The notes: a model not told the origin generated them from the sequence alone. DNA of 56,827 nt from a bacterium (GCA_035505375.1 DATJQV010000081.1:94596-151422), one strand, 5' to 3'; shown: positions 1 through 56,827, counted from the stretch's first letter. Translations and numbers: made by a program.

Positions 1-13
1 GGAAGCGCTTCCA

Positions 14-721
14 GTGGACCAAACGTTAACCATCAAGCAATTGCTCGAGGCCGGGGTCCATTTCGGACACCATTCCCGGCGCTGGAACCCAAAGATGAAG
101 CCGTTCATCTTCGGCAAGAAGCACGGCATCTTCATCATCGACCTGGAGAAGAGCCTCGAGCGCATGCGCCTCGCCTACGATGCGGTGCGCAATATTACCG
201 AGTCGGGCCGGGATATCCTCTTCGTGGGGACCAAGCAACAGGCCCGGCCGATCATCGAGGAAGAAGCCACGCGCTGCGGCTCCTGCTACGTGACCGAGCG
301 CTGGCTCGGCGGCCTCCTCACCAACTTCGAGATTCTCTCGACCCGCATCACCCGGCTTTCCGACCTGGAACGGATGATCAACGAAGGCCAGTACGGCCGA
401 ACGACTAAGAAGGAAGCCCTGCTCCTGCAGCGCGAGCACAAGAAGCTGCTCCGGGTATTCGCCGGCCTGAAGGCGCTCGACCGCCTGCCCGGCGCCATCT
501 TCGTGATTGACCCGGTGCGTGAGGCGACCGCGGTCGCCGAAGCCCAGCGGGTTCGGATTCCGGTCGTGGCCCTCATCGATACCAACGGTGACCCCGAGGG
601 CATCGACTACCCGATACCGGGTAACGATGACGCCCTCCGCTCCATCCGGCTCGTCGCCGGCTTGATCGCCAATGCGGTGATGGAGGGCCGGAAGCAGTTC
701 GACACGGAGGAGGTGCAGTGA
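14..721 (+). CDS. rpsB: 30S ribosomal protein S2
   Basis: This encodes the S2 protein of the small ribosomal subunit, which binds late in 30S assembly and stabilises S1 binding. The 235-residue product has the family length. It shows the N-terminal [10 protein letters not shown] motif (residues 10-19) and the [10 protein letters not shown] signature (96-105). The start is a GTG at 14. The 13 bases before it contain GGAAGCGCTTCC, a perfect palindrome, so the true ribosome-binding context may lie partly outside the window. It is the first visible gene of an operon in the widespread order rpsB-tsf-pyrH-frr and overlaps tsf by 4 bp (GTGA). Identification is secure. Confidence 0.97.
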
Positions 722-1311
722 GCCAGCCTACCGAGAAAGTCGTCGACCTCCGCCGCCGCACCGGGGCGGGCATGATGGACTGCAAGAACGCTCTCGAAGA
801 GTCGTGCGGCGACGTTGAGAAGGCAATCGAGATCCTCCGCACCAAAGGCATCGCCAAGGCGGCAAAGAAAGCCGAGCGGCCGACCGCCAACGGCGTAGTT
901 GAATCCTACATCCATCCCGGTGAGCGCCTCGGCGTGCTCATCGAAGTGGACGTCGAGACCGACTTTGTCGCCCGCAACCAGGAGTTCCGCCGGTTCGTGC
1001 GCGACCTCGCGATGCACATCGCCGCGGCCGACCCGGTCGCGATTGACCGGACCGGCGTCGCGCCCGAGGTCATCGAGCGCGAGAAGCGCATCTACGAGGA
1101 ACAGGTTGCCCAGACCGGTAAGCCGGCCAATATCGTCGAGAAGATCGTGCAGGGCAAGCTCGAGAAGTTCTACGCCGACGTGTGCCTGCTCGAGCAACCT
1201 TTTGTCAAGGCGCCTGAGAAGACCGTGGGCGACTACCTGAAGGAAACCATCGCCAAGTTCGGCGAGAACACCGTTATCCGGCGTTTCGCTCGATTCAAGC
1301 TCGGTGAGTAA
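718..1311 (+). CDS. tsf: Elongation factor Ts
   Basis: EF-Ts is the guanine-nucleotide exchange factor that regenerates EF-Tu-GTP. At 197 residues this is the short form (Thermus-like), lacking much of the C-terminal part of the ~280-residue enterobacterial protein. The N-terminal UBA-like segment with [12 protein letters not shown] lies at residues 15-26 and the EF-Tu-contacting TDFVARN motif at 81-87. The GTG start at 718 overlaps the rpsB stop as GTGA and is preceded by GGAGGAGG at 706-713, a strong ribosome-binding site inside the end of rpsB. It overlaps pyrH by 8 bp, so the genes are probably translationally coupled. Confidence 0.97.
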
Positions 1312-1987
1312 CCGGCGCTACAATCGAGTTCTGCTCAAAATATCCGGTGACTGCTTCAGCGACTCCGAGTCGCTGAAGCGGGTCGCCGACCAGTTGGTCG
1401 CCGCCCACCGCGAGGACGTGCGGCTGGCCGTGGTCATGGGTGGCGGCAACATCCTGCGTGGCCGGGATACCCGCGACATGGACCAGGCCGCAGCGGACAA
1501 AGCGGGAATGCTCGCCACGGTCATCAACGGCATCAAGCTGACCGAGCTGCTTGGCGTTCGCGCCCGTGTGCACCACTTCTCGGCTATCGGCGTTCCGGGC
1601 ACGGCAGCCGGCTACGACATCTGGCAGGCGCGCGAAGCACTCAAGGAAGGACGGATTCTCGTCCTCTCGGGCGGCACCGGGAACCCCTTCTTCTCGACCG
1701 ATTCGGCCGCGGCTCTCCGTGCGGCCGAACTCGGTATGGACGCGCTGCTCAAGGGCACGCGCGTGGCCGGCGTCTTTTCTGCCGACCCGGAGAAAGACCC
1801 AAAGGCGAAACTCTACCCCAGGCTCTCCTACCAGCAGGCGCTGGTGGAGCACCTGGCAGTAATGGACCTGACCGCATTCGCCCTCTGCATGGAGAGGAAG
1901 ATGCCGATAGTGGTGTTTGACATCACTCGGCCAAGGGCTATCCTTGACATCATAAAGGGCAAACGAATCGGGAGTCTTGTATGTTAG
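1304..1987 (+). CDS. pyrH: UMP kinase
   Basis: Bacterial UMP kinase (amino-acid-kinase fold) makes UDP from UMP for pyrimidine nucleotide and cell-wall precursor synthesis. The 227-residue product has the N-terminal LLKISGD nucleotide-binding strand (10-16), a GGGN loop (46-49) and the GGTGNPFFSTD segment (123-133) that is highly conserved in the family. The GTG start lies inside the tsf end (8 bp overlap), and the gene overlaps frr by 7 bp. The start has no separate strong ribosome-binding site, consistent with coupling to tsf. Confidence 0.97.
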   Translation: MSNRRYNRVLLKISGDCFSDSESLKRVADQLVAAHREDVRLAVVMGGGNILRGRDTRDMDQAAADKAGMLATVINGIKLTELLGVRARVHHFSAIGVPGTAAGYDIWQAREALKEGRILVLSGGTGNPFFSTDSAAALRAAELGMDALLKGTRVAGVFSADPEKDPKAKLYPRLSYQQALVEHLAVMDLTAFALCMERKMPIVVFDITRPRAILDIIKGKRIGSLVC

Positions 1988-2538
1988 ACAACGTCTATAA
2001 CGAATATCGCCATAAGATGACCAAGACAATCGAGGTGCTCGAAGCCGAGTTCGCCCGCATCCGCACCGCGCGCGCCAACCCGGCTATCCTCGACGGGGTC
2101 AAGGTCGACTACTACGGCCAGCCCACGCCGCTGAAACAGGTAGCCAGCATCTCGGTCCCTGAGCCGCGCCAGATCGTAGTGCAGCCTTGGGACCGGTCGG
2201 CACTGCCCGAGATCGAGAAGGCGCTCCAGAAGGCCGAACTCGGGCTCACACCCAAGGTCGAGGCCAATCTCATCCGCCTGCCGATTCCGGCCCTGACCGA
2301 GGAACGTCGGCGCGAATTGGCGAAGCTCTGCGCCAAGCTGACCGAGGATTCTCGCGTCGCTGTCCGCAATCTGCGCCGCGAGGCCAACGACGAAGTCAAG
2401 AAGCTCGAAAAAGACAAGAAGATTACCGAGGACGACTCCAAGACCGGCACCAAGAAGGTTCAGGAGATGACCGACGAGTACATCAAGAAACTCGACGAGC
2501 TCCTGAAACGCAAGGAAGCCGAGATCATGGAGAAGTGA
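1981..2538 (+). CDS. frr: Ribosome recycling factor
   Basis: RRF splits the post-termination ribosome together with EF-G. The product has 185 residues, exactly the family size, and is rich in long amphipathic helices. It shows the conserved early segment RIRTARANPAIL and the C-terminal KKLEKDKKITEDD region. The ATG start overlaps the end of pyrH by 7 bp. Seven bases after its stop begins a conserved hairpin (2546-2584) that recurs after the gene ending at 5280. That hairpin may end or protect the rpsB-tsf-pyrH-frr transcript. Confidence 0.97.
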   Translation: MLDNVYNEYRHKMTKTIEVLEAEFARIRTARANPAILDGVKVDYYGQPTPLKQVASISVPEPRQIVVQPWDRSALPEIEKALQKAELGLTPKVEANLIRLPIPALTEERRRELAKLCAKLTEDSRVAVRNLRREANDEVKKLEKDKKITEDDSKTGTKKVQEMTDEYIKKLDELLKRKEAEIMEK

Positions 2539-2545
2539 TCGGCGA

Positions 2546-2584
2546 GGGACATGACCGAAATCTCAGGATTTCGGATCGTGTCCC
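2546..2584 (+). repeat. Post-stop hairpin, copy 1 of a conserved-stem family
   Basis: The element reads GGGACATGA, then CCGAAATC, a TCAG loop, GATTTCGG, and closes with GTGTCCC. The inner stem is 8 bp and perfect; the outer arms also pair. It shares the outer arms ACCGAAA and TTTCGGATCGTGTCCCGAG with the copy at 5282-5327, while the inner bases differ but stay complementary. No U-run follows. A second small hairpin (GCCAGAC/GTCTGGC) follows at about 2587-2607. It could be an attenuator, an mRNA-end protector or a REP-like repeat. Confidence 0.75.
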
Positions 2585-2629
2585 GAGCCAGACTGCCTGC
2601 GTCTGGCGTCGTGCGTAGAGCGTAGCGCG

Positions 2630-3322
2630 TTGAGCAAAGTCCCTCGCCACATCGCCGTCATCATGGACGGCAACGGTCGCTGGGCCAAGCAGAAGGGCCT
2701 GCCCCGCGCCATCGGCCACCAGGAAGGCGTGAAGTCCCTGCACGAGATGGTCGAGACGTGCGACGGCGTCGGGGTCAAGTATCTCACCGCCTACACATTC
2801 TCCACCGAGAACTGGTTCCGGCCCAAATCCGAGGTCGAGCTGCTGATGAAGCTAATGGCCAGGACGATGGACGACGAGCGACCGGGCCTCATCAAGAACA
2901 ATATCCGGGTCCGCTCCATCGGCCGCATCTCGGACCTGCCCCAGAACCTGCAGGACACATTGTCCCGACTCATCGCCGACACCGCGAAGAACACGGGTCT
3001 CACCTTTGCGCTGGCCATCAGTTACGGCGGACGTACCGAGATTCTCGACGCCTGCCGCCGAGCGGTCGAAGCCGGCAAAGCGCCCCAGACCGAGGCCGAG
3101 TTCGGCACATTGCTCTACGACCCGTCGCTGCCTGACCCGGACCTGCTCATCCGCACCGGTGGCGACCAGCGGATTTCCAACTACCTGCTCTGGCAGTCCG
3201 CCTATACGGAACTCTATTTCACCGAAACGCTCTGGCCTGACTTCCGCAAAGTCCAGGTGCTTGCAGCAATCGAGGACTATGCCCAGCGACAGCGCCGCTT
3301 CGGCCGCATTGAAGAAGAGTAG
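2630..3322 (+). CDS. uppS: Isoprenyl transferase (undecaprenyl diphosphate synthase)
   Basis: This cis-prenyltransferase condenses isopentenyl diphosphate onto farnesyl diphosphate to make undecaprenyl diphosphate, the lipid carrier for peptidoglycan and O-antigen. HIAVIMDGNGRWAK (residues 7-20) carries the catalytic Asp13. RTGGDQRISN (175-184) is the signature, normally RTSGEQRLSN. The length of 230 is typical. The only start that keeps the conserved N-terminus is TTG at 2630, with a poor ribosome-binding site, so expression may be weak or coupled. Position before cdsA is the usual order. The product serves the polysaccharide cluster at 37-57 kb. Confidence 0.95.
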   Translation: MSKVPRHIAVIMDGNGRWAKQKGLPRAIGHQEGVKSLHEMVETCDGVGVKYLTAYTFSTENWFRPKSEVELLMKLMARTMDDERPGLIKNNIRVRSIGRISDLPQNLQDTLSRLIADTAKNTGLTFALAISYGGRTEILDACRRAVEAGKAPQTEAEFGTLLYDPSLPDPDLLIRTGGDQRISNYLLWQSAYTELYFTETLWPDFRKVQVLAAIEDYAQRQRRFGRIEEE

Positions 3323-3339
3323 AAGCTGTTCCCAAAGAC

Positions 3340-3352
3340 GGGGACAGTCCCC
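3340..3352. repeat. GGGGACAGTCCCC palindrome (REP-like core)
   Basis: A 13-bp perfect palindrome in the 36-bp gap between uppS and cdsA, flanked by GTTC and GAAC that extend the inverted symmetry. The same GGGACWGTCCC core recurs at 6241-6311 and 36520-36530, and a variant occurs at about 22547-22557. Confidence 0.6.
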
Positions 3353-3358
3353 GAGAAC

Positions 3359-4159
3359 ATGAAGAGCTGGCTGCGCCGCACGCTCATCGGCACCGGTCTC
3401 GGCCTCGCCATCTTCGCCGCCCTGTTCGCCAGCCGATGGGTCATCTTCCTGATCGCCGCCGCCTGGGTCGTCCTTGCCACGCTCGAGTTCGTCCAGCTTC
3501 TCGCGAGGGCCGACGTCAGGCTCAACCGCTGGCTGCTCTCGGCATTGAGCGTGACGATTGTCGCCGCCGCTTATCTCAACCTGCTGCCGGGATTCCTGCT
3601 GGCGCCGATTGCCGTCGTGATGCTGACCGCCGTTGCGACGAGCGAAACCAAGCCGCGCGTCCCGGTCTACGGCGTGTTCTCAATCATCTATCTTGGCTTC
3701 CTGCCGGCCCACCTCGTGATGCTCAAGAACCTGTCCGTTGACCGTACGTGGTCGCCATGGGTCGTCTTCTTCCCGCTCGCGCTGACCTGGGTCAACGACA
3801 CTGCCGGACTCGTGTTCGGCAAGCTGCTCGGCCGGCACAAGCTTGCTCCAACCCTCAGCCCGAACAAGACCGTCGAAGGCTTCATCGCCGGCCTTGTCTT
3901 CTCCGCCATCCTCTCCGCAGCATTCCTCCATTTCTTCCAGCCCTTCACCACACGCCGTATATGGTGGCTGGCGGTCGTCGGACTCGCGCTCGGCACGATG
4001 GCGCAGATTGGAGACCTGTTCGAGTCGATGTTCAAACGCGCGGTCGGGGTCAAGGATACCTCGTCGGCGCTGGCCGACCACGGCGGGTTCCTCGACCGCG
4101 TCGACAGCCTCCTCTTCACCATCCCCGCCTTCTACTACCTCGTCCTTTACCTCAACTAG
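3359..4159 (+). CDS. cdsA: Phosphatidate cytidylyltransferase (CDP-diglyceride synthase)
   Basis: This integral membrane enzyme makes CDP-diacylglycerol from phosphatidate and CTP, the branch point of phospholipid synthesis. The 266-residue product is mostly hydrophobic, with several predicted membrane helices. Near the C-terminus it carries the family signature: SMFKRAVGVKD, then HGGFLDRVDS. An earlier LSPNKTVEGFIAG segment is also characteristic. The ATG start is 36 bp after uppS, and the usual uppS-cdsA pairing is kept. The common downstream partners dxr and rseP are absent. Confidence 0.95.
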   Translation: MKSWLRRTLIGTGLGLAIFAALFASRWVIFLIAAAWVVLATLEFVQLLARADVRLNRWLLSALSVTIVAAAYLNLLPGFLLAPIAVVMLTAVATSETKPRVPVYGVFSIIYLGFLPAHLVMLKNLSVDRTWSPWVVFFPLALTWVNDTAGLVFGKLLGRHKLAPTLSPNKTVEGFIAGLVFSAILSAAFLHFFQPFTTRRIWWLAVVGLALGTMAQIGDLFESMFKRAVGVKDTSSALADHGGFLDRVDSLLFTIPAFYYLVLYLN

Positions 4160-4164
4160 GAGAA

Positions 4165-4236
4165 TTGTGAATAGTAAATTGAGAATAGTGAAACCAGAAT
4201 CCGGCTTTCACCCTTCACTATTCACTCTTCATTTCT
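4165..4236. repeat. Iterated-word hairpin (GAATAGT family)
   Basis: The cdsA-to-MBL gap is made of repeated words. Variants of GTGAATAGTGAA occupy the left half and their complement (TTCACTATTCACTCTTCA) the right half, so the whole folds as one imperfect long hairpin with a loop near 4200. It has the same construction as the gaps at 13829, 20459, 21494, 27278 and 33747, although the words differ. Confidence 0.7.
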
Positions 4237-4242
4237 GAGCCG

Positions 4243-5280
4243 ATGAGACTCACCGACCCCGTAATCCGCGAAGGCCCGCAGCTCAATATCGACTACGTCG
4301 CGTTCGACTCCTTCGGCGTCAAGTCGATGTGCGTTCGGGTCGAGACCCCGGACATTGTGGTCACGATTGACCCTGGCGTCGCGGTCGAGGCCGGCTCGTT
4401 CCCCCTGCCGATTGAGAAGCGCCAGGCCCTGCTGGACCAGTACGCGGAGGCAGTTCGCGCGTCCTGCGCCAAATCCCAGGCAATCGTCATCTCACACTAT
4501 CATCTCGACCATCTCCAGCCGACGCGCGAGATCGACATGTATGGCGGCAAGACCCTGCTGGCCCGCGACCCCGGCATCATGTCCGCGAAGCAAGCCGAGA
4601 CCGCAACCCGGTTCTTCAAGACGATCGACGGCCTGCCCAAAGAGAAACTCTGGGCCGACGGCCGCAAATTCAAGTTCAAGAAGACTGCCATCGAGTTCTC
4701 TCAGGCGGTCTGGCACGGTGCGCGCGATGCCGAACCCGGGACCGTGATAATGACTGCGGTCAACCGTGGCAAAGAGAAGGTGCTGATTACATCCGACGTG
4801 GGCGGCCCGCTTGAGACCGCGACGACTGACATCATCTTCTCCGCCAAAGCCCAGACGGTGGTCCTCGACGGCTACCCTACGTACCACCTCGGCCAGTTGG
4901 CCTCGGAGGCCCCTGTCAGACAGTACGCAACTGACTACGACCTCGTCCGCAGCATCGTGAACCTGTGTCGGATTCTTGCCGCGCCCGGGCTCAAGACTCT
5001 TGTTGCCGACCATCACCTCTGCCGGGACTACCGCTACCCGGCCTTCTTCAAGCTCGTCTATGACAAGGCCAGGCAATTGAAGAAGCAGTTCGGCACGGCT
5101 GCCGAGATAGCGGGCAAGACCAGCGCCGTGCTGGAAGGCTATCAGAACTACGGTCCGACCCGCTGGCACAAGTGGTTTCCGCTTGAAGCTGCTGACGCAC
5201 GTCAGGTGCTTGAACGGGCTGTCGCCGAAGGCAAGCTGGACAAAGACTGGCCGTCGCTTTTTGACCGGTGGGTCGCCTGA
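4243..5280 (+). CDS. Metallo-beta-lactamase-fold protein, UPF0282-like
   Basis: This is a 345-residue MBL-fold hydrolase of unknown substrate. The metal-binding motif is SHYHLDH (residues 84-90), preceded by FDSFGVKSM and IDPGVAV, with a later WHG segment and SDVGGP. This combination matches my recollection of the UPF0282 family, best known from archaea; the match was not checked by search. It follows cdsA after an iterated-word hairpin and precedes a second conserved hairpin. No signal peptide is visible, so it is probably cytoplasmic. Other MBL families (RNase Z-like, hydroxyacylglutathione hydrolase-like) are less likely because the IDPGVAV plus HYHxDH context is characteristic. Confidence 0.75.
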   Translation: MRLTDPVIREGPQLNIDYVAFDSFGVKSMCVRVETPDIVVTIDPGVAVEAGSFPLPIEKRQALLDQYAEAVRASCAKSQAIVISHYHLDHLQPTREIDMYGGKTLLARDPGIMSAKQAETATRFFKTIDGLPKEKLWADGRKFKFKKTAIEFSQAVWHGARDAEPGTVIMTAVNRGKEKVLITSDVGGPLETATTDIIFSAKAQTVVLDGYPTYHLGQLASEAPVRQYATDYDLVRSIVNLCRILAAPGLKTLVADHHLCRDYRYPAFFKLVYDKARQLKKQFGTAAEIAGKTSAVLEGYQNYGPTRWHKWFPLEAADARQVLERAVAEGKLDKDWPSLFDRWVA

Positions 5281-5281
5281 C

Positions 5282-5327
5282 CGAGGGACGTAACCGAAAC
5301 ATCCGATGTTTCGGATCGTGTCCCGAG
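5282..5327 (+). repeat. Post-stop hairpin, copy 2 of a conserved-stem family
   Basis: It begins one base after the stop of the MBL gene. The inner stem CCGAAACATC/GATGTTTCGG differs from copy 1 (CCGAAATC/GATTTCGG) at the tip, but both strands changed together. The outer arms (CGAGGGAC and GTGTCCCGAG) are conserved. Position and compensatory change suggest a selected or recently dispersed RNA or DNA hairpin. Confidence 0.75.
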
Positions 5328-5351
5328 GTTTTTCTCAGAACGAATTGAAAG

Positions 5352-6164
5352 GTGGAAACGCTGAGCCGGACTATTGAGAGACTCTCGTCGATCGCACTTC
5401 TTCTGCTCGCGGTTGCCGGACTGCAGTGCGTAAACACCAAGATCGTTGGCCGCCCAGCCCTGCCGAGACCCAACCTCGTTGTTGCTTGGGACGGCTCGAC
5501 CGACTACCGAACTATCAATCATGCGCTCGATGATGCCGAGGCCGACGACGTCATCCTCGTCAAACCAGGAATCTATCGAGAGACAATCGAAATCGACAAA
5601 GACCAGGGCCCGTTCACAATCGTGGGCGAGGATCCGGCGACGACCGTGATTGATGCCGGCGGCGAGTATGCGGCAATCACGCTCAAGAGCGACGGCAACC
5701 ACATTTCCGGACTGACCATCAAAGGCGGAGAGTCGCACGGCATCTACATCCGCGGCGGCAGACAGAAGGTCGACTACTGCCTCATCACGGGCAACGGCGA
5801 TCGCGGTATCTACATCAGCACGCTTGAAGGCGGCGGCAGCGCCGACATCGACCACTGCACGATTGTCGACAACAAGGCCTCGTCCGTCTGCTGCGCCAAC
5901 AAACAAGACAGAACGACAATCAGCAATTCCATACTTGCCGGCGACGACCACAGCCTCGTCAGTGATGGCGACGGTCTGAACGTGGTCATCTGGAACTCCT
6001 GCTTACACAGCGACGATGCCGTGTCCGATACGTCGCGCCTGGCCGTCGGCAACATCGTCAAAGACCCCAAGTTCACTGACCCGGGCAAAGGCGACTACCG
6101 GCTAAGACCCGGCTCGCCTTGTCTGGGCACTGCGGCGGACGGCTCGCACATAGGCTGCTTCTAG
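5352..6164 (+). CDS. Secreted right-handed beta-helix protein
   Basis: The product has 270 residues with an N-terminal hydrophobic stretch (about 10-25, SIALLLLAVAGLQC) that looks like a signal peptide. A non-canonical lipobox at Cys26 is possible. The rest is a parallel beta-helix: TIVGEDPATTVIDAGG, then repeats around HISGLTIKGG, YCLITGNGDRG and HCTIVDNKAS, as in DUF1565 and pectin-lyase-like folds. It ends with YRLRPGSPCLGTA...IGCF, the tail typical of such extracellular proteins. The start is GTG 5352 with GAAAGG just upstream. The role is unknown; surface or polysaccharide binding is a guess from the fold. Confidence 0.7.
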   Translation: METLSRTIERLSSIALLLLAVAGLQCVNTKIVGRPALPRPNLVVAWDGSTDYRTINHALDDAEADDVILVKPGIYRETIEIDKDQGPFTIVGEDPATTVIDAGGEYAAITLKSDGNHISGLTIKGGESHGIYIRGGRQKVDYCLITGNGDRGIYISTLEGGGSADIDHCTIVDNKASSVCCANKQDRTTISNSILAGDDHSLVSDGDGLNVVIWNSCLHSDDAVSDTSRLAVGNIVKDPKFTDPGKGDYRLRPGSPCLGTAADGSHIGCF

Positions 6165-6183
6165 ACCGAAGAATCGATTTCAC

Positions 6184-6209
6184 AGAAGCCGGGCCGTGGT
6201 CCGGCTTCT
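6184..6209 (+). terminator. Probable intrinsic terminator after the beta-helix gene
   Basis: AGAAGCCGG pairs with CCGGCTTCT across an 8-base loop, 19 bases after the stop codon at 6164. The downstream sequence is only weakly T-rich (GCTCTTAC), so it may be an inefficient terminator. Confidence 0.55.
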
Positions 6210-6240
6210 GCTCTTACAGGCCCGGGAAGACCCGGAAAAC

Positions 6241-6311
6241 GGGGACCGTCCCGCCCAAATGGGGACTGTCCCGCGCTGAGTCCGACGCAGGCGCTCCGAG
6301 GGACTGTCCCC
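6241..6311. repeat. REP-like palindrome cluster (GGGACNGTCCC)
   Basis: There are three palindromic cores: GGGGACCGTCCC (6241-6252), GGGGACTGTCCC (6261-6272) and GGGACTGTCCCC (6300-6311). The second and third, with flanking AAATGG/CCATTT, form an inverted pair like a bacterial interspersed mosaic element. The 34 bases at 6262-6295 recur with three differences at 36520-36553. Both copies lie just upstream of a 12-bp-period array. Confidence 0.7.
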
Positions 6312-6324
6312 ATTTGGCGCCCCA

Positions 6325-6636
6325 TGGCTGTCATCGCGCCAATCGCGCCCAGAGTCCCGTCCGAAGTCCCTCCGCAAACCGCGTCGGAAGTCCCCTTCCG
6401 AGTCACCATCACCATCACCTTGCCCCTCACCCTCCAAGTCACGCTGCGACTCGCAGCGCGACTCATCCTGCGGGTCCCCTTCCGACTCAGCCGGCAAGAA
6501 GCCTCACCGGTCACGGCCGGAATCGACCCGCAATTCCCGGCCGGAAAGGCCTCGGAACAGACCTTCCGAACCACCCCCCGAACCGTTCCCGGGACGGTTC
6601 CCAGGGCGACTCGCGAGGCGTCGCTTTCGGCCACCT
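6325..6636. repeat. 12-bp-period degenerate array A (about 26 units)
   Basis: Aligned in 12-base units, the segment shows a core close to CGAGTCNCCTTC, with GTC at unit positions 6-8 in most units, and no insertions or deletions. Because 12 is a multiple of 3 and the unit has few stops, several frames stay open (for example 6324-6680 + and 6161-6634 -). None has a ribosome-binding site, and all read as tetrapeptide repeats. Its last units (near 6565-6625) closely resemble the end of array D. It contains CACCATCACCATCACC by chance of the unit. Confidence 0.8.
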
Positions 6637-6796
6637 GCGGCTGGACGGTTTCGCTAACATACTGTGAAATATCGAGTTAGGAAGATGGCTCAAAATAGGA
6701 TGAGAATTCTTTGGCAAATCGAGCCCTCTTTATCGTATAACTATATGAGGGTAAGTGCCAACACGGCCCGATGGCCCTTGAATGACTGCAAACCCG

Positions 6797-6803
6797 AAAG
6801 GAG
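6797..6803 (+). promoter_or_regulatory. Ribosome-binding site AAAGGAG deciding the start at 6809
   Basis: AAAGGAG lies 5 bases before ATG 6809. An in-frame ATG at 6782 is upstream of this site and has no such sequence, so 6809 is preferred. Upstream at 6711-6741 a TTGGCA and a TATAAC are separated by 19 bases, a weak promoter candidate. Confidence 0.7.
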
Positions 6804-6808
6804 TTCTC

Positions 6809-7180
6809 ATGACTGACCCGAATCAGCGACAGATGAACTGGCAGACAAAGACCGATACCGCCAGGATGAAGGAAACGCTCGACACCCTGCGACCGGACAT
6901 GCTCAAGCGCTACGAGGCCGCGGTGGCAAGCCTCTGCGAGATGGAAGTGAAGGCCCGACAGACGCTCAACGCCGCGGGCGTGCACACCATCTTCTACGTC
7001 GCCTACCTCAACTACGCCCGGCAGCTCTACAAACTCTCGCGCCAGCAGGGCATCTCTGGGGAGAGCTTCGCAATGGGCGCCCAGGTCCTGCTCGACAAAT
7101 GGTCCGCCCGCGGCCTGGATTCTGCCGTCCTCGCCCGAATCCGAACCGAAGTGTTCGACGTCGTCGCGCCGGCCCCGTAG
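6809..7180 (+). CDS. Hypothetical protein, helical, 123 aa
   Basis: I do not recognise this protein. From ATG 6809 it has 123 residues, is soluble and charged and looks almost all helical. No signal peptide or metal motif is seen. Residues 40-85 (in the segment TLNAAGVHTIFYVAYLNYAR) are the most patterned. It stands alone: array A lies upstream, and a strong hairpin terminator (7207-7228) follows 26 bases after the stop. The good ribosome-binding site and defined terminator argue that it is a real single-gene unit. Confidence 0.7.
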   Translation: MTDPNQRQMNWQTKTDTARMKETLDTLRPDMLKRYEAAVASLCEMEVKARQTLNAAGVHTIFYVAYLNYARQLYKLSRQQGISGESFAMGAQVLLDKWSARGLDSAVLARIRTEVFDVVAPAP

Positions 7181-7206
7181 GTCTATTGACTCACGTTGCG
7201 CACTAA

Positions 7207-7228
7207 GGGGCGGGCCCGCGCCCGCCCC
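7207..7228. terminator. GC-rich hairpin terminator between convergent genes
   Basis: GGGGCGGGC pairs with GCCCGCCCC around a 4-base loop. It lies in the 196-bp gap between the + gene ending at 7180 and the - gene ending at 7377. The rest of the gap shows nothing else recognisable. Confidence 0.65.
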
Positions 7229-7376
7229 CGTCCTGCGTTCAGTCTACAGAACTCTGCCCTTTGGGCGACTGCCTCGTCTTGTGACTTACGACTGCTCCGG
7301 CCCTCCCGACACGAACGGGTATCTCAAGCCGGCGTGGGGCTCCCGTGAGCCCCAAGTGCTGGAACCCGCTCGCTGC

Positions 7377-8219
7377 CTAGCCGAAACCTCTACTCTCGAA
7401 GTACGCGCGCAGCCTTGTGTAGACGCCGGCCACCTTGCTGTTACCAGAACCGGCGAACTTCGCCTCTTGTTCGAGCATGCGCCTGTAGGCCTTCTCGCCT
7501 TCCTTGCGCACGTCGAGTTCGTCCTTCACGGTGGCCGTGAAAACGTCGCCTAGGTAGTCGACCACCCATTGGCCATCGACATCCTTCTTCAGAAGCTCTC
7601 CGCACTTATAAGCAGCAAAGCGATTGAGCCTGTCGAACTGGTTGCGGGGAGCTGGTGGACCAGCGCTGACTCGGGCCAGATCAGCCACGAGGCGGGGCCC
7701 GACCACAATCCGGGGGAAGGATGCCACATGGCTCTCGATATGATGTGCTTCCGCCAGAACCGGGCCGAATATCTCATGCTCGAACAACTCATCGGTTGCC
7801 ATTCCCAGTTCGATTCCACATCGAATGGGAATGTCTATCTGAAGCGACAGTAGCACAATCACTGCGCACGAAAGCAGGGCGGCGTGCGTCACAGCGACCG
7901 ACGGCAAATTGTCGGCGTCATACTCGTGGTAGACGACAACTGAGTCACCAAAGGTCTGCATTTCGTATGCCAAACTGAGGCCAGGAGCAGCCATCTCGAT
8001 GCCCTTGACCAGATTCGCAACTTGTGTCTTGAAGGCTTCCCTCATCTTGTACACTGGTCCAAGGGCACGGTCGACCTTCCCCCTGAACGACCGCATGTCC
8101 AGATCTGAGTCAGGGAGGTCCCTTATCTCGCAGAGCCTCTCTGACTCTCCCATGATGTCGAGTATCGCGACGACGAAGCAACGCAGACTGAAGTCGGGAG
8201 GAGGCTTCATTGAAACCAT
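7377..8219 (-). CDS. Degenerate class III nucleotidyl-cyclase-like protein
   Basis: The 280-residue soluble protein has the strand order and spacing of a class III cyclase domain. FVVAILDIMGES (15-26) places Asp21 where the first metal ligand sits. QTFGDSVVVYHEY (88-100) places Asp92 at the second. RCGIELGM followed by a GPVLAEAHHIES segment corresponds to the usual G-x-x-VNxAARLE region. In that last block the transition-state Asn and Arg are replaced (Leu and His by my alignment), so activity or nucleotide choice may differ. It lies downstream of a lipoprotein on the same strand. Start at ATG 8219 is uncertain; ATG 8210 is possible. The cyclase relationship is inference from motifs. Confidence 0.5.
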   Translation of the reverse strand: MVSMKPPPDFSLRCFVVAILDIMGESERLCEIRDLPDSDLDMRSFRGKVDRALGPVYKMREAFKTQVANLVKGIEMAAPGLSLAYEMQTFGDSVVVYHEYDADNLPSVAVTHAALLSCAVIVLLSLQIDIPIRCGIELGMATDELFEHEIFGPVLAEAHHIESHVASFPRIVVGPRLVADLARVSAGPPAPRNQFDRLNRFAAYKCGELLKKDVDGQWVVDYLGDVFTATVKDELDVRKEGEKAYRRMLEQEAKFAGSGNSKVAGVYTRLRAYFESRGFG

Positions 8220-8321
8220 GTATCTACGCCGTTCCTAAGCTCTAGGACCGACTCAGCAGTGCGCGTCAAGGCTGGTGTTCAAGCCCGGTCGCGCCATGAT
8301 TCTAGTCTCCTGCGTGCCGTG

Positions 8322-8921
8322 CTACTTGGCTATCACGCCCATCTGCCGTAGCACGCCCCCGAGACGTTCGCGCTGGGTTGCGGGCGTCTTCCTAACCCAG
8401 AATCCAGGACTGAGACAGCAGTTGACACCATTATCCTGCGGCACGACCAGATTGCCCGCGAAAACTATCTGACCATCCTTCCGTTTAACAATGTCCAACC
8501 ACGGCCCGGTTTTTGTAAACACCACGTAGTCGGCCTGCGTCTCCTGTATGAGAGCGATGGGGTCAACGCTGGTGATGACATTCCCACTCTGCTCGCCACC
8601 CGTGCCGCCGACGGCGAGATTGCCGCTGAGGGTGACGCCGACGCCCGTGCCGGATGACTGTCCAGAGTACTCCGTGCGCTGCTTGACCAGCGCCGGCCTT
8701 GCCAAGACGCGGACTCCAAGTGCTACGAGATCCTCTGTGATCGCATCTGCGGAAGCGGCGTCGTCTGGGGAGGTGCTCCCAGGAACGACGGTGAAGCTCG
8801 GACTGGGTGGCACGTCCGTCACTACGACGAATCTGACGGCTGTGCTGACACAGCCGGAGACCACGAGGAGCAGGCTCACTGTTAGGGCGGCACAAACGAG
8901 GCGGACGAATCTTGTGTGCAT
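8322..8921 (-). CDS. Lipoprotein, possibly CsgG/LpoB-like
   Basis: The start at ATG 8921 is chosen because GGAGGAAGG sits just upstream and a lipoprotein signal peptide follows at once: hydrophobic residues 7-20, lipobox VVSGC with Cys24. The 199-residue product then has a low-complexity Gly/Ser stretch (GTGVGVTLSGNLAVGGTGG). The segment IQETQADYVVFTKTG resembles the nucleotide-binding-like fold of CsgG/LpoB-type outer-membrane lipoproteins, but that is only a resemblance. It probably sits in the outer membrane facing the periplasm. The cyclase-like gene follows 102 bp downstream and may be cotranscribed. Confidence 0.65.
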   Translation of the reverse strand: MHTRFVRLVCAALTVSLLLVVSGCVSTAVRFVVVTDVPPSPSFTVVPGSTSPDDAASADAITEDLVALGVRVLARPALVKQRTEYSGQSSGTGVGVTLSGNLAVGGTGGEQSGNVITSVDPIALIQETQADYVVFTKTGPWLDIVKRKDGQIVFAGNLVVPQDNGVNCCLSPGFWVRKTPATQRERLGGVLRQMGVIAK

Positions 8922-8978
8922 TTCACCTTCCTCCTTTCTATCAGGCCGGTGCTGTGTCGAGTTCGTTTCCACGGCCAC

Positions 8979-9007
8979 AGGATATGCCCAACCGCTTCCT
9001 AAGTCAA
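8979..9007 (-). promoter_or_regulatory. Promoter for the lipoprotein gene
   Basis: On the minus strand TTGACT (9007-9002), a 17-bp spacer and TATCCT (8984-8979) precede a roughly 50-base leader with a good ribosome-binding site. The 383-bp gap 8922-9304 otherwise holds the tRNA fragment at 9068-9106 and a small iterated-word hairpin (ACCACAGAGAACCCAGAG and its partial complement, about 9135-9215). Confidence 0.6.
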
Positions 9008-9067
9008 GGCGCGTGGGTACTCTCGATTCCAGGGCGTGACCACGTAGGACTCCGTCACCCCGCTGAA

Positions 9068-9106
9068 TGGTGGACCTGGCAGACACGCTTGGTTGAGGGC
9101 CATGTG
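9068..9106 (+). pseudogene. tRNA-Leu(GAG) fragment
   Basis: These 39 bases match positions 11641-11679 of the intact tRNA-Leu(GAG) at 36 of 39 sites. They cover the D-arm, the whole anticodon arm including TTGAGGG, and the start of the variable arm. Acceptor and T-arms are missing, so it cannot be a functional tRNA. With the intact gene it brackets the toxin-antitoxin region 9305-11487. Confidence 0.8.
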
Positions 9107-9304
9107 GTGACTGAACCCAAGAACCGAAATGGAACCAACCACAGAGAACCCAGAGTGGCGAAGTCAGGTTTCCGGGCCGTACTCTCAGTTGCCTCTGCGC
9201 GCTCTGCGGTTCAATGCCGGATTCGAGGCCGGAGAACGCATCTAACTACGTCCGCCATATCGATATGCTAATCGTATGACGATAACCATGTCGATGAGGT
9301 GACC

Positions 9305-9760
9305 ATGGAAACAGTGACAACATCTCCGAAGTACCAGGTTGTTATCCTCAAGCGGCTGCGCCGGCAGTTAGGGCTGTGCCCGGGGCAGAAGGTGCAGGCA
9401 ATCGCGTACGAGAACCGGATAGAGCTTGTGCCGGTACGCCCCGTCCGAGAGATACGAGGATTCCAGAGGAAAAGCGGGACAGTTCTTCCCAATTTCTATC
9501 CCGGGGCATCGGGCCACGCTCCGATTCTGCCCGCCCATTTGACGGTATGGCCGCGCGACCTCCGCGAGCTTCTGGAAATCTCGGCTGCGCCAATCCGTCG
9601 CCGGCCTGCCTCTGCCGCTTTTTACTCTGAAACACTGTCCTCCGCATCCCCTGGCTTACTTCTCACGCATGGTAAGAGCAGTCTGACCGGTTCATTTCGG
9701 AGTGAACATGGTCAGATTGTGCGACTGTTTCGAGTAGATTCCTCGGGCGACAATCCCTGA
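9305..9760 (+). pseudogene. AbrB/MazE-type antitoxin, C-terminus replaced by a repeat
   Basis: The SpoVT-AbrB swapped-hairpin domain is clear: TTSPKYQVVI, RRQLGLCPGQKVQAI, then NRIELVPVRP, about residues 4-50. Relatives end shortly after a RGF motif with a short acidic tail. Here the reading frame runs from RGFQRK straight into repeat copy 1 at 9471 and stays open to 9760, giving about 95 residues with no family resemblance. No PIN or MazF toxin follows. ATG 9305 is preferred over GTG 9299 because GAGGTG lies 4 bases before it. DNA binding may survive, but the gene is an orphan and likely decaying. Confidence 0.7.
9471..9689. repeat. ~218-bp direct repeat, copy 1
   Basis: About 219 bp that recur at 10645-10862 with only scattered differences. 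The boundaries are AAAGYGGGACA on the left and GAGCAGTCTGACCG on the right. No terminal inverted repeats and no open frame with family resemblance are seen. This copy starts inside the AbrB gene. Confidence 0.85.
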
Positions 9761-9779
9761 ATCGACATAGAAACTTACC

Positions 9780-9925
9780 GCAAAGGCACAAAGACATAAA
9801 GCGGAAGGGATGAAACCGGAAAGGCTGAATCAGGAAAGATCGGCGTTCGGGCATTCATCCTTCATCCCTCCGCCTTCATCCTCTTCGTCCTATGCTTGGC
9901 GTTCTTGGCGTCTTGGCGGTTCAAC
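9780..9925. repeat. Iterated-word hairpin (GGATGAA / TTCATCC family)
   Basis: Purine-rich words (GCGGAAGGGATGAAACCGG) on the left are complemented by CATTCATCCTTCATCCC on the right. The element continues into CTTGGCGTTCTTGGCGTC repeats. The 515-bp stretch 9471-9985 thus holds repeat copy 1, this hairpin and the promoter at 9952; no gene is supported between 9761 and 9985. Confidence 0.65.
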
Positions 9926-9951
9926 ATCGGGTTCGGGGGAGTTCGCGTGGT

Positions 9952-9979
9952 TTGACGGGTCTGGCATATTGACTATACT
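9952..9979 (+). promoter_or_regulatory. Promoter of the DUF433/DUF5615 pair, probably leaderless
   Basis: TTGACG, a 16-bp spacer and TATACT. The ATG at 9986 begins seven bases after the end of the -10 box, where transcription is expected to start, and no ribosome-binding site is present. The mRNA is predicted to be leaderless. Confidence 0.75.
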
Positions 9980-9985
9980 GAACTG

Positions 9986-10228
9986 ATGAAAGTCAAGACT
10001 GTTGGCCGTTTTGTCGTGACTGACCCGGAGGTCTGCCACGGCAAGCCGGTCTTCCGCGGCACGAGGATACTGGTCGCCGATGTTCTGGAGCAGGTTGCCA
10101 GCGGAATGGCGTGGGAAGCGATAGTCGAGGAGTGGCGCGGCTCCGTGACACCGGAAGCGATAGCCGAGGCAGTTCGCCTCGCCCGCGAAGCTCTTGTGAC
10201 ACACGCTCCCGAACTCGCTCCGGCGTGA
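9986..10228 (+). CDS. DUF433 antitoxin
   Basis: This 80-residue protein of the DUF433 family is the small helix-turn-helix-like component that precedes PIN-like toxins. The motif CHGKPVFRGTRILV (17-30) is characteristic. It continues with a DVLEQVASG segment and a C-terminal helix ending in THAPELAPA. As an antitoxin it would bind its own promoter and neutralise the DUF5615 protein encoded next. The two genes overlap as GTGA (10225-10228). It appears to be read from a leaderless transcript. Confidence 0.85.
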   Translation: MKVKTVGRFVVTDPEVCHGKPVFRGTRILVADVLEQVASGMAWEAIVEEWRGSVTPEAIAEAVRLAREALVTHAPELAPA

Positions 10229-10614
10229 ACGTCCTAGACGAGAACATACCAGAGAACCAGCGCCAACTCCTGCGGAGCTGGCGCATTCCTGTTCGTCAAA
10301 TCGGACATGAGGTCGGACGCTCGGGTGCCAAGGATGTTGCCATCATCCCACTACTGCACCGGCTTGGCTCCGTGACATTCTTCACCCGTGACCTCGGGTT
10401 CTATGACCGGCGGCTGTGCCACGCCGGGTATTGCATCGTAGTGCTGGCCGTCGGACAATACGAAGCAGCTAGTCTTGTTCGCCGGGTCTTGCGACACCCC
10501 GAGCTTGCGACGTCGGCCCGTCGTCTGGGCAAAGTCATACGGGCGAGTCAGAGCGGTCTGCGGTTTTGGGTATTGCACGTAGATGAGGAAGCGTCAATAG
10601 GCTGGCATGCGTAA
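10225..10614 (+). CDS. DUF5615 PIN-like toxin
   Basis: From GTG 10225, which overlaps the antitoxin stop, the product has 129 residues. It starts MNVLDENIPE, giving the acidic Asp/Glu pair at the first strand seen in PIN-like nucleases. It continues with TFFTRDLGFYDRRL, the second acidic strand. DUF5615 proteins are predicted metal-dependent RNases of the PIN/Mut7-C superfamily paired with DUF433. A longer reading of the same frame from 10111 would run through the antitoxin gene and is rejected. Repeat copy 2 begins 30 bp after the stop. Confidence 0.75.
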   Translation: MNVLDENIPENQRQLLRSWRIPVRQIGHEVGRSGAKDVAIIPLLHRLGSVTFFTRDLGFYDRRLCHAGYCIVVLAVGQYEAASLVRRVLRHPELATSARRLGKVIRASQSGLRFWVLHVDEEASIGWHA

Positions 10615-10644
10615 CTCATTCCCGATCCCGTCGTGTCCCGGGGT

Positions 10645-10862
10645 AAAGTGGGACACTTCTTCCCAATTTCTAGCCCGGGGCATCGGGCCATGCTCCGATT
10701 CTGCCCGCCCGTTTGACGCTATGGCCGCGCGAACTCCGCGAGCTTATGGGAATATCGGCTGCGCCAATCCGTCGCCGGCCTGCCCCTGCCGCTTTTGACT
10801 CTGAAACACTGTCCTCCACATCCCACGCCTTCTGCTTACGCATGGTAAGAGCAGTCTGACCG
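10645..10862. repeat. ~218-bp direct repeat, copy 2
   Basis: Near-identical partner of 9471-9689. Here it lies between the DUF5615 toxin and the promoter of the RHH/MazF pair. In both places it follows a toxin-antitoxin gene directly. The region 10615-10912 holds only this repeat and the promoter at 10878. Confidence 0.85.
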
Positions 10863-10877
10863 ATCCAATACGAGCTG

Positions 10878-10906
10878 TTGACCGGATTTGAGCCATTGGT
10901 TATACT
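10878..10906 (+). promoter_or_regulatory. Promoter of the RHH/MazF pair, probably leaderless
   Basis: TTGACC, a 17-bp spacer and TATACT. ATG 10913 begins seven bases after the -10 box with no ribosome-binding site. This is the same architecture as the promoter at 9952-9979. Confidence 0.75.
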
Positions 10907-10912
10907 CTGAGT

Positions 10913-11149
10913 ATGAAGACAGCGGTTTCGGTTCCGGATGATATCTTCAAGGACGTCGAACGGCTCGCTCGCCGTGCGCGCAAGTCTCGGAGCCAGGTGT
11001 ACAGCGCCGCGCTCAAGGAATACGTCGCCCGCCACGCGCCCGACGAGATAACCGAGGCGATGAACCGCGTGTGCGAGCGAATCAAAGACGAGAAGGATGC
11101 TTTCGTTGCTGCGGCAAGCAGCCGAGTCTTGGAGCACGCCGAGTGGTGA
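10913..11149 (+). CDS. Ribbon-helix-helix antitoxin (MazE/CopG-like)
   Basis: The 78-residue protein starts KTAVSVPDDIFKDVERLAR, the strand and first helix of a ribbon-helix-helix DNA-binding domain. SRSQVYSAALKEYVARH (about 26-42) is the second helix. The C-terminal helical tail would wrap the toxin. The stop overlaps the MazF start as GTGA. It is expected to repress its own promoter, whose -10 box abuts the gene. Confidence 0.85.
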   Translation: MKTAVSVPDDIFKDVERLARRARKSRSQVYSAALKEYVARHAPDEITEAMNRVCERIKDEKDAFVAAASSRVLEHAEW

Positions 11150-11487
11150 TTTCGCGCGGGGAAGTCTGGTGGGCCAGTCTTCCACCGCCGACGGGGTCGG
11201 GCCCGGGCTTTCGACGACCGGTCGTCGTCGTGCAGGGCGAGGCCCTGAACCGGAGTCACCTTGCCACAGTCGTCTGTGTTCCGCTGACAAGCAATTTGTT
11301 CTGGGCAGATGCTCCCGGAAACGTGCTGCTTTCTGGTGCAAACACGGGCTTGCCCAAAGACTCGGTGGCGAACGTCTCTCAGATTGTGACCCTTGATAAG
11401 ACGTTGCTCACCGAACGCGTGGGAAGACTGTCGGCGAGCAAGCTGGAGCTTGTGCTGACCGGCATTGACATAGTGCTGGGCCGATAG
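11146..11487 (+). CDS. MazF/PemK-family mRNA interferase toxin
   Basis: The 113-residue product from GTG 11146 begins ISRGEVWWASLPPP, the first beta-strand and loop of MazF. It continues with GFRRPVVVVQ, VCVPLTSN and SQIVTLDKTLL, the conserved core strands that carry the catalytic Arg and Thr. It is a predicted sequence-specific endoribonuclease neutralised by the preceding RHH protein. Starts upstream at 11071 would read through the antitoxin in another frame. It appears intact. Confidence 0.88.
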   Translation: MISRGEVWWASLPPPTGSGPGFRRPVVVVQGEALNRSHLATVVCVPLTSNLFWADAPGNVLLSGANTGLPKDSVANVSQIVTLDKTLLTERVGRLSASKLELVLTGIDIVLGR

Positions 11488-11542
11488 CCTAAACCGCGCA
11501 CGGGAGCGCCGGACCACCCGGTCTCTCTCTTCCGACCTCTGT

Positions 11543-11570
11543 TTGACTCTCTGGCACTCTCTTCTATAAT
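11543..11570 (+). promoter_or_regulatory. Promoter of tRNA-Leu
   Basis: TTGACT, a 16-bp spacer and TATAAT (full consensus -10). Expected start is near 11577, leaving about 57 bases of leader, including CCGCTGACAGCTGACAGC repeats, before the tRNA. Confidence 0.75.
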
Positions 11571-11633
11571 GACCGCGTATCGGCTAGCCGCTGACAGCTG
11601 ACAGCTAACGGCCGGCGACGGATAGCGGACAGA

Positions 11634-11715
11634 GCCGGGGTGGTGGAATTGGCAGACACGCATGGTTGAGGGCCATGTGCTTAACGGCATGCAGGTTCAA
11701 ATCCTGTCCCCGGCA
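11634..11715 (+). tRNA. tRNA-Leu (anticodon GAG)
   Basis: The acceptor stem GCCGGGG/CCCCGGC pairs over 7 bp with discriminator A at 11715. The anticodon stem CATGG/CCATG encloses TTGAGGG, with GAG at 11668-11670. A long variable arm (TGC/GCA), as expected for a class II tRNA, is followed by T-arm CAGG/CCTG enclosing TTCAAAT. CCA is not encoded. The gene borders the toxin-antitoxin island, and a 39-base fragment of it lies at 9068. Confidence 0.95.
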
Positions 11716-11771
11716 TAGACCATTTTAGATTGCAGATTCTAGACTGTAGATTGGGGCCGGAGCAACTTCAA

Positions 11772-11802
11772 AACCACGGATGAACACGGATGGACACTGA
11801 TA
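11772..11802 (+). repeat. Left arm of 31-bp inverted repeat around the GxxExxY gene
   Basis: The arm begins AACCACGGATGAACACGGAT and pairs with the reverse complement of 12187-12217 at 27 of 31 positions. ATG 11790 of the gene lies inside the arm. Confidence 0.75.
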
Positions 11803-12170
11803 AGAAAGTGCTCCACGAGGACCTAACCCAGGACATCATCGGAGCCGCATTCGATGTCCACAATGCGTTGGTCTGCGGGCTACTCGAGAAGGTCTACGAG
11901 AACGCGCTCGCGTGGGAGCTGACGTTGCGTAAACACGCAGTCAGTGCTCAGAAGGAATTCACAGTCACCTACAAGGACAAGGAAGTCGGAGTCTACTACG
12001 CCGACCTTGTGGTCGACGATAGCGTTGTCGTAGAAGTGAAGTCTGTCTCTGCCCTGGAAGATGTGCATCGGGCCCAACTACTCAACTATCTTAGGATCTC
12101 TGGCATCAGAGTCGGTCTACTACTGAACTTCGCTCGGCCCAAACTCAAGTTCGAAAGGCTCGTCGTTTGA
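11790..12170 (+). CDS. GxxExxY protein
   Basis: The 126-residue protein belongs to the GxxExxY family, whose name motif is present as GLLEKVY (30-36 region), preceded by IIGAAFDVHNAL. The second half, YYADLVVDDSVVVEVKSV followed by AQLLNYLRISG, has the D...ExK arrangement of PD-(D/E)XK-like nucleases, though no activity is established. It is embedded between 31-bp inverted arms, with the start codon inside the left arm and the right arm ending 5 bases before deoB. No separate promoter or good ribosome-binding site is seen. The family is known for multi-copy occurrence in some genomes. Confidence 0.85.
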   Translation: MDTDKKVLHEDLTQDIIGAAFDVHNALVCGLLEKVYENALAWELTLRKHAVSAQKEFTVTYKDKEVGVYYADLVVDDSVVVEVKSVSALEDVHRAQLLNYLRISGIRVGLLLNFARPKLKFERLVV

Positions 12171-12186
12171 CCCTCCGAGCCCGTTC

Positions 12187-12217
12187 TATCTGTGTTCATC
12201 TGTGTTTATCCGTGGTT
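12187..12217 (+). repeat. Right arm of 31-bp inverted repeat
   Basis: It ends with TTTATCCGTGGTT and is the inverted partner of 11772-11802. It occupies the place where the deoB ribosome-binding site would be expected. Confidence 0.75.
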
Positions 12218-12222
12218 AACTA

Positions 12223-13395
12223 GTGTCTCGGGTCATTATCCTCCTGCTGGACGGTGTCGGGTGCGGCGAACTCCCAGACGCGGCTGACTATGGCGACCAA
12301 GGGTCGAACACTCTTGCCAATCTCGCCAAGGCCGTGGGCGGGCTCAGCCTCCCCAATCTCGCCCGGCTCGGCCTTGGTAGCATCATCCCGATTCAGGGCG
12401 TTCCGCCGCAGGACAAGCCTCAGGCGTGCTTCGGAAAGATGGCCGAGCAGTCAGTGGGAAAGGACTCGACCACCGGGCATTGGGAAATCGCCGGCCTCGT
12501 AACAAGCACCCCGTTCCCACTATTCCCGAACGGGTTCCCGCCTGAGTTCATCCGCAGCCTCGAAGAGGCAATCGGCTTGAAGACCATCGGCAACAAGGCT
12601 GCATCGGGTACGGAAATTATCAAGGAACTGGGCGAGGAACATCTACGGACCGGCTGCCCGATTGTCTATACGTCGGCCGACAGCGTCCTCCAGATAGCCT
12701 GCCACGAGGACGTCATTCCGCCCGATGAGCTGTACCTTATCTGCAAGAAGGCCCGCGGCTTGTGCGCCGGGCCATTCTGCGTCGGCCGCGTGATTGCCCG
12801 GCCGTTCACCGGCAAGCCGGGCTCGTTCACGCGGACCGCCCACCGCAAGGACTTCTCCTGCTCGCCGCCGCAGCCGACCTTGCTCGACAACGTGAAGGAA
12901 GACGGCCAGCCGGTTGTCGGAATTGGTAAGGTGGATGACCTGTTCGCCGGTCGGGGATTCACCGAAACCCATCACTCGGTCGTCAACGCCGATTGCCTGC
13001 GATTGACCGCCGAGGCGATGCAGAAGACGAAGGCCGGACTTGTCTTCACGAACCTGGTCCAGTTCGACATGGACTGGGGACACCGCAACAACTCAGTCGC
13101 CTTCGCAGCAGGGCTGAAGGAGTTCGACGACTTCCTGCCCAACATCCTGAACGGCCTCAAACGCTACGACCTGCTCTTCATCACCGCGGACCACGGCAAC
13201 GACCCGACCACGTCTTCGACCGACCACTCCCGCGAATACGTGCCTCTGTTGGCTTTCGGACCGGGCTTCAGGCAAGGAGTCGACCTCGGCACGCGGCCGA
13301 CCTTCGCCGACCTCGGCCAAACCGCAGCCGAGTTCCTGAAGGCGAAGCCGACGGCACACGGCACGAGCTGTCTGAAGGAGATACGCCATGACTAA
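12223..13395 (+). CDS. deoB: Phosphopentomutase
   Basis: The enzyme interconverts (deoxy)ribose 1-phosphate and 5-phosphate in nucleoside salvage and belongs to the alkaline-phosphatase superfamily. The 390-residue product has LLLDGVGCGELPDA with metal-binding Asp10, the phosphorylated threonine region DSTTGHWE (81-88), and ITADHGNDPT near the C-terminus. The GTG start at 12223 follows the inverted-repeat arm with no visible ribosome-binding site. It overlaps cdd by 8 bp, forming a nucleoside-catabolism pair. Confidence 0.95.
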   Translation: MSRVIILLLDGVGCGELPDAADYGDQGSNTLANLAKAVGGLSLPNLARLGLGSIIPIQGVPPQDKPQACFGKMAEQSVGKDSTTGHWEIAGLVTSTPFPLFPNGFPPEFIRSLEEAIGLKTIGNKAASGTEIIKELGEEHLRTGCPIVYTSADSVLQIACHEDVIPPDELYLICKKARGLCAGPFCVGRVIARPFTGKPGSFTRTAHRKDFSCSPPQPTLLDNVKEDGQPVVGIGKVDDLFAGRGFTETHHSVVNADCLRLTAEAMQKTKAGLVFTNLVQFDMDWGHRNNSVAFAAGLKEFDDFLPNILNGLKRYDLLFITADHGNDPTTSSTDHSREYVPLLAFGPGFRQGVDLGTRPTFADLGQTAAEFLKAKPTAHGTSCLKEIRHD

Positions 13396-13810
13396 GAGCA
13401 CCCAAGCCCGCCTACTGCGCGCGGCCCGTGCCGCAGCGAAGAACGCCTACGCACCGTTCTCGAAGCTCAAGATCGGCGCTGCCGTGCTGACAGCGAATGG
13501 CCGCATCTTCTCCGGCTGCAACATCGAGAACAGCTCCTACGGCCTCACCATCTGCGCGGAACGGGTAGCCCTCTTCAAGGCCGTGTCCGCCGGTCAGCGC
13601 GATATCCGGGCCGTTGCAGTCTTTGCCCCCTCTCCCCAATCTAAGATCGTCAATCGCAAATCTAGAATGCCCTTGTTGACGCCTCCTTGCGGCGCCTGCC
13701 TGCAGGTTATCAATGAGTTCTCAGAGAATCCGGAAATCGTCTTGTCGAACGGGCGCTCAACCAAGACGTATCAATTGAGGGAACTTCTGCCGGTCGTCTT
13801 CAGGCTCTGA
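13388..13810 (+). CDS. cdd: Cytidine deaminase with an in-frame repeat insertion
   Basis: It hydrolyses (deoxy)cytidine to (deoxy)uridine. Zinc ligands are C56 in CAE (catalytic Glu58) and the pair PCGAC (C101, C104). NIENSSYG (45-52) binds the substrate. Between the VAVFAP strand and TPPCGAC the usual short loop is replaced by about 13 residues (82-94), encoded by iterated-word DNA (13629-13669) of the type that fills intergenic gaps. The insertion keeps the frame and lies on a surface loop, so the enzyme is probably active. The ATG start overlaps deoB. Confidence 0.93.
   Translation: MTKSTQARLLRAARAAAKNAYAPFSKLKIGAAVLTANGRIFSGCNIENSSYGLTICAERVALFKAVSAGQRDIRAVAVFAPSPQSKIVNRKSRMPLLTPPCGACLQVINEFSENPEIVLSNGRSTKTYQLRELLPVVFRL
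13629..13669. repeat. Iterated-word insertion inside cdd
   Basis: CCCAATCTAAGATCGTCAAT and CGCAAATCTAGAATG resemble the words at 11727 and 26126. The segment encodes the extra loop of the cytidine deaminase. Confidence 0.6.
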
Positions 13811-13828
13811 CAGACGTCAACAGTGGCA

Positions 13829-13963
13829 GGGCACATGATGACCAATGACCAAGCGCCAATCCCCAATCAAGTGCCAATGCATGAATGCTCCAATGCCGGC
13901 ATGCCGCTTGGTCATTTCCTCGTTGATTGGTCATTGGGACTTGGTAATTGGGGCTTCCCTAGC
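13829..13963. repeat. Iterated-word hairpin (CCAATGACCAA family) between convergent genes
   Basis: The left half repeats GACCAATGACCAAGCGCCAA and the right half its complement (CTTGGTCATTTC, TTGATTGGTCATTGG), with a centre at CCGGCATGCCG. It separates cdd (+) and serS (-) and could act as a bidirectional terminator. Confidence 0.75.
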
Positions 13964-13965
13964 CA

Positions 13966-15213
13966 TTAGCTGATTCGTTCGAGGCCGTGCATGTACGGCC
14001 TCAAGACCTCGGGAACCACAACCGTACCGTCGGCCTGCTGGTTGTTCTCCAGTATCGCAACGAACACACGCGGCAGAGCGAGTGCTGAACCGTTGAGCGC
14101 GTGCGGAAAGAATGTCTTGCCGTCTCTGCCCTTCACCCGGATGCCGCCACGTTTGGTCTGGTAGTCCTCGCAGGCTGAAATCGACGATACCTCAAGCCAG
14201 CGTTCCTGGCCTGCCGCCCACGCTTCAAGGTCATAGGTTTTGGCCGACTGGAAAGCCATATCCCATGATGCAAGCCGCTTCACCCGATAGGGTAATCCGA
14301 GGTCGCGCAGCAGACTCTCTGACTCTCCTCGCATCTCTTCGAGTGCCTCGTAGCAGACACTAGGGTGGACCAGTCTGACGTTCTCGACCTTGTCAAACTG
14401 GTGGATCCGAATCATGCCCCGCACGTCTTTGCCGTACGAGCCGGCTTCGCGCCGGAAACTGGTCGTGTACGCCACGTACTTGATGGGCAGTTGCGACTCC
14501 TGCAATGTCTGCCCTCGATGGTAGCTCACGAGTTGGGGCTCCGCAGTCGGTACCAGGTACAGGTCGTCCTGGGTCTTGTACATCTCAGTCTCAAGGTGCG
14601 GCAGTTGCCCGGTCGCCTCGAGCGTGGCGGCATTGGCAAGCACGGGCGGCGAGACTTCAAGATAGCCGTGCCGTCTCGTGTTGGTGTCGAGGAAGTAGTT
14701 GATGAGCGCCCGTTCGAGCAGCGCGCCCTGCCCCCTGAAAACGACGAAACGGGACCCGGCCAGCCGGGTTGCCGCCTCAAGGTCGATGACACCCAGGGCC
14801 TCGCCAAGGTCCCAGTGCGCAAGCGGCTTGAACTCGAACTTGGGCAACTCACCCCATTGCGCCACGGTCTCCTCTTCGGCCGTGACTGACTGATGGACGA
14901 TATTCGGCAGCTGCCGGGCCAGCTCAGTTTGCTCAGCCTCGATGCGAGCGACGTCTGTGTCCAGCTTCTTCACCCGGTCGGACAATTCACGCGCCTCTGC
15001 CATCTCGGCTGCGCACTCGCGCTTCTCCTTCTTGGCCAGCCCCACTGACTCGGAGACCTGCTTCTGCCGGTGTCGCGCCTCGTCACGGTCCTGCGACAAC
15101 CGGCGACGCTCGGTGTCGAGTTCGAGTATCCGGTCAATGCTGAGCGGGCTTCGACGCAGAGCGAGGATCCGCCGCGCCTCGTCCGGGTTCTCGCGAATCA
15201 GTCTGATGTCCAT
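13966..15213 (-). CDS. serS: Seryl-tRNA synthetase
   Basis: This class II synthetase charges tRNA-Ser and is cytoplasmic. The 415-residue product has the N-terminal helical arm (about 30-100, coiled coil) that contacts the long variable arm of tRNA-Ser. Motif 2 is FRREAGSYGKDVRG (253-266) and motif 3 contains NGSALALPR with ENNQQADG. The ATG start at 15213 lies inside the end of ribE (16 bp overlap), so it is read from the ribD-ribE transcript unless an unseen internal promoter exists. Confidence 0.96.
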   Translation of the reverse strand: MDIRLIRENPDEARRILALRRSPLSIDRILELDTERRRLSQDRDEARHRQKQVSESVGLAKKEKRECAAEMAEARELSDRVKKLDTDVARIEAEQTELARQLPNIVHQSVTAEEETVAQWGELPKFEFKPLAHWDLGEALGVIDLEAATRLAGSRFVVFRGQGALLERALINYFLDTNTRRHGYLEVSPPVLANAATLEATGQLPHLETEMYKTQDDLYLVPTAEPQLVSYHRGQTLQESQLPIKYVAYTTSFRREAGSYGKDVRGMIRIHQFDKVENVRLVHPSVCYEALEEMRGESESLLRDLGLPYRVKRLASWDMAFQSAKTYDLEAWAAGQERWLEVSSISACEDYQTKRGGIRVKGRDGKTFFPHALNGSALALPRVFVAILENNQQADGTVVVPEVLRPYMHGLERIS

Positions 15214-15806
15214 TCCTTGCTCCCTGTCCCTGCATTATGTCGAACGGCTTTGACCAGCAGGTCGTATTCGATGTTGACCTTGTCGCCGGGGCGGCGCTGT
15301 TTCAGGTTGGTGTTCTCCCACGTATGGGGGATGATGTTGACCGCAAACTCGCCGAGCCGCAGGGAAGCAACGGTCAGGCTGATTCCATCAAGGCAGACCG
15401 AGCCCTTCTCGACCAGCGGACGCGCGGCACGACGGTCAGTCTCTATGGCCAGTGTCCAGTAGCCTGAATGCCGCTCGATGCGACGGACCTTCCCGACCTC
15501 GTCCACGTGCCCCTGCACGAAGTGGCCGCCGATTCTGTCTCCTGCCTGCAGCGCTCGTTCCAGGTTCACCTCATCTCCGGTCTTCAGTCTGCCCAGTGTG
15601 GTCGCGGCGAGCGTCGTAGCCACTGCCTCGACCTCGAAGCTCTGCTTATCAGCCCTGGTCACTGTCAGGCAGCAGCCGTTGACCGCCACGCTTTCACCCA
15701 GCTTCAGCTCGCCGGCGAACGCGGCCTCAATCTTGAACACGCGGTTACTCCCATGGCCCAAGGCCTGCTCGACCCGGCCAACCGTCTCAACCAACCCGGT
15801 GAACAT
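15198..15806 (-). CDS. ribE: Riboflavin synthase, alpha subunit
   Basis: The enzyme dismutates two 6,7-dimethyl-8-ribityllumazine molecules to riboflavin. It has two lumazine-binding barrels of similar sequence: residues 1-95, starting MFTGLVETVG and containing GCCLTVT, and 96-190, containing GHFVQGHVDEVG and GISLTVA. Length is 202. It overlaps ribD by 20 bp and serS by 16 bp. The other riboflavin genes (ribBA, ribH) are not in the window. Confidence 0.95.
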   Translation of the reverse strand: MFTGLVETVGRVEQALGHGSNRVFKIEAAFAGELKLGESVAVNGCCLTVTRADKQSFEVEAVATTLAATTLGRLKTGDEVNLERALQAGDRIGGHFVQGHVDEVGKVRRIERHSGYWTLAIETDRRAARPLVEKGSVCLDGISLTVASLRLGEFAVNIIPHTWENTNLKQRRPGDKVNIEYDLLVKAVRHNAGTGSKEWTSD

Positions 15807-16872
15807 AACCTACGGTGAGGAAGTCCGAGCCGATGCAACGGTGCTCGACCCGCTCGAGTTCGATGGCCCGTTTGAGTGGACGCGGGGCAACGCGCTGGCT
15901 GAATGATCTGCCCGGGCCCAGTATCTTCGGTGACTGGAACAAGTACATCTTGTCCACTACACCTGCATCCAACGCCGACGATGCCACGGCAGCGCCGCCT
16001 TCAACAAGCACGGTCTGCAATTCTCGGCGGTGCAACTCGGCCAGCACTTCGGGCCATCTCAGCAACCCGTCCTTGTCCTTGCCGACGCGCATCACGTCGA
16101 CATCCCTCGCCCAGAAACGTTCGGCTCTCAGCGCATCACGGCTGGACGTGAAGACGAGAACCGGCCCCGGCTCCCGGAAGAGCCGGCTCGTCAGAGGGAT
16201 GGCCAGCTTTGAGTCCAGAACCACGCGCACCAGTTGTTTGGGCGGGCTCACGCGGTAGGTCAGGCGCGGGTTGTCCGCAACGATGGTGTTGAGGCCGACG
16301 ACTATCGCATCCGCGCCGAGCCGCAACTCGTGACCGAAAGCGCGGGCCCGCGGTCCGGTAATCCACTGCGAACGACCGCTGCAATCGGCGACCATGCCGT
16401 CCAATGTGGCGGCGACTTTCAAGATGACGAACGGCCGGTGCTTACGCAGAAAGGTGAAATAGCCTTCGTTCAACCGCCGCGCCTCGTTCGCCATGAGGCC
16501 GACCGATGTCCTGATGCCGCAATCACGCAGGCAACGCATGCCTTTGCCATTGACCCGCGGGTTCGGGTCCAGGGTGGCGGCAACGACGCGCCTGATTCCG
16601 GCCAGTTGAACTGCGTTGGTGCAGGCCGGGGTCTTGCCCTGAAAGCAGCACGGCTCCATTGTTACATACAGGGTCGTTCCTTGGGCCCGCTTGCCGGCAT
16701 CGGCAATAGCCTCGACTTCGGCGTGCGGACCGCCGAAGCGTCGGTGCCAGCCGCGACCTACTACCCGGCCATCCCTTACGAGAACGGCGCCGACCATCGG
16801 GTTGGGCGAGACCCTGCCGCGCCCTCGCCTGGCAAGGTCCAGCGCCTCGGCCATGAACGCTGCTTCTCTCAC
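15787..16872 (-). CDS. ribD: Bifunctional riboflavin biosynthesis deaminase/reductase
   Basis: The N-terminal deaminase domain has the zinc motif HAE (50-52) and PCCFQGKTPAC (74-84). The C-terminal reductase domain starts near residue 145 (FVILKVAATLDG) and includes DAIVVGLNTI and LVEGGA. The two domains perform successive steps from the GTP-derived pyrimidine. At 361 residues it is full length. The GTG start at 16872 sits seven bases after a good -10 box, so the transcript is predicted to be leaderless and there is no room for an FMN riboswitch. Confidence 0.95.
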   Translation of the reverse strand: MREAAFMAEALDLARRGRGRVSPNPMVGAVLVRDGRVVGRGWHRRFGGPHAEVEAIADAGKRAQGTTLYVTMEPCCFQGKTPACTNAVQLAGIRRVVAATLDPNPRVNGKGMRCLRDCGIRTSVGLMANEARRLNEGYFTFLRKHRPFVILKVAATLDGMVADCSGRSQWITGPRARAFGHELRLGADAIVVGLNTIVADNPRLTYRVSPPKQLVRVVLDSKLAIPLTSRLFREPGPVLVFTSSRDALRAERFWARDVDVMRVGKDKDGLLRWPEVLAELHRRELQTVLVEGGAAVASSALDAGVVDKMYLFQSPKILGPGRSFSQRVAPRPLKRAIELERVEHRCIGSDFLTVGYVHRVG

Positions 16873-16878
16873 GCGCCT

Positions 16879-16906
16879 ATCATAGAAGCGTGTCCGATGT
16901 TGTCAA
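16879..16906 (-). promoter_or_regulatory. Promoter of ribD-ribE-serS, probably leaderless
   Basis: On the minus strand: TTGACA (16906-16901), a 16-bp spacer, TATGAT (16884-16879), six bases, then the GTG start of ribD. Confidence 0.8.
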
Positions 16907-16922
16907 GAAACCGAGTGCACCG

Positions 16923-16993
16923 CCAGGATTCAAGGGGTCGAGGATTCCCGGAGTCCAGTGCCGGACACTCGAATCCTCTAATCCTTGAGTCCT
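16923..16993. repeat. Iterated-word hairpin (AGGATTC family)
   Basis: CCAGGATTCAAGG and GAGGATTC on the left pair with GAATCCTC and CCTTGAGTCCTGG on the right, around GAGTCC/GGAC. It lies between the acyP stop and the ribD promoter, both minus strand, and could terminate acyP. Confidence 0.75.
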
Positions 16994-17013
16994 GGATTCC
17001 TGACCCCACGCGG

Positions 17014-17307
17014 CTAGCTGTAGTCTACCCGGAAATCTCTGTGTTCGCCCCGATGCTCACTCCACTCTGTCGCCACTTCGGTTACCTGCGCACCATGCGG
17101 ACCCTTGTGCAGCCGCCTGACAAGCTGCTCCAACTTCTGCCTATCACCCTCGGCCTCGACTTCAACCCGTCCATCGAACAGGTTCCGCACGCGTCCGCAC
17201 AAGCCAAGTCCAGTTGCCTCTTGAAGGACAAACCTCCGGTAGAACACGCCTTGGACCATGCCGGAAACCGTCGCATGCAGCGCCGCGGGGTTCGATTGGT
17301 CTGCCAC
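17014..17307 (-). CDS. acyP: Acylphosphatase
   Basis: This small hydrolase acts on acyl phosphates. From GTG 17307 it has 97 residues, with HATVSGMVQGVFYRRF (11-26) carrying the phosphate-binding loop and catalytic Arg24. GRVRNLFDGRVEVEAEG (38-54) carries catalytic Asn42. The longer open frame back to 17472 adds 55 residues with no similarity and crosses the promoter, so it is rejected. The start lies six bases after the -10 box, so the mRNA is predicted to be leaderless. Confidence 0.92.
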   Translation of the reverse strand: MADQSNPAALHATVSGMVQGVFYRRFVLQEATGLGLCGRVRNLFDGRVEVEAEGDRQKLEQLVRRLHKGPHGAQVTEVATEWSEHRGEHRDFRVDYS

Positions 17308-17312
17308 GAGTG

Positions 17313-17340
17313 AAGATAGGCGCGCGCAGCCTGATGTCAA
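17313..17340 (-). promoter_or_regulatory. Promoter of acyP, probably leaderless
   Basis: Minus strand TTGACA (17340-17335), a 16-bp spacer and TATCTT (17318-17313), followed five bases later by GTG 17307. Confidence 0.78.
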
Positions 17341-17473
17341 GCAAGCCTGCCCGTGTGGATAAGTGGTTTGTAACCTGGGTACAAATCGCCGGCATTGTGC
17401 GGCGAGGCCGTGAATTTCCGGTTCGGCCCTGGTGGACAAGCGGTCAACAAGCCGTGACGATTCTGCCGACAAC

Positions 17474-17501
17474 TTGACTCGCCCTGCCCCCGGTCTATAG
17501 T
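17474..17501 (+). promoter_or_regulatory. Promoter of the sorting-domain protein gene
   Basis: TTGACT, a 16-bp spacer and TATAGT. GTG 17505 is only three bases past the -10 box, upstream of the expected start of transcription near 17508. The in-frame TTG 17511 may therefore be the true leaderless start. Confidence 0.75.
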
Positions 17502-17504
17502 GAT

Positions 17505-19073
17505 GTGGCCTTGAAACTGAAGAACCGACCGCTGGTATACGCCGTCGCAGCGTGGATCGTGCTATGCGCTGTCGGCAGAGCCCAGGTAGTTGCCGAGACT
17601 GTCGGCTTCACCATCAGAGACCGGCAAATGTATGGACCGGCGGTCCGCTACATCTGCTTCGACTCCCTTTCAGGGACGCATGCGGTCTGGAAAGACAGCT
17701 ATGGCCTTGTCAGGTACAACTTCCGGCCGCGCACCGGCGGCTGGCGCTGGCCTGACGGAATCGTCGTCAATGCAGAGCCGCGCACACTGGGCTCAATGGA
17801 CGTCAACATGGTCAGGCATACCGCCATGATTGCCGCCAGTCACCTCGACTCCAACGTGCATGTCCTGACCAGGCTGGTCGACTCAGCGCCGGGAGCCGGG
17901 ACTTTCAGCGAAGATGAAGTCCGGGTCGACTGCCACTATCCGTTGATTGGCGCGAACCAGTACGGCACGCCGAAGTTCGCGGCCCTGAGCAATGACTCGC
18001 TCACCTTTCTGTCCATGCTATCGGTCGTGCCCTTCTTTCTCGGACACGTCGGTACGTTTCCGGCGTTCAACCTGGCCGGGTCGAAGCAGATCGGCCGCTA
18101 CGGTTACATCTGGGCTGAAACCGAGGACCCGGACCGTGGAACGCTTTTCCTCTGTGAGACGCCGAACAACGGCCAGAACTGGTACGCGCCGTCGCGCCTG
18201 TCCGACTCGGTCCCTTCGCCGCTGTCGCGCTCCCTGCTCTCAGGATGCGGCACGTATGACTCGACCAATATCCACTTACTGGCCGACCTGTACGACGGCA
18301 GCGACGTCCTCCATTCGCAGATCTGGCACTACACCAAGTATCCCACGCCTACCTGGCGCCTTGTCCACGAATACGCGTGTCCGCCCGGCGCTCGGATCGG
18401 CGATGACGCACTCGCCGCCGACCGGCCCAGCATCGGGATGAACCGGGCCCTGGACGAGCTCTGTGCCGTGTGGGAGCAGTTCAACCCGGACAACGTTGAC
18501 CCTTTGACCGGGCTCTGCCGCGCCGACATCTGGGCCGCCCGCACCGACATCGCGGCGACGCGCACGAATGCGGGCGACTACAACTGGGGCCCGCCCGTGC
18601 GTCTGACAGTACCGGACAGCACCAGCAAACGCTTCCCTTTCCTGAGTGAGGTCGTCAACGACACGCTGCACATCATCTACTTCGCCGACCGGGTTGCCGG
18701 GTTCTCAGAACTGGGCCAGGGCCCGCAGACTGTGAATCCCGTCATCTACCTTCGCGTGCCGGTCAACCTGTTGCCTTCCGGAGTATCGGAGAACAGGCCG
18801 ATGACCGTGCGCCGGCTCGGGCTCGGTGCCTACCCCAACCCGTTCCGGGGAACCGTGACCATCCGCCTCTCCGACTCATCATTCATCGCTCATCACTCAT
18901 CGCTTGTCCTGCGCGTCTTCGACGCCGCTGGCGGCGCAGTCCTGGAATCGCCAATCGCCAATCGCCATTCGCCATTCGCGCTTGACCTGCGGTCAATGCC
19001 GGCTGGCGTCTACTTCGTAACGGCTGGAGCAGGTCCCGACGTCCGGTCCTGCCGCATCGTGAAAACACCATGA
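17505..19073 (+). CDS. Secreted protein with type IX secretion C-terminal sorting domain
   Basis: The 522-residue protein begins with a signal peptide (LVYAVAAWIVLCAVGRAQ, about 9-26). The middle (30-420) is beta-rich with repeated Asp/Trp-containing strands, perhaps a propeller of the sialidase or exo-glycosidase kind. I cannot name it. The last ~85 residues form a Por-type sorting domain: GAYPNPFRGTVTIRL, VLRVFDAAGG, LDLRSMPAGVYFV. Two loops of that domain (18873-18907 and 18945-18979) are built from iterated-word DNA (CATCACTCATCG; GCCAATCGCCATTCGCC). It would be exported by Sec, then by type IX secretion, and attached or released at the surface. The start may be TTG 17511. Confidence 0.75.
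   Translation: MALKLKNRPLVYAVAAWIVLCAVGRAQVVAETVGFTIRDRQMYGPAVRYICFDSLSGTHAVWKDSYGLVRYNFRPRTGGWRWPDGIVVNAEPRTLGSMDVNMVRHTAMIAASHLDSNVHVLTRLVDSAPGAGTFSEDEVRVDCHYPLIGANQYGTPKFAALSNDSLTFLSMLSVVPFFLGHVGTFPAFNLAGSKQIGRYGYIWAETEDPDRGTLFLCETPNNGQNWYAPSRLSDSVPSPLSRSLLSGCGTYDSTNIHLLADLYDGSDVLHSQIWHYTKYPTPTWRLVHEYACPPGARIGDDALAADRPSIGMNRALDELCAVWEQFNPDNVDPLTGLCRADIWAARTDIAATRTNAGDYNWGPPVRLTVPDSTSKRFPFLSEVVNDTLHIIYFADRVAGFSELGQGPQTVNPVIYLRVPVNLLPSGVSENRPMTVRRLGLGAYPNPFRGTVTIRLSDSSFIAHHSSLVLRVFDAAGGAVLESPIANRHSPFALDLRSMPAGVYFVTAGAGPDVRSCRIVKTP
18873..18979. repeat. Two iterated-word insertions in the sorting domain
   Basis: 18873-18907 repeats CATCATTCATCGCTCATCA and 18945-18979 repeats AATCGCCAATCGCCATTCGC. 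Both fall in loops between conserved strands of the C-terminal domain and keep the frame. The second word also occurs at 31196-31216 and 55085-55104. Confidence 0.65.
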
Positions 19074-19084
19074 GAAGCCGAGGG

Positions 19085-19195
19085 GAAAGGAGCCATGGCA
19101 AGGTCCGGAATTGGGACTTTCCACTTTCCGCTTTACCTTCCTGCTCGGCACTTCTGACTTCTGACATCCAGCTTCTGACACCTCACTTCGCCTGA
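19085..19195. repeat. Iterated-word segment (CTTCTGACTTCTGACATCC)
   Basis: It holds GGACTTTCCACTTTCCGC and CACTTCTGACTTCTGACATC words. Bases 19159-19185 recur almost exactly at 36610-36636 in the gap before array D, so this is a dispersed family and not a local accident. Confidence 0.65.
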
Positions 19196-19203
19196 GCCGC
19201 GGA

Positions 19204-19231
19204 TTGACTGTCCGGCTATTCCTGCTATCCT
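19204..19231 (+). promoter_or_regulatory. Promoter of rpmB
   Basis: TTGACT, a 16-bp spacer and TATCCT, followed by a ~26-base leader with AAGGAGGA at 19253-19260. Confidence 0.72.
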
Positions 19232-19263
19232 CTGTGCGCATCTAACACCGCCAAGGAGGACAA

Positions 19264-19452
19264 TTGGCTAGACATTGCGAGATTTGTGGTAAAGTCGGCA
19301 TGGTCGGCTCGAACATCAGCCATGCCCATAACGTGACCAAGCGGACCTGGGAACCCAACCTGCAACGCGTACGGGCCAAGGTCGAGAACGAAAACAAGCG
19401 CATCTGGGTCTGCACGCGCTGCTTGCGCTCTGGCAAGGTCGCAAAGGCATGA
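19264..19452 (+). CDS. rpmB: 50S ribosomal protein L28
   Basis: The product has 62 residues. It starts ARHCEICGKVGMVGSNISHA and continues with HNVTKRTWEPNLQ, the conserved core of L28. Cysteines at CEIC and CTRC form a zinc-ribbon (C+ type) found in many L28 proteins. The TTG start at 19264 follows AAGGAGGA by three bases, an optimal site that compensates for the weak codon. It lies upstream of gmd with a 46-bp gap. Confidence 0.95.
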   Translation: MARHCEICGKVGMVGSNISHAHNVTKRTWEPNLQRVRAKVENENKRIWVCTRCLRSGKVAKA

Positions 19453-19498
19453 GGGACGAGGGGCACCCAACCCCTAACCCCTCTTCTGAGGAGGTTTC

Positions 19499-20449
19499 TT
19501 GAAGTGTCTCATAACCGGGATTACCGGCTTTGCCGGCAGCCACCTGGCTGAGTATCTCCTCTCCCGGGGCGACTGCGAAGTGCACGGCACTATGCGCTGG
19601 CGCTCCCGGACCGAGAACGTCGTCCATCTCGGCAACCGGATTACGAACCATGTCTGCGACATGCGCGACGCGACATCGATGTACGAACTCGTGCGCGACG
19701 TGAGGCCGGATCGGATCTACCACCTCGCGGCGCAGAGCTTCGTGCCCATGTCCTGGGTGGCGCCGGCCGAAACGATGACCACGAATGTCATCGGCCAGAC
19801 CAACATCTTCGAGGCGATCCGCGCGGTCGGCTGCCCGACCCGCGTGCAGATTGCCTGTTCCAGCGAAGAATACGGCTTGGTCCTGCCTGAAGAGACGCCG
19901 ATAAAGGAATCCAACCCGCTTCGCCCCCTGTCGCCGTACGCTGTCAGCAAAGTCGCCCAGGACCTGATGGGCTACCAGTACCACCAGAGCTACGGCATGC
20001 ACATTATCCGCACGCGAGGATTCAACCACACCGGCCCGCGTCGCGGCGACGTCTTTGTCACTTCCAACTTCGCCAAGCAGATTGTCGACATCGAGCGCGG
20101 CAAACAAGAGCCGGTGATTCACGTCGGCAACCTGAACGCGGTCCGCGACTTCACCGATGTCCGCGATACGGTAGTCGGTTACTACCTCGCACTGGAAAAG
20201 GGCAAGCCCGGCGACGTCTACAACGTGGCGACCGGCAAAGGCTACAAGATACGCGAGATGCTCGATATCCTGCTTAGCTTCTCCAAGGTCAAGATTGAGA
20301 CCCGGCCCGATCCCAAGCGAATGAGGCCGAGCGACGTCGAACTCCTGCTCGGCGACGCGACCAAGCTCCGCACAGAGACCGGATGGGAGCCAAAGTACAA
20401 GTTCGAGCAGACCATGAAAGACCTGCTCGACTATTGGCGAAGCCGCTAG
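19499..20449 (+). CDS. gmd: GDP-mannose 4,6-dehydratase
   Basis: This extended short-chain dehydrogenase makes GDP-4-dehydro-6-deoxy-D-mannose. GITGFAGSHLAEYLL (7-21) binds NADP. The catalytic segment is SSEEYG with SPYAVSK (Tyr and Lys). NHTGPRRGDVFVT and RPSDVELLLGDATKLR are specific to this family rather than to UDP-glucose epimerases. The 316-residue length fits. The TTG start follows GAGGAGG at 19489-19495. It precedes an Rmd-like reductase and a glycosyltransferase, indicating D-rhamnose or a related deoxyhexose for surface glycans. Confidence 0.85.
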   Translation: MKCLITGITGFAGSHLAEYLLSRGDCEVHGTMRWRSRTENVVHLGNRITNHVCDMRDATSMYELVRDVRPDRIYHLAAQSFVPMSWVAPAETMTTNVIGQTNIFEAIRAVGCPTRVQIACSSEEYGLVLPEETPIKESNPLRPLSPYAVSKVAQDLMGYQYHQSYGMHIIRTRGFNHTGPRRGDVFVTSNFAKQIVDIERGKQEPVIHVGNLNAVRDFTDVRDTVVGYYLALEKGKPGDVYNVATGKGYKIREMLDILLSFSKVKIETRPDPKRMRPSDVELLLGDATKLRTETGWEPKYKFEQTMKDLLDYWRSR

Positions 20450-20458
20450 CCCAGAAGT

Positions 20459-20555
20459 CCGGATAGTGCAGAAGTCAGAAATCAGAAACCAGAAGTCAGA
20501 AAGTCCGAAAACCCTGCATTCTAGTTTCTGCATTCTGATTCCTGGTTTGTCTGTC
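20459..20555. repeat. Iterated-word hairpin (CAGAAATCAGAAACC family)
   Basis: The left half repeats AGAAGTCAGAAATCAGAAAC; the right half is TTCTGCATTCTGATTCCTGG. It fills the gap between gmd and the next reductase gene. The 27278-27364 gap is built of the same words. Confidence 0.78.
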
Positions 20556-20563
20556 TCCTCTGC

Positions 20564-21493
20564 ATGAGCCGCATACTGGTCACCGGCATCGAAGGTTTCG
20601 TGGGCGGACACCTGGCCCGTCACCTCACCTCAGCCGGTCACACGGTCATCGGTCTCCACTGGGCCGATACGCAGCCCGGCCTCCCGGCTGAGCTTCACCG
20701 CGGAGACATCTGCGACTTTGACGGCACCCGATCCCTGCTTGAGGCAACCCGGCCGGACGGCATCATCCACCTTGCCGGCCTCAGTTCCGTAGCCCTGTCC
20801 GAATCACACCAGATGACAACCTACGAGGTCAACGCGCTGGGTACGCTCAAGCTCCTCGAAGCAGTCCGCCAGCTCCAGCTCAAGTGCCGCGTCGTCCTCA
20901 TCTCCTCCGCCGATGTCTACGGCCGTTCCAACGTGGGCCGTCCCCTGAGCGAGGACCTGCCATCGCTGCCGCTCAGCCCCTATGCCCTCAGCAAGCACAT
21001 GACCAGCGAGGCCGGCCTGTTCTACCACCGGGCGTTCGGACTCGATGTCGTGATTCTCAGGCCGTTCAGCCATACCGGCCCGGGCCAGGCCACGACCTTT
21101 GTCTTCCCCAAGGTAGCGAACGCCATCGCCCAGGTTGAGCACGGCAAGCGGGAGCCAGTCATCGAGATGGGCGACCTGAGCATCAGACGCGACTACACCG
21201 ACGTCCGGGACGTGGTCCGGGCCTATCTCCTCGCCCTCGAACGCTGCACGGCCGGCGAGACTTACAACGTCACGTCCGGCAAGCCGCTGGTAATCAAAGA
21301 AGGCGTGGATTACCTGTGCGGCCTTGCACGAGTACCAGTGCAGGTCAAGAGTTCGGCGGCAAAGTTCCGGCCGCACGATATCCCTCTCCTGACCGGCGAC
21401 CCCTCCAAGTTCGCCGCCGCGACCGGCTGGAAGCCCGAGATCCCCTTCACCCAGACGCTGTCCGACCTCCTCGACTATTACCGCTCCGTGTAG
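20564..21493 (+). CDS. rmd: NAD-dependent epimerase/dehydratase, GDP-6-deoxy-mannose reductase-like
   Basis: The 309-residue extended SDR has GIEGFVGGHLARHL (8-21), SSADVYG and SPYALSK (catalytic Tyr/Lys). The segment RPFSHTGPGQATTFVFPKVA followed by RRDYTDVRDVVRAY matches GDP-4-dehydro-6-deoxy-D-mannose reductases (Rmd). Together with gmd it would give GDP-D-rhamnose. An epimerase-reductase making GDP-fucose is less likely because the fucose synthase signature is not seen. The ATG start comes 114 bp after gmd, across a hairpin. Confidence 0.7.
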   Translation: MSRILVTGIEGFVGGHLARHLTSAGHTVIGLHWADTQPGLPAELHRGDICDFDGTRSLLEATRPDGIIHLAGLSSVALSESHQMTTYEVNALGTLKLLEAVRQLQLKCRVVLISSADVYGRSNVGRPLSEDLPSLPLSPYALSKHMTSEAGLFYHRAFGLDVVILRPFSHTGPGQATTFVFPKVANAIAQVEHGKREPVIEMGDLSIRRDYTDVRDVVRAYLLALERCTAGETYNVTSGKPLVIKEGVDYLCGLARVPVQVKSSAAKFRPHDIPLLTGDPSKFAAATGWKPEIPFTQTLSDLLDYYRSV

Positions 21494-21628
21494 GACACAA
21501 GTCCTAAGTCCTAATGACGAAGGACTAATCAACGCGGGAACACACAAGTCCCAGCCCGAGTCTGGCCGCAGGTCATTTCCACATTGGTCATTAGTTAGGA
21601 ATTGGGAATTGGCAATTAGTCATTCCTC
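21494..21628. repeat. Iterated-word hairpin (AAGTCCTAAGTCC / GGAATTGGGAATTGG)
   Basis: ACAAGTCCTAAGTCCTAATG on the left and GGTCATTAGTTAGGAATTGG on the right are mutually complementary, with a less ordered centre. It fills the 141-bp gap before the glycosyltransferase. Confidence 0.7.
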
Positions 21629-21634
21629 CGCATC

Positions 21635-22537
21635 ATGAAGCTCTCCATTGTGGTCGTCACTTGGAACTCCGCTCCCGACATCGAGTCCTGCCTCGACTCC
21701 ATCCATTTCGGCTCTGAGTTCGAGGTCATCGTCGTAGACAATGCCTCCAGCGATGCTACCCGAGAGAAACTTGGCCGGTATCACCACCTGAAGCTGGTCG
21801 CGAGCACGCGAAATGTCGGCTACGCCAGCGCCAACAACCAGGGCCTCAAACTCGCGACCGGAGAATACGTGCTGCTGCTCAACCCGGACACGCGAATCGA
21901 GCTCGGAGCCCTGGACGCGCTGTCCCTATACCTCGACGAGCATCCTCAGGTCGGAGCGGTCGCCCCGCGACTCGTCAGTCCTGACGGCACGACCCAGTTC
22001 TCAATCCGCTCTTTCCCGACCGCGGTGTCGCTCTTCTGGGAACTCATCGGCCTCGCGCGCCTGTTCCCGAAGAGCCACCTCTTCGGCCGCTGGAAGATGA
22101 AGTACTTCGACTACGACCAAACTTCGGAAGTCGAGCAGCCCATGGCCTCCTGTCTGATGCTTCGCAAGACCGTCCTCGATTCTCTGCCCCCAAGTCATTC
22201 GTCCCTCGTCCCTAGTCCCTCGTCCCCAGTCCCTCGCGTGATGGACGAACGCTTCCCGATTTTCTACAACGACGTCGACCTGTCCAAACGCATGGCCGAC
22301 GCCGGCTGGAAGACGGTCTACGTTGCCGACGCGCGCGTGGTCCACCGCCACGGAGCGAGCACCAGACAGGTGCGAGTGAAGATGATACCCGAATCGCACC
22401 GCTCCGCTTTCCGCTACCTGCGCAAGCACGACCATTCCGGCCTCTTCTGGCTCAAAGCTGTCGTCCTCCTCCCGCTTCTCGAAATCACCAGTCTCCTGCG
22501 CGTCATCGCCTATCGCTTGTCCCGACGCACTCCGTAG
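21635..22537 (+). CDS. Family 2 glycosyltransferase (rhamnosyltransferase-like)
   Basis: The 300-residue GT-A protein starts MKLSIVVVTWNSAPDIESC. It has EVIVVDNASSDAT, NVGYASANNQGL and LLLNPDTR (the DxD-like nucleotide-sugar and metal site). DERFPIFYNDVDLSKR resembles the acceptor-binding segment of rhamnosyl transferases. A basic hydrophobic C-terminus (near 270-290) suggests membrane association. About 17 residues before DERFPIF (PPSHSSLVPSPSSPVP) are encoded by iterated-word DNA 22188-22236. The gmd-rmd neighbourhood suggests a GDP-deoxyhexose donor. Confidence 0.82.
   Translation: MKLSIVVVTWNSAPDIESCLDSIHFGSEFEVIVVDNASSDATREKLGRYHHLKLVASTRNVGYASANNQGLKLATGEYVLLLNPDTRIELGALDALSLYLDEHPQVGAVAPRLVSPDGTTQFSIRSFPTAVSLFWELIGLARLFPKSHLFGRWKMKYFDYDQTSEVEQPMASCLMLRKTVLDSLPPSHSSLVPSPSSPVPRVMDERFPIFYNDVDLSKRMADAGWKTVYVADARVVHRHGASTRQVRVKMIPESHRSAFRYLRKHDHSGLFWLKAVVLLPLLEITSLLRVIAYRLSRRTP
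22188..22236. repeat. Iterated-word insertion in the glycosyltransferase gene
   Basis: TCATTCGTCCCTCGTCCCTA and AGTCCCTCGTCCCCAGTCCC words, in frame, in a loop before the acceptor motif. The same words occur at 55062-55078. Confidence 0.65.
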
Positions 22538-22620
22538 CCGCCCTCCGGGGACAGTCTCTTCGTCATGCCCGGCTTCGGCCTGCGCGCGACCACTCAACTG
22601 CAGCGCTCCACGCATCCGCC

Positions 22621-22920
22621 AAAGCTCACATCAAAGCTCCCTTGAAAGCTCGTCAGAAAGCTTGTTTCAGAGCTCGCTGGAAAGTGTCGCAGAATGCTTA
22701 CTCGAAAGCTCACTGCATCGCTTCTTCCATCGCTCACTTCAAAGCTCGTCACATCGCATCGCGCATCGCTCGTCTCAAAGCTCAGCGCATTGCTTCTCAC
22801 ATCGCTTGCCGCAAAGCTCAGTCGGAAGCTCGCATCAAAGCTCCTTTGGAAGCTCAACTCAAAGCTAGCCTCAAAGCTTCTTTCATGGCTTCTTCGAACG
22901 CTCATTCGAAGGCTAGTCCC
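22621..22920. repeat. 12-bp-period degenerate array B (exactly 25 units)
   Basis: The 300 bases divide into 25 consecutive 12-mers without a single insertion or deletion. The consensus is AAAGCTCNNNTC; GCT at unit positions 4-6 is kept in 23 of 25 units, and position 12 is C or G throughout. All frames on + and the main frame on - are open (for example 22642-22980 + as KAxx, 22594-22905 - as SFxx). The third base of the would-be Ala codon is as fixed as the first two, which argues for conservation of DNA and not protein. A GGGGACAGTCTC motif lies upstream at 22547. The 22921-23087 stretch holds nothing recognisable except GCGGATTCTCCGC. Confidence 0.88.
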
Positions 22921-23087
22921 CAGGCGACCCCTATATGCGGATTCTCCGCGACCCGACTGTGCCTAATCGACCGAGGATAATTGAGTTACGCTCGGTTGGC
23001 GAATATCACTAAACCCTCAGTTCTTTTGCTCTCTCGGTGAACCCGGAATCCACGCGTTCATCGTTCCACATCCCCGGTCTTGACCTT

Positions 23088-23210
23088 CGGCTCTTAGCCT
23101 CAGCCTTCTGACTTCGCCCCCGTCGTCGCGTCCCAAGTCTTTCCCGTTCTGTGAGTTCTGCATTCTGGTCTCTGCATTCTGACTTCTGCGTTGTCCGAGT
23201 TTCTCCATCC
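23088..23210. repeat. Iterated-word segment (TTCTGCATTCTGGTCTCTG)
   Basis: GTTCTGTGAGTTCTGCATTC and TGGTCTCTGCATTCTGACTT words. It is similar to the right arms of the hairpins at 20459 and 27278, but only the pyrimidine-rich half is clear. Confidence 0.6.
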
Positions 23211-23232
23211 CCTAGACGGTTGGGGGAGTCCT

Positions 23233-23580
23233 TGCCCCCTATCCGGCCCTCATTCCTGCGGCCGGCCCAGCCCCGGAAACGGCAGCCGTTCAGGCCGCTG
23301 CAACGGCAACCGCTCCGGCCCCATGCTCGGCCCTCGCACCAGCCTCCAGTACTCGAACCCCAACAGCACCTGGCCCCGGCACTGCACCTGCACCCTGACC
23401 TGCACCCGGTCCTCGTATCGCTACGGCTACCGGCCCTGCTGCCGCAACGGCTCTTGTACCTGCGCCCGTAACAGCGGTTGCTCCCGGCCCCGAAACAGCG
23501 TCCGTTCCGGCCCGCGTTCCCGCACTCGTAACGGCCGCCGTTCCTGCTCCTGCAACAGCATCCAGCCCTGCGCCAGACCC
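23233..23580. repeat. 12-bp-period degenerate array C (29 units)
   Basis: 348 bases divide into 29 units of 12 without indels. The consensus is close to NGCNNCCGTAAC, with GC at positions 2-3 and a closing AC or CC. It differs in sequence from arrays A, B and D but has the same period and length class. Open frames through it (23191-23706 +, 23290-23625 -, 23009-23887 -) read as Gly/Arg/Asn/Ser or Ala/Gly/Thr tetrapeptide repeats and lack starts with ribosome-binding sites. Confidence 0.85.
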
Positions 23581-23643
23581 CGCTTTCAATCGTCCCGCCG
23601 CGTGACCACTCGACCACTCGACCACTTGACCGCTGTCCCTTGC

Positions 23644-23671
23644 TTGACTTTGACCGCCCTGAACCTAAGAT
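23644..23671 (+). promoter_or_regulatory. Promoter upstream of the hsdM stub
   Basis: TTGACT, a 16-bp spacer and TAAGAT, followed by AGGAG at 23696-23700 and ATG 23708. Confidence 0.6.
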
Positions 23672-23707
23672 TCCGAACTCGATTTGGCGTACCCCAGGAG
23701 CGGTGAA

Positions 23708-24001
23708 ATGGCCAGAACGAAGAACACTCAGCAGAAGAACGGCAACGGCGCGAACGTAGGATTCGAGGCCCAACTCTGGCAGGCTGCGGACAAGCTCCGC
23801 GGCGTGATGGATGCAGCCGAGTACAAGCACGTCGCGCTCGGCCTGATATTCCTCAAGCACATCTCCGACGTGTTCGTCGAGCGCCACTCCGAACTGGAGC
23901 GCGAGACCGCCAACCCCAAGAGCGACTGGTACGCCAAGGATGCGAGCAGGTATCGGCTACACAAGCGGAACCCGTCAACATGCTTACCGCTGAGGGTCTG
24001 A
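23708..24001 (+). pseudogene. hsdM: Truncated type I restriction-modification methyltransferase (HsdM N-terminus)
   Basis: The first ~85 residues are the helical N-terminal domain of an HsdM protein: [36 protein letters not shown], then [13 protein letters not shown] normal HsdM has about 500 residues with the NPPF methylase motif. Here the similarity stops near 23955 and a stop follows at 24001, so the catalytic domain is missing. No hsdS or hsdR is nearby. The promoter and ribosome-binding site persist. It is a decayed gene, not a functional methylase. Confidence 0.8.
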
Positions 24002-24108
24002 AGCGTCCGGGGTTCCTGATGCCACCAGCAGACTTCGTTGACAGGTTCGACTGTGAGGCCGTGCCCACGTTCGGTCTGATGACATGGACGACGAGATTCC
24101 GCTGACCA

Positions 24109-24336
24109 TTGATGAAGTGCAGCGCAGCCCGGGGTTGCTGCTGGCGATTAGGCGGCGGGTTGACCGCAAGCGCGTTAGAGGGCGGGACGATTGCGTGGCC
24201 GAACGGCGCGGACATCGTGCCGGAAACTCTCTACGAGAAAGTCGCGGCGGCCACGGCTGGACAGACGCTCATCGCCCGAGACATGCCAAAGTCCGGCGAG
24301 GCTGACAAGAGAGGCCGAACCGACCGCCCGCAGTGA
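24109..24336 (+). pseudogene. DUF2442-like remnant
   Basis: The segment ALEGGTIAWPNGADIVPETL with following YEKV matches the conserved C-terminal half of DUF2442 proteins, small proteins often found with toxin-antitoxin-like partners. The expected N-terminal half is not in frame; the preceding 70 bases look scrambled. The 24002-24343 stretch contains only this remnant and its debris. Confidence rests on the WPNGAD motif. Confidence 0.45.
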
Positions 24337-24343
24337 CGTTCTG

Positions 24344-24371
24344 TTGACTGCGTCAGGCCGCGACCTATAAT
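24344..24371 (+). promoter_or_regulatory. Promoter of the secreted DUF4412-like gene
   Basis: TTGACT, a 16-bp spacer and TATAAT, then AAAAGGAG about six bases before ATG 24390. This is the best consensus promoter in the window, so the gene may be highly expressed. Confidence 0.8.
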
Positions 24372-24389
24372 CGGGCAAAAGGAGTACCC

Positions 24390-25388
24390 ATGAAGTCTCT
24401 TCCGTTGCTGCTCGTGCTCGTTGCACTGTCGGCCGGCCCTGCGCTCGCCGACTTGAAGACCGAGACCGTTACCCGCGCGTCAATGGTCGCCGGTATGGGG
24501 TCGACCGAGATCAATTCGGTGACCCAGTATCAGGGCGATAAGCGCTCCGACGACCACACCATGAAGATGGTCGGTGGCGTCATGGGCGCGCTCGCCGGGA
24601 AGCCGCAGTCGAGCGTCGAGATCACGCGGCTCGACAAGGGCGTGGTGTGGGACGTGAACCAGCCGCAGAAGACCTACACCGAGCGGCCCATCACCGCGCT
24701 GACCGGCCAGGAAGTCAAGGGCGGAACAAAGAGCGGCCCGGCGCAGAAGCCCTACAAGATCGTGAAGTCGGACATCAAGGTAACCAAGACCGGCGCGACC
24801 AAGACCATCAACGGCTTCGCCTGCACGGAGTATCTCATCACCTGGGAAGTGGTGCTGGAAGACACGGCGTCAAAGAGCCAGACCACACAGGTGATGACGA
24901 CCGACCTGTGGAACACGCCATTGACCGACCAGTTGAAGCAGGCCCGCGACATCGAGAACGCGTTCGGCCAGGAGTATGCACAGAAGCTCGGCCTCGGCCT
25001 GTCACCCGAGGAAAGCAACCAACTCGGTGCCAGCATGCTGACCTCGATGTACGGGCTCGACTCCAAGGAGACGGCGGACAAGCTCGAGGAAGTCGGCAAG
25101 GAGATGGCCAAAGTCGAGGGCTACCCGATTGTCACCGATGTGAAGTGGCAAATGAAAGGCGACACAACCGCGAGGAAGACTGAAGCGCAGGCCCAGCCGG
25201 AAGAGCCGCCGACCAGTCTGGGCGGCCTGCTGGCGAACAAGCTCGCCCCGAAGCCGTCGTCCAACCCGCAGGATGCAGGCGTAATGTTCTCATCACACCA
25301 CGAGGTGAAATCGGTTTCGCTGGACGCGGTCCCGGCAACGGCCTTCGAAGTCCCGGCCGACTATAAGAAGGTAGACGCGAAGCACTAG
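24390..25388 (+). CDS. Secreted protein, DUF4412-like
   Basis: The 332-residue protein has a clear signal peptide (residues 1-20, ending ALA). EITRLDKGVVWDVNQPQKTY (about 72-91) resembles DUF4412-type periplasmic proteins, in which a metal- or redox-independent beta-sheet domain is followed by variable regions. TKTINGFACTEYLI contains the only mature-region cysteine. A Pro/Glu-rich linker lies near 265-290. Function is unknown. It has a strong promoter and ribosome-binding site and a strong terminator hairpin (25407-25435), so it is a single-gene unit. Confidence 0.7.
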   Translation: MKSLPLLLVLVALSAGPALADLKTETVTRASMVAGMGSTEINSVTQYQGDKRSDDHTMKMVGGVMGALAGKPQSSVEITRLDKGVVWDVNQPQKTYTERPITALTGQEVKGGTKSGPAQKPYKIVKSDIKVTKTGATKTINGFACTEYLITWEVVLEDTASKSQTTQVMTTDLWNTPLTDQLKQARDIENAFGQEYAQKLGLGLSPEESNQLGASMLTSMYGLDSKETADKLEEVGKEMAKVEGYPIVTDVKWQMKGDTTARKTEAQAQPEEPPTSLGGLLANKLAPKPSSNPQDAGVMFSSHHEVKSVSLDAVPATAFEVPADYKKVDAKH

Positions 25389-25406
25389 GAGTCTGTTCGA
25401 CGCAGG

Positions 25407-25435
25407 GGCCGGCTGCTAGAGACTAGCGGCCGGCC
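25407..25435. terminator. Strong hairpin terminator
   Basis: GGCCGGCTGCTAG pairs with CTAGCGGCCGGCC around AGA (13 bp with one G-T pair), 19 bases after the stop at 25388. The rest of the gap to 25654 holds iterated words (ACTCGAATGACGAAGC and GAATGACGATTG, 25440-25520). Confidence 0.7.
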
Positions 25436-25654
25436 TCAAGCTTGAAGGACGAAGGGCGGAACGACAAACTCGAATGACGAAGCACGAATGACGATTGAAG
25501 TCAGAATACCGAATGACTGAGAAACGGCAGCGTTGGCGGGTGCATCACTAGGATCAAGCTTCGCCGGGAGGGGCTTTGCGGTCTATGGTGACCTCCATCG
25601 CGTTCAAGTGCCACTCCTGCATTCGAGGATTCGAGCTTCGGACTTTGGCTGTGG

Positions 25655-26101
25655 CTACAGCCGTTCCGACATGAGGCTGACGACCGCTTCCAGCATCTCT
25701 TGGTCGTCCGGGCCGAACGCGTTCGGTTGGTCTGAGTCGATGTCAATCTCGCCCCAGAACGCGCCGCCTTTGAGTATCGGCACGACGATTTCCGAGCGGG
25801 TTTCGAGCGAGCAGGCAAGGTAGCGGGCGTCGACCGCGACATCGGGCACGACTTCGGTCTTCTTTGATACCGCCGCCGCGCCGCAGACGCCCGTACCGAC
25901 CGGTATCCGAGTGTGCTCCGTGGGCCTGCCCAGAAAGGGACCCAGCACCAGTTCCTTACCCTCAAGCCGGTAGACGCCGACCCAGTTGTAGTTCGGGAAA
26001 CTCCTGCGCAGGCTCGTGACCACGCGCGACTGCATGTCCTCGGGCCCTTTGGCCCCGAGTACGATTCCCTTCAACTCATCGAACTGCGCCTGGTATTTCA
26101 C
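25655..26101 (-). CDS. GAF-domain protein, free methionine-R-sulfoxide reductase-like
   Basis: The 148-residue single GAF domain has NYNWVGVYRLEG, GTGVCGAAAV with Cys73, and RYLACSLETRSEIVVPI with Cys97. These are the two conserved cysteines and the EIVVPI strand of fRMsr proteins (MsrC), which reduce free L-methionine-(R)-sulfoxide using a disulfide relay. A third cysteine of the enterobacterial enzyme is absent, as in many homologues. It is the last gene of a minus-strand run and is cytoplasmic. Confidence 0.8.
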   Translation of the reverse strand: MKYQAQFDELKGIVLGAKGPEDMQSRVVTSLRRSFPNYNWVGVYRLEGKELVLGPFLGRPTEHTRIPVGTGVCGAAAVSKKTEVVPDVAVDARYLACSLETRSEIVVPILKGGAFWGEIDIDSDQPNAFGPDDQEMLEAVVSLMSERL

Positions 26102-26146
26102 GATTCTCTCGCCTGCTCCGTCAATCTTGAATCCACAATCAGAAAT

Positions 26147-27253
26147 CTAGAATGCCTTGTGTTTCCCGTCCTTCATTATCGCCTTGCCGTCGCCGTAGAC
26201 CGTAAACCCTTTGCGCGTGTCGCAAACCATGTCCCAGTGCAGAGAGGACTTGTTGCGCCCGCCGCTTTCGGGCAAAGAAGCGCCCACGGCGATGTGCATG
26301 GTACCGCCGATCTTCTCGTCGAAGAGCGTGTTCTTGGTAAACCGCTTGATGGAGTAGTTGGTGCCGAAGGCAAGCTCTCCGACGTAACGCGCCCCGGCGT
26401 CGGAGTCGAGCATCGCCAGCAGGTACTGCTCGCCCTTGTCCGCCTTCGCTTCGACCACCTTTCCCGCCTTGAAGGTGAGCCGCACGTTCTCGACCTCGCG
26501 ACCGCCGTGGATGGCCGGGAACGTGTAACGGATTCTCCCCTCGGCCGAGTTCTCGACCGGACCGGTGAAGACTTCACCGTCCGGGAAATTCTCGTGCCCG
26601 TCGCAGTTTATCCACTTCCGGCCGGCCACGTTGAATGACAGGTCGGTGTCCGGCCCGACGATCCGAATAGTCTTCAGAGTGTTGAGGAAACGCGCGAGCT
26701 TGGCTTGCGCCCGGGATACCTTCTGCCACTCGGACACCGGGTCTTTCTTATCCAGCTTGCCTGCCCGGTACACGAAGTCCTCGTATTCGGTCAGGGACAT
26801 CTCCGCGTCCTGGGCTGAGGAGTCGTTCGGGAACATGGTTCCGCACCACTTCAGGCTTCCCGCACCGATGCGCTTGAGATAGCGGTCGAATTGCTTCTTG
26901 CGCGCGGCTTGCGCAACGGCCATCTTCTTCGGGTCCACGCCGGACAGCTCCTTTGAGTTCCAGGCTGCCCAGATGGAAAGGCTCGCATCGATCCGGTCCG
27001 TCTCCAGTTCAGACGTCGGCGAGATGAACTTGAGCTGGTCGTCCGCGGCATGTGTGTAGAAATCGTAGGCCAGGCGCGGCAGGCCGATTCTCGTCATCGG
27101 GTTACCGCCCGCTTTGAGCACCTCGATGTACGCGGCCCGTATCAGGTCCTGCGCGACCGCGTTTCCCTCGATTCTTACCCAGTCGCCCTTCTTGACGTAT
27201 ATGCTGTAATTGACCAGGACCTTGGCCAGCTTCTCGACTCTTGAATCAGACAT
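26147..27253 (-). CDS. Aminopeptidase, peptidase family M29 (first of two)
   Basis: The 368-residue metallo-aminopeptidase is of the thermophilic AmpS/AmpT/PepS type. Candidate metal ligands are Glu227 (GEVFTGP), Glu293 (VGELAFGTN), His320 (GGTMHIAVG), and His339 with Asp341 (SSLHWDM); the spacing matches the family. No signal peptide is seen, so it is cytoplasmic. It is a close paralogue of the gene 110 bp upstream, a tandem duplication. A cytoplasmic role in peptide recycling is likely. The 45-bp gap to the GAF gene holds iterated words. Confidence 0.9.
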   Translation of the reverse strand: MSDSRVEKLAKVLVNYSIYVKKGDWVRIEGNAVAQDLIRAAYIEVLKAGGNPMTRIGLPRLAYDFYTHAADDQLKFISPTSELETDRIDASLSIWAAWNSKELSGVDPKKMAVAQAARKKQFDRYLKRIGAGSLKWCGTMFPNDSSAQDAEMSLTEYEDFVYRAGKLDKKDPVSEWQKVSRAQAKLARFLNTLKTIRIVGPDTDLSFNVAGRKWINCDGHENFPDGEVFTGPVENSAEGRIRYTFPAIHGGREVENVRLTFKAGKVVEAKADKGEQYLLAMLDSDAGARYVGELAFGTNYSIKRFTKNTLFDEKIGGTMHIAVGASLPESGGRNKSSLHWDMVCDTRKGFTVYGDGKAIMKDGKHKAF

Positions 27254-27277
27254 AGCTCACCTCCGTAGTTCAGACTC

Positions 27278-27364
27278 GGACAAACCAGAATTCAGAATCC
27301 AGAGACCAGAATGCAGAATTGCCGGACTTTCTGATTTCTGGCTTCTGGTATCTGACTTCTGCAT
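27278..27364. repeat. Iterated-word hairpin (CAGAATNCAGAA family)
   Basis: CAGAATTCAGAATCCAGAGA and CCAGAATGCAGAAT on one side face TTTCTGATTTCTGGCTTCTG and TATCTGACTTCTGCATT on the other, giving an almost uninterrupted ~35-bp imperfect stem. It separates the two M29 genes and uses the same words as 20459-20555. Confidence 0.8.
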
Positions 27365-28467
27365 TAACCGACCGTGAACTTCCCGCCTTCGTACACGAGC
27401 TTTCCGTCCGCGTACACTCGTCCCTGCTTCATGTCCTTGATCATGTCCCAGTGTATCGCGGAGCGGTTCCGGCTGCCGGTCTCAGGGTAGCCGGCGCCGA
27501 CCGCCATGTGAATGGTCCCGCCGATCTTCTCGTCGAACAGGATGTTCTTCGTCGCGCGGGTGATGCCGTAGTTCAGACCGAACGCGAACTCGCCGAGGAA
27601 GCGCGAGCCGGCATCGGTATCGAGCGCGGACTGCAGCATCTTGTCGCCCCGCTCTGCTTGCGCCGCCGCAACTTTGCCTGCCTTGAATTCGAGCTGTATG
27701 TTCTCTACCGGCTGGCCGGAGAAGAGCGTCGGAACGTCGAACCGGACCCGGCCTTCGACTGAATCCTCGACCGGACCGGTGAAGACCTCGCCTGACGGGA
27801 AGTTGGCCTTGCCGTCCGAGTTCACCCATTTGCGGCCGGCAACCGACGCGGTGAGGTCCGTGCCCGGCCCCTCGACTCGCATGGTCTTCACGCTGTTGAG
27901 GAAATCGGCGTGCGCCTGCTGCTGTCGGGAGAGTTCCTGCCAGGCGGCAATCGGGTCTTCAAGGTCGGCAAAGCAGGCACGGAAGACGAAATCCTCGTAG
28001 TCCGCGAGCGACAACCCCGCCTCTTGGGCGCTGGCGTTGGTCGGATACTGGGTCAGGCAGGTCTTCAACTCGCCGACTGCCTTGCGGGCCATCATTCGTT
28101 CCATCAGCGGACGCCGTGCCTGACGTCCCAGCGTGAGCCGCGACGGGTCAACGCCAGCCAGGGCCATGACGTTGTCGTCCCCACGGATTGCCAGCCGGGC
28201 ATTCAGTCGCTCCAGTTCCTGAATCTCGTACTCCGGCACGAACTTTACCTGGTCATCGTTTCCGTGCCGATACAGCATCTCATCCAGTTCCGGATGCAGG
28301 GTGCGGACTATCGGCAGAGCGCCAAGTTCCAGCGCCTCGCGATACACTTCTCGGGCGAGCGGGAAGCCGGGTACCGACGTGAGGATCAGGAACGTCTCGC
28401 GCGGCTTCAGGTTAAGGCTGTACCGCGCCATCGTCCGTGCCATTCTAAGCACGCGCACGTCATTCAT
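27364..28467 (-). CDS. Aminopeptidase, peptidase family M29 (second of two)
   Basis: The 367-residue paralogue of the next gene has the same metal-binding set: GEVFTGPVEDS, LGEFAFGLNYG, GTIHMAVG and AIHWDM. The N-terminal half is more divergent (for example NVMALAGVDPSR), suggesting a different peptide preference. It starts at ATG 28467 and follows the MFS gene by 39 bp. Having two M29 copies in tandem points to peptide-based nutrition or strong peptide turnover, but that is inference. Confidence 0.9.
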   Translation of the reverse strand: MNDVRVLRMARTMARYSLNLKPRETFLILTSVPGFPLAREVYREALELGALPIVRTLHPELDEMLYRHGNDDQVKFVPEYEIQELERLNARLAIRGDDNVMALAGVDPSRLTLGRQARRPLMERMMARKAVGELKTCLTQYPTNASAQEAGLSLADYEDFVFRACFADLEDPIAAWQELSRQQQAHADFLNSVKTMRVEGPGTDLTASVAGRKWVNSDGKANFPSGEVFTGPVEDSVEGRVRFDVPTLFSGQPVENIQLEFKAGKVAAAQAERGDKMLQSALDTDAGSRFLGEFAFGLNYGITRATKNILFDEKIGGTIHMAVGAGYPETGSRNRSAIHWDMIKDMKQGRVYADGKLVYEGGKFTVG

Positions 28468-28506
28468 GGCACGTTCCTCCGGCCTGGTCCAATGGTCATT
28501 GAATCC

Positions 28507-29946
28507 TCATCCAACTTTCCTGCCGCGGGTCAGGAAGAACCCGGCGATGCTGGCAACCGTTATGAGTACTCCGACGGCGAACAGCAGGTGGCGAGTCGAG
28601 AAGAAGTTGGTCAACTGGCCGGTGACCAACGCGGTGATCGCGAATGACAGATGCAGCAGCCACTCGCGCGTGGAGAATATCCTGCCGCGCGCCGCTTCCG
28701 GCACGGACTCGTGCAGCAGGGTATCCATACCGATGTACACCGGCGACATGGCAAGCCCGGCGATGAACGCCAGCGGCGCGACCGGAGCGAAGGTCTTCGA
28801 AACCGCGAGTCCCACTGCCACGAGCCCGAGCACCAGGAACGAACACAACATGACGATGTGTTTCTTCAGCCGGTGACCGAGCACACCATAGCCCATGGAC
28901 GATACCACCAGTCCGACCGCACCGATGGCCGCGACGAACCCGACGCCTTTGGTCCCCAGCCCCAGTCCCGCGCCGAGTTCCTTCGTTCCCTGGATAATCG
29001 GGATGTAGAGCACGAATACTGCCGCACCGATTATCACGAGCATGAAGACCGAGCAGTAGACGAAGAAGACCGACGGCGAACTCCGCACCAGGCTCAGTGC
29101 TTCGCGGACTTCGTGCAGCATCCGCGCCTGCTGGGTGACGAACATCTTGACCTCGGTCACGTCGCGCCGGCCCCGTCCACCCGGCTGCCAGGTATGAGTG
29201 AGACGCCGGAAGATGATGAGCAGAGCAATGACCGAGACCAGGTACGAGGACGAATCGATGTAGAATCCCGCGCTCCACGTCGGCTTGATGCCGAGGTGCT
29301 GCCACCAGGCCCAATCGACAATCAGCCCGCCGACAAGCATACCGAGGAAGGTGGCAATCCGCCCGACGACGCTCATGAAGGAGTTGGCGCCGAGCAGGTT
29401 CTCTTTGCCCACCAGGTTCGGGATGATAGACAGGCGGGACGTGTTGAAAAAGAGCCCGAACAGGAAGACCATGAACGCGACCGCATAGACGAGATAGAGG
29501 TTCGACGTCGCCAGTGCCACCATTGGTATCGCCAACACCAGGATGGTCCGCGCCGAGTCGCAGAGAATCATCACCTTGCGGCGGTCCCAGCGGTCCACCA
29601 GGATACCGGCCAGCGGTCCGAACAGGATGACCGGGAGCGCGACAATCACCGACAAATAGGAGATTGCGCGCGAGCTTGCCCATCCGTACTTTGTCGAGAA
29701 GAAAGCGATCATGGCGAGCAGCGCCATGTAGTCGAGCTTGTCGCCGAACAGGGACACGGCCTGGGACCACGAAAAGATCTGGAACTCGGCGTTATTCAGT
29801 ACCGACCAGAGCTGGTTCTTCCCTTTGGTGCGGGCCGCCGTCGCGACCGTCTCGGCGATCTCCGATTCGGCGCTGAAGATCTCGGAGTGCTGATCAAGCG
29901 AATCCGAGGGTGGAACCGGTGTCAGTCGTTCTTCCTCGTCGCCCAC
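28507..29946 (-). CDS. Major facilitator superfamily transporter
   Basis: From GTG 29946 the product has 479 residues. After a ~50-residue cytoplasmic N-terminus come about 12 hydrophobic helices. The loop between helices 2 and 3 reads GPLAGILVDRWDRRKVMI, the MFS motif A. It resembles MFS_3/enterobactin-exporter-like families (efflux of small molecules). GTG 29946 begins one base after the stop of the upstream GT4 gene, with AGAAGGAA before it. The longer frame to 30099 would overlap that gene and is rejected. Substrate unknown. Confidence 0.85.
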   Translation of the reverse strand: MGDEEERLTPVPPSDSLDQHSEIFSAESEIAETVATAARTKGKNQLWSVLNNAEFQIFSWSQAVSLFGDKLDYMALLAMIAFFSTKYGWASSRAISYLSVIVALPVILFGPLAGILVDRWDRRKVMILCDSARTILVLAIPMVALATSNLYLVYAVAFMVFLFGLFFNTSRLSIIPNLVGKENLLGANSFMSVVGRIATFLGMLVGGLIVDWAWWQHLGIKPTWSAGFYIDSSSYLVSVIALLIIFRRLTHTWQPGGRGRRDVTEVKMFVTQQARMLHEVREALSLVRSSPSVFFVYCSVFMLVIIGAAVFVLYIPIIQGTKELGAGLGLGTKGVGFVAAIGAVGLVVSSMGYGVLGHRLKKHIVMLCSFLVLGLVAVGLAVSKTFAPVAPLAFIAGLAMSPVYIGMDTLLHESVPEAARGRIFSTREWLLHLSFAITALVTGQLTNFFSTRHLLFAVGVLITVASIAGFFLTRGRKVG

Positions 29947-29947
29947 G

Positions 29948-31120
29948 TCAGTTCCTTCTCCGGCCGTAACGAGGCACCGGGTATTCACGCACCAGCTCCT
30001 CGTAGAACCCGTCAACCCGCTCCGCCAGTTTGGGCCATGAGAAGTCCTGTGCTCGCGACAGGCCATTCTCTCCGAACCGACGTGCCGCCTCGCGGTCAAG
30101 CAGGACCTTCACAATCGCTTTGGCGAGGGCTGAAGGATCGCAGGGCGGGACCATCAGGCCCTCGCGGCCATCGGTCATGACCGAGCGATAGCCGTCGATG
30201 TCTGACGCCACGACCGGCTTCCCGGTCGCCATCGCCTCAAGCAGGACGATGCCGAAACTCTCCTGACCGGTCGCCGGTGAGCAGTAGACGTCGCAACTGG
30301 CGTAGTACGTCGGCCTTTCCTCGTTCTTGACCAGTCCGGCCCAGCGCACGTGCTGCTGCACCTCGGCGGGCAGATATGACTTGTAGGAATACCCGAGCAG
30401 GCCGGTGCCGACGACGACCAGTTCGACGTTCGGGACGTGCCTGACGATTTCGGGCATCGCTGACAGCAGGTGCTTGAGCCCTTTGCGTGGCTCGAACCGG
30501 CCGACAAACAGGATGCGCGGACGGCCGTCGTCCAGCCCAGGCACGCGGTCGGCGTCAGGCCGAAAGAAGGTCAGGTCGATACCGTTGGGTATGATTTGGT
30601 AGGGCCCCGGAAAATACTTGTAGCACGACAGTCGCGCGGTTTCGGACACGGCAATCAGGCCCTGGACGGCGTTGAAATAGGGCATCAGTTCGGTCCGGAA
30701 CAGCGCGTACCCCAGACTCTGTTCATGACCGGCGTGGAATGTAACGACGTTGACCACGCGCGACGCCTGTATTGCCGCAATCGGCAGGGTCGGCGCCAGC
30801 GAGCCGTGCACGTGGACGATCTCGAAACGCTCCTCCTCGAAGTAGCGCCGGATCTTTGCCACGGGCTGCCAGTCGACCGTTACCCGGGCAAAAGACTTGT
30901 TCGTCCGGACCACCAGGCCGTAGCCGATGCGCTTCACCTGGTCCTCGTCCGGCGTCGAGTCCATGACTTCCATCATGCGCCCGCCGACGCGGGCAGTAAG
31001 AACCTTGACCACGTGGCCGCGCTTGCGCAGTTCGGTAGCCAGGAAATGGACGTGCTCCGCTATTCCTCCGACGTACGGATAGTAGTTGTCCGAGACCATG
31101 CAGATCTTCACGGGGTACAC
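29948..31120 (-). CDS. Family 4 glycosyltransferase (PimA-like)
   Basis: The 390-residue GT-B protein begins ICMVSDNYYPYVGGIAEHV, the acceptor domain, with HVHGSLAPTLP and TFHAGHEQS. The donor domain has ILFVGRFEPRKGLKHLL and the E-x7-E motif in ESFGIVLLEAMATGKPVVAS. It resembles phosphatidylinositol or lipid glycosyltransferases of the PimA type. The start codon GTG 31120 lies in the loop and first base of a 10-bp perfect hairpin (31106-31129), which may limit initiation; GTG 31111 is an alternative. It sits outside the main glycan cluster. Confidence 0.85.
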   Translation of the reverse strand: MYPVKICMVSDNYYPYVGGIAEHVHFLATELRKRGHVVKVLTARVGGRMMEVMDSTPDEDQVKRIGYGLVVRTNKSFARVTVDWQPVAKIRRYFEEERFEIVHVHGSLAPTLPIAAIQASRVVNVVTFHAGHEQSLGYALFRTELMPYFNAVQGLIAVSETARLSCYKYFPGPYQIIPNGIDLTFFRPDADRVPGLDDGRPRILFVGRFEPRKGLKHLLSAMPEIVRHVPNVELVVVGTGLLGYSYKSYLPAEVQQHVRWAGLVKNEERPTYYASCDVYCSPATGQESFGIVLLEAMATGKPVVASDIDGYRSVMTDGREGLMVPPCDPSALAKAIVKVLLDREAARRFGENGLSRAQDFSWPKLAERVDGFYEELVREYPVPRYGRRRN

Positions 31121-31129
31121 CCCGTGAAG
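31106..31129 (-). promoter_or_regulatory. Hairpin occluding the GT4 start codon
   Basis: CTTCACGGGG and CCCCGTGAAG pair perfectly over 10 bp around a four-base loop, and the GTG start of the gene at 31120 is inside this structure. Confidence 0.6.
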
Positions 31130-31145
31130 GAACTTGAGTGACTAG

Positions 31146-31216
31146 GCCCGAATGACGAATGAGAGACCTGGCGGATGCCGTGACTCTTTCGCGATTCGCC
31201 ATTCGCCATTCGTCAT
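31146..31216. repeat. Iterated-word hairpin (GAATGACGAATG / ATTCGCCATTCGCC)
   Basis: CGAATGACGAATGAGAG faces GATTCGCCATTCGCCATTCG plus TCATTTCC in the aminotransferase-to-GT4 gap. The right-hand word is the one found inside the sorting-domain gene and at 55085. Confidence 0.7.
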
Positions 31217-32418
31217 TTCCGCCTGTTGTACGCCTCGACGCCCGCGGCCAGAATCTTCATCGCCCGGTCGAGGTCCAGGCAGTTGAGCACGTAGGCGATT
31301 CTGACCTCGTCCTTGCCCTTGCCCGGCGTCGCGTAGAACCCGTCGGCCGGCGCGACCATCACGGTCTCGCCGTCGAGCTGGAACTCGTTGAGCATGAAAG
31401 AGGCGAACTCCTGGCCGTCGCGAATCGGCAGCTTGGCGACCACGTAGAACGCGCCCCGCGGTTTCACGCAGAGCGCTCCCGGTATTTTCGCTATCGCCGC
31501 GCAAACGACGTCGCGGCGGCATTGATACTCCTGCCGCATCTCCTTGAAGTAACTCTCCGGCACGTCCACCGCCGCCATCGCGGCGAGCTGGTCCACGGTC
31601 GGCGGACACAGCCGGGCCTGACCGAACTTGAGCCCGGCGGCGATGATGTCCTTGTTCCGGCTGACAAGACAACCAACCCGCGCGCCGCAGGCGCTGTAGC
31701 GCTTGGACACGCTGTCCACCAGAATCGCCCGGTCTTCGATGCCGGCGAGGTTCATCACGCTCGTATGCTGCGTATCCTCGTCGTAGATGAACTCGCGGTA
31801 GGCCTCGTCACCAATCAGGTAGAGGCCGTGGTCGCGACAGAACCCCGCGAGCATCTCGAGCTCCTGACGGAGGTAAACCGCGCCGGTCGGATTGCCCGGG
31901 CTGGAGTAAATCACGGCCCGGGTCTTCTTGGTGAGCACCTTCTCGAATTCATCCCTGCCCGGCAGGGCGAAGCCGGTCTCCGCGAGGCAGGTGACCGGGG
32001 CAAGCTTGAGCGAGGCGGTCGCGGCAAAGCCCGCGTAGTTGGTGTAGAACGGCTCGGGCACGATGACTTCTTCCCCCGGGTCGGCGACCGCGTCGAACGC
32101 GAATGATATGGCCTCACTGCCGCCGGTGGCAACCAGGATGTCGGCGCGCTCGACTTTGATGCCCACGCTGTGGTAGTAACGGACAAGCGCGTCCTGGTAC
32201 TCTTTCAAGCCTTGCGACGGCCCGTAAGACAGCACCTTGATGTCGACGTTGCGGTAGCCGTTCATCATCTCGACCGGCGTCTCGATATCCGGCTGCCCGA
32301 TGTTAAGATGGTAGACCTTGATGCCGCGCGCCTTGGCTTTGTCCGCCAGCGGCACCAGCCTCCGTATCGGCGACGCGGGCATCTCGATAGCGCGCTTTGA
32401 AAGCCTGACCTCGGTCAT
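31213..32418 (-). CDS. Class I PLP-dependent aminotransferase
   Basis: This 401-residue fold-type I aminotransferase is of the aspartate/aromatic group. Residues: NIGQPDIETP (39-48), Asn176 in SSPGNPTGA, Asp204 in IGDEAYREF, the Schiff-base Lys239 in DSVSKRYSACGAR, and Arg247. It uses an amino acid and 2-oxoglutarate or a similar pair; the exact substrate cannot be told from sequence. It lies 36 bp after the M16 protease gene and is cytoplasmic. Confidence 0.9.
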   Translation of the reverse strand: MTEVRLSKRAIEMPASPIRRLVPLADKAKARGIKVYHLNIGQPDIETPVEMMNGYRNVDIKVLSYGPSQGLKEYQDALVRYYHSVGIKVERADILVATGGSEAISFAFDAVADPGEEVIVPEPFYTNYAGFAATASLKLAPVTCLAETGFALPGRDEFEKVLTKKTRAVIYSSPGNPTGAVYLRQELEMLAGFCRDHGLYLIGDEAYREFIYDEDTQHTSVMNLAGIEDRAILVDSVSKRYSACGARVGCLVSRNKDIIAAGLKFGQARLCPPTVDQLAAMAAVDVPESYFKEMRQEYQCRRDVVCAAIAKIPGALCVKPRGAFYVVAKLPIRDGQEFASFMLNEFQLDGETVMVAPADGFYATPGKGKDEVRIAYVLNCLDLDRAMKILAAGVEAYNRRK

Positions 32419-32454
32419 CTCGACTCCTCTCGTCTACGCTTTGCGCCCGACGCG

Positions 32455-33738
32455 TCAAGCGTTGAGCGTCTGGCGCACTGCTTCTTCTGACAGCGGCCCG
32501 ACCGCGCCGCAGTATTCGAACTCACCGGCCAGCAGCTCATCCAGCAGGTTCTCGACGTCCGAACGAGTCAACCGGTTATATGCCTCCACCGTCTCATCGA
32601 CGGTCACGACCCGGCCCAGCAACTGCCAGGCCCGGGCCAGGCGCATCATCCGCGTGCTCGTGCTTTCGAGCGACAGCAGCACCGAGCTCTTGGTCATGTT
32701 ACGCGCCCGCTCGAATTCCTCGTCGGTCAGCCGGTCGCGGCGCAGCCGCGCGAGTTCCTCGCGCATGACTGCCACGCACCGCGCCAGCTTCCGATGGTCG
32801 GTAACGAGGTAGACCCCGAGCAGTCCCGCATCCGAATACTGCTCGGCAAAACTGCCAACCGAATATACCAGAGCTTCCTGTTCGCGCAAGCGCTGAAACA
32901 GCCGCGACGATACGCCGCCGCCCAGCGCCATGTTCAGCACGGCCAGCGCGTGCCGGCGCGGGTCGGCATAGAAGAGCGCCGGCTTGGCCAGACACAGGTA
33001 CACCTGGGAAAGCTCGTTCTTCGTCTCCGCGAGGACGCTGGGTTGCGTCCTCGCGACCGCCGTCCTTGCCGGCGGCCGGCAGTCCTGCCGGGTATCAAGC
33101 AGCGTCGCGAGCGAATCAGCCAGCCGCTCGTGCTCGACATCGCCCACGGCCACGGCCACGCCGCAGGCCGGTCCGTAGCAGCTCGAGTACCGGACGTGCA
33201 GGTCCTCATCCGTCAGCCCGTTGACCGAATCGATGGTGCCCAGAATCTGCCGGCCCATACCGTGGTCGCCGTAGAGCGCGCGGAAGAGCAGGTTAAGGGC
33301 AACGGAATCCGGGTCCTCCTGACTGGTGCGGATTTCTTCGGAGATGACCTCTTTCTCCTTGGCCAGTTCCTCGGCGCGGAAGGCAGGGCCGTTCACGGTC
33401 CCGGCCATCAGGTCGGTAACCGGTCCGAACTGGTCTCCGGGAAACCGGCCGTAGAAGCAGGTCGACTCCTTGTCGGTGAATGCGTTCAATTCGGCGCCGT
33501 GCGACTCGGCCGCGATATTGATGGCAATCACGTCCCTGTCCTTGGTGCCACGGAAGACCATGTGCTCGATCATGTGCGCGATGCCGCCCTTGCCGGGCGG
33601 GTCGTCACGGCCGCCGGTCAGGAAATTGAGACCGAGGGCTACCGACCGGATCTGCGGCAGCCGCTCGGAAATCACAACCAGGCCGGAAGGCAGCGTCGTG
33701 GTCCGGATTCCGTCACTCATATCGTTGTGCTGTGTCAT
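32455..33738 (-). CDS. M16-family zinc peptidase
   Basis: The 427-residue product resembles mitochondrial-processing-peptidase beta-type bacterial proteases. It has the inverted zinc motif HMIEH (His55, Glu58, His59) and the third ligand region ahead in KEKEVISEEI (near 131-140). The second, inactive-type half follows from about residue 220 with ALGGGVSSRLFQRLREQEAL, the usual R/Y-region signature. No signal peptide. It follows pnp, the common pnp-M16 order in many bacteria. The start could be ATG 33720 (residue 7). Confidence 0.9.
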   Translation of the reverse strand: MTQHNDMSDGIRTTTLPSGLVVISERLPQIRSVALGLNFLTGGRDDPPGKGGIAHMIEHMVFRGTKDRDVIAINIAAESHGAELNAFTDKESTCFYGRFPGDQFGPVTDLMAGTVNGPAFRAEELAKEKEVISEEIRTSQEDPDSVALNLLFRALYGDHGMGRQILGTIDSVNGLTDEDLHVRYSSCYGPACGVAVAVGDVEHERLADSLATLLDTRQDCRPPARTAVARTQPSVLAETKNELSQVYLCLAKPALFYADPRRHALAVLNMALGGGVSSRLFQRLREQEALVYSVGSFAEQYSDAGLLGVYLVTDHRKLARCVAVMREELARLRRDRLTDEEFERARNMTKSSVLLSLESTSTRMMRLARAWQLLGRVVTVDETVEAYNRLTRSDVENLLDELLAGEFEYCGAVGPLSEEAVRQTLNA

Positions 33739-33746
33739 GTGGAAGT

Positions 33747-33870
33747 ATCAAGGACGAGACACAAGAGACAAAGCAAGTGAGAAAAGCCCGAAGTCCAATC
33801 TGCCGGCCGAGTTACTTTGTCCTTTCCCATTTGCTTGATCCTTTGTCATTACGACTTTGTCCTTTCCTAG
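33747..33870. repeat. Iterated-word hairpin (CAAGAGACAAAGC / TTTGTCCTTTCC)
   Basis: AAGGACGAGACACAAGAGAC on the left faces TTTGTCCTTTCCCATTTGC and GACTTTGTCCTTTCC on the right in the 189-bp gap between pnp and the M16 gene. It could separate the expression of the two genes. Confidence 0.72.
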
Positions 33871-33927
33871 AGAAGCAGGAGTCGAATCGCCGGTGCGGCT
33901 CGACCCCTGCCCTTACAGTCTCTCTGA

Positions 33928-36141
33928 CTAACGTCGCGGCCCGCGCCGGTCGTGCCGGTCGCCACCGCCACGGAATGGCGGTCCGCCGCGCCGCGGCGGC
34001 CGTGCAGCGATACCCGAGTCGTCGGAGGGCGGTATCTCGCCGCGCTCCTCCATCGCCTTACGCCGCGACAGGTTCACGCGGCCCATGTCGTCGATCTCCA
34101 CGACCTTGACCCATACCTTGTCGCCCTCGTGCACCGCGTCCTCGACCCGGTTGTACCGCTCCGGCCCGAGCTGGGAGATATGGACCAGCCCTTCCTTGCC
34201 GGGCAGCACCTCAACGAACGCGCCGAAGTTCATCAGCCGGGTCACGGTCCCCTCATACAACTTGCCGACCTCGACTTCTTCCACCAGCGACTCGACCCAC
34301 GCCTTGGCCGCGTTCAGCGAGTCGACCTTGTTGGAAGCGATAGTCACCGTGCCGTCGTCCTCGATGTCGATGGTCGCGCCGGTCTCCTCGGTGATCTTCC
34401 GTATCATCTTGCCGCCGGGCCCGATGACCGTACCGATCTTTTCCTTGTCAATCACGATAGAGACGATGCGCGGCGCGTACTTCGAAAGGTCGGCGCGCGG
34501 CTTGTCGATGGTCTTGTCCATGATGTCGAGCACATGGAACCGTGCGGTCGTCGCTTTCCTGATGCCCTCGGCGAGCACGCTGTAAGGCACGCCCGGCAGT
34601 TTCAGGTCAAGCTGGATCGCGGTGATGCCCTTACGGGTACCCGCAACCTTGAAGTCCATGTAACCGTAGTGGTCCTCGTCACCCATGATGTCGGTGACGA
34701 TCCGGTACTTCGCGCCCTTGGCGATGTCGCCGTCGGTAATCAGGCCCATCGCCATGCCGGCGACAGCGGCCTTCACCGGCACGCCCGCGTCCATCAGCGA
34801 CAGCGAGCCGGCGCACACCGACGCCATCGAAGAACTGCCGTTCGATTCGAGAATGTCCGAGACAATCCGCACCGTGTACGGGAAGTTCTCATCTCTCGGG
34901 ATGACCGCTTCGAGCCCGCGCTCGGCCAGGTCGCCGTGGCCGATCTCCCGGCGGCCGGGGCCGCGCAGGAACTTCACTTCGCCGACCGAGAACGGCGGGA
35001 AGTTGTAGTGGAGCATGTACGACTTCCGCTCCTCCACTTCCAACTCGACGTCATCGATGACCTGCTCGTCCTGCCTGGTGCCGAGCGTGGTCGCGGCGAG
35101 CGACTGGGTCTGACCGCGGGTGAACAAGGCCGAACCGTGCGCCCGTGGAAGTACCCCGACCGCGCAGTCAATCTGCCTGACCTCGGTCTCATTGCGGCCG
35201 TCGAGCCGTACGCCGGTATCAAGCACCCGGCGCCGCATATCCTCGCCGAACATCTCGTCCAGCGTTTCCTTAATCATCTTGTCCGAACCCGGGAACTTCT
35301 CGGCCAGCCCGGCGATGACCGTCCGCTGCAGGGCACTCCGGGCATTGCCGCGGGAGAGCTTGTCCACGATATCGTTCGCCGCCTTCACCCCGTCGGCCGC
35401 AGCTTTGCGAATCGCGGCCTCGAGCTCCGGCGGAACGTTCGGCTTGTCGTTTACGAGCTTCGGCTTGCCCACGAGCGCCCGCAGCTCGTTCTGCAGGTCA
35501 ATCGTCTGCTTGATGACCGGCTGGGCCAGTTCCCAGCCCTTGTCGATGTCCTCGGGCGACACCTCGCGGGCCTGTCCGGCAATGGTCATGACCTGGTCGC
35601 CGATGCCGACGTACAGCATCCACATCTCGGCCTCGGGTTCCTTAGTCATCGGCGGGTTCAGCACGAACTCGCCGTTGATCTTGCCGACCCGGCACGCGCC
35701 AATCGGCCCCTGGAACGGGATATCCGATATGTGCAGTGCGCACGACGCCGCAATCAGTCCGAGGAACTCGCTCTCATTCTCAAGGTCGGTCGAAAGCAGA
35801 TACTCGACGATCTGCGTGTCGGCCCGGAAGTTGGCCGGGAAGAGCGGCCGGATGGGCCGGTCGATCAGCCGGCAGGTGAGAGTTTCCTTGTCGCGGGGCT
35901 TGCCCTCGCGCTTAAAGAACCCGCCCGGAATCTTGCCCGCGGCATAGGCCAACACGCGGTAGTCCACGATGAGCGGGAAATAGTCCAGGTACTCCTTGGG
36001 CGGCTCCTTGGCATAGACCGCGCTGGCGAGGATAACGGTATCGCCATAGCGGGCGAGCAGGCCGCCGTCCGACTGGCGGGCGACACGACCGTGCTCAAAT
36101 GACAGTGTGCGTCCGCACACTTCCTTCTCGACTCTTTGCAT
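33928..36141 (-). CDS. pnp: Polyribonucleotide nucleotidyltransferase (PNPase)
   Basis: This is the phosphorolytic 3'-to-5' exoribonuclease of the degradosome. The 737-residue product has two RNase PH domains (about 10-145 and 315-555; the second has [20 protein letters not shown] with catalytic acids). It then has a helical linker, a KH domain ([15 protein letters not shown], about 565-580), an S1 domain ([20 protein letters not shown], about 630-650), and a Gly/Arg-rich tail ending [11 protein letters not shown] 36141 lies one base from the rpsO stop; the rpsO-pnp order is conserved across bacteria. Confidence 0.98.
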
Positions 36142-36142
36142 C

Positions 36143-36412
36143 CTAACCCCTCAACTTCAGCTCAGCCACGATCTTCTCGTAGCGAGGCTTGTGATGCTTG
36201 TTGAGATAATCAAGATGGCGGCGCCGCTCGTTCACGAGCTTAATGAGCCCGCGGCGCGAGTGCTTGTCCTTCTTATGAATTTTCAGGTGCTCGGTCAACA
36301 TCCCGATTCGCTCGGTTAAGATAGCGACCTGCACCTCAGGAGACCCGGTGTCCTTCTCGTGGAGCTTGTGGGCCTCGATTAGCTTGTCTTTGGTTTCTTT
36401 CGTCAAAGGCAT
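36143..36412 (-). CDS. rpsO: 30S ribosomal protein S15
   Basis: From ATG 36412 the product has 89 residues, exactly the family length. It carries [30 protein letters not shown] and RRRHLDYL, the S15 signature. An in-frame ATG 30 bases upstream adds residues not found in the family and lies inside the promoter, so it is rejected. GGAGGAA precedes the chosen start. It heads the rpsO-pnp operon. Confidence 0.97.
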
Positions 36413-36442
36413 TTCTTCGTTCCTCCAGTGATTAGCGTCCAA

Positions 36443-36470
36443 ACAATAGCCGATTCACAGGCAAAGTCAA
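36443..36470 (-). promoter_or_regulatory. Promoter of rpsO-pnp
   Basis: Minus strand TTGACT (36470-36465), a 16-bp spacer and TATTGT (36448-36443). A ~24-base leader with GGAGGAA follows. Confidence 0.72.
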
Positions 36471-36519
36471 ATCACAAACCGGCGACGGGCACGAACATGG
36501 CCTGTGCCGCGCCAAGGTT

Positions 36520-36559
36520 GGGACTGTCCCGCACTGAGTTCGACGCAAGCGCTGGGGAC
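36520..36559. repeat. REP-like block shared with 6262-6295
   Basis: It starts with the palindrome GGGACTGTCCC and continues with CTGAGTTCGACGCAAGCGCT. The first 34 bases match 6262-6295 with three changes. As at 6.3 kb, it lies upstream of a 12-bp-period array. It is followed at 36608-36660 by CACTTCTGACTTCTGACATC words shared with 19159. Confidence 0.7.
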
Positions 36560-36732
36560 ACATCCGCGACGCGTTCCTCGCGTCGCTACGTGGACCTGTC
36601 GGCCTCCCCCGGACACTTCTGACTTCTGACATCCAGCTTCCAGCTTCTGACTTCGTCCGGGTCCCTACTGACGTCTGTCCCTCATTTTCCCGAGCCGTTC
36701 TGGACGGCGGGAGCATCCACCGCTCTTTCGCG

Positions 36733-37044
36733 CTTCGCCCTGCCTGTCCCCACCAGAATCGCCCTGCAAATCCCGCCGGAAATCACCCTCAGAATCCCTC
36801 CGCGAATCACCCCGAACGTCGCCCTGCAAAACCCTGTCAGAGTCGCCGCGGAGACGCTCCTGCAGATGCTCCTGCAAATCACTGGGACAATCCCGGTCGA
36901 GGTCACGAGGCGAACCGCCCTGAGAACCCCGGCCAGAGTCGGACGGAGAGTCCCCATCGCTGTCGCCCTGCGAACCACCCCCCGAACCGTCCCGGGAACG
37001 GTTCCCAGGGCAATTCCCGAGGCCCGGCCTTCGGCGTCATTCTC
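36733..37044. repeat. 12-bp-period degenerate array D (about 26 units)
   Basis: Aligned in 12-base units the consensus is AATCNCCCTGCA, without indels. The final units (about 36973-37030) share long runs with the end of array A, including CGAACCACCCCCCGAACCG and CGGTTCCCAGGGC. Open frames (36682-36978 -, 36665-36877 -, 36866-37051 +) are tetrapeptide repeats such as GDFR RDLQ GDSG and lack ribosome-binding sites. The region 36471-37137 contains no supported gene. Confidence 0.82.
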
Positions 37045-37137
37045 AAGCTAATACTAGCTGTACCAATGAGTTATGCGCAGACAGAAAGAAAATGGGTCCC
37101 CACTTGTGGATGACGACGGACGAGAGCTAAGTGGTAC

Positions 37138-38364
37138 CTATTGAATCTCGGCGGGCCATGCGCGGCGGACAGCCGAGCAGACGCGGTCGAGGTCCTCGTC
37201 GGTCAGCGACGAGCCGCTGGGAAGGCAGAGACCGCTCTCGAACAGCCGTCCCGACACGGCTCCGCCCCGGACTCGATAGTCCTTGAACACGGGCTGCAGG
37301 TGCATCGGCTTCCAGAGCGGGCGGGCCTCGATGTTCTCCGCTTCGAGCGACTGAAGAAGACCGAGGACCGATGACCGTGGACCGGCAGGACTCGTCTCCG
37401 GCGTTCCGTTCCCTGTCCTCTGTCTCTTGTCTCCCGTCTCCCGTCCTCCCATCGTCAGGCATGTCAGCCAGCGGGTGCAGCGGCCGTATGGCGCTTCGGG
37501 TATCCACCCGATACCCGGCAGATCGCCCAGTGCGTGCCGGTAATACTCGAAGTTACGCCTGCGGGCGGCAATCCGCTCGGGCAGGACTTTCAACTGCCCT
37601 CTGCCGATGGCCGCGAGGATGTTGCTTATCCGGTAGTTGAAGCCGATCTCGGTATGCTGGTAGTATGGGGCCTTGTCTCTCGCCTGTGTGGCGAGAAATC
37701 GGGCCTTGTCGGTGATTGACTTGTCATGCGACACCAGCATCCCGCCGCCCGCGGTCGTGATGATCTTGTTCCCATTGAAGGAGAACGCCGCCATCCTGCC
37801 GAACGAACCTGCCGAACGGACGTTCTTCGTTTCTCGTCCATCGTTCGTACTTCCCCAGTAGGTCGCGCCGAGGGCCTCGGCCGCGTCCTCAATCAGGGGC
37901 ACACCGAATTCATCGCAGGCCCGGACAATCGGTCCATAGTCTGCGCTCTGTCCGTAAAGGTCAACCACAACAACCGCCCGTGGCAGTTTCCCCCGCTCCG
38001 CGCGGGCGGCAAGCTCTTCGCGCAGCAGGCCCGGGTCCATGTTCCAGCTTCGCTCGTCGCAGTCGATAAACACCGGGACCCCGCCTTCGTAGGCGATTGC
38101 GTTGGCGCTGGCGGCGAAGGTGAACGTGGAACAGACCACATCTTCACCCCGCTGCAGTCCGACAATACGAAGGGCGAGATGCAGTGCCGCGGTTCCGGAC
38201 GACAGCGCCGTCGCGTGCGGAACGCCGACCACGTCGCTGAACTCCCGCTCGAATGCGTCCACGTGCGGCCCGAGCGGCGCCACCCAGTTCGTCTCGAACG
38301 CATCCCGGATGAGCTCCAGCTCGCGGCCCGACATGTGGGGCGGTGACAGGTAGACGCGTTTCAC
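37138..38364 (-). CDS. DegT/DnrJ/EryC1 aminotransferase with repeat insertions
   Basis: This PLP-dependent sugar aminotransferase resembles EpsN/PglE (UDP-4-amino sugar synthesis). It starts with VYLSPPHMSGRE, has SSGTAALHLAL, Asp160 in PLIEDAAEALGA, and the Schiff-base Lys200 in FSFNGNKIITTAGGG. Two in-frame insertions are unusual: residues ~172-183 (from 37800-37855) and ~306-333 (from 37370-37449, the words GTCTCTTGTCTCCCGTCTCC). The second lies between the small-domain strands and may disturb folding or be a tolerated loop. GTG start. It is the last gene of the glycan operon. Confidence 0.85.
   Translation of the reverse strand: MKRVYLSPPHMSGRELELIRDAFETNWVAPLGPHVDAFEREFSDVVGVPHATALSSGTAALHLALRIVGLQRGEDVVCSTFTFAASANAIAYEGGVPVFIDCDERSWNMDPGLLREELAARAERGKLPRAVVVVDLYGQSADYGPIVRACDEFGVPLIEDAAEALGATYWGSTNDGRETKNVRSAGSFGRMAAFSFNGNKIITTAGGGMLVSHDKSITDKARFLATQARDKAPYYQHTEIGFNYRISNILAAIGRGQLKVLPERIAARRRNFEYYRHALGDLPGIGWIPEAPYGRCTRWLTCLTMGGRETGDKRQRTGNGTPETSPAGPRSSVLGLLQSLEAENIEARPLWKPMHLQPVFKDYRVRGGAVSGRLFESGLCLPSGSSLTDEDLDRVCSAVRRAWPAEIQ
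37370..37449. repeat. Iterated-word insertion inside the DegT gene
   Basis: CCTCTGTCTCTTGTCTCCCG and TCTCCCGTCCTCCC words, read on the minus strand as GRETGDKRQRTGNGTPE. In frame, about 28 codons. Confidence 0.65.
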
Positions 38365-38397
38365 GACTATCTTATCATCCCGACGCAGGGCCTTCCG

Positions 38398-39027
38398 TCA
38401 AGACCTGCGCTGATGTTCACCGGCCGCCGGACGTCGCCGCGCGACGATAGCCCACAGCGTCAGAAAGAGGATCTTCACGTCCGTGCCGAACGTACGCTCG
38501 CGGACATAGATAAGCTGCAGACGTATCTTCTCCGGCCTTATTTTCTCAAGATAGGCCCGCTCCGGGTCCTCGCTGCCGGCCAGAACCGCACCTTCATCCA
38601 CGTCCCACAGCGTTGCCCAGTCGGTTATCCCCGGACGCACGGTGAGGATCGACCGCTCCTCACCGGTGAACATGGCCGTGTATTGCGGGACCTCGGGCCT
38701 AGGCCCGACCAGACTCATGTCCCCGACCAGGACATTCATGAGCTCCGGCAGCTCATCCAGCTTGTACTTCCGGAGGAACCGGCCGATCGGCGTAATCCGG
38801 GGGTCGTCGTCCGCGGTCGCGGACACCCCGGTCTTCTCCGCATCAACCACCATCGTCCTGAATTTGAGTACGCGAAACTGCTTGCCGTTCAGCCCGGTCC
38901 GGACTCCGCGATAGAAGACCGGCCCCCTGTCGCCCAGCTTGACCACGAGGGCGAGAACGCCGAGCAGCGGCGAGAGCACGACCAGCCCGAAGAACGCGCA
39001 GACGACGTCGAACATCCTCTTCAGCAC
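38398..39027 (-). CDS. Initiating phosphoglycosyl transferase (bacterial sugar transferase, PglC/WcaJ type)
   Basis: This membrane-bound enzyme transfers a phosphosugar from a UDP-sugar to undecaprenyl phosphate, starting glycan assembly. The 209-residue monotopic form has one re-entrant N-terminal helix ([20 protein letters not shown]). The catalytic motif region [10 protein letters not shown] is followed by [20 protein letters not shown], then [17 protein letters not shown] and [10 protein letters not shown]. Located next to the DegT aminotransferase, it may act on the amino sugar that pathway makes. Confidence 0.9.
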
Positions 39028-39081
39028 GTCAGACTCGGGAATTCACGGCCAGGACAGAGGAATACGGAGAGCGGAAACAGC

Positions 39082-40161
39082 TCATCCGTTCCGCGGCGGC
39101 TTGGTCCAGGCGCGGTAGCGACCCGCCCCCGGCCATGGCTCGCGTCCTCTCTGAACCGGCGTGGCGCCGAGCAGCAACCTCAATCCGCCCCAGAGTGTGC
39201 CCAGTCCGTACGAGACATGGTAGGCAAGAAACAGCGGCGGCAGAAGAGCCAGGAGCCTGCGGCCGTAACGACCGGACTGCCTAACCGAGGCGAGGATCGC
39301 GAGTGCAAGGTACGGCGCAATTATCACGGCAATAGCTATCCAGCCCGAACGGACAATGACCCCAATGCCGACGACGACGAGGAGACCAAGGACGAAGAGA
39401 CCCGGTATTGCATGCCTCAAGGCAAAGGCATAGGGAGCGACATGCCACATCCACGGGTTCCACTTGCCCGTGGCGAATGCCTGCTCGAACAGGCCGCTGA
39501 GCCTCGCCTGGTTGTAGTATTCGGCCTTTATCGCCGGATTCAGCCAGACCCGCTTGCCCGCTGCCGACAAGCGACGGTTGAACTCATAGTCCTGGTTCCG
39601 TGTAAGGCGCTCGTCGAACAGCCCGACATCATCGAACACGCTCCGGCGGAAGCAGCCGAACGGCACCGTATCGGCCGGGCCCTCTTCTCCGCCGACGCGG
39701 AACCGCGCCCCGCCCACTCCGAAGCCGCTCGTTGAGATCGCCTGCACCAGCCGCGCTCCGTCCGACTCGTCGCGGGTCAGGGTGATACAGACCCCGCCCG
39801 TATTGTCGGCGTCGGTCCGTCTCGCGGTGTCGACGCAGCGGCGCAGATAGTCGGGAGGGTATGTCGAGTGGGCGTCGAGCCGAACCAGCCAGTGACCGCG
39901 CGCGACCCGGATTGCGACGTTCAGCGCCTTAGGCACTATCCTGTCCGGATTGTCGATCAGACGAACCGAAGCGTGACGCCGGGCGAAGTCACCGACTATC
40001 TGCCGAGTCCCGTCCTCGCTCATTCCGTCCACGACGAGAATCTCGACCTGCGCCATCGGGAAGTCCTGGGCCAGCACGCTCGACAGACTCCGTTCGATGA
40101 AACCGACCTCGTTCCGAACCGGCATTGCGACTGACACGAGCAGCGATTCAGCGCTTGCCAC
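39082..40161 (-). CDS. Family 2 glycosyltransferase, ExoA-like
   Basis: The 359-residue protein has an N-terminal GT-A domain (SVAMPVRNEVGFIERSL; EILVVDGMSEDGT; LVRLDAHSTYPPDYL) and FGCFRRSVFDDVGLFDE, then TRNQDYEFNRRL, the acceptor segment. From about residue 255 there are 3-4 membrane helices. It resembles succinoglycan glucosyltransferase ExoA. It should act on the cytoplasmic face, extending the undecaprenyl-linked sugar. GTG start; gap to asnB of 99 bp without visible features. Confidence 0.85.
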   Translation of the reverse strand: MASAESLLVSVAMPVRNEVGFIERSLSSVLAQDFPMAQVEILVVDGMSEDGTRQIVGDFARRHASVRLIDNPDRIVPKALNVAIRVARGHWLVRLDAHSTYPPDYLRRCVDTARRTDADNTGGVCITLTRDESDGARLVQAISTSGFGVGGARFRVGGEEGPADTVPFGCFRRSVFDDVGLFDERLTRNQDYEFNRRLSAAGKRVWLNPAIKAEYYNQARLSGLFEQAFATGKWNPWMWHVAPYAFALRHAIPGLFVLGLLVVVGIGVIVRSGWIAIAVIIAPYLALAILASVRQSGRYGRRLLALLPPLFLAYHVSYGLGTLWGGLRLLLGATPVQRGREPWPGAGRYRAWTKPPRNG

Positions 40162-40260
40162 CTAGTCTCAGCCTCCGTTCCGCGGTAACACTGTACTTCC
40201 CGGCTAGTGTCACCACCGCACTCGACGGGTCGGGCTCATGTCGCGCGGCAGGAAATGACG

Positions 40261-42111
40261 TCAGTTCTTGTAGCCATAGCACTCAAGCCAGGTGTCGAGG
40301 ATCAGCGGACGGAAGACGCTCGCGTCCTTTCTGTCGACGTGCTCCCGGAGTGCCTCTCTGCGCACGTAGGGGTCAATCGCCAGCTGTCTCGAGTCCAGCC
40401 ACACCCGCAGCCGGCCGCCGAGTTGGTCAACCCAGGAGGTGAACGTGCCGCCGAACCCGAGTTTTGTCCGACGTCGCAGGACGACATCCGGAATCAAGTC
40501 CTTGAGCGCAATCCGCATCACCCGCTTGGCCCGTGCCCCGAACAGCTTGTGCTCCAGCGGCAGGCCGACGGCGAGTTCCACCAGCCGATGGTCGAGCAGC
40601 GGCACGCGCGCCTCGATGGAGTGGGCCATCGCGTTCTTGTCGTCGTAGCGGAGCAGTATCGGACAGCTGTACTTCATCAGGTCCATTATCTGCTGGCGTC
40701 TCACGCTGCCCCAGGGCCGGGCGACATCACGCCCGGCATGCTCCTGTCTGAACTCGGGCTGAAGCAGGTGGCTGACCCCGCTGCGGATTGCGGCCGGCAC
40801 ATAGCCGTAGCGGCGCGCATCGACGAGGCTGATGAGGTGCGACCCGCCGTTGAACAGGCCTATCCCGAGCGCGGCCAGCAGGCTGCCGAGTTGGCGCCGT
40901 CGCCACATCTCGAACAGCGAGTAGTAGTAGTACTTGGCGTATCCGCAGAGAATCTCGTCTCCGCCCTGGCCGTTCAGCACTACGCGCAGGCCGGCCCGGT
41001 GGATCGTGCGCATGAGCAGCCACTCGGCGGAGATGGGCGGGCCGCCGAACGGCTCTTCCTGGGACCGCACAACCTGCGGCAGCTCGGTCCAGAAATCGTC
41101 CGGCGTAACCACCAGGGGAACGATGTCCGCGTTGCGGGAACTGGCGACTGCCTCCGCGTATCGCCATTCGTCCATTTGCGGGTCTTCGTACCGGACCGTG
41201 AAAGTGCCCATCCGCCTCGGCGTCATGCCCGACGCGACGCCGACCACGGCCGAGGAGTCCATGCCGCCGCTGAGCAGACATCCGACCGTGACATCGGCAC
41301 GCATCTGCAGCCGAACTGCGTCGGTAATGACGTCCCGGAACCGCTCCACGCTGTCCTGGAGCGAACAGCTCGGCCCGGCCTGTTCGGTCAACTTCCAGTA
41401 CTCCTTGCTGCGGAGTCCGCGCTGGTCGATGGTGAGGACCGAAGCCGCCGGCAGTCGTCTGATCCCCTTGAAGAAGGTATCGTCGGTGTGATCCAGACGG
41501 CCGGCCGCCAGGAAATCATATACCAGTTCGGTCGCGGGATCCGGCCGGCGCGGCAGAACCGCGAGGATACTCCTGATCTCCGAGGCGAAGATGAACTCGC
41601 TGCCGCTGAGGTGATAGTAGAACGGCTTCACGCCGAGCCGGTCTCGCGCGCATACCAACTGGCGGGACCGGGCGTCCCAGACGGCGAACGCGAAGATGCC
41701 GTTCAGCCGCGGCAGGCATCCGGTGCCCCACTCCAGGTAGGAATGCAGCAGGACCTCGGTGTCGCTCGTGGATCTGAACGAGTGGCCCAGCGTCTCGAGT
41801 TCCTGACGCAGTTCCACGTAGTTGTAAATCTCGCCGTTGTATACCAGCGTGCAGCCGCCGTCGCTCATTGGCTGGTGCCCGGCCGATGACAGGTCGATGA
41901 TTGCCAGCCGTCGAGCGGCAAGGCCGAGGTCGGCGTTGTCGCCGTCCTCACTCTGTCGTGCGTGAAGCGGTTGCGAGGCGCCGTTCCGCGACTGGATCAG
42001 GACCGCCCCCGCGTCGTCCGGTCCGCGGTGGCTGATCAACTCGGACATGCGCGTGATTTCGGAGACCGACACGTGGCCCGCCTGCCGCCATATTCCGACG
42101 ATTCCGCACAT
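40261..42111 (-). CDS. asnB: Asparagine synthase (glutamine-hydrolysing) homologue
   Basis: Starting at ATG 42111, Cys2 (MCGIVGIW) becomes the N-terminal nucleophile of the class II glutaminase domain, so starts further upstream are rejected. The ATP-binding synthase domain has LLSGGMDSSAVVG (about 260-272). The 616-residue length is typical. In glycan clusters such enzymes often amidate sugar carboxylates and not aspartate. That role is inference from location among glycosyltransferases. Confidence 0.9.
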   Translation of the reverse strand: MCGIVGIWRQAGHVSVSEITRMSELISHRGPDDAGAVLIQSRNGASQPLHARQSEDGDNADLGLAARRLAIIDLSSAGHQPMSDGGCTLVYNGEIYNYVELRQELETLGHSFRSTSDTEVLLHSYLEWGTGCLPRLNGIFAFAVWDARSRQLVCARDRLGVKPFYYHLSGSEFIFASEIRSILAVLPRRPDPATELVYDFLAAGRLDHTDDTFFKGIRRLPAASVLTIDQRGLRSKEYWKLTEQAGPSCSLQDSVERFRDVITDAVRLQMRADVTVGCLLSGGMDSSAVVGVASGMTPRRMGTFTVRYEDPQMDEWRYAEAVASSRNADIVPLVVTPDDFWTELPQVVRSQEEPFGGPPISAEWLLMRTIHRAGLRVVLNGQGGDEILCGYAKYYYYSLFEMWRRRQLGSLLAALGIGLFNGGSHLISLVDARRYGYVPAAIRSGVSHLLQPEFRQEHAGRDVARPWGSVRRQQIMDLMKYSCPILLRYDDKNAMAHSIEARVPLLDHRLVELAVGLPLEHKLFGARAKRVMRIALKDLIPDVVLRRRTKLGFGGTFTSWVDQLGGRLRVWLDSRQLAIDPYVRREALREHVDRKDASVFRPLILDTWLECYGYKN

Positions 42112-42115
42112 CTGA

Positions 42116-43147
42116 TCAGCCTTCTGCCTCGGCCGCCGGTCTCGATTCATTGCCGCCCGAAGCCACCCGGGCGTACAGGTCGATCAGCCGCTGCGTGGTC
42201 GCACCCAGCGACACCTCTCGCAGATGCTCCGAACCATTTGAGCGCAACCCGAGACTCAGTACCTCGGCGAGGGCCGCGCCGAGGTTTGCCGGCGACCGAT
42301 CAGTGACGCGTGATGGCACGACCGGCTCCAGCCGCTCGGCGACGTCGCCCACGTTGGTTGATACAACCGGCACGTTGCAGGCCATGGCTTCCTGCACAAT
42401 CGTCGGCGAGCCCTCCCAGTCGCTCGCAACCAGCACGCAGTCCGAGGCGTTGATGTACAGCGGCATCTGTTCGGGCGCGACCTCGCCGCTCAGGACGAGC
42501 AGCCGGATCGGCCCGATTGCCGCGCTCGCGACCTTCACTGCCGCTTCGGCGGTCTTCAATCCCTTGTTTGCCGGATCGTTACCGACATTGAGTAGCGCGA
42601 CCTTCTCGAACATGTCCCAGCCCAGAGCTCGACGGGCCTCGTCCTTGGGCTGGGGACGGAACACGTCGGCATCGACTGCCGAAGGAATGACTTCCGCTGC
42701 GTTCCGTCGCCACCACAGCCGGTCCTTGAGTTCCTGGCTGACGCACACGGTCCGACTGGCCCTAAGGGCCGAGAGTTGCGACAGAAGGTGGCCGAAATGC
42801 AACCTGATGAAACCGACGCCCGAGTCGGGATTGAGATCGCTCCCGCGGAATGTTACGACCAGCTTTCGGCCAGGTAGTGCCGCACAAAGTGCGGACGTCA
42901 TCGTCCCATACTGGGCGTGAACGATATCAGGCCTCAACCTCCCTACCTCCCGCCGGTAGCGCAGGGCCTCAGCCGCGAATACCGGCAGAGAAACCCATGG
43001 CCGCAGGTAGAATCGTATCAGATCGATGTTCGCCCGCTCAAGAGCGTCAGCCTGCCGCTTGGAGAAAATGCTTCCCGAACCCTCCTCAGAGTCCGGTATC
43101 ACGAACAGGACGCGCAGTCGGCGCGAGCCTTCGGTCGGCAACGTCAT
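42116..43147 (-). CDS. Family 4 glycosyltransferase
   Basis: From ATG 43147 the product has 343 residues. The acceptor domain reads RVLFVIPDSEEGSGSIF and HAQYGTMTSALCAALPG. The donor domain has ALLNVGNDPANKGLKTAEAA and SPTIVQEAMACNVPVVSTNV with the conserved Glu. The frame continues upstream to 43264, but the extra residues are not family-like. It follows the next GT4 by 31 bp and ends 4 bp from asnB. Product linkage unknown. Confidence 0.85.
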   Translation of the reverse strand: MTLPTEGSRRLRVLFVIPDSEEGSGSIFSKRQADALERANIDLIRFYLRPWVSLPVFAAEALRYRREVGRLRPDIVHAQYGTMTSALCAALPGRKLVVTFRGSDLNPDSGVGFIRLHFGHLLSQLSALRASRTVCVSQELKDRLWWRRNAAEVIPSAVDADVFRPQPKDEARRALGWDMFEKVALLNVGNDPANKGLKTAEAAVKVASAAIGPIRLLVLSGEVAPEQMPLYINASDCVLVASDWEGSPTIVQEAMACNVPVVSTNVGDVAERLEPVVPSRVTDRSPANLGAALAEVLSLGLRSNGSEHLREVSLGATTQRLIDLYARVASGGNESRPAAEAEG

Positions 43148-43178
43148 GCCTCGGTTGGACCGTGCGGGCGCGAGTGCG

Positions 43179-44348
43179 TCAATACCCCGGTGTCCTGGAT
43201 TCGCGGACCACGCGTGACAAGCGAGGATCGGCGCAGGGCCAATGGTCAATCCGGACCTGTTCATGTGCTGCCGCGGCCTCGAGGACGCGCAGGTAGCGAT
43301 TGGCCACGATCCCGACGTCGAAGAGTGCCTCTGCTCTGGCCCGGCTCACCCGCCCCATGCGATTCTGATCCTCCGGTGTCAGGGCGGCGAACTTCGCGAT
43401 CGCGTCCGCGATTGCCTTCGGTGAGTACGGATCGAAGAGAAACCCGTTGACGCCATCCTCGACCAGATTGCTTGCATCGCATACCGCACTCATCAGGATG
43501 GGCTTTCCCAGCATCATTCCTTCACACACTGAATTGGGAAGTCCCTCGTAGAAGGATGGCAGCACAACGGCGTCCGCATCGGCCACAATGTCATGGATGT
43601 TACTGACGGGAGCGTGCAGACGAAAAGCTCCCTCAAGCCCGAGGTCGATGATTCCCTGCTGCGCCGCTTGTGCCGCTCGGCGGTCCACGGTCTGGTCACC
43701 ATACCAGTCCACCTGCACGCGGATTCCGGGAGCCGAATCATGGAGAGTCTTGAGCGCCGACAGCAGGCCTCGAGCATTCTTGTTTTGGTCGAGGCGCGCG
43801 GCGACGATCAGCTTGGTCCCGCGCCGGTTATCCGCGTCAACGCGGGCGGCGGCGGAACGCGAGACGTTCACGGCGTTATATATGGTGATCAACTTCGGCC
43901 TCAGTCTGGGCAACCTCTCCTCAATCGGGACCCTGGCCGAGTGCGAGTTCGTTATCACATAATCCGCGAGGGTGTGTAGATACGCCTTGAACCGCGACTG
44001 ATTGCGGTTGCCGGCCGAACGCTCGGAGACCACCAGCCCCCAAGTCCGGTTCGGCAGAGCCGCCATTTCGGCGTACGCGGACGGGCCGTCCAGAAACGCA
44101 AGCACCACGTCCTGTCCGTAATTCCTGAGGAACCTGCGCACGCCCAGAGCCCACATGACCTTGCCATGTCCACCGATTGAATGGTGTCCAACGCCTTCGC
44201 GCTCCAGCAAAGCCCGATAGAAATCGCCAGCGGCGTACGTCGCCACGCACACGCTATGACCCCGTCGCTTGAACTCACCGGCGAGTGTGCAGACCTGCCT
44301 CTCCGCTCCGCCGCTCCCCAGACTCTCGGTGAGAAGGGCGATCCTCAT
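43179..44348 (-). CDS. Family 4 glycosyltransferase
   Basis: From ATG 44348, overlapping the stop of the upstream O-antigen ligase by one base (TGATG), the product has 389 residues. It starts MRIALLTESLGSGGAERQV, the classic GT4 opening, with LIVAARLDQNKNARGLLSAL and LPSFYEGLPNSVCEGMMLGK in the donor domain. The 168 residues that the open frame adds upstream run antisense-like through the ligase and are rejected. It resembles WbnE/N-acetylgalactosamine transferase-type enzymes in general layout. Confidence 0.88.
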   Translation of the reverse strand: MRIALLTESLGSGGAERQVCTLAGEFKRRGHSVCVATYAAGDFYRALLEREGVGHHSIGGHGKVMWALGVRRFLRNYGQDVVLAFLDGPSAYAEMAALPNRTWGLVVSERSAGNRNQSRFKAYLHTLADYVITNSHSARVPIEERLPRLRPKLITIYNAVNVSRSAAARVDADNRRGTKLIVAARLDQNKNARGLLSALKTLHDSAPGIRVQVDWYGDQTVDRRAAQAAQQGIIDLGLEGAFRLHAPVSNIHDIVADADAVVLPSFYEGLPNSVCEGMMLGKPILMSAVCDASNLVEDGVNGFLFDPYSPKAIADAIAKFAALTPEDQNRMGRVSRARAEALFDVGIVANRYLRVLEAAAAHEQVRIDHWPCADPRLSRVVRESRTPGY

Positions 44349-45565
44349 CAGACCTGGACGCGAGTCATGCTCCGCCCGGGTAGCGGCCGGCGTGGCCGCA
44401 CGGCGGCGCGCTGGGGCGGTTCCAGTAGTCGCACGTAGGCGTTCATCAATCCCAGTTCTACCCAGAGCATTTTCGAGTACTCCATCCCTCCGCCCTTGAG
44501 CCAGTTGACGAGGTAGCCGGCGAAGCTTGCCAGCAGTACCGCGGCAAACAAGGCGGCTTCCTTCGAAATCCCCCGCCTTGCCGTCGCCGCCAGGGCCCGC
44601 AGCAGTCGCACAACGGAGTAGGCAATGAAGCCAAGGTAAAGTGCCAGTCCCGGCAGCCCCAACTCGATGCCGATGGCCAGCGGCGCGTTGTGGACTTCGG
44701 TCCCGCCCGCGCCTCCACGGACCATCCTCAGCGCATCCTGATTGGTGCCCAGACCGTAGCCTGTGAACGGACGCTGCTCGATGGCCCGCATCCCGGCCGG
44801 CCACAGCTCCTTCGTGCGGACGTCTCCTCCCTGCGACTGTGTCTCCTGCCATCTCTCCCAGAATGCCAGCGGCGCCGCGCGCAGCACGAGTATCACGACG
44901 AGAGCGGCGAGCACCAGGGCGCGGCCCCTCGTCCGCCGGTAGGCAAGCAGAACCAGGAAGAAGACCGCGATCGAGATGATTCCGCCTCGGGACTGCGTGT
45001 AGATGGCAGTGACTCCCGCGACAGCGAGCGCTCCTACCGTGATCGCTCTGCGCAGCGGGAATCGGGTCCGCGAGAGAAACCAGTAGCCGGATGGTATGCA
45101 GGCGACCAGCAGCGCCACGTAGCCATTCGGGTTGCCCGTGACCCCACCGACCCGATACGTCTCACCCTGCTGTCGAATGCCAGCCATGTCCAAGACCCCG
45201 CTGACCAGCAGCACGAGCACTCCCAGCCAGAGAGCGATCATGCCTACCGACAGCTGCTTCTCCCCTTGTATCACGTTCACGATCAGGAAGTACGAAACAA
45301 ACAGGAGCAGGTAGGTCGGGATTGACCCCATTGACAGAGCCGGGTCTACGCTCCACAGCACTGAGACCATGCCCCACGCTACGAATAGGGCCATCAGAGT
45401 CATGCTGCGGTCCCATCGGATCGGGTCAAACGAGCGCACGCGCGTGATCACCCACACCCCGAACGCGAGTGCACCGACCCACTTCAGCACCGTGATTCCC
45501 TGCACACTGAGCTGGTCCAGCGGCAGCGCCGCGAGGTAGATACCCAGAACGTAGGACTCAATCAT
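44348..45565 (-). CDS. O-antigen ligase/polymerase family membrane protein
   Basis: The 405-residue integral membrane protein has about 10-12 helices and a large periplasmic loop. In it ELWPAGMRAIEQRPFTGYG with following LGTNQD and HNAPLAIGIELGLPGLALYL forms the Wzy_C/WaaL signature. It either polymerises the repeat unit or ligates the polymer to its final acceptor. It overlaps the genes on both sides (1 bp and 4 bp). A basic C-terminal tail rich in Arg follows the last helix. Confidence 0.85.
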   Translation of the reverse strand: MIESYVLGIYLAALPLDQLSVQGITVLKWVGALAFGVWVITRVRSFDPIRWDRSMTLMALFVAWGMVSVLWSVDPALSMGSIPTYLLLFVSYFLIVNVIQGEKQLSVGMIALWLGVLVLLVSGVLDMAGIRQQGETYRVGGVTGNPNGYVALLVACIPSGYWFLSRTRFPLRRAITVGALAVAGVTAIYTQSRGGIISIAVFFLVLLAYRRTRGRALVLAALVVILVLRAAPLAFWERWQETQSQGGDVRTKELWPAGMRAIEQRPFTGYGLGTNQDALRMVRGGAGGTEVHNAPLAIGIELGLPGLALYLGFIAYSVVRLLRALAATARRGISKEAALFAAVLLASFAGYLVNWLKGGGMEYSKMLWVELGLMNAYVRLLEPPQRAAVRPRRPLPGRSMTRVQV

Positions 45566-46803
45566 CGCTCTTGACTGCTCCGGTTGAGCCCGCGGCGCCG
45601 CAGGCGATCAACATCAGGTTGCTGCGTGGCCGCCCGGTGCCGAGCCACAGTAGTGAAACCGATCGTGCGCCAGATGGGTCGAGTATTGGGAGTGGTGTCG
45701 GCATCGTGTTCATAAGTGTCGAGCAGCTTGCCGATGTGCACGTTGGCGTCGAATGCCTCGCGCGCAAATGCAGCCGCGCGGTTGCTCATTAGTTCGCGCG
45801 TCGCGTCGTCGCAAAGCAGACGCTCTGCTGCTTCTGCCAGCCGCTCCCCGGTGGGCCGGTCTACAAGAATGCCGGTCTCTCCGTCCAAGACAGCTTCGTC
45901 AACGCCGCCGATGTTAGGTCCGACGGTCGGAACCCCGAGCGCCGCGGCTTCGACTATCATCAGCGGCAGCCCTTCCGAGCGAGACCCCACGACCTGGAGG
46001 CAGGACCGCTTCATGAGTGCCGGGACATCGTTCCGCTGCCCGAGAAAGAGCACACGGTCGGCAAGGCCGGCGTTCCTCACGAGGGCCTTCGCCATGGGCA
46101 TGTCCGGCCCGTCCGCGCCGACCAGCCACCAGACGACATCGGGCATTCTCCGTAGGACGCTTATCGCCGCCTCGGTGACGGTCACCATTCCTTTGACCGG
46201 CTGGAACTGAGCCACGGATATGACCCGTCGCAGCCGCGGGTCTCCGAAGCCTTCAGGAATCGGATCGGAGCACTGGTCCGAGGCCGCCCGGATACCTTCG
46301 AGGTCGAGCCCGAGATACAACGTGGCTATCCGGACGGGATTCACACCGGCAAGTATGCTGTCGCGTCGGACCCGCTCCGATACCGCGAACAGCCGGTGGG
46401 CAAATACCTCATGGAGCTTGCAGACCAGCCTGATGCGAGGAGTGATCTTGCGGTCGATACCGGAGTGAAAGGTGGCGTAGACCAGACTCTTGCCGAGTAC
46501 CCGCAGCGCCGGAAGCATGAGCGGGTTGATGAAGTGCGCGTGAACAACCGACGGTCGCCATTCCCTGAGAAGTACGGCCACGGTACGTGTTGACCGGACC
46601 GGCGCCTCCCAGGAATTGCCGGATTCCATGTATCTGGCCCCGGCGCCTTCAAGCGATTCATGGTATTCTCGCACGGTATTCGGGACATCGTGCATCACCG
46701 TCAATTCGTGGCCGCGGCGCTGGCACTCACGGGCGAGCAGGATAGTATACCGTTCGAAACCGCCAAGCTTGTTGCCGACTCTTACCCAGTGGAGGATGCG
46801 CAC
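45562..46803 (-). CDS. Family 4 glycosyltransferase
   Basis: The start GTG 46803 comes two bases after the stop of the deacetylase gene; the frame is open to 46854. The 413-residue product has RVGNKLGGFERYTILLAREC, VHAHFINPLMLPAL and ISVAQFQPVKGMVTVTEA. GSRSEGLPLMIVEAAALGVP is the donor-site Glu motif. It ends with a ~45-residue Arg-rich tail after the GT-B fold. Part of the glycan operon, with a 4-bp overlap into the ligase gene. Confidence 0.87.
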   Translation of the reverse strand: MRILHWVRVGNKLGGFERYTILLARECQRRGHELTVMHDVPNTVREYHESLEGAGARYMESGNSWEAPVRSTRTVAVLLREWRPSVVHAHFINPLMLPALRVLGKSLVYATFHSGIDRKITPRIRLVCKLHEVFAHRLFAVSERVRRDSILAGVNPVRIATLYLGLDLEGIRAASDQCSDPIPEGFGDPRLRRVISVAQFQPVKGMVTVTEAAISVLRRMPDVVWWLVGADGPDMPMAKALVRNAGLADRVLFLGQRNDVPALMKRSCLQVVGSRSEGLPLMIVEAAALGVPTVGPNIGGVDEAVLDGETGILVDRPTGERLAEAAERLLCDDATRELMSNRAAAFAREAFDANVHIGKLLDTYEHDADTTPNTRPIWRTIGFTTVARHRAATQQPDVDRLRRRGLNRSSQER

Positions 46804-46805
46804 GT

Positions 46806-48380
46806 TCAGCCCCTGGTTGACAGGCTTTCGTACAGGGCGGACACGGCAACGCACCGGTAGCCGGCTGAAAGTGCTGCGCCCATGACCCGGTAGACATCCA
46901 GTCTGGCTTCTCTCAGGAACAGCGCAACGGCCCGGCCGAACCCGACTCCATTAACGGCGATGACAAAGGCAGCTACCGCCCGCCTGTAGGCCGGCGTGCT
47001 AGCGCTGTCCATCGCGAGCACGAGACGACGCAGCCTGCCGCTCTGCGGCAGGCCGGCAGCCATGCCACGGATTACCCAGCCCAGCCGGTCGCGGTCTACG
47101 TCGCTATGCTGCATGAAGTGGATGGGAATTCCCGCGACGGCATAACAGCGCCAGAAATCGGGATTCGTGAAATTGAGCAGGCTGGCTCCGGGGCGAAAGG
47201 TCTCGGCGAGACTCGGCCTTTGCGTCTCCGGGTCGGTCGCCCCGATCGGCGGACAGTCTCCGGATTCGACGTGCTGCGTGGAATCGATGGAAATGGCGGC
47301 GTGCTTTGCGGCCGCGGGCTTGGTGACGCCCTGACGGTATGCCCAGGCCGGTGCGACAAAGAAACGCGGCGCAAGGCCGAAGGCCCGCTCGATTTCGCCT
47401 TTGCTGGCGGCAATGTGATCCTCGGTCGCGCGCTCGTCCAGGTCGATGAACTCGCGGTGGTCGGACTCAGCTTCTGGCCGTCGGTCACCGGGATGTCGCA
47501 GGTGGACCATCCCGTGCGACCCGATCTCGAATGAACCCTCAGCCTGCCCTTTCTTCAACTCGGCAACCGAACAGGGCATGCGGTCGGCAATGCGCCCGAA
47601 CCCGTCCGCGGTAGGGAAGTGCGTCGAATATGCGAAGCTCATGACCACGCCTCGCTCATTCGCGAAGCGCCGCAGACGTCCGATTGTCGCGGCGCGAGCG
47701 TGGTCGAGCTCGTCGACCCGCGACGCGCTGATGACTTCATGTGCTGTGGCAGGAAGGTCGTCGAATCGGAACGCCGCAAGTGGTGACGCCGGCATAGTCT
47801 CCAGCCCAGCGCGTTGGCTTAGCCACGCCTTGAGCAGAGGATAGAGGTAGGGCATCACCGGACTCCCGAGCTGCCACGGAGAGACCCCCATGAAGAGATG
47901 CGGCCGTCTTTCTACAATTACAGGCAGTCCGTCGGCGCTGACCAGAACGTGCCCGTTCTTCGCGATCTCGTCCAGATAGACGAAATCAGGTCTCGGTCCG
48001 AGGTAGGCAATCCTCTTTGGTAGTCCGCTGGCCAATGTGCTATCGGATGTAAGCGTTAGAACCACGCGGCATTCGGCGGAGCACCCATCGCGCCGGATGC
48101 CCCGGCTCTGGCCTTCGGCAATCGGGCGCTCCTCCTTCGAGTCGCCCGGCGCGATGAAAACGACGCCGGGTACAGTTTCGTGCAGCCGCGACCAGAGTCG
48201 GTCGCTCTCTACTCCGCCGTCAGCCGCAGCGGTGCTGAACGCCACGGGCGTGACGTCTGGTGAGATTGAACCGTCTGGTAAGTATCGCACTGGAGTACGC
48301 CAGAGTACACATAACTGCCGCCACATCAACTCATGGCGCCACCAGAATGAGCCGACGTCCGCTTCCCGCGTCGCGACCAC
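46806..48380 (-). CDS. Polysaccharide deacetylase-like protein
   Basis: The 524-residue protein (GTG 48380; TTG 48383 also possible) has a NodB-like core in its second half: FRFDDLPATA (acid pair of motif 1), EIGSHGMVHLRHPGD (motif 2 histidines) and RFFVAPAWAYRQ (motif 3). The first ~220 residues contain PGVVFIAPGDSKEE and may be a separate nucleotide- or sugar-binding part. It may deacetylate GlcNAc- or peptidoglycan-like glycans. No clear signal peptide, so cytoplasmic action on lipid-linked sugar is possible. It starts 4 bases after the GNAT gene stop. Confidence 0.7.
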   Translation of the reverse strand: MVATREADVGSFWWRHELMWRQLCVLWRTPVRYLPDGSISPDVTPVAFSTAAADGGVESDRLWSRLHETVPGVVFIAPGDSKEERPIAEGQSRGIRRDGCSAECRVVLTLTSDSTLASGLPKRIAYLGPRPDFVYLDEIAKNGHVLVSADGLPVIVERRPHLFMGVSPWQLGSPVMPYLYPLLKAWLSQRAGLETMPASPLAAFRFDDLPATAHEVISASRVDELDHARAATIGRLRRFANERGVVMSFAYSTHFPTADGFGRIADRMPCSVAELKKGQAEGSFEIGSHGMVHLRHPGDRRPEAESDHREFIDLDERATEDHIAASKGEIERAFGLAPRFFVAPAWAYRQGVTKPAAAKHAAISIDSTQHVESGDCPPIGATDPETQRPSLAETFRPGASLLNFTNPDFWRCYAVAGIPIHFMQHSDVDRDRLGWVIRGMAAGLPQSGRLRRLVLAMDSASTPAYRRAVAAFVIAVNGVGFGRAVALFLREARLDVYRVMGAALSAGYRCVAVSALYESLSTRG

Positions 48381-48384
48381 CAAG

Positions 48385-49533
48385 CTATCGATTAGCGTCC
48401 TCCTTGCGCAGCCTGAGGTAACTGGCTCGCAGGAAGGAGTTGCTCCTGGCACTCTCCATCAGCGACGCGAGCGCCTGACTGAGCCAGCGGTCGAAGCTGC
48501 TCCGATACACCAGAAACTGGAGGTTGGTGCGAGCCACTCCGCCAAGCCACTGCTTGTAGGCCTCTCCACCACGCGACAGGTCGCACTCGCGCAAGCCCTG
48601 TCGGATCGCATGCTGAATGGCATACAGGAATGTCACCTTGCCGATGCTCAGTTTGGGCGCGATATTCGGATTGTATCCTGTCCTCAGCAGAAGCCAGGTG
48701 GAGCCCGAGACCCCTCCGAAGACGAACGCCGCTGGCTTGTTGTCCAACCAGAGGACGATTGATAGGAAGCTTCCGGATGACGCCAGCCCGCGCATGCAGG
48801 AACGTTCGAAATCACGCATCGCGCTGCGCCAGTAGTTGCTGCCGTCGCCCCAACGTGCGCGGTCAACCGACTCGATGGCTGACAGGCACTGTTCACCTGC
48901 GTCCGTATAGACCGCGAACTTCAAGTCATGCTGCTGCTGGAGCCGCCGCAGGTCGTCGCGGGCATGATGTCTGGTCCATTTGCCGAGCCCGGCCAGGTAT
49001 TCCTCCGGCGTCTGCGGGAGGCTTATGGCGAACGCCTCGGTTGTGACAAGCTCTGAGAATCTGGCATTCCGATCCGACCGTACGAGTTGGAGCACGCGCC
49101 CGGTCCAGCTCGACTCAGGCACGTTGGTGAACGCAACCAGCGGAACCCGAACCAGTCGTTGTTTCAGAAACTCCCCGATGGCGCGCGCTCCGACCGACTC
49201 GGGCACACCCGGCTGGACCAGCAGCAGGTGATTGTCCGCCTGGTCGTCGCCGACAAAGGCAACCTTGGGCAAGCCACTGCGCTTGTCGCGCACCTGATAG
49301 AAGACGCCCATCAGGACGGGCTCCGGCTCCCCGACCGTCAGGAGAAACGTCCTGGCACGCCTTGTGAGGTATCGCCAGTGATTGTATTGCCAGTCCCATG
49401 TCTGGAACAGAGTTGCGCCCGGCGATTGCGCCCAGAGCGCGCGCCAGGTCGTGCGCAGACGTTCGTCTCTCCACGCATCGTCATCCCGCAGCAAAGAAAC
49501 GCGCGGCTCCAGCTCAGCCGCGCTTGGGTTCAT
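48385..49533 (-). CDS. GNAT (BcsL/CelD- and FemAB-like) acyltransferase
   Basis: ATG 49533 overlaps the ATP-grasp stop as ATGA; ATG 49539 is also possible. The 382-residue protein has SPGATLFQTWDWQYNHWRYL and LGKWTRHHARDDLRRLQQ. A C-terminal GNAT half contains LSIVLWLDNKPAAFVFGG, then GYNPNIAPKLSIGKVTFLYA and ECDLSRGGEAYKQWL. This architecture occurs in proteins that attach acyl or aminoacyl groups to polysaccharides or lipid intermediates. Next to an ATP-grasp ligase it may decorate the glycan with an amino acid or acyl group. The donor is unknown. Confidence 0.78.
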   Translation of the reverse strand: MNPSAAELEPRVSLLRDDDAWRDERLRTTWRALWAQSPGATLFQTWDWQYNHWRYLTRRARTFLLTVGEPEPVLMGVFYQVRDKRSGLPKVAFVGDDQADNHLLLVQPGVPESVGARAIGEFLKQRLVRVPLVAFTNVPESSWTGRVLQLVRSDRNARFSELVTTEAFAISLPQTPEEYLAGLGKWTRHHARDDLRRLQQQHDLKFAVYTDAGEQCLSAIESVDRARWGDGSNYWRSAMRDFERSCMRGLASSGSFLSIVLWLDNKPAAFVFGGVSGSTWLLLRTGYNPNIAPKLSIGKVTFLYAIQHAIRQGLRECDLSRGGEAYKQWLGGVARTNLQFLVYRSSFDRWLSQALASLMESARSNSFLRASYLRLRKEDANR

Positions 49534-50579
49534 GGCCATATGCCCCTCAGCAGATCCTCGATAATAGCGTCCTGAGGGTACATGTGTCCGTCGTGCCATC
49601 CCAGCGCCCTGTCCCAGTGCCCGGGGCAGTCGTATATCGAGTATATCGGCGCTGCATAGCTGATCTCGACTATCAAAGGCTGCCGTTCCATCCCGAACAG
49701 GAAGTCGTAGTTCAGCGCCTGCGCGCCGATCCTGTCGTTGACATCAAAGGCAATTCGCACACAGTCGAGGTCTACGCGTTCCGGGCTGGTGTCGTTGTGG
49801 CCGCTGCCCGAGGCGCGGAAGTCGCCCTCCCGCACGATCCGTATTGACCCGAACGCCCTGTCCCCGATTACCGTAACGCGAGTATCGAACTTGTTGTCGG
49901 GGATGAAGTCCTGGAAATAGGCGTAGCCCCTTTCCTTCTGCATCATACGGTTGATGTGGGCGATATTTCGGATCGACCTTGGCGCCCGGCGTAAGATTCC
50001 AAGCAGGTGGCTGGCCTGCCCACCCGCTTCACCTTCCTGCGCGTGGAGCGCGAGCTTCGCTTGCCAGTCACTGAAGTGCGATGCCACCGGGTCAAAACCG
50101 CTCCCGAAGGCTCTGGCAGCAAGTTTGCGTGCTTCGCGTGCCGTGCGGACGAGGCGCACATTGCTCGACGACGCCCCTCTTCTCAGTTTGAAGACCTTGG
50201 GGAAGGACGTATCCTCGATCCAGGCCAGCGCGCTTTCGAGGTCGTAGAACGCGTAGCTCGGTACCAGTGGGGCTCCCACGGCTTCAAGCAGATACTTCTG
50301 GCCGACCTTGTCGTCAAAGTGCCAGCACGTGGCGGAGTTGGGGAAAACCAACAGTCCGCCTGCTTCCAGCGCCTGCGTCACCTGCCGTGCGATGAGGATG
50401 GCCCGGGGGTCAGTGTGATCCCAGTGCCAGGCGAATGCCCTGAGTCCCTGAGCCTGCTTCACCAGGTCCGGCCGGAACGGATCCACGGCCCGGTAGGGAA
50501 TCCCTCTCTCTTGGCAGTACTCCACCCAGCGGTCGCTGTAGCTGCCGCGCCGGACGTGGAGGCCCAGGCGCTGGCTCAA
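49530..50579 (-). CDS. ATP-grasp ligase (RimK-like)
   Basis: The TTG start at 50579 overlaps the CapA stop as TTGA and is preceded by GGGGGAG. The 349-residue product has a pre-ATP-grasp part ending near LLVFPNSATCWHFDDK. It then has PKVFKLRRGASSSNVRLV (nucleotide-binding loop), YFQDFIPDNKFDTRV and VTVIGDRAFG, and ALNYDFLFGMERQPLIVEIS, the metal-binding acids. RimK-type enzymes make amide bonds between amino acids and carboxylates. Joined to CapA and GNAT genes, it may add an amino acid to the polysaccharide. Substrate unproven. Confidence 0.75.
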   Translation of the reverse strand: MSQRLGLHVRRGSYSDRWVEYCQERGIPYRAVDPFRPDLVKQAQGLRAFAWHWDHTDPRAILIARQVTQALEAGGLLVFPNSATCWHFDDKVGQKYLLEAVGAPLVPSYAFYDLESALAWIEDTSFPKVFKLRRGASSSNVRLVRTAREARKLAARAFGSGFDPVASHFSDWQAKLALHAQEGEAGGQASHLLGILRRAPRSIRNIAHINRMMQKERGYAYFQDFIPDNKFDTRVTVIGDRAFGSIRIVREGDFRASGSGHNDTSPERVDLDCVRIAFDVNDRIGAQALNYDFLFGMERQPLIVEISYAAPIYSIYDCPGHWDRALGWHDGHMYPQDAIIEDLLRGIWP

Positions 50580-51727
50580 GACTCCCCCTCTTGATGATCG
50601 GTCCGGCCCGGCGCTGTCCGAAGAGCGAAGATCAGTCCTCTTCGTGTCGGAACTCTCGGTCGTGTCAACAGGTCGGCGCACGCCGCCCTCCAACGGCTGC
50701 TGCGAACCGAGTTCTCATGCCTTCTTGCGTACTCGTCGCCGATAGGGACGCGCAGTTCCCGGCGTTTCGAGGCGACCCCGTGTCCCTTGAGCAGACCGCG
50801 GCGGAAGACCGCTGTACGAACATGCCATTCCCGGCTCGCGGGGTGCCAATCGACGAGAAGAGACTCTCGGTTCCACTTGTGCTGCCTCATTTCGCACCAG
50901 TGCTGCGGGTGACCGGCGTCGTCGAAGCTGTCCGGAATCCGGAGCCGATCAGGCATCACCAGATTGCCGAGCCCGTAGAAGACCGGCGTCTTGTCTATGA
51001 CTTCCCACGACTGGATACAGTGGCTGTGGTGCCCGACTATGAGGTCGGCCCCGGCCCTGACGTAGGCAATCGACTTGAGGCGGTCTTGTGGGGTTGGAAG
51101 CGGAACTTCTTCCTGCCCCCAGTGCAGGCAGAGCACTACCCTGGCAGCCCCATCGAGTTTCGCCTGCTGGATGTCGTGCTCAATAAGCCCATCGTCCATG
51201 AGGGACGGCGAGTTTTCAGCACCCACGGCGGGGTTAGTCGATCGGCAGACATAGCCCAGCAGTGCCACGTCAAGTCCGGCACACTTGATCCGTGCGGGCC
51301 GTTCGGATCGGGCTCCCGTTCTCCCCAGCCCGAAAACCTGGATGCCCCTCTTCTGCAGAACGCCAAGGGTGTCCTTCAGGCCGGCTTCTCCGTAGTCCAT
51401 GATGTGGTTGTTTGCGAGTGAAACGGCTGCGGGGAGCGAGCCGAGACTCTCCTCAAGAACGAACTCCTCAATCTTCAGATTGATCTTCCCCGACGTTCCG
51501 GCTTGCGCTTTGGTCACCGGGCCCTCGAGGTTGCAGACCCATGGCGGCGACAGCGGCAGTTCGCTCCGAAATACTTCCGGCGCATGCAGATCACCGGCAA
51601 AGGTGATGCAATCCTGGTTCACACCCAGCTGGCCGCTCACGACGGGCCAACGACGGAAACACGTCTCTCTTTGCCTGGCATCGGCACTGCGCGCGGTCCG
51701 CACAAGTACTTTGACTCTGAAGTGCAC
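50576..51727 (-). CDS. CapA family protein (poly-gamma-glutamate synthesis-type)
   Basis: The 383-residue protein has a calcineurin-like metallophosphatase fold: FAGDLHAPEVF (near 42-52), CNLEGPVT, AVSLANNHIMDYGEAGL, CLHWGQEEVPLPTP and GADLIVGHHSHCIQSWEV, then YGLGNLV. These are the CapA/PgsA motifs. It lacks an obvious membrane anchor, unlike Bacillus PgsA; the first ~38 residues are basic and non-family. Start GTG 51727 may be further downstream. The next genes are the ATP-grasp and GNAT proteins, together an apparent amino-acid or acyl decorating module. Confidence 0.85.
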   Translation of the reverse strand: MHFRVKVLVRTARSADARQRETCFRRWPVVSGQLGVNQDCITFAGDLHAPEVFRSELPLSPPWVCNLEGPVTKAQAGTSGKINLKIEEFVLEESLGSLPAAVSLANNHIMDYGEAGLKDTLGVLQKRGIQVFGLGRTGARSERPARIKCAGLDVALLGYVCRSTNPAVGAENSPSLMDDGLIEHDIQQAKLDGAARVVLCLHWGQEEVPLPTPQDRLKSIAYVRAGADLIVGHHSHCIQSWEVIDKTPVFYGLGNLVMPDRLRIPDSFDDAGHPQHWCEMRQHKWNRESLLVDWHPASREWHVRTAVFRRGLLKGHGVASKRRELRVPIGDEYARRHENSVRSSRWRAACADLLTRPRVPTRRGLIFALRTAPGRTDHQEGES

Positions 51728-51746
51728 ATAAGTACTGTCCCGTATT

Positions 51747-52907
51747 CTACACTCGGCTCGCCAGTTCAGTCAAACCCAGGTCTTGGCACATTAGCATGAT
51801 CATCTCTTTTCTGTAGTTATCGGGCGAGCCTCTGGCAACGTGGCGTTGCAGAACCGCCAGTGTTTCACGCTGGTCCGCGATAGTTGTTGCCAAGAGTGCG
51901 GCCGCCTTTTCAGCAAGTTCCTTCTCGCTCTTGAACCTCAGTTTGTCGATGGGTACGATCTCGCGCTGGCCGCCCGAGTCATGCACCAACGGAAGCAGAC
52001 CGGCCTGTATCGCTTCCACCGTTACGATTCCGAAGTGCTCCCAGCGCGCCGGGAAGACAAACACCAGGTGCGAATCGAACAGACGACCGATCATGTCATC
52101 GGTCGGGTCCTCCACGACGGTAAGATTCCTCAGCGCCAGCTCCGCGGCGAGGCGCCTGATTCTGTCGGGCTCCTTTGAAGAACCGATTGTCGCGCCCGCC
52201 ACCGTTACGGGTACATCCGGGAAGCGTTGCGCCAGCCCGAGCATCACTTCCGGGTTCTTGTAGCCCTCAAGACGGGAGAGAAACAGAAAACCCGCTCGGC
52301 GCGGCCCTGGACCGCTGCCCGGGCGGGTTCGCTCCCTGACCGGTGGCCAGATTACCGGCAATCTGCTGCCATAGGTGTGAAGGAAGCGGTCGGCTATCCA
52401 CTCTGCGATGGCGACGTAGCGCGAATTGGGATCAGGATGCAGGCGCGGCGAGATCAACCTCACGGCGCAGTTCTTGAGCGACCATCTGGCACGACCGTCA
52501 TCTTCAGTACTTAACGGGTCAGGCAACTGGAGATAGGCCGGACCGGTCAGCCAGCAGACATTAGGCGTGGAGGCCGGCATGCGTATGCCTGCCTGAAAGC
52601 AGTAGATGAAATCGTAGCGCTCAAGATTTAGTCTCGCGAAGCGAACGCTGAAGCGAAAAGCCGGGTCCTGCAGCCATGCAGGAAGACTCCGAACCGTCCT
52701 TGAGCCAATAGGCAGACTGCCACCACCGAAGGTCGTGTCGAGGACGGGGCTGCCGATTGCCTGCCAGTCAGTTGGCTCATCCCATGCGATCTCGGGCGTT
52801 ATTCCTACTCGATTCAGACCTGCGACCAGTTCGATAAAGCAGGTCTGAACACCGCCGGGACAGGTGAAACGATCGACAACCACGCCGACCCGCGGACTAG
52901 CGCTCAT
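51747..52907 (-). CDS. Family 4 glycosyltransferase
   Basis: The 386-residue protein begins VGVVVDRFTCPGGVQTCFIE. The donor domain has RRAGFLFLSRLEGYKNPEVM and FVFPARWEHFGIVTVEAIQA with the conserved Glu. It overlaps the upstream GT4 by 4 bp (ATGA) and leaves 19 bp before capA. The C-terminus is a helix without extra domains. Linkage and donor unknown. Confidence 0.87.
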   Translation of the reverse strand: MSASPRVGVVVDRFTCPGGVQTCFIELVAGLNRVGITPEIAWDEPTDWQAIGSPVLDTTFGGGSLPIGSRTVRSLPAWLQDPAFRFSVRFARLNLERYDFIYCFQAGIRMPASTPNVCWLTGPAYLQLPDPLSTEDDGRARWSLKNCAVRLISPRLHPDPNSRYVAIAEWIADRFLHTYGSRLPVIWPPVRERTRPGSGPGPRRAGFLFLSRLEGYKNPEVMLGLAQRFPDVPVTVAGATIGSSKEPDRIRRLAAELALRNLTVVEDPTDDMIGRLFDSHLVFVFPARWEHFGIVTVEAIQAGLLPLVHDSGGQREIVPIDKLRFKSEKELAEKAAALLATTIADQRETLAVLQRHVARGSPDNYRKEMIMLMCQDLGLTELASRV

Positions 52908-54049
52908 TCACTTCTCACCATCTCTTCGTACATCGCCACGTTCTCGTCCGTCGTCTTGTCCAGGGAGAACTTGAGTTCCACCTTCTGTCGAGCCCGCTTT
53001 CCGAGACCGCTTCTCAAACCAGGCGACGACAGTGCCTCCGACATCGTACTCGCCAGAACCGCAGGATCGCGCGTATCGCAGAGCAGTCCATCCACGCGGT
53101 CCGCTATCACCTCGGGACCGACTCCATCTCTCATGAACACGACTGGGGCTCCACAGGCCATGGCCTCCAGGACCGCGATCGGATGGCCCTCCGCTCTCGA
53201 GGGAAATACGCACAGACCGGCACGTCTGAACTCCTCGGGCATCCTCTCCCTCGCTACTTCACCGGCGAAGTCCACACGCGACCTGAGCGACGATGGAATC
53301 ATGGACATGTACTTCTCGGACGGAGGCGGGAGGCCCGACTCCGCGCGATTCGCACCCACACACCTTAGTCTGGCGGCGGGATGTTGGCGCATGACGGCCG
53401 GGATGGCAGCGAACAGGGTGTCGAGGCCCTTGCGGTCGTTCAGTTGGCCTACGTAGAGGATGAGGTCGGCGTCGGCCCGGGTGTTGGTCGGAGTGAATAC
53501 CGATGTGTCTACTCCGTTGTAGACTACCCGGTAATCAAGGTCATTCAGCCCAACCGTGTCAAGCGTCATCCGCGCGACCCAGTCACTGACCCCCACGCGG
53601 AGGTCCGCGATCCTAAGGAGTCTTCGGACAAAGAAGTCACCGACCGGCTCCGGGCGTAACCCCATCATCCTCAAACGAACCGACCCGTTCTGGTGCATGC
53701 GCACAATCAGCGGACAGCCGAACCGCTTTGACCACAGCAGCCCGCTTTCATCACAGCATTCCACAACGTCCAGCCGTTCCTTCCGGACAGCCCGCTCGAC
53801 TGTTTGCAGATACTGGAACCTGTGCGTGAGCAGACGCGGCTTGATCGTCGACTCGGCGAAGCGGTACACCGGAATGTCTCCGACGCGGTCCGGTTCCGCG
53901 CCGTGCCACGCGGCAGCCGCAGCGGTAATGACGACCGCATGGTGGCCAAGTTGCTGCAGCCGTTCGACGAGAGTTCGGACGAACACCTCGATACCGCTCA
54001 CGGCACCCTCCGGAGGGAAGAAACGAGTGCAGACAAAACCTATCCGCAT
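52904..54049 (-). CDS. Family 4 glycosyltransferase
   Basis: The 381-residue GT-B protein opens RIGFVCTRFFPPEGAVSGIE. It continues LVERLQQLGHHAVVITAAAA and, in the donor domain, LILYVGQLNDRKGLDTLFAA and VFPSRAEGHPIAVLEAMACG. The ATG start at 54049 overlaps the next upstream gene by 10 bp. It is one of the canonical chain-extension enzymes of the operon. Confidence 0.88.
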   Translation of the reverse strand: MRIGFVCTRFFPPEGAVSGIEVFVRTLVERLQQLGHHAVVITAAAAAWHGAEPDRVGDIPVYRFAESTIKPRLLTHRFQYLQTVERAVRKERLDVVECCDESGLLWSKRFGCPLIVRMHQNGSVRLRMMGLRPEPVGDFFVRRLLRIADLRVGVSDWVARMTLDTVGLNDLDYRVVYNGVDTSVFTPTNTRADADLILYVGQLNDRKGLDTLFAAIPAVMRQHPAARLRCVGANRAESGLPPPSEKYMSMIPSSLRSRVDFAGEVARERMPEEFRRAGLCVFPSRAEGHPIAVLEAMACGAPVVFMRDGVGPEVIADRVDGLLCDTRDPAVLASTMSEALSSPGLRSGLGKRARQKVELKFSLDKTTDENVAMYEEMVRSE

Positions 54050-55104
54050 ATTGATTCGTACGCGGAGGCCATTTGAGGCACGATCCTGCTCCAGTCGTAG
54101 CTCAGCGCTCGTTCCCTCAAGCCCTGTCTCGGGCGCTGGGAGTTCTCTTCGACCAGACTGCAGAGAAGTTCAGCGACGTCCTCAGCGGATGAAGTCCGGG
54201 CGTAGTAGGTACCGTTCTCGCCAAGGTATTCCACTGTGGCAGGAAGGTCCGGGGCGACAATCGAGGTCCCGCAGCTCAGTGCTTCAAGCAGAGCGTTGTT
54301 CGCGACCGTCCCGAGCAGCGGGAGTAACATTACGGCGCATGAGGAGTACTCCCGCCTCAATTCCTCATCGTTGAGATGCGACATGATTTGGACCCTGGAC
54401 GAGACGCCTGCCAGTTGGGTTGCGTTGTTCCCGAAGACTCGCACCGTGACGCTCGGGTCAATGGCCACGGCATGTCTGGCGACATCGCGTGCGAAATCCA
54501 TGTCACGGAGCCACCCGGCGGATATGAGGATCGTGTTCCCTCTGGAGAATCCCCGGCTATTGAAGAAATCAGTGTCGACTCCATGGGGCACGAATACACA
54601 CTGCTTGTCAGGGACCACACTCTGCACGAAAGCTGACTGCTCCGAGCTCAGCGCAACGATCAGGTCCACATTGCGCAACCGGTGTCTCAACCACTGCACT
54701 CTTCGGCTGTCCCGACCCAGGAAGGAAGCGGGCTGGTGCAGAGTGGTGACAATTCGGCAAGATCCCGGGAACCTTGGGATGGGAAGGTCGTTCTCGCCAT
54801 AGAGCACGTGCAATACCCGGACGTGGCCGAAAGAAGCGGCGGCCCCCAGCATGCACTTCGTCAGCGCCCGGGCAACTGCGACGAGTCGGGCTTCCACCGG
54901 CCCGGCCCAAGCGGGCCCGACCAACTCGCCGGAACCAGGCAGGATCGTGGTTCGCTGGTTGCCGGGCCATCTGGCCGCGAGCAGCCAATAGCCCGTATGT
55001 TCGCCGTGATGCCCGAAGCGGCGCGAAACGAACCGAACCATGGCCGCGCCCTTCGCCCGTCGTCCCTCGTCCCTCATCCGGAATCGCCATTCGCCATTCG
55101 TCAT
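54040..55104 (-). CDS. Family 4 glycosyltransferase with repeat-derived N-terminus
   Basis: The GT-B fold starts at MVRFVSRRFGHHGEHTGYWL (ATG 55041). The donor half has TILISAGWLRDMDFARDVAR and LPLLGTVANNALLEALSCGT. Upstream of 55041 the frame continues 21 codons to ATG 55104, which overlaps the GT2 stop as ATGA. Those codons (MTNGEWRFRMRDEGRRAKGAA is too long to be a family segment) are encoded by iterated-word DNA (CGAATGGCGAATGGCG, GGGACGAGGGACGACGGG). Either start is possible. If 55104 is used, the repeat is translated as an extra N-terminal tail. Confidence 0.82.
   Translation of the reverse strand: MTNGEWRFRMRDEGRRAKGAAMVRFVSRRFGHHGEHTGYWLLAARWPGNQRTTILPGSGELVGPAWAGPVEARLVAVARALTKCMLGAAASFGHVRVLHVLYGENDLPIPRFPGSCRIVTTLHQPASFLGRDSRRVQWLRHRLRNVDLIVALSSEQSAFVQSVVPDKQCVFVPHGVDTDFFNSRGFSRGNTILISAGWLRDMDFARDVARHAVAIDPSVTVRVFGNNATQLAGVSSRVQIMSHLNDEELRREYSSCAVMLLPLLGTVANNALLEALSCGTSIVAPDLPATVEYLGENGTYYARTSSAEDVAELLCSLVEENSQRPRQGLRERALSYDWSRIVPQMASAYESICG
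55050..55104. repeat. Iterated-word segment at the GT4 N-terminus
   Basis: GTCGTCCCTCGTCCCTCATC and CGCCATTCGCCATTCGTCAT. The same words are found at 22188-22236, 18945-18979 and 31196-31216. Confidence 0.68.
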
Positions 55105-56114
55105 GTGAGCCAGTCGTCCTTGAGCGTGAGCTGACGCAAGCTAGGGTCACGAAGCAGTCCCCAGCAGCACCTCATCCGGCCGATGCGGTAATGTATCTTC
55201 GCATGACTAATGCGCCAGGTATCTCTGATAAGCAGCATCCGAAGGACGCTCTGAGAACCGGCTTGGACCATGCCGACGAGCTGTTCGGCCATCCCGAGCG
55301 CAAGACGGAAGGAACCAGGCTCCTGAGCCTTGTACCAGCCATAGCATTCAAAGCTGCCCTGGTGGGCCATTCTCCCGTTCAGGTAGGTCTGCGTCAGCCT
55401 CGAAGCGGGAATCACATGGTAGGTCTTGGCCTGCCTGACGTAGGCGAACTTGTAGCCAAGTTCCTTGACTCTCATGTTTAGACCTACTTCGTTGTTACCT
55501 AACGTTTCATCTCCCACGATGTCGGGTCTGAAACCGCCGCTCCGGAAGAAAACGTCCCGCAACACGCCCATGTGGCCGCTGTACACGCCTACGTCATCCT
55601 CCGAGATCACGACTGTCTCGGGTCTCATCTGCAATCCCATGATACTGCCTGGGCAATGCTGGGCCAACCACCGAGGCGGTTCCGTCTCCCACTTCGGCAA
55701 TATGCTTCCAGTCGCCGAACCTACGTCCTGGAACACGTCAAAGACGGGCACGAGATTGGCGAGCAGTCCCGGGTCCGCAATCATGTCGTCATCCGTGAAG
55801 TACAACAACTGACCGGATGCGTGCCTGGCCCCTGTATTCCGAGCGAAGTGAGCTCCCGGTCTATCCTCATAGACGTACTTGACCGGTAGCTTGGCCTGCG
55901 CCTGACAGACTTGCACGACTTCCTTCGTTCCGTCGGTCGAGCAATTGTCGACAACGATGATCTCCAGTCGGTCGGACGGGTAGTCCTGGTTGAGCAGGCT
56001 GTCCAGAGTAGTCTTGAGCGACTGGGCACGATTGTAGGTCGGAATGATGACCGACACTGACTTCGGCTCCCAATGGACGGTGTTCTGCCACAGGGCGCGA
56101 ACCTCGCCGCTCAT
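55101..56114 (-). CDS. Family 2 glycosyltransferase
   Basis: The 337-residue GT-A protein has SVSVIIPTYNRAQSLKTTLD, LEIIVVDNCSTDGTKE and the metal-binding YFTDDDMIADPGLL. Residues RPDIVGDETLGNNEVGLNMR form the acceptor or catalytic-base region (ED-like). The C-terminal part is amphipathic. It overlaps the gene upstream by 4 bp and the one downstream by 4 bp, showing tight coupling. Confidence 0.88.
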   Translation of the reverse strand: MSGEVRALWQNTVHWEPKSVSVIIPTYNRAQSLKTTLDSLLNQDYPSDRLEIIVVDNCSTDGTKEVVQVCQAQAKLPVKYVYEDRPGAHFARNTGARHASGQLLYFTDDDMIADPGLLANLVPVFDVFQDVGSATGSILPKWETEPPRWLAQHCPGSIMGLQMRPETVVISEDDVGVYSGHMGVLRDVFFRSGGFRPDIVGDETLGNNEVGLNMRVKELGYKFAYVRQAKTYHVIPASRLTQTYLNGRMAHQGSFECYGWYKAQEPGSFRLALGMAEQLVGMVQAGSQSVLRMLLIRDTWRISHAKIHYRIGRMRCCWGLLRDPSLRQLTLKDDWLT

Positions 56115-56827
56115 TTCCTGTCGACCGTGTCTGCGACTGCAGTCCGTCGGGCCTTCGAGCCAAACAGCGATCGGGTGCGATGTCGGAGCGCCGCCATCAA
56201 TTCCAGCGGGATTCCCTCAGTGGCCAGATACCCAAGCACGCTGAGCTTACCCGAGAATCCGAAGTGGCGGTCGACCATGACCCCACCGAGCGAGCGAGCG
56301 CCTCTGGCAAGCCGACCGGACCGTTCCGCGCCGCCGGAGAAGAGAATGTCGCTGACCATCCGCGCGGCCCTTCTTGAGATGGGACCGTCGGCTCGGCCGA
56401 ACACCTTGGCCAGCGTCCTTACGTACTCCCACTCAGCGTCCCTTCTGGAAGAAACGGTTTGACGGGCAGTCCAACTCTGAGCGCCGACGCGGTACATGGC
56501 CAGTGTCAATGGAACGTAGAAGGCGGGGGCGAGCTTCAATAGCTCAGTCCAGAGCACGTAGTCCTCGACCTGATGGCGTAGGGCAAGTATGAATCCTCCG
56601 CACCTCCTTACGAGGTCGGTTCGAGCGAGTATCGTAGAGCAGGGCGGGAAGAAACCGCGACCTGCCACGATATGCCTGTAGGCCCAGACCGGGCGCTCCT
56701 CGAACCCTCCGCCAATGACACCTTCGAGGCTCCAGGCACTCCTGGGCTCTGACAATGGCCTGCCTGCCTCGTCGATGCACAGCGCCTGACCGTACACGAA
56801 TCCAACCTGCGGATACCGCGTGACCAC
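56111..56827 (-). CDS. Family 2 glycosyltransferase, N-terminus outside the window
   Basis: At least 238 residues of a gene that continues beyond the right edge. The visible part contains VGFVYGQALCIDEAGRPLSE, FPPCSTILARTDLVRRCGG, then HQVEDYVLWTELLKLAPAFY. The last is the (E/D)D-x-LW motif of GT2 acceptor sites. PLTLAMYRVGAQSWTARQ follows, typical of enzymes that elongate surface glycans. The GT-A nucleotide-binding N-terminus should lie upstream of 56827. It overlaps the following gene by 4 bp. Confidence 0.82.
   Translation of the reverse strand: MVTRYPQVGFVYGQALCIDEAGRPLSEPRSAWSLEGVIGGGFEERPVWAYRHIVAGRGFFPPCSTILARTDLVRRCGGFILALRHQVEDYVLWTELLKLAPAFYVPLTLAMYRVGAQSWTARQTVSSRRDAEWEYVRTLAKVFGRADGPISRRAARMVSDILFSGGAERSGRLARGARSLGGVMVDRHFGFSGKLSVLGYLATEGIPLELMAALRHRTRSLFGSKARRTAVADTVDRK

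Follow-up and report, generated by a model that had tools for sequence, protein, structure and literature searches.

A glycan operon in a bacterial genome contains, one after the other, genes for a CapA-like protein, an ATP-grasp ligase and a GNAT-type acyltransferase. Do these genes form a functional unit, and what would such a unit do to the polysaccharide? An earlier note on this DNA had taken the three genes as a coupled decoration module, followed by a deacetylase gene. We analysed the window, i.e. the whole stretch of DNA of 56,827 nucleotides, whose minus strand carries a long Wzy-type exopolysaccharide operon according to gene calls and Pfam matches.

Organization of the glycan operon

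All genes described here lie on the minus strand. The CapA gene (50576-51727) encodes a calcineurin-fold metalloenzyme of the PGA_cap family (PF09587; 161 bits against a Pfam cut-off of 27); its longest frame starts with GTG and has 383 aa. Since homology with its relatives starts near residue 41, the true start is probably a later GTG, e.g. at 51640 or 51622. The second gene (49530-50579; TTG start, 349 aa) encodes a predicted RimK-like ATP-grasp amide ligase, which matches PF08443 with 31.3 bits against a cut-off of 21 (30 of 36 family members also match), and its start lies behind a good ribosome-binding site, AGAGGGGGAG. The third gene (48385-49533; ATG start, 382 aa) encodes a tandem-GNAT protein (Acetyltransf_6, CelD/FemAB-like; PF13480, 73.9 bits against 22), with GAGGGG nine bases 5′ of the ATG. 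All three family assignments made in the earlier note were thus confirmed, as were the genes, coordinates and junctions.

The fourth gene (46806-48380; about 524 aa) encodes a NodB/DUF2334-like putative deacetylase. The motifs FRFDDL and SHGMVH (D-D and HxxxH) are visible in the protein, but its scores stay below the family cut-offs (DUF2334, 25.1 bits against 26; PF01522, 19.8 bits against 23.1), and the case for a deacetylase is weak. Likewise, the spacing of four bases behind the GNAT gene holds for a GTG start at 48380; the alternative TTG at 48383 leaves a gap of one.

The CapA stop codon overlaps the ATP-grasp start by 4 bp (TTGA, 50576-50579), and the ATP-grasp stop codon overlaps the GNAT start in the same way (ATGA, 49530-49533). 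These overlaps, which had been offered as a sign of coupling, are real at both junctions. However, exact 4-bp overlaps occur operon-wide, at 6 of 16 junctions, and the overlap is therefore no mark of a CapA/ATP-grasp/GNAT module.

Upstream in the operon lie four glycosyltransferase genes, three GT4 and one GT2 by Pfam (51747-56114). On the other side, behind the deacetylase-like gene, Pfam identifies a GT4 (45562-46854) and a Wzy/O-antigen-ligase-like polymerase (44348-45565; weak PEP_O_lig_1), and the glycan operon further includes two more GT4 genes (43179-44387 and 42116-43264), an AsnB-like amidotransferase (40261-42150), a GT2 (39082-40161), a Bac_transf initiating sugar-phosphate transferase (38398-39027) and a DegT aminotransferase (37138-38364). 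With the AsnB-like gene, the operon contains up to three enzymes that could form amide or acyl links. UDP-glucose dehydrogenase, tried as a sign of uronic acids, was found in all eight genomes tested and hence did not discriminate between them.

Conservation of the CapA–ATP-grasp pair

The loci for comparison come from a pattern-seeded scan of 84,980 genomes, which is biased toward closer relatives. Relatives of the ATP-grasp protein at 35–55% identity were found in 53 loci from about 16 phyla, including Bacteroidota, Planctomycetota, Nitrospirota, Pseudomonadota, Myxococcota and Campylobacterota. Neighbouring genes were called from stop-to-stop reading frames and with profiles built for this analysis, and many loci are incomplete, cut at contig ends or at the length limit of the retrieved sequence. 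In most of the 53 loci, the ATP-grasp gene is surrounded by glycosyltransferase, Wzx or Wzy genes.

Of the 21 loci with a CapA gene, 15 have it directly upstream of ATP-grasp and in the same orientation; random placement of CapA within its locus would give 3.1. None of 200,000 simulation runs of such random placement reached 15. The 15 loci represent seven named phyla, and the pair extends to nine phyla when one intervening gene is allowed (as in L022 and L060). The −4 bp junction between CapA and ATP-grasp recurs in nine other loci (L021, L032, L038, L040, L045, L046, L047, L048 and L052), and a genome of the same family (G106, a single contig) has the gene order GT4–CapA–ATP-grasp–GT4 in a similar operon.

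For the other two genes the picture is different. Single-sequence phmmer searches of the loci recovered only the window copies of the GNAT and the deacetylase-like protein. With an iterated profile (36 GNAT sequences, seeded by PF13480 matches), no GNAT was detected beside ATP-grasp in the 53 loci, and the ATGA overlap of ATP-grasp and GNAT was not found in the relatives. A Pfam scan of the 33 unassigned genes up to two places downstream of ATP-grasp gave no PF13480 among the matches listed, which cover 25 of 41 families; one Polysacc_deac_1 protein is among them. Within the phylum, the closest GNAT relative shows 28% identity, and the deacetylase-like protein has no relative in 146 other genomes. 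A genome of the same genus (G114) has a GNAT gene next after an ATP-grasp gene of a second, diverged subfamily, which indicates that ATP-grasp and GNAT can meet, though not as the triplet of the window. The search of other genomes thus did not recover the triplet that had been proposed as a conserved unit; what is conserved instead is the CapA–ATP-grasp pair.

CapA is not the only partner. A DUF362-type protein of about 450 aa is encoded directly upstream of ATP-grasp in 6 loci without CapA (PF04015 confirmed by Pfam in five of the six), in two of them with the same −4 junction, and the order DUF362–Wzx–ATP-grasp is found in another genome of the same genus (G115). CapA and DUF362 occur together in none of the 53 loci; given the incomplete loci, the hypergeometric p-value of about 0.02 is suggestive only. 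On an ATP-grasp tree of 63 rows, CapA as partner changes 17 times and clusters no more than shuffled labels, which indicates that this partner has often been gained and lost. Neither CapA nor DUF362 adjoins ATP-grasp in 33 of the 63 rows; thus, the ligase can work without CapA. Judged by these genomic comparisons, the conserved functional unit would be the CapA–ATP-grasp pair, and the GNAT and deacetylase-like genes look like local neighbours.

The CapA family is very common: 92 of 147 genomes of the window's phylum have a protein over the PF09587 cut-off, and the window's 3.6-Mb genome has this single one. Apart from those of poly-glutamate capsules, most CapA-family genes are not known to have a reaction assigned to them. 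For a subset, the conserved partnership with a single, adjacent amide ligase across phyla suggests a specific function that can be tested, and from the pair one would expect polysaccharides with amide substituents in, for example, Nitrosomonas, Chitinophagaceae, Prevotella and Planctomycetota.

Predicted activities of the two proteins

The AlphaFold model of the ATP-grasp protein (pLDDT 89.8) has ArgX/LysX (4e-15) and RimK (3e-13) as its nearest folds, followed by Ddl. These enzymes all activate a carboxylate and couple it to an amine, and by these nearest folds the protein is a predicted carboxylate-amine ligase. Residues K91, K131, R234, R247, R250, D292 and E305 and the motif DFRASG are invariant in 36 sequences. 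The DFR motif and the Mg/ATP residues are shared with RimK, LysX, ArgX and MptN, the nearest relatives in fold and sequence. Unlike them, the protein falls under every curated cut-off and is set in a glycan operon. It was rejected both as a member of the RimK glutamate ligase subfamily (TIGR00768, rimK_fam; 63.7 bits against 143.4) and as LysX (43.4 bits against the NCBIfam cut-off of 275.6), and therefore belongs to a subfamily without a name there. No Pfam match to the TupA-like ATP-grasp, the type of Cj1438C, was obtained among the 36 members at an E-value of 0.001.

In CapA, the PGA_cap motif set D / E / NH..D / H / HxH is present, and D46, E68, N106, H108, D111, H202, H234 and H236 are invariant in 22 relatives, with N107 nearly so. 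The best-matching solved relative is MslH, a CapA-fold peptide C-alpha epimerase that has lost the second metal and binds one Ca (PMC10406935). We aligned the two proteins by profile; the alignment reproduces the published MslH numbering of His259, His261, Pro294 and His295. The metallophosphoesterase YmdB uses Asp8, Asn67, His68, Asp71, His150 and His177 (PMC10406935). Aligned through MslH, this YmdB-like site has its counterparts in D46, N107, H108, D111, H202 and H236 of CapA, which has E68 and H234 in addition. The retention of the residues of a dinuclear metallophosphoesterase, including H234, favours a phosphatase as the predicted activity of CapA.

MslH and CapA share the PF09587 calcineurin fold, and the MslH dyads His88/Asp91 and His295/Asp11 correspond to H108/D111 and H236/D46 of CapA. 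They differ at the metal site: the Ca ligand His261 of MslH is Gln205 in CapA, and Gly293 of MslH stands where CapA keeps the invariant H234. On these two positions, the identity of CapA as an MslH-type single-metal epimerase was rejected, and its score of 48.4 bits against a cut-off of 700 also rejects it as an MslH equivalog. The setting differs as well, since MslH is a lasso-peptide epimerase and no RiPP genes were recognised near CapA.

Possible roles of the pair and related systems

What would the pair do? The order of the genes, the conservation of CapA with ATP-grasp, the folds and the catalytic residues are observed; from these we infer that the probable role of the pair is to add an amine or an amino-acid-like group to a coat sugar. 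In the reading that we prefer, and to which we give about half of our confidence, the ATP-grasp protein amidates the repeat of the Wzy-type glycan and CapA processes the substituent, most likely as a phosphatase. The ligase would turn a carboxylate into an acyl-phosphate and then couple an amine, yielding a glycan repeat, or a nucleotide- or lipid-linked precursor, that bears an amide-linked amino acid or amine. CapA, produced in step with the ligase, would then process this substituent, most likely by dephosphorylating the incoming or the already ligated group, and the GNAT and deacetylase-like genes would act as lineage-specific extra decorators. A precedent exists in the Campylobacter capsule, where glucuronic acid receives a phosphorylated amine through an amide made by an ATP-grasp domain, and the phosphate is then removed by a phosphatase; in Campylobacter jejuni, Cj1438C amidates GlcA with serinol-P and Cj1435 carries out the dephosphorylation (PMC11800379, PMC13276843). 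Ligation followed by dephosphorylation appears the most likely scheme because of this precedent and of the dinuclear phosphoesterase residues in CapA. Points against this reading are that the ligase lacks a match to the TupA-like family of Cj1438C and scores below the RimK and LysX cut-offs, that 33 of the 63 tree rows have neither partner beside ATP-grasp, and that DUF362, which replaces CapA in 6 loci, belongs to the LarA clan.

The alternative that survives best, though we consider it unlikely, is a racemase or epimerase role for CapA, or for DUF362 in its place, acting on the amino or hydroxy acid attached by the ATP-grasp protein and resulting in a D-configured substituent. DUF362 belongs to Pfam clan CL0471 together with the LarA hydroxy-acid racemases (PMC11770544), and it replaces CapA directly upstream of ATP-grasp without ever sharing a locus with it. 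This scheme keeps its standing because the closest clues to function are MslH for CapA and the LarA clan for DUF362. It is weakened by the residues and the equivalog score that separate CapA from MslH, and by DUF362 itself being uncharacterised.

The folds of CapA and DUF362 are unrelated, and a racemase or epimerase is found among the relatives of both (MslH and LarA, respectively); the LarA clan of DUF362 points to epimerisation more than to phosphatase activity. Still more doubtful is the stronger version in which CapA and DUF362 can replace one another, perform one and the same reaction alongside a single ATP-grasp family, and both determine the configuration of an acyl group that this family links to the glycan. 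If true, this would be a widespread, undescribed route for D-amino or D-hydroxy acids onto bacterial polysaccharides, and both DUF362 and the CapA proteins of glycan operons would gain a function.

The module of four genes is slightly less probable again, and we regard it as improbable. Here, the deacetylase would free an amino group, the ATP-grasp protein and the FemAB-like GNAT would add amino acids, and CapA would assist. The genes are neighbours and co-directional, with 4-bp junctions, and in its predicted model (AlphaFold, pLDDT 76) the GNAT has the tandem-GNAT fold of FemAB aminoacyl-tRNA-dependent transferases, to which it is closest. Foldseek matched this model to 2hqy, Sbb17 (2e-11), FemX (2e-10) and MprF/A-PGS. 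The fold is common to the FemX-, Sbb17- and MprF-type enzymes and the window GNAT, but identity to these types is 10–16%, and tandem GNATs that use acyl-CoA also match. The GNAT that follows another ATP-grasp subfamily in the same genus and the single Polysacc_deac_1 protein downstream of ATP-grasp also agree with such a module. Against it stand the 53 loci in which no GNAT was detected beside ATP-grasp, the spread of 4-bp overlaps over the whole operon, and a deacetylase-like protein that is under the family cut-offs and without a match in 146 other genomes of its phylum. Moreover, the proposed order of deacetylation followed by acylation is unsupported, as the order of reactions cannot be read from the order of genes. 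Of the original interpretation, the glycan operon, the amide-forming ATP-grasp protein, the recurrent CapA partner and the aminoacyl-transferase fold of the GNAT stand; the triplet as a unit, the reaction order and the overlaps as evidence of a module do not.

Finally, production or export of a poly-gamma-glutamate-like polyamide by the pair, instead of glycan decoration, is very improbable; here the RimK-like ligase would stand in for CapB/CapC. In favour of it, CapA belongs to the PF09587 family, and glutamate or aminoadipate is what the RimK and LysX relatives of the ligase add. However, no CapC (PF14102) was found in the window genome, for which reason a poly-gamma-glutamate synthase (CapBCA) was rejected, and just 2 of 12 genomes tested have one. 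In most loci, moreover, the neighbours of the pair are glycosyltransferase, Wzx and Wzy genes.

Returning to amidation followed by dephosphorylation, we found no description of the CapA–ATP-grasp pair in open-access PMC text. Measured against this literature, the pair would be a new variation on ATP-grasp glycan amidation. Operons for aminoacyl sugars that combine DUF4910 (CA_C2195) with an ATP-grasp protein have been proposed; CapA is no part of that proposal (PMC4000134). These operons resemble the window in placing an aminoacyl ligase of the ATP-grasp type, as a free-standing protein, among surface-polysaccharide genes and in the amide-modified sugars predicted for them, and differ from it in the partner enzyme, which is DUF4910 rather than CapA. 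Cj1438C is of the TupA-like type and carries a fused glycosyltransferase, whereas the window ligase stands alone and resembles RimK/LysX, and the candidate phosphatase here belongs to the CapA family, unlike Cj1435. With Cj1438C and Cj1435, the window pair shares the combination of an ATP-grasp ligase and a phosphatase, a candidate in our case, the surface-polysaccharide locus and the predicted amide on a sugar.

Genes at the CapA and ATP-grasp positions

In the window, the RimK-like ATP-grasp ligase gene (49530-50579, minus strand) is directly preceded by CapA (50576-51727, minus strand). At loci L014, L015, L024, L026, L044, L051 and L128, the CapA position upstream of the ATP-grasp gene is occupied by DUF362 (PF04015) proteins, which suggests that DUF362, an uncharacterised family, has a function in glycan operons. 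The window-type ATP-grasp family is itself represented by two genes in tandem at L038, L040, L045, L050 and L053, with CapA preceding the pair in four of these five loci; the arrangement looks as if two groups were ligated sequentially.

A diverged second ATP-grasp subfamily was detected in the family of the window genome, at L005, L130 (genome G114), L131 (genome G117) and L126 (genome G106). The G114 gene, from the same genus as the window genome, has a GNAT gene on one side and, on the other, a gene whose product weakly resembles QueC.

Sugar synthesis, export and possible further decoration

Just right of the window, in stretch L124 (contig C81 of the window genome, G000), lies a run of pseudaminic-acid-type sugar genes (L124:2320-10312). 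It encodes NeuB with a SAF domain, a fused PseG-like/GNAT protein, a CMP-sugar cytidylyltransferase, DegT and a Polysacc_synt_2 dehydratase, and is followed by a Wzt/Wzm exporter; both run and exporter share the strand of the window glycan operon. Close to the Wzt/Wzm genes, an MBOAT membrane-bound O-acyltransferase (L124:15329-16810) is a possible additional glycan decorator. The operon containing CapA and ATP-grasp also includes an AsnB-like glutamine amidotransferase (window 40261-42150), which may introduce a further amide into the same glycan. Several other ATP-grasp loci (L012, L015-L018 and L023) likewise carry AsnB-like genes.
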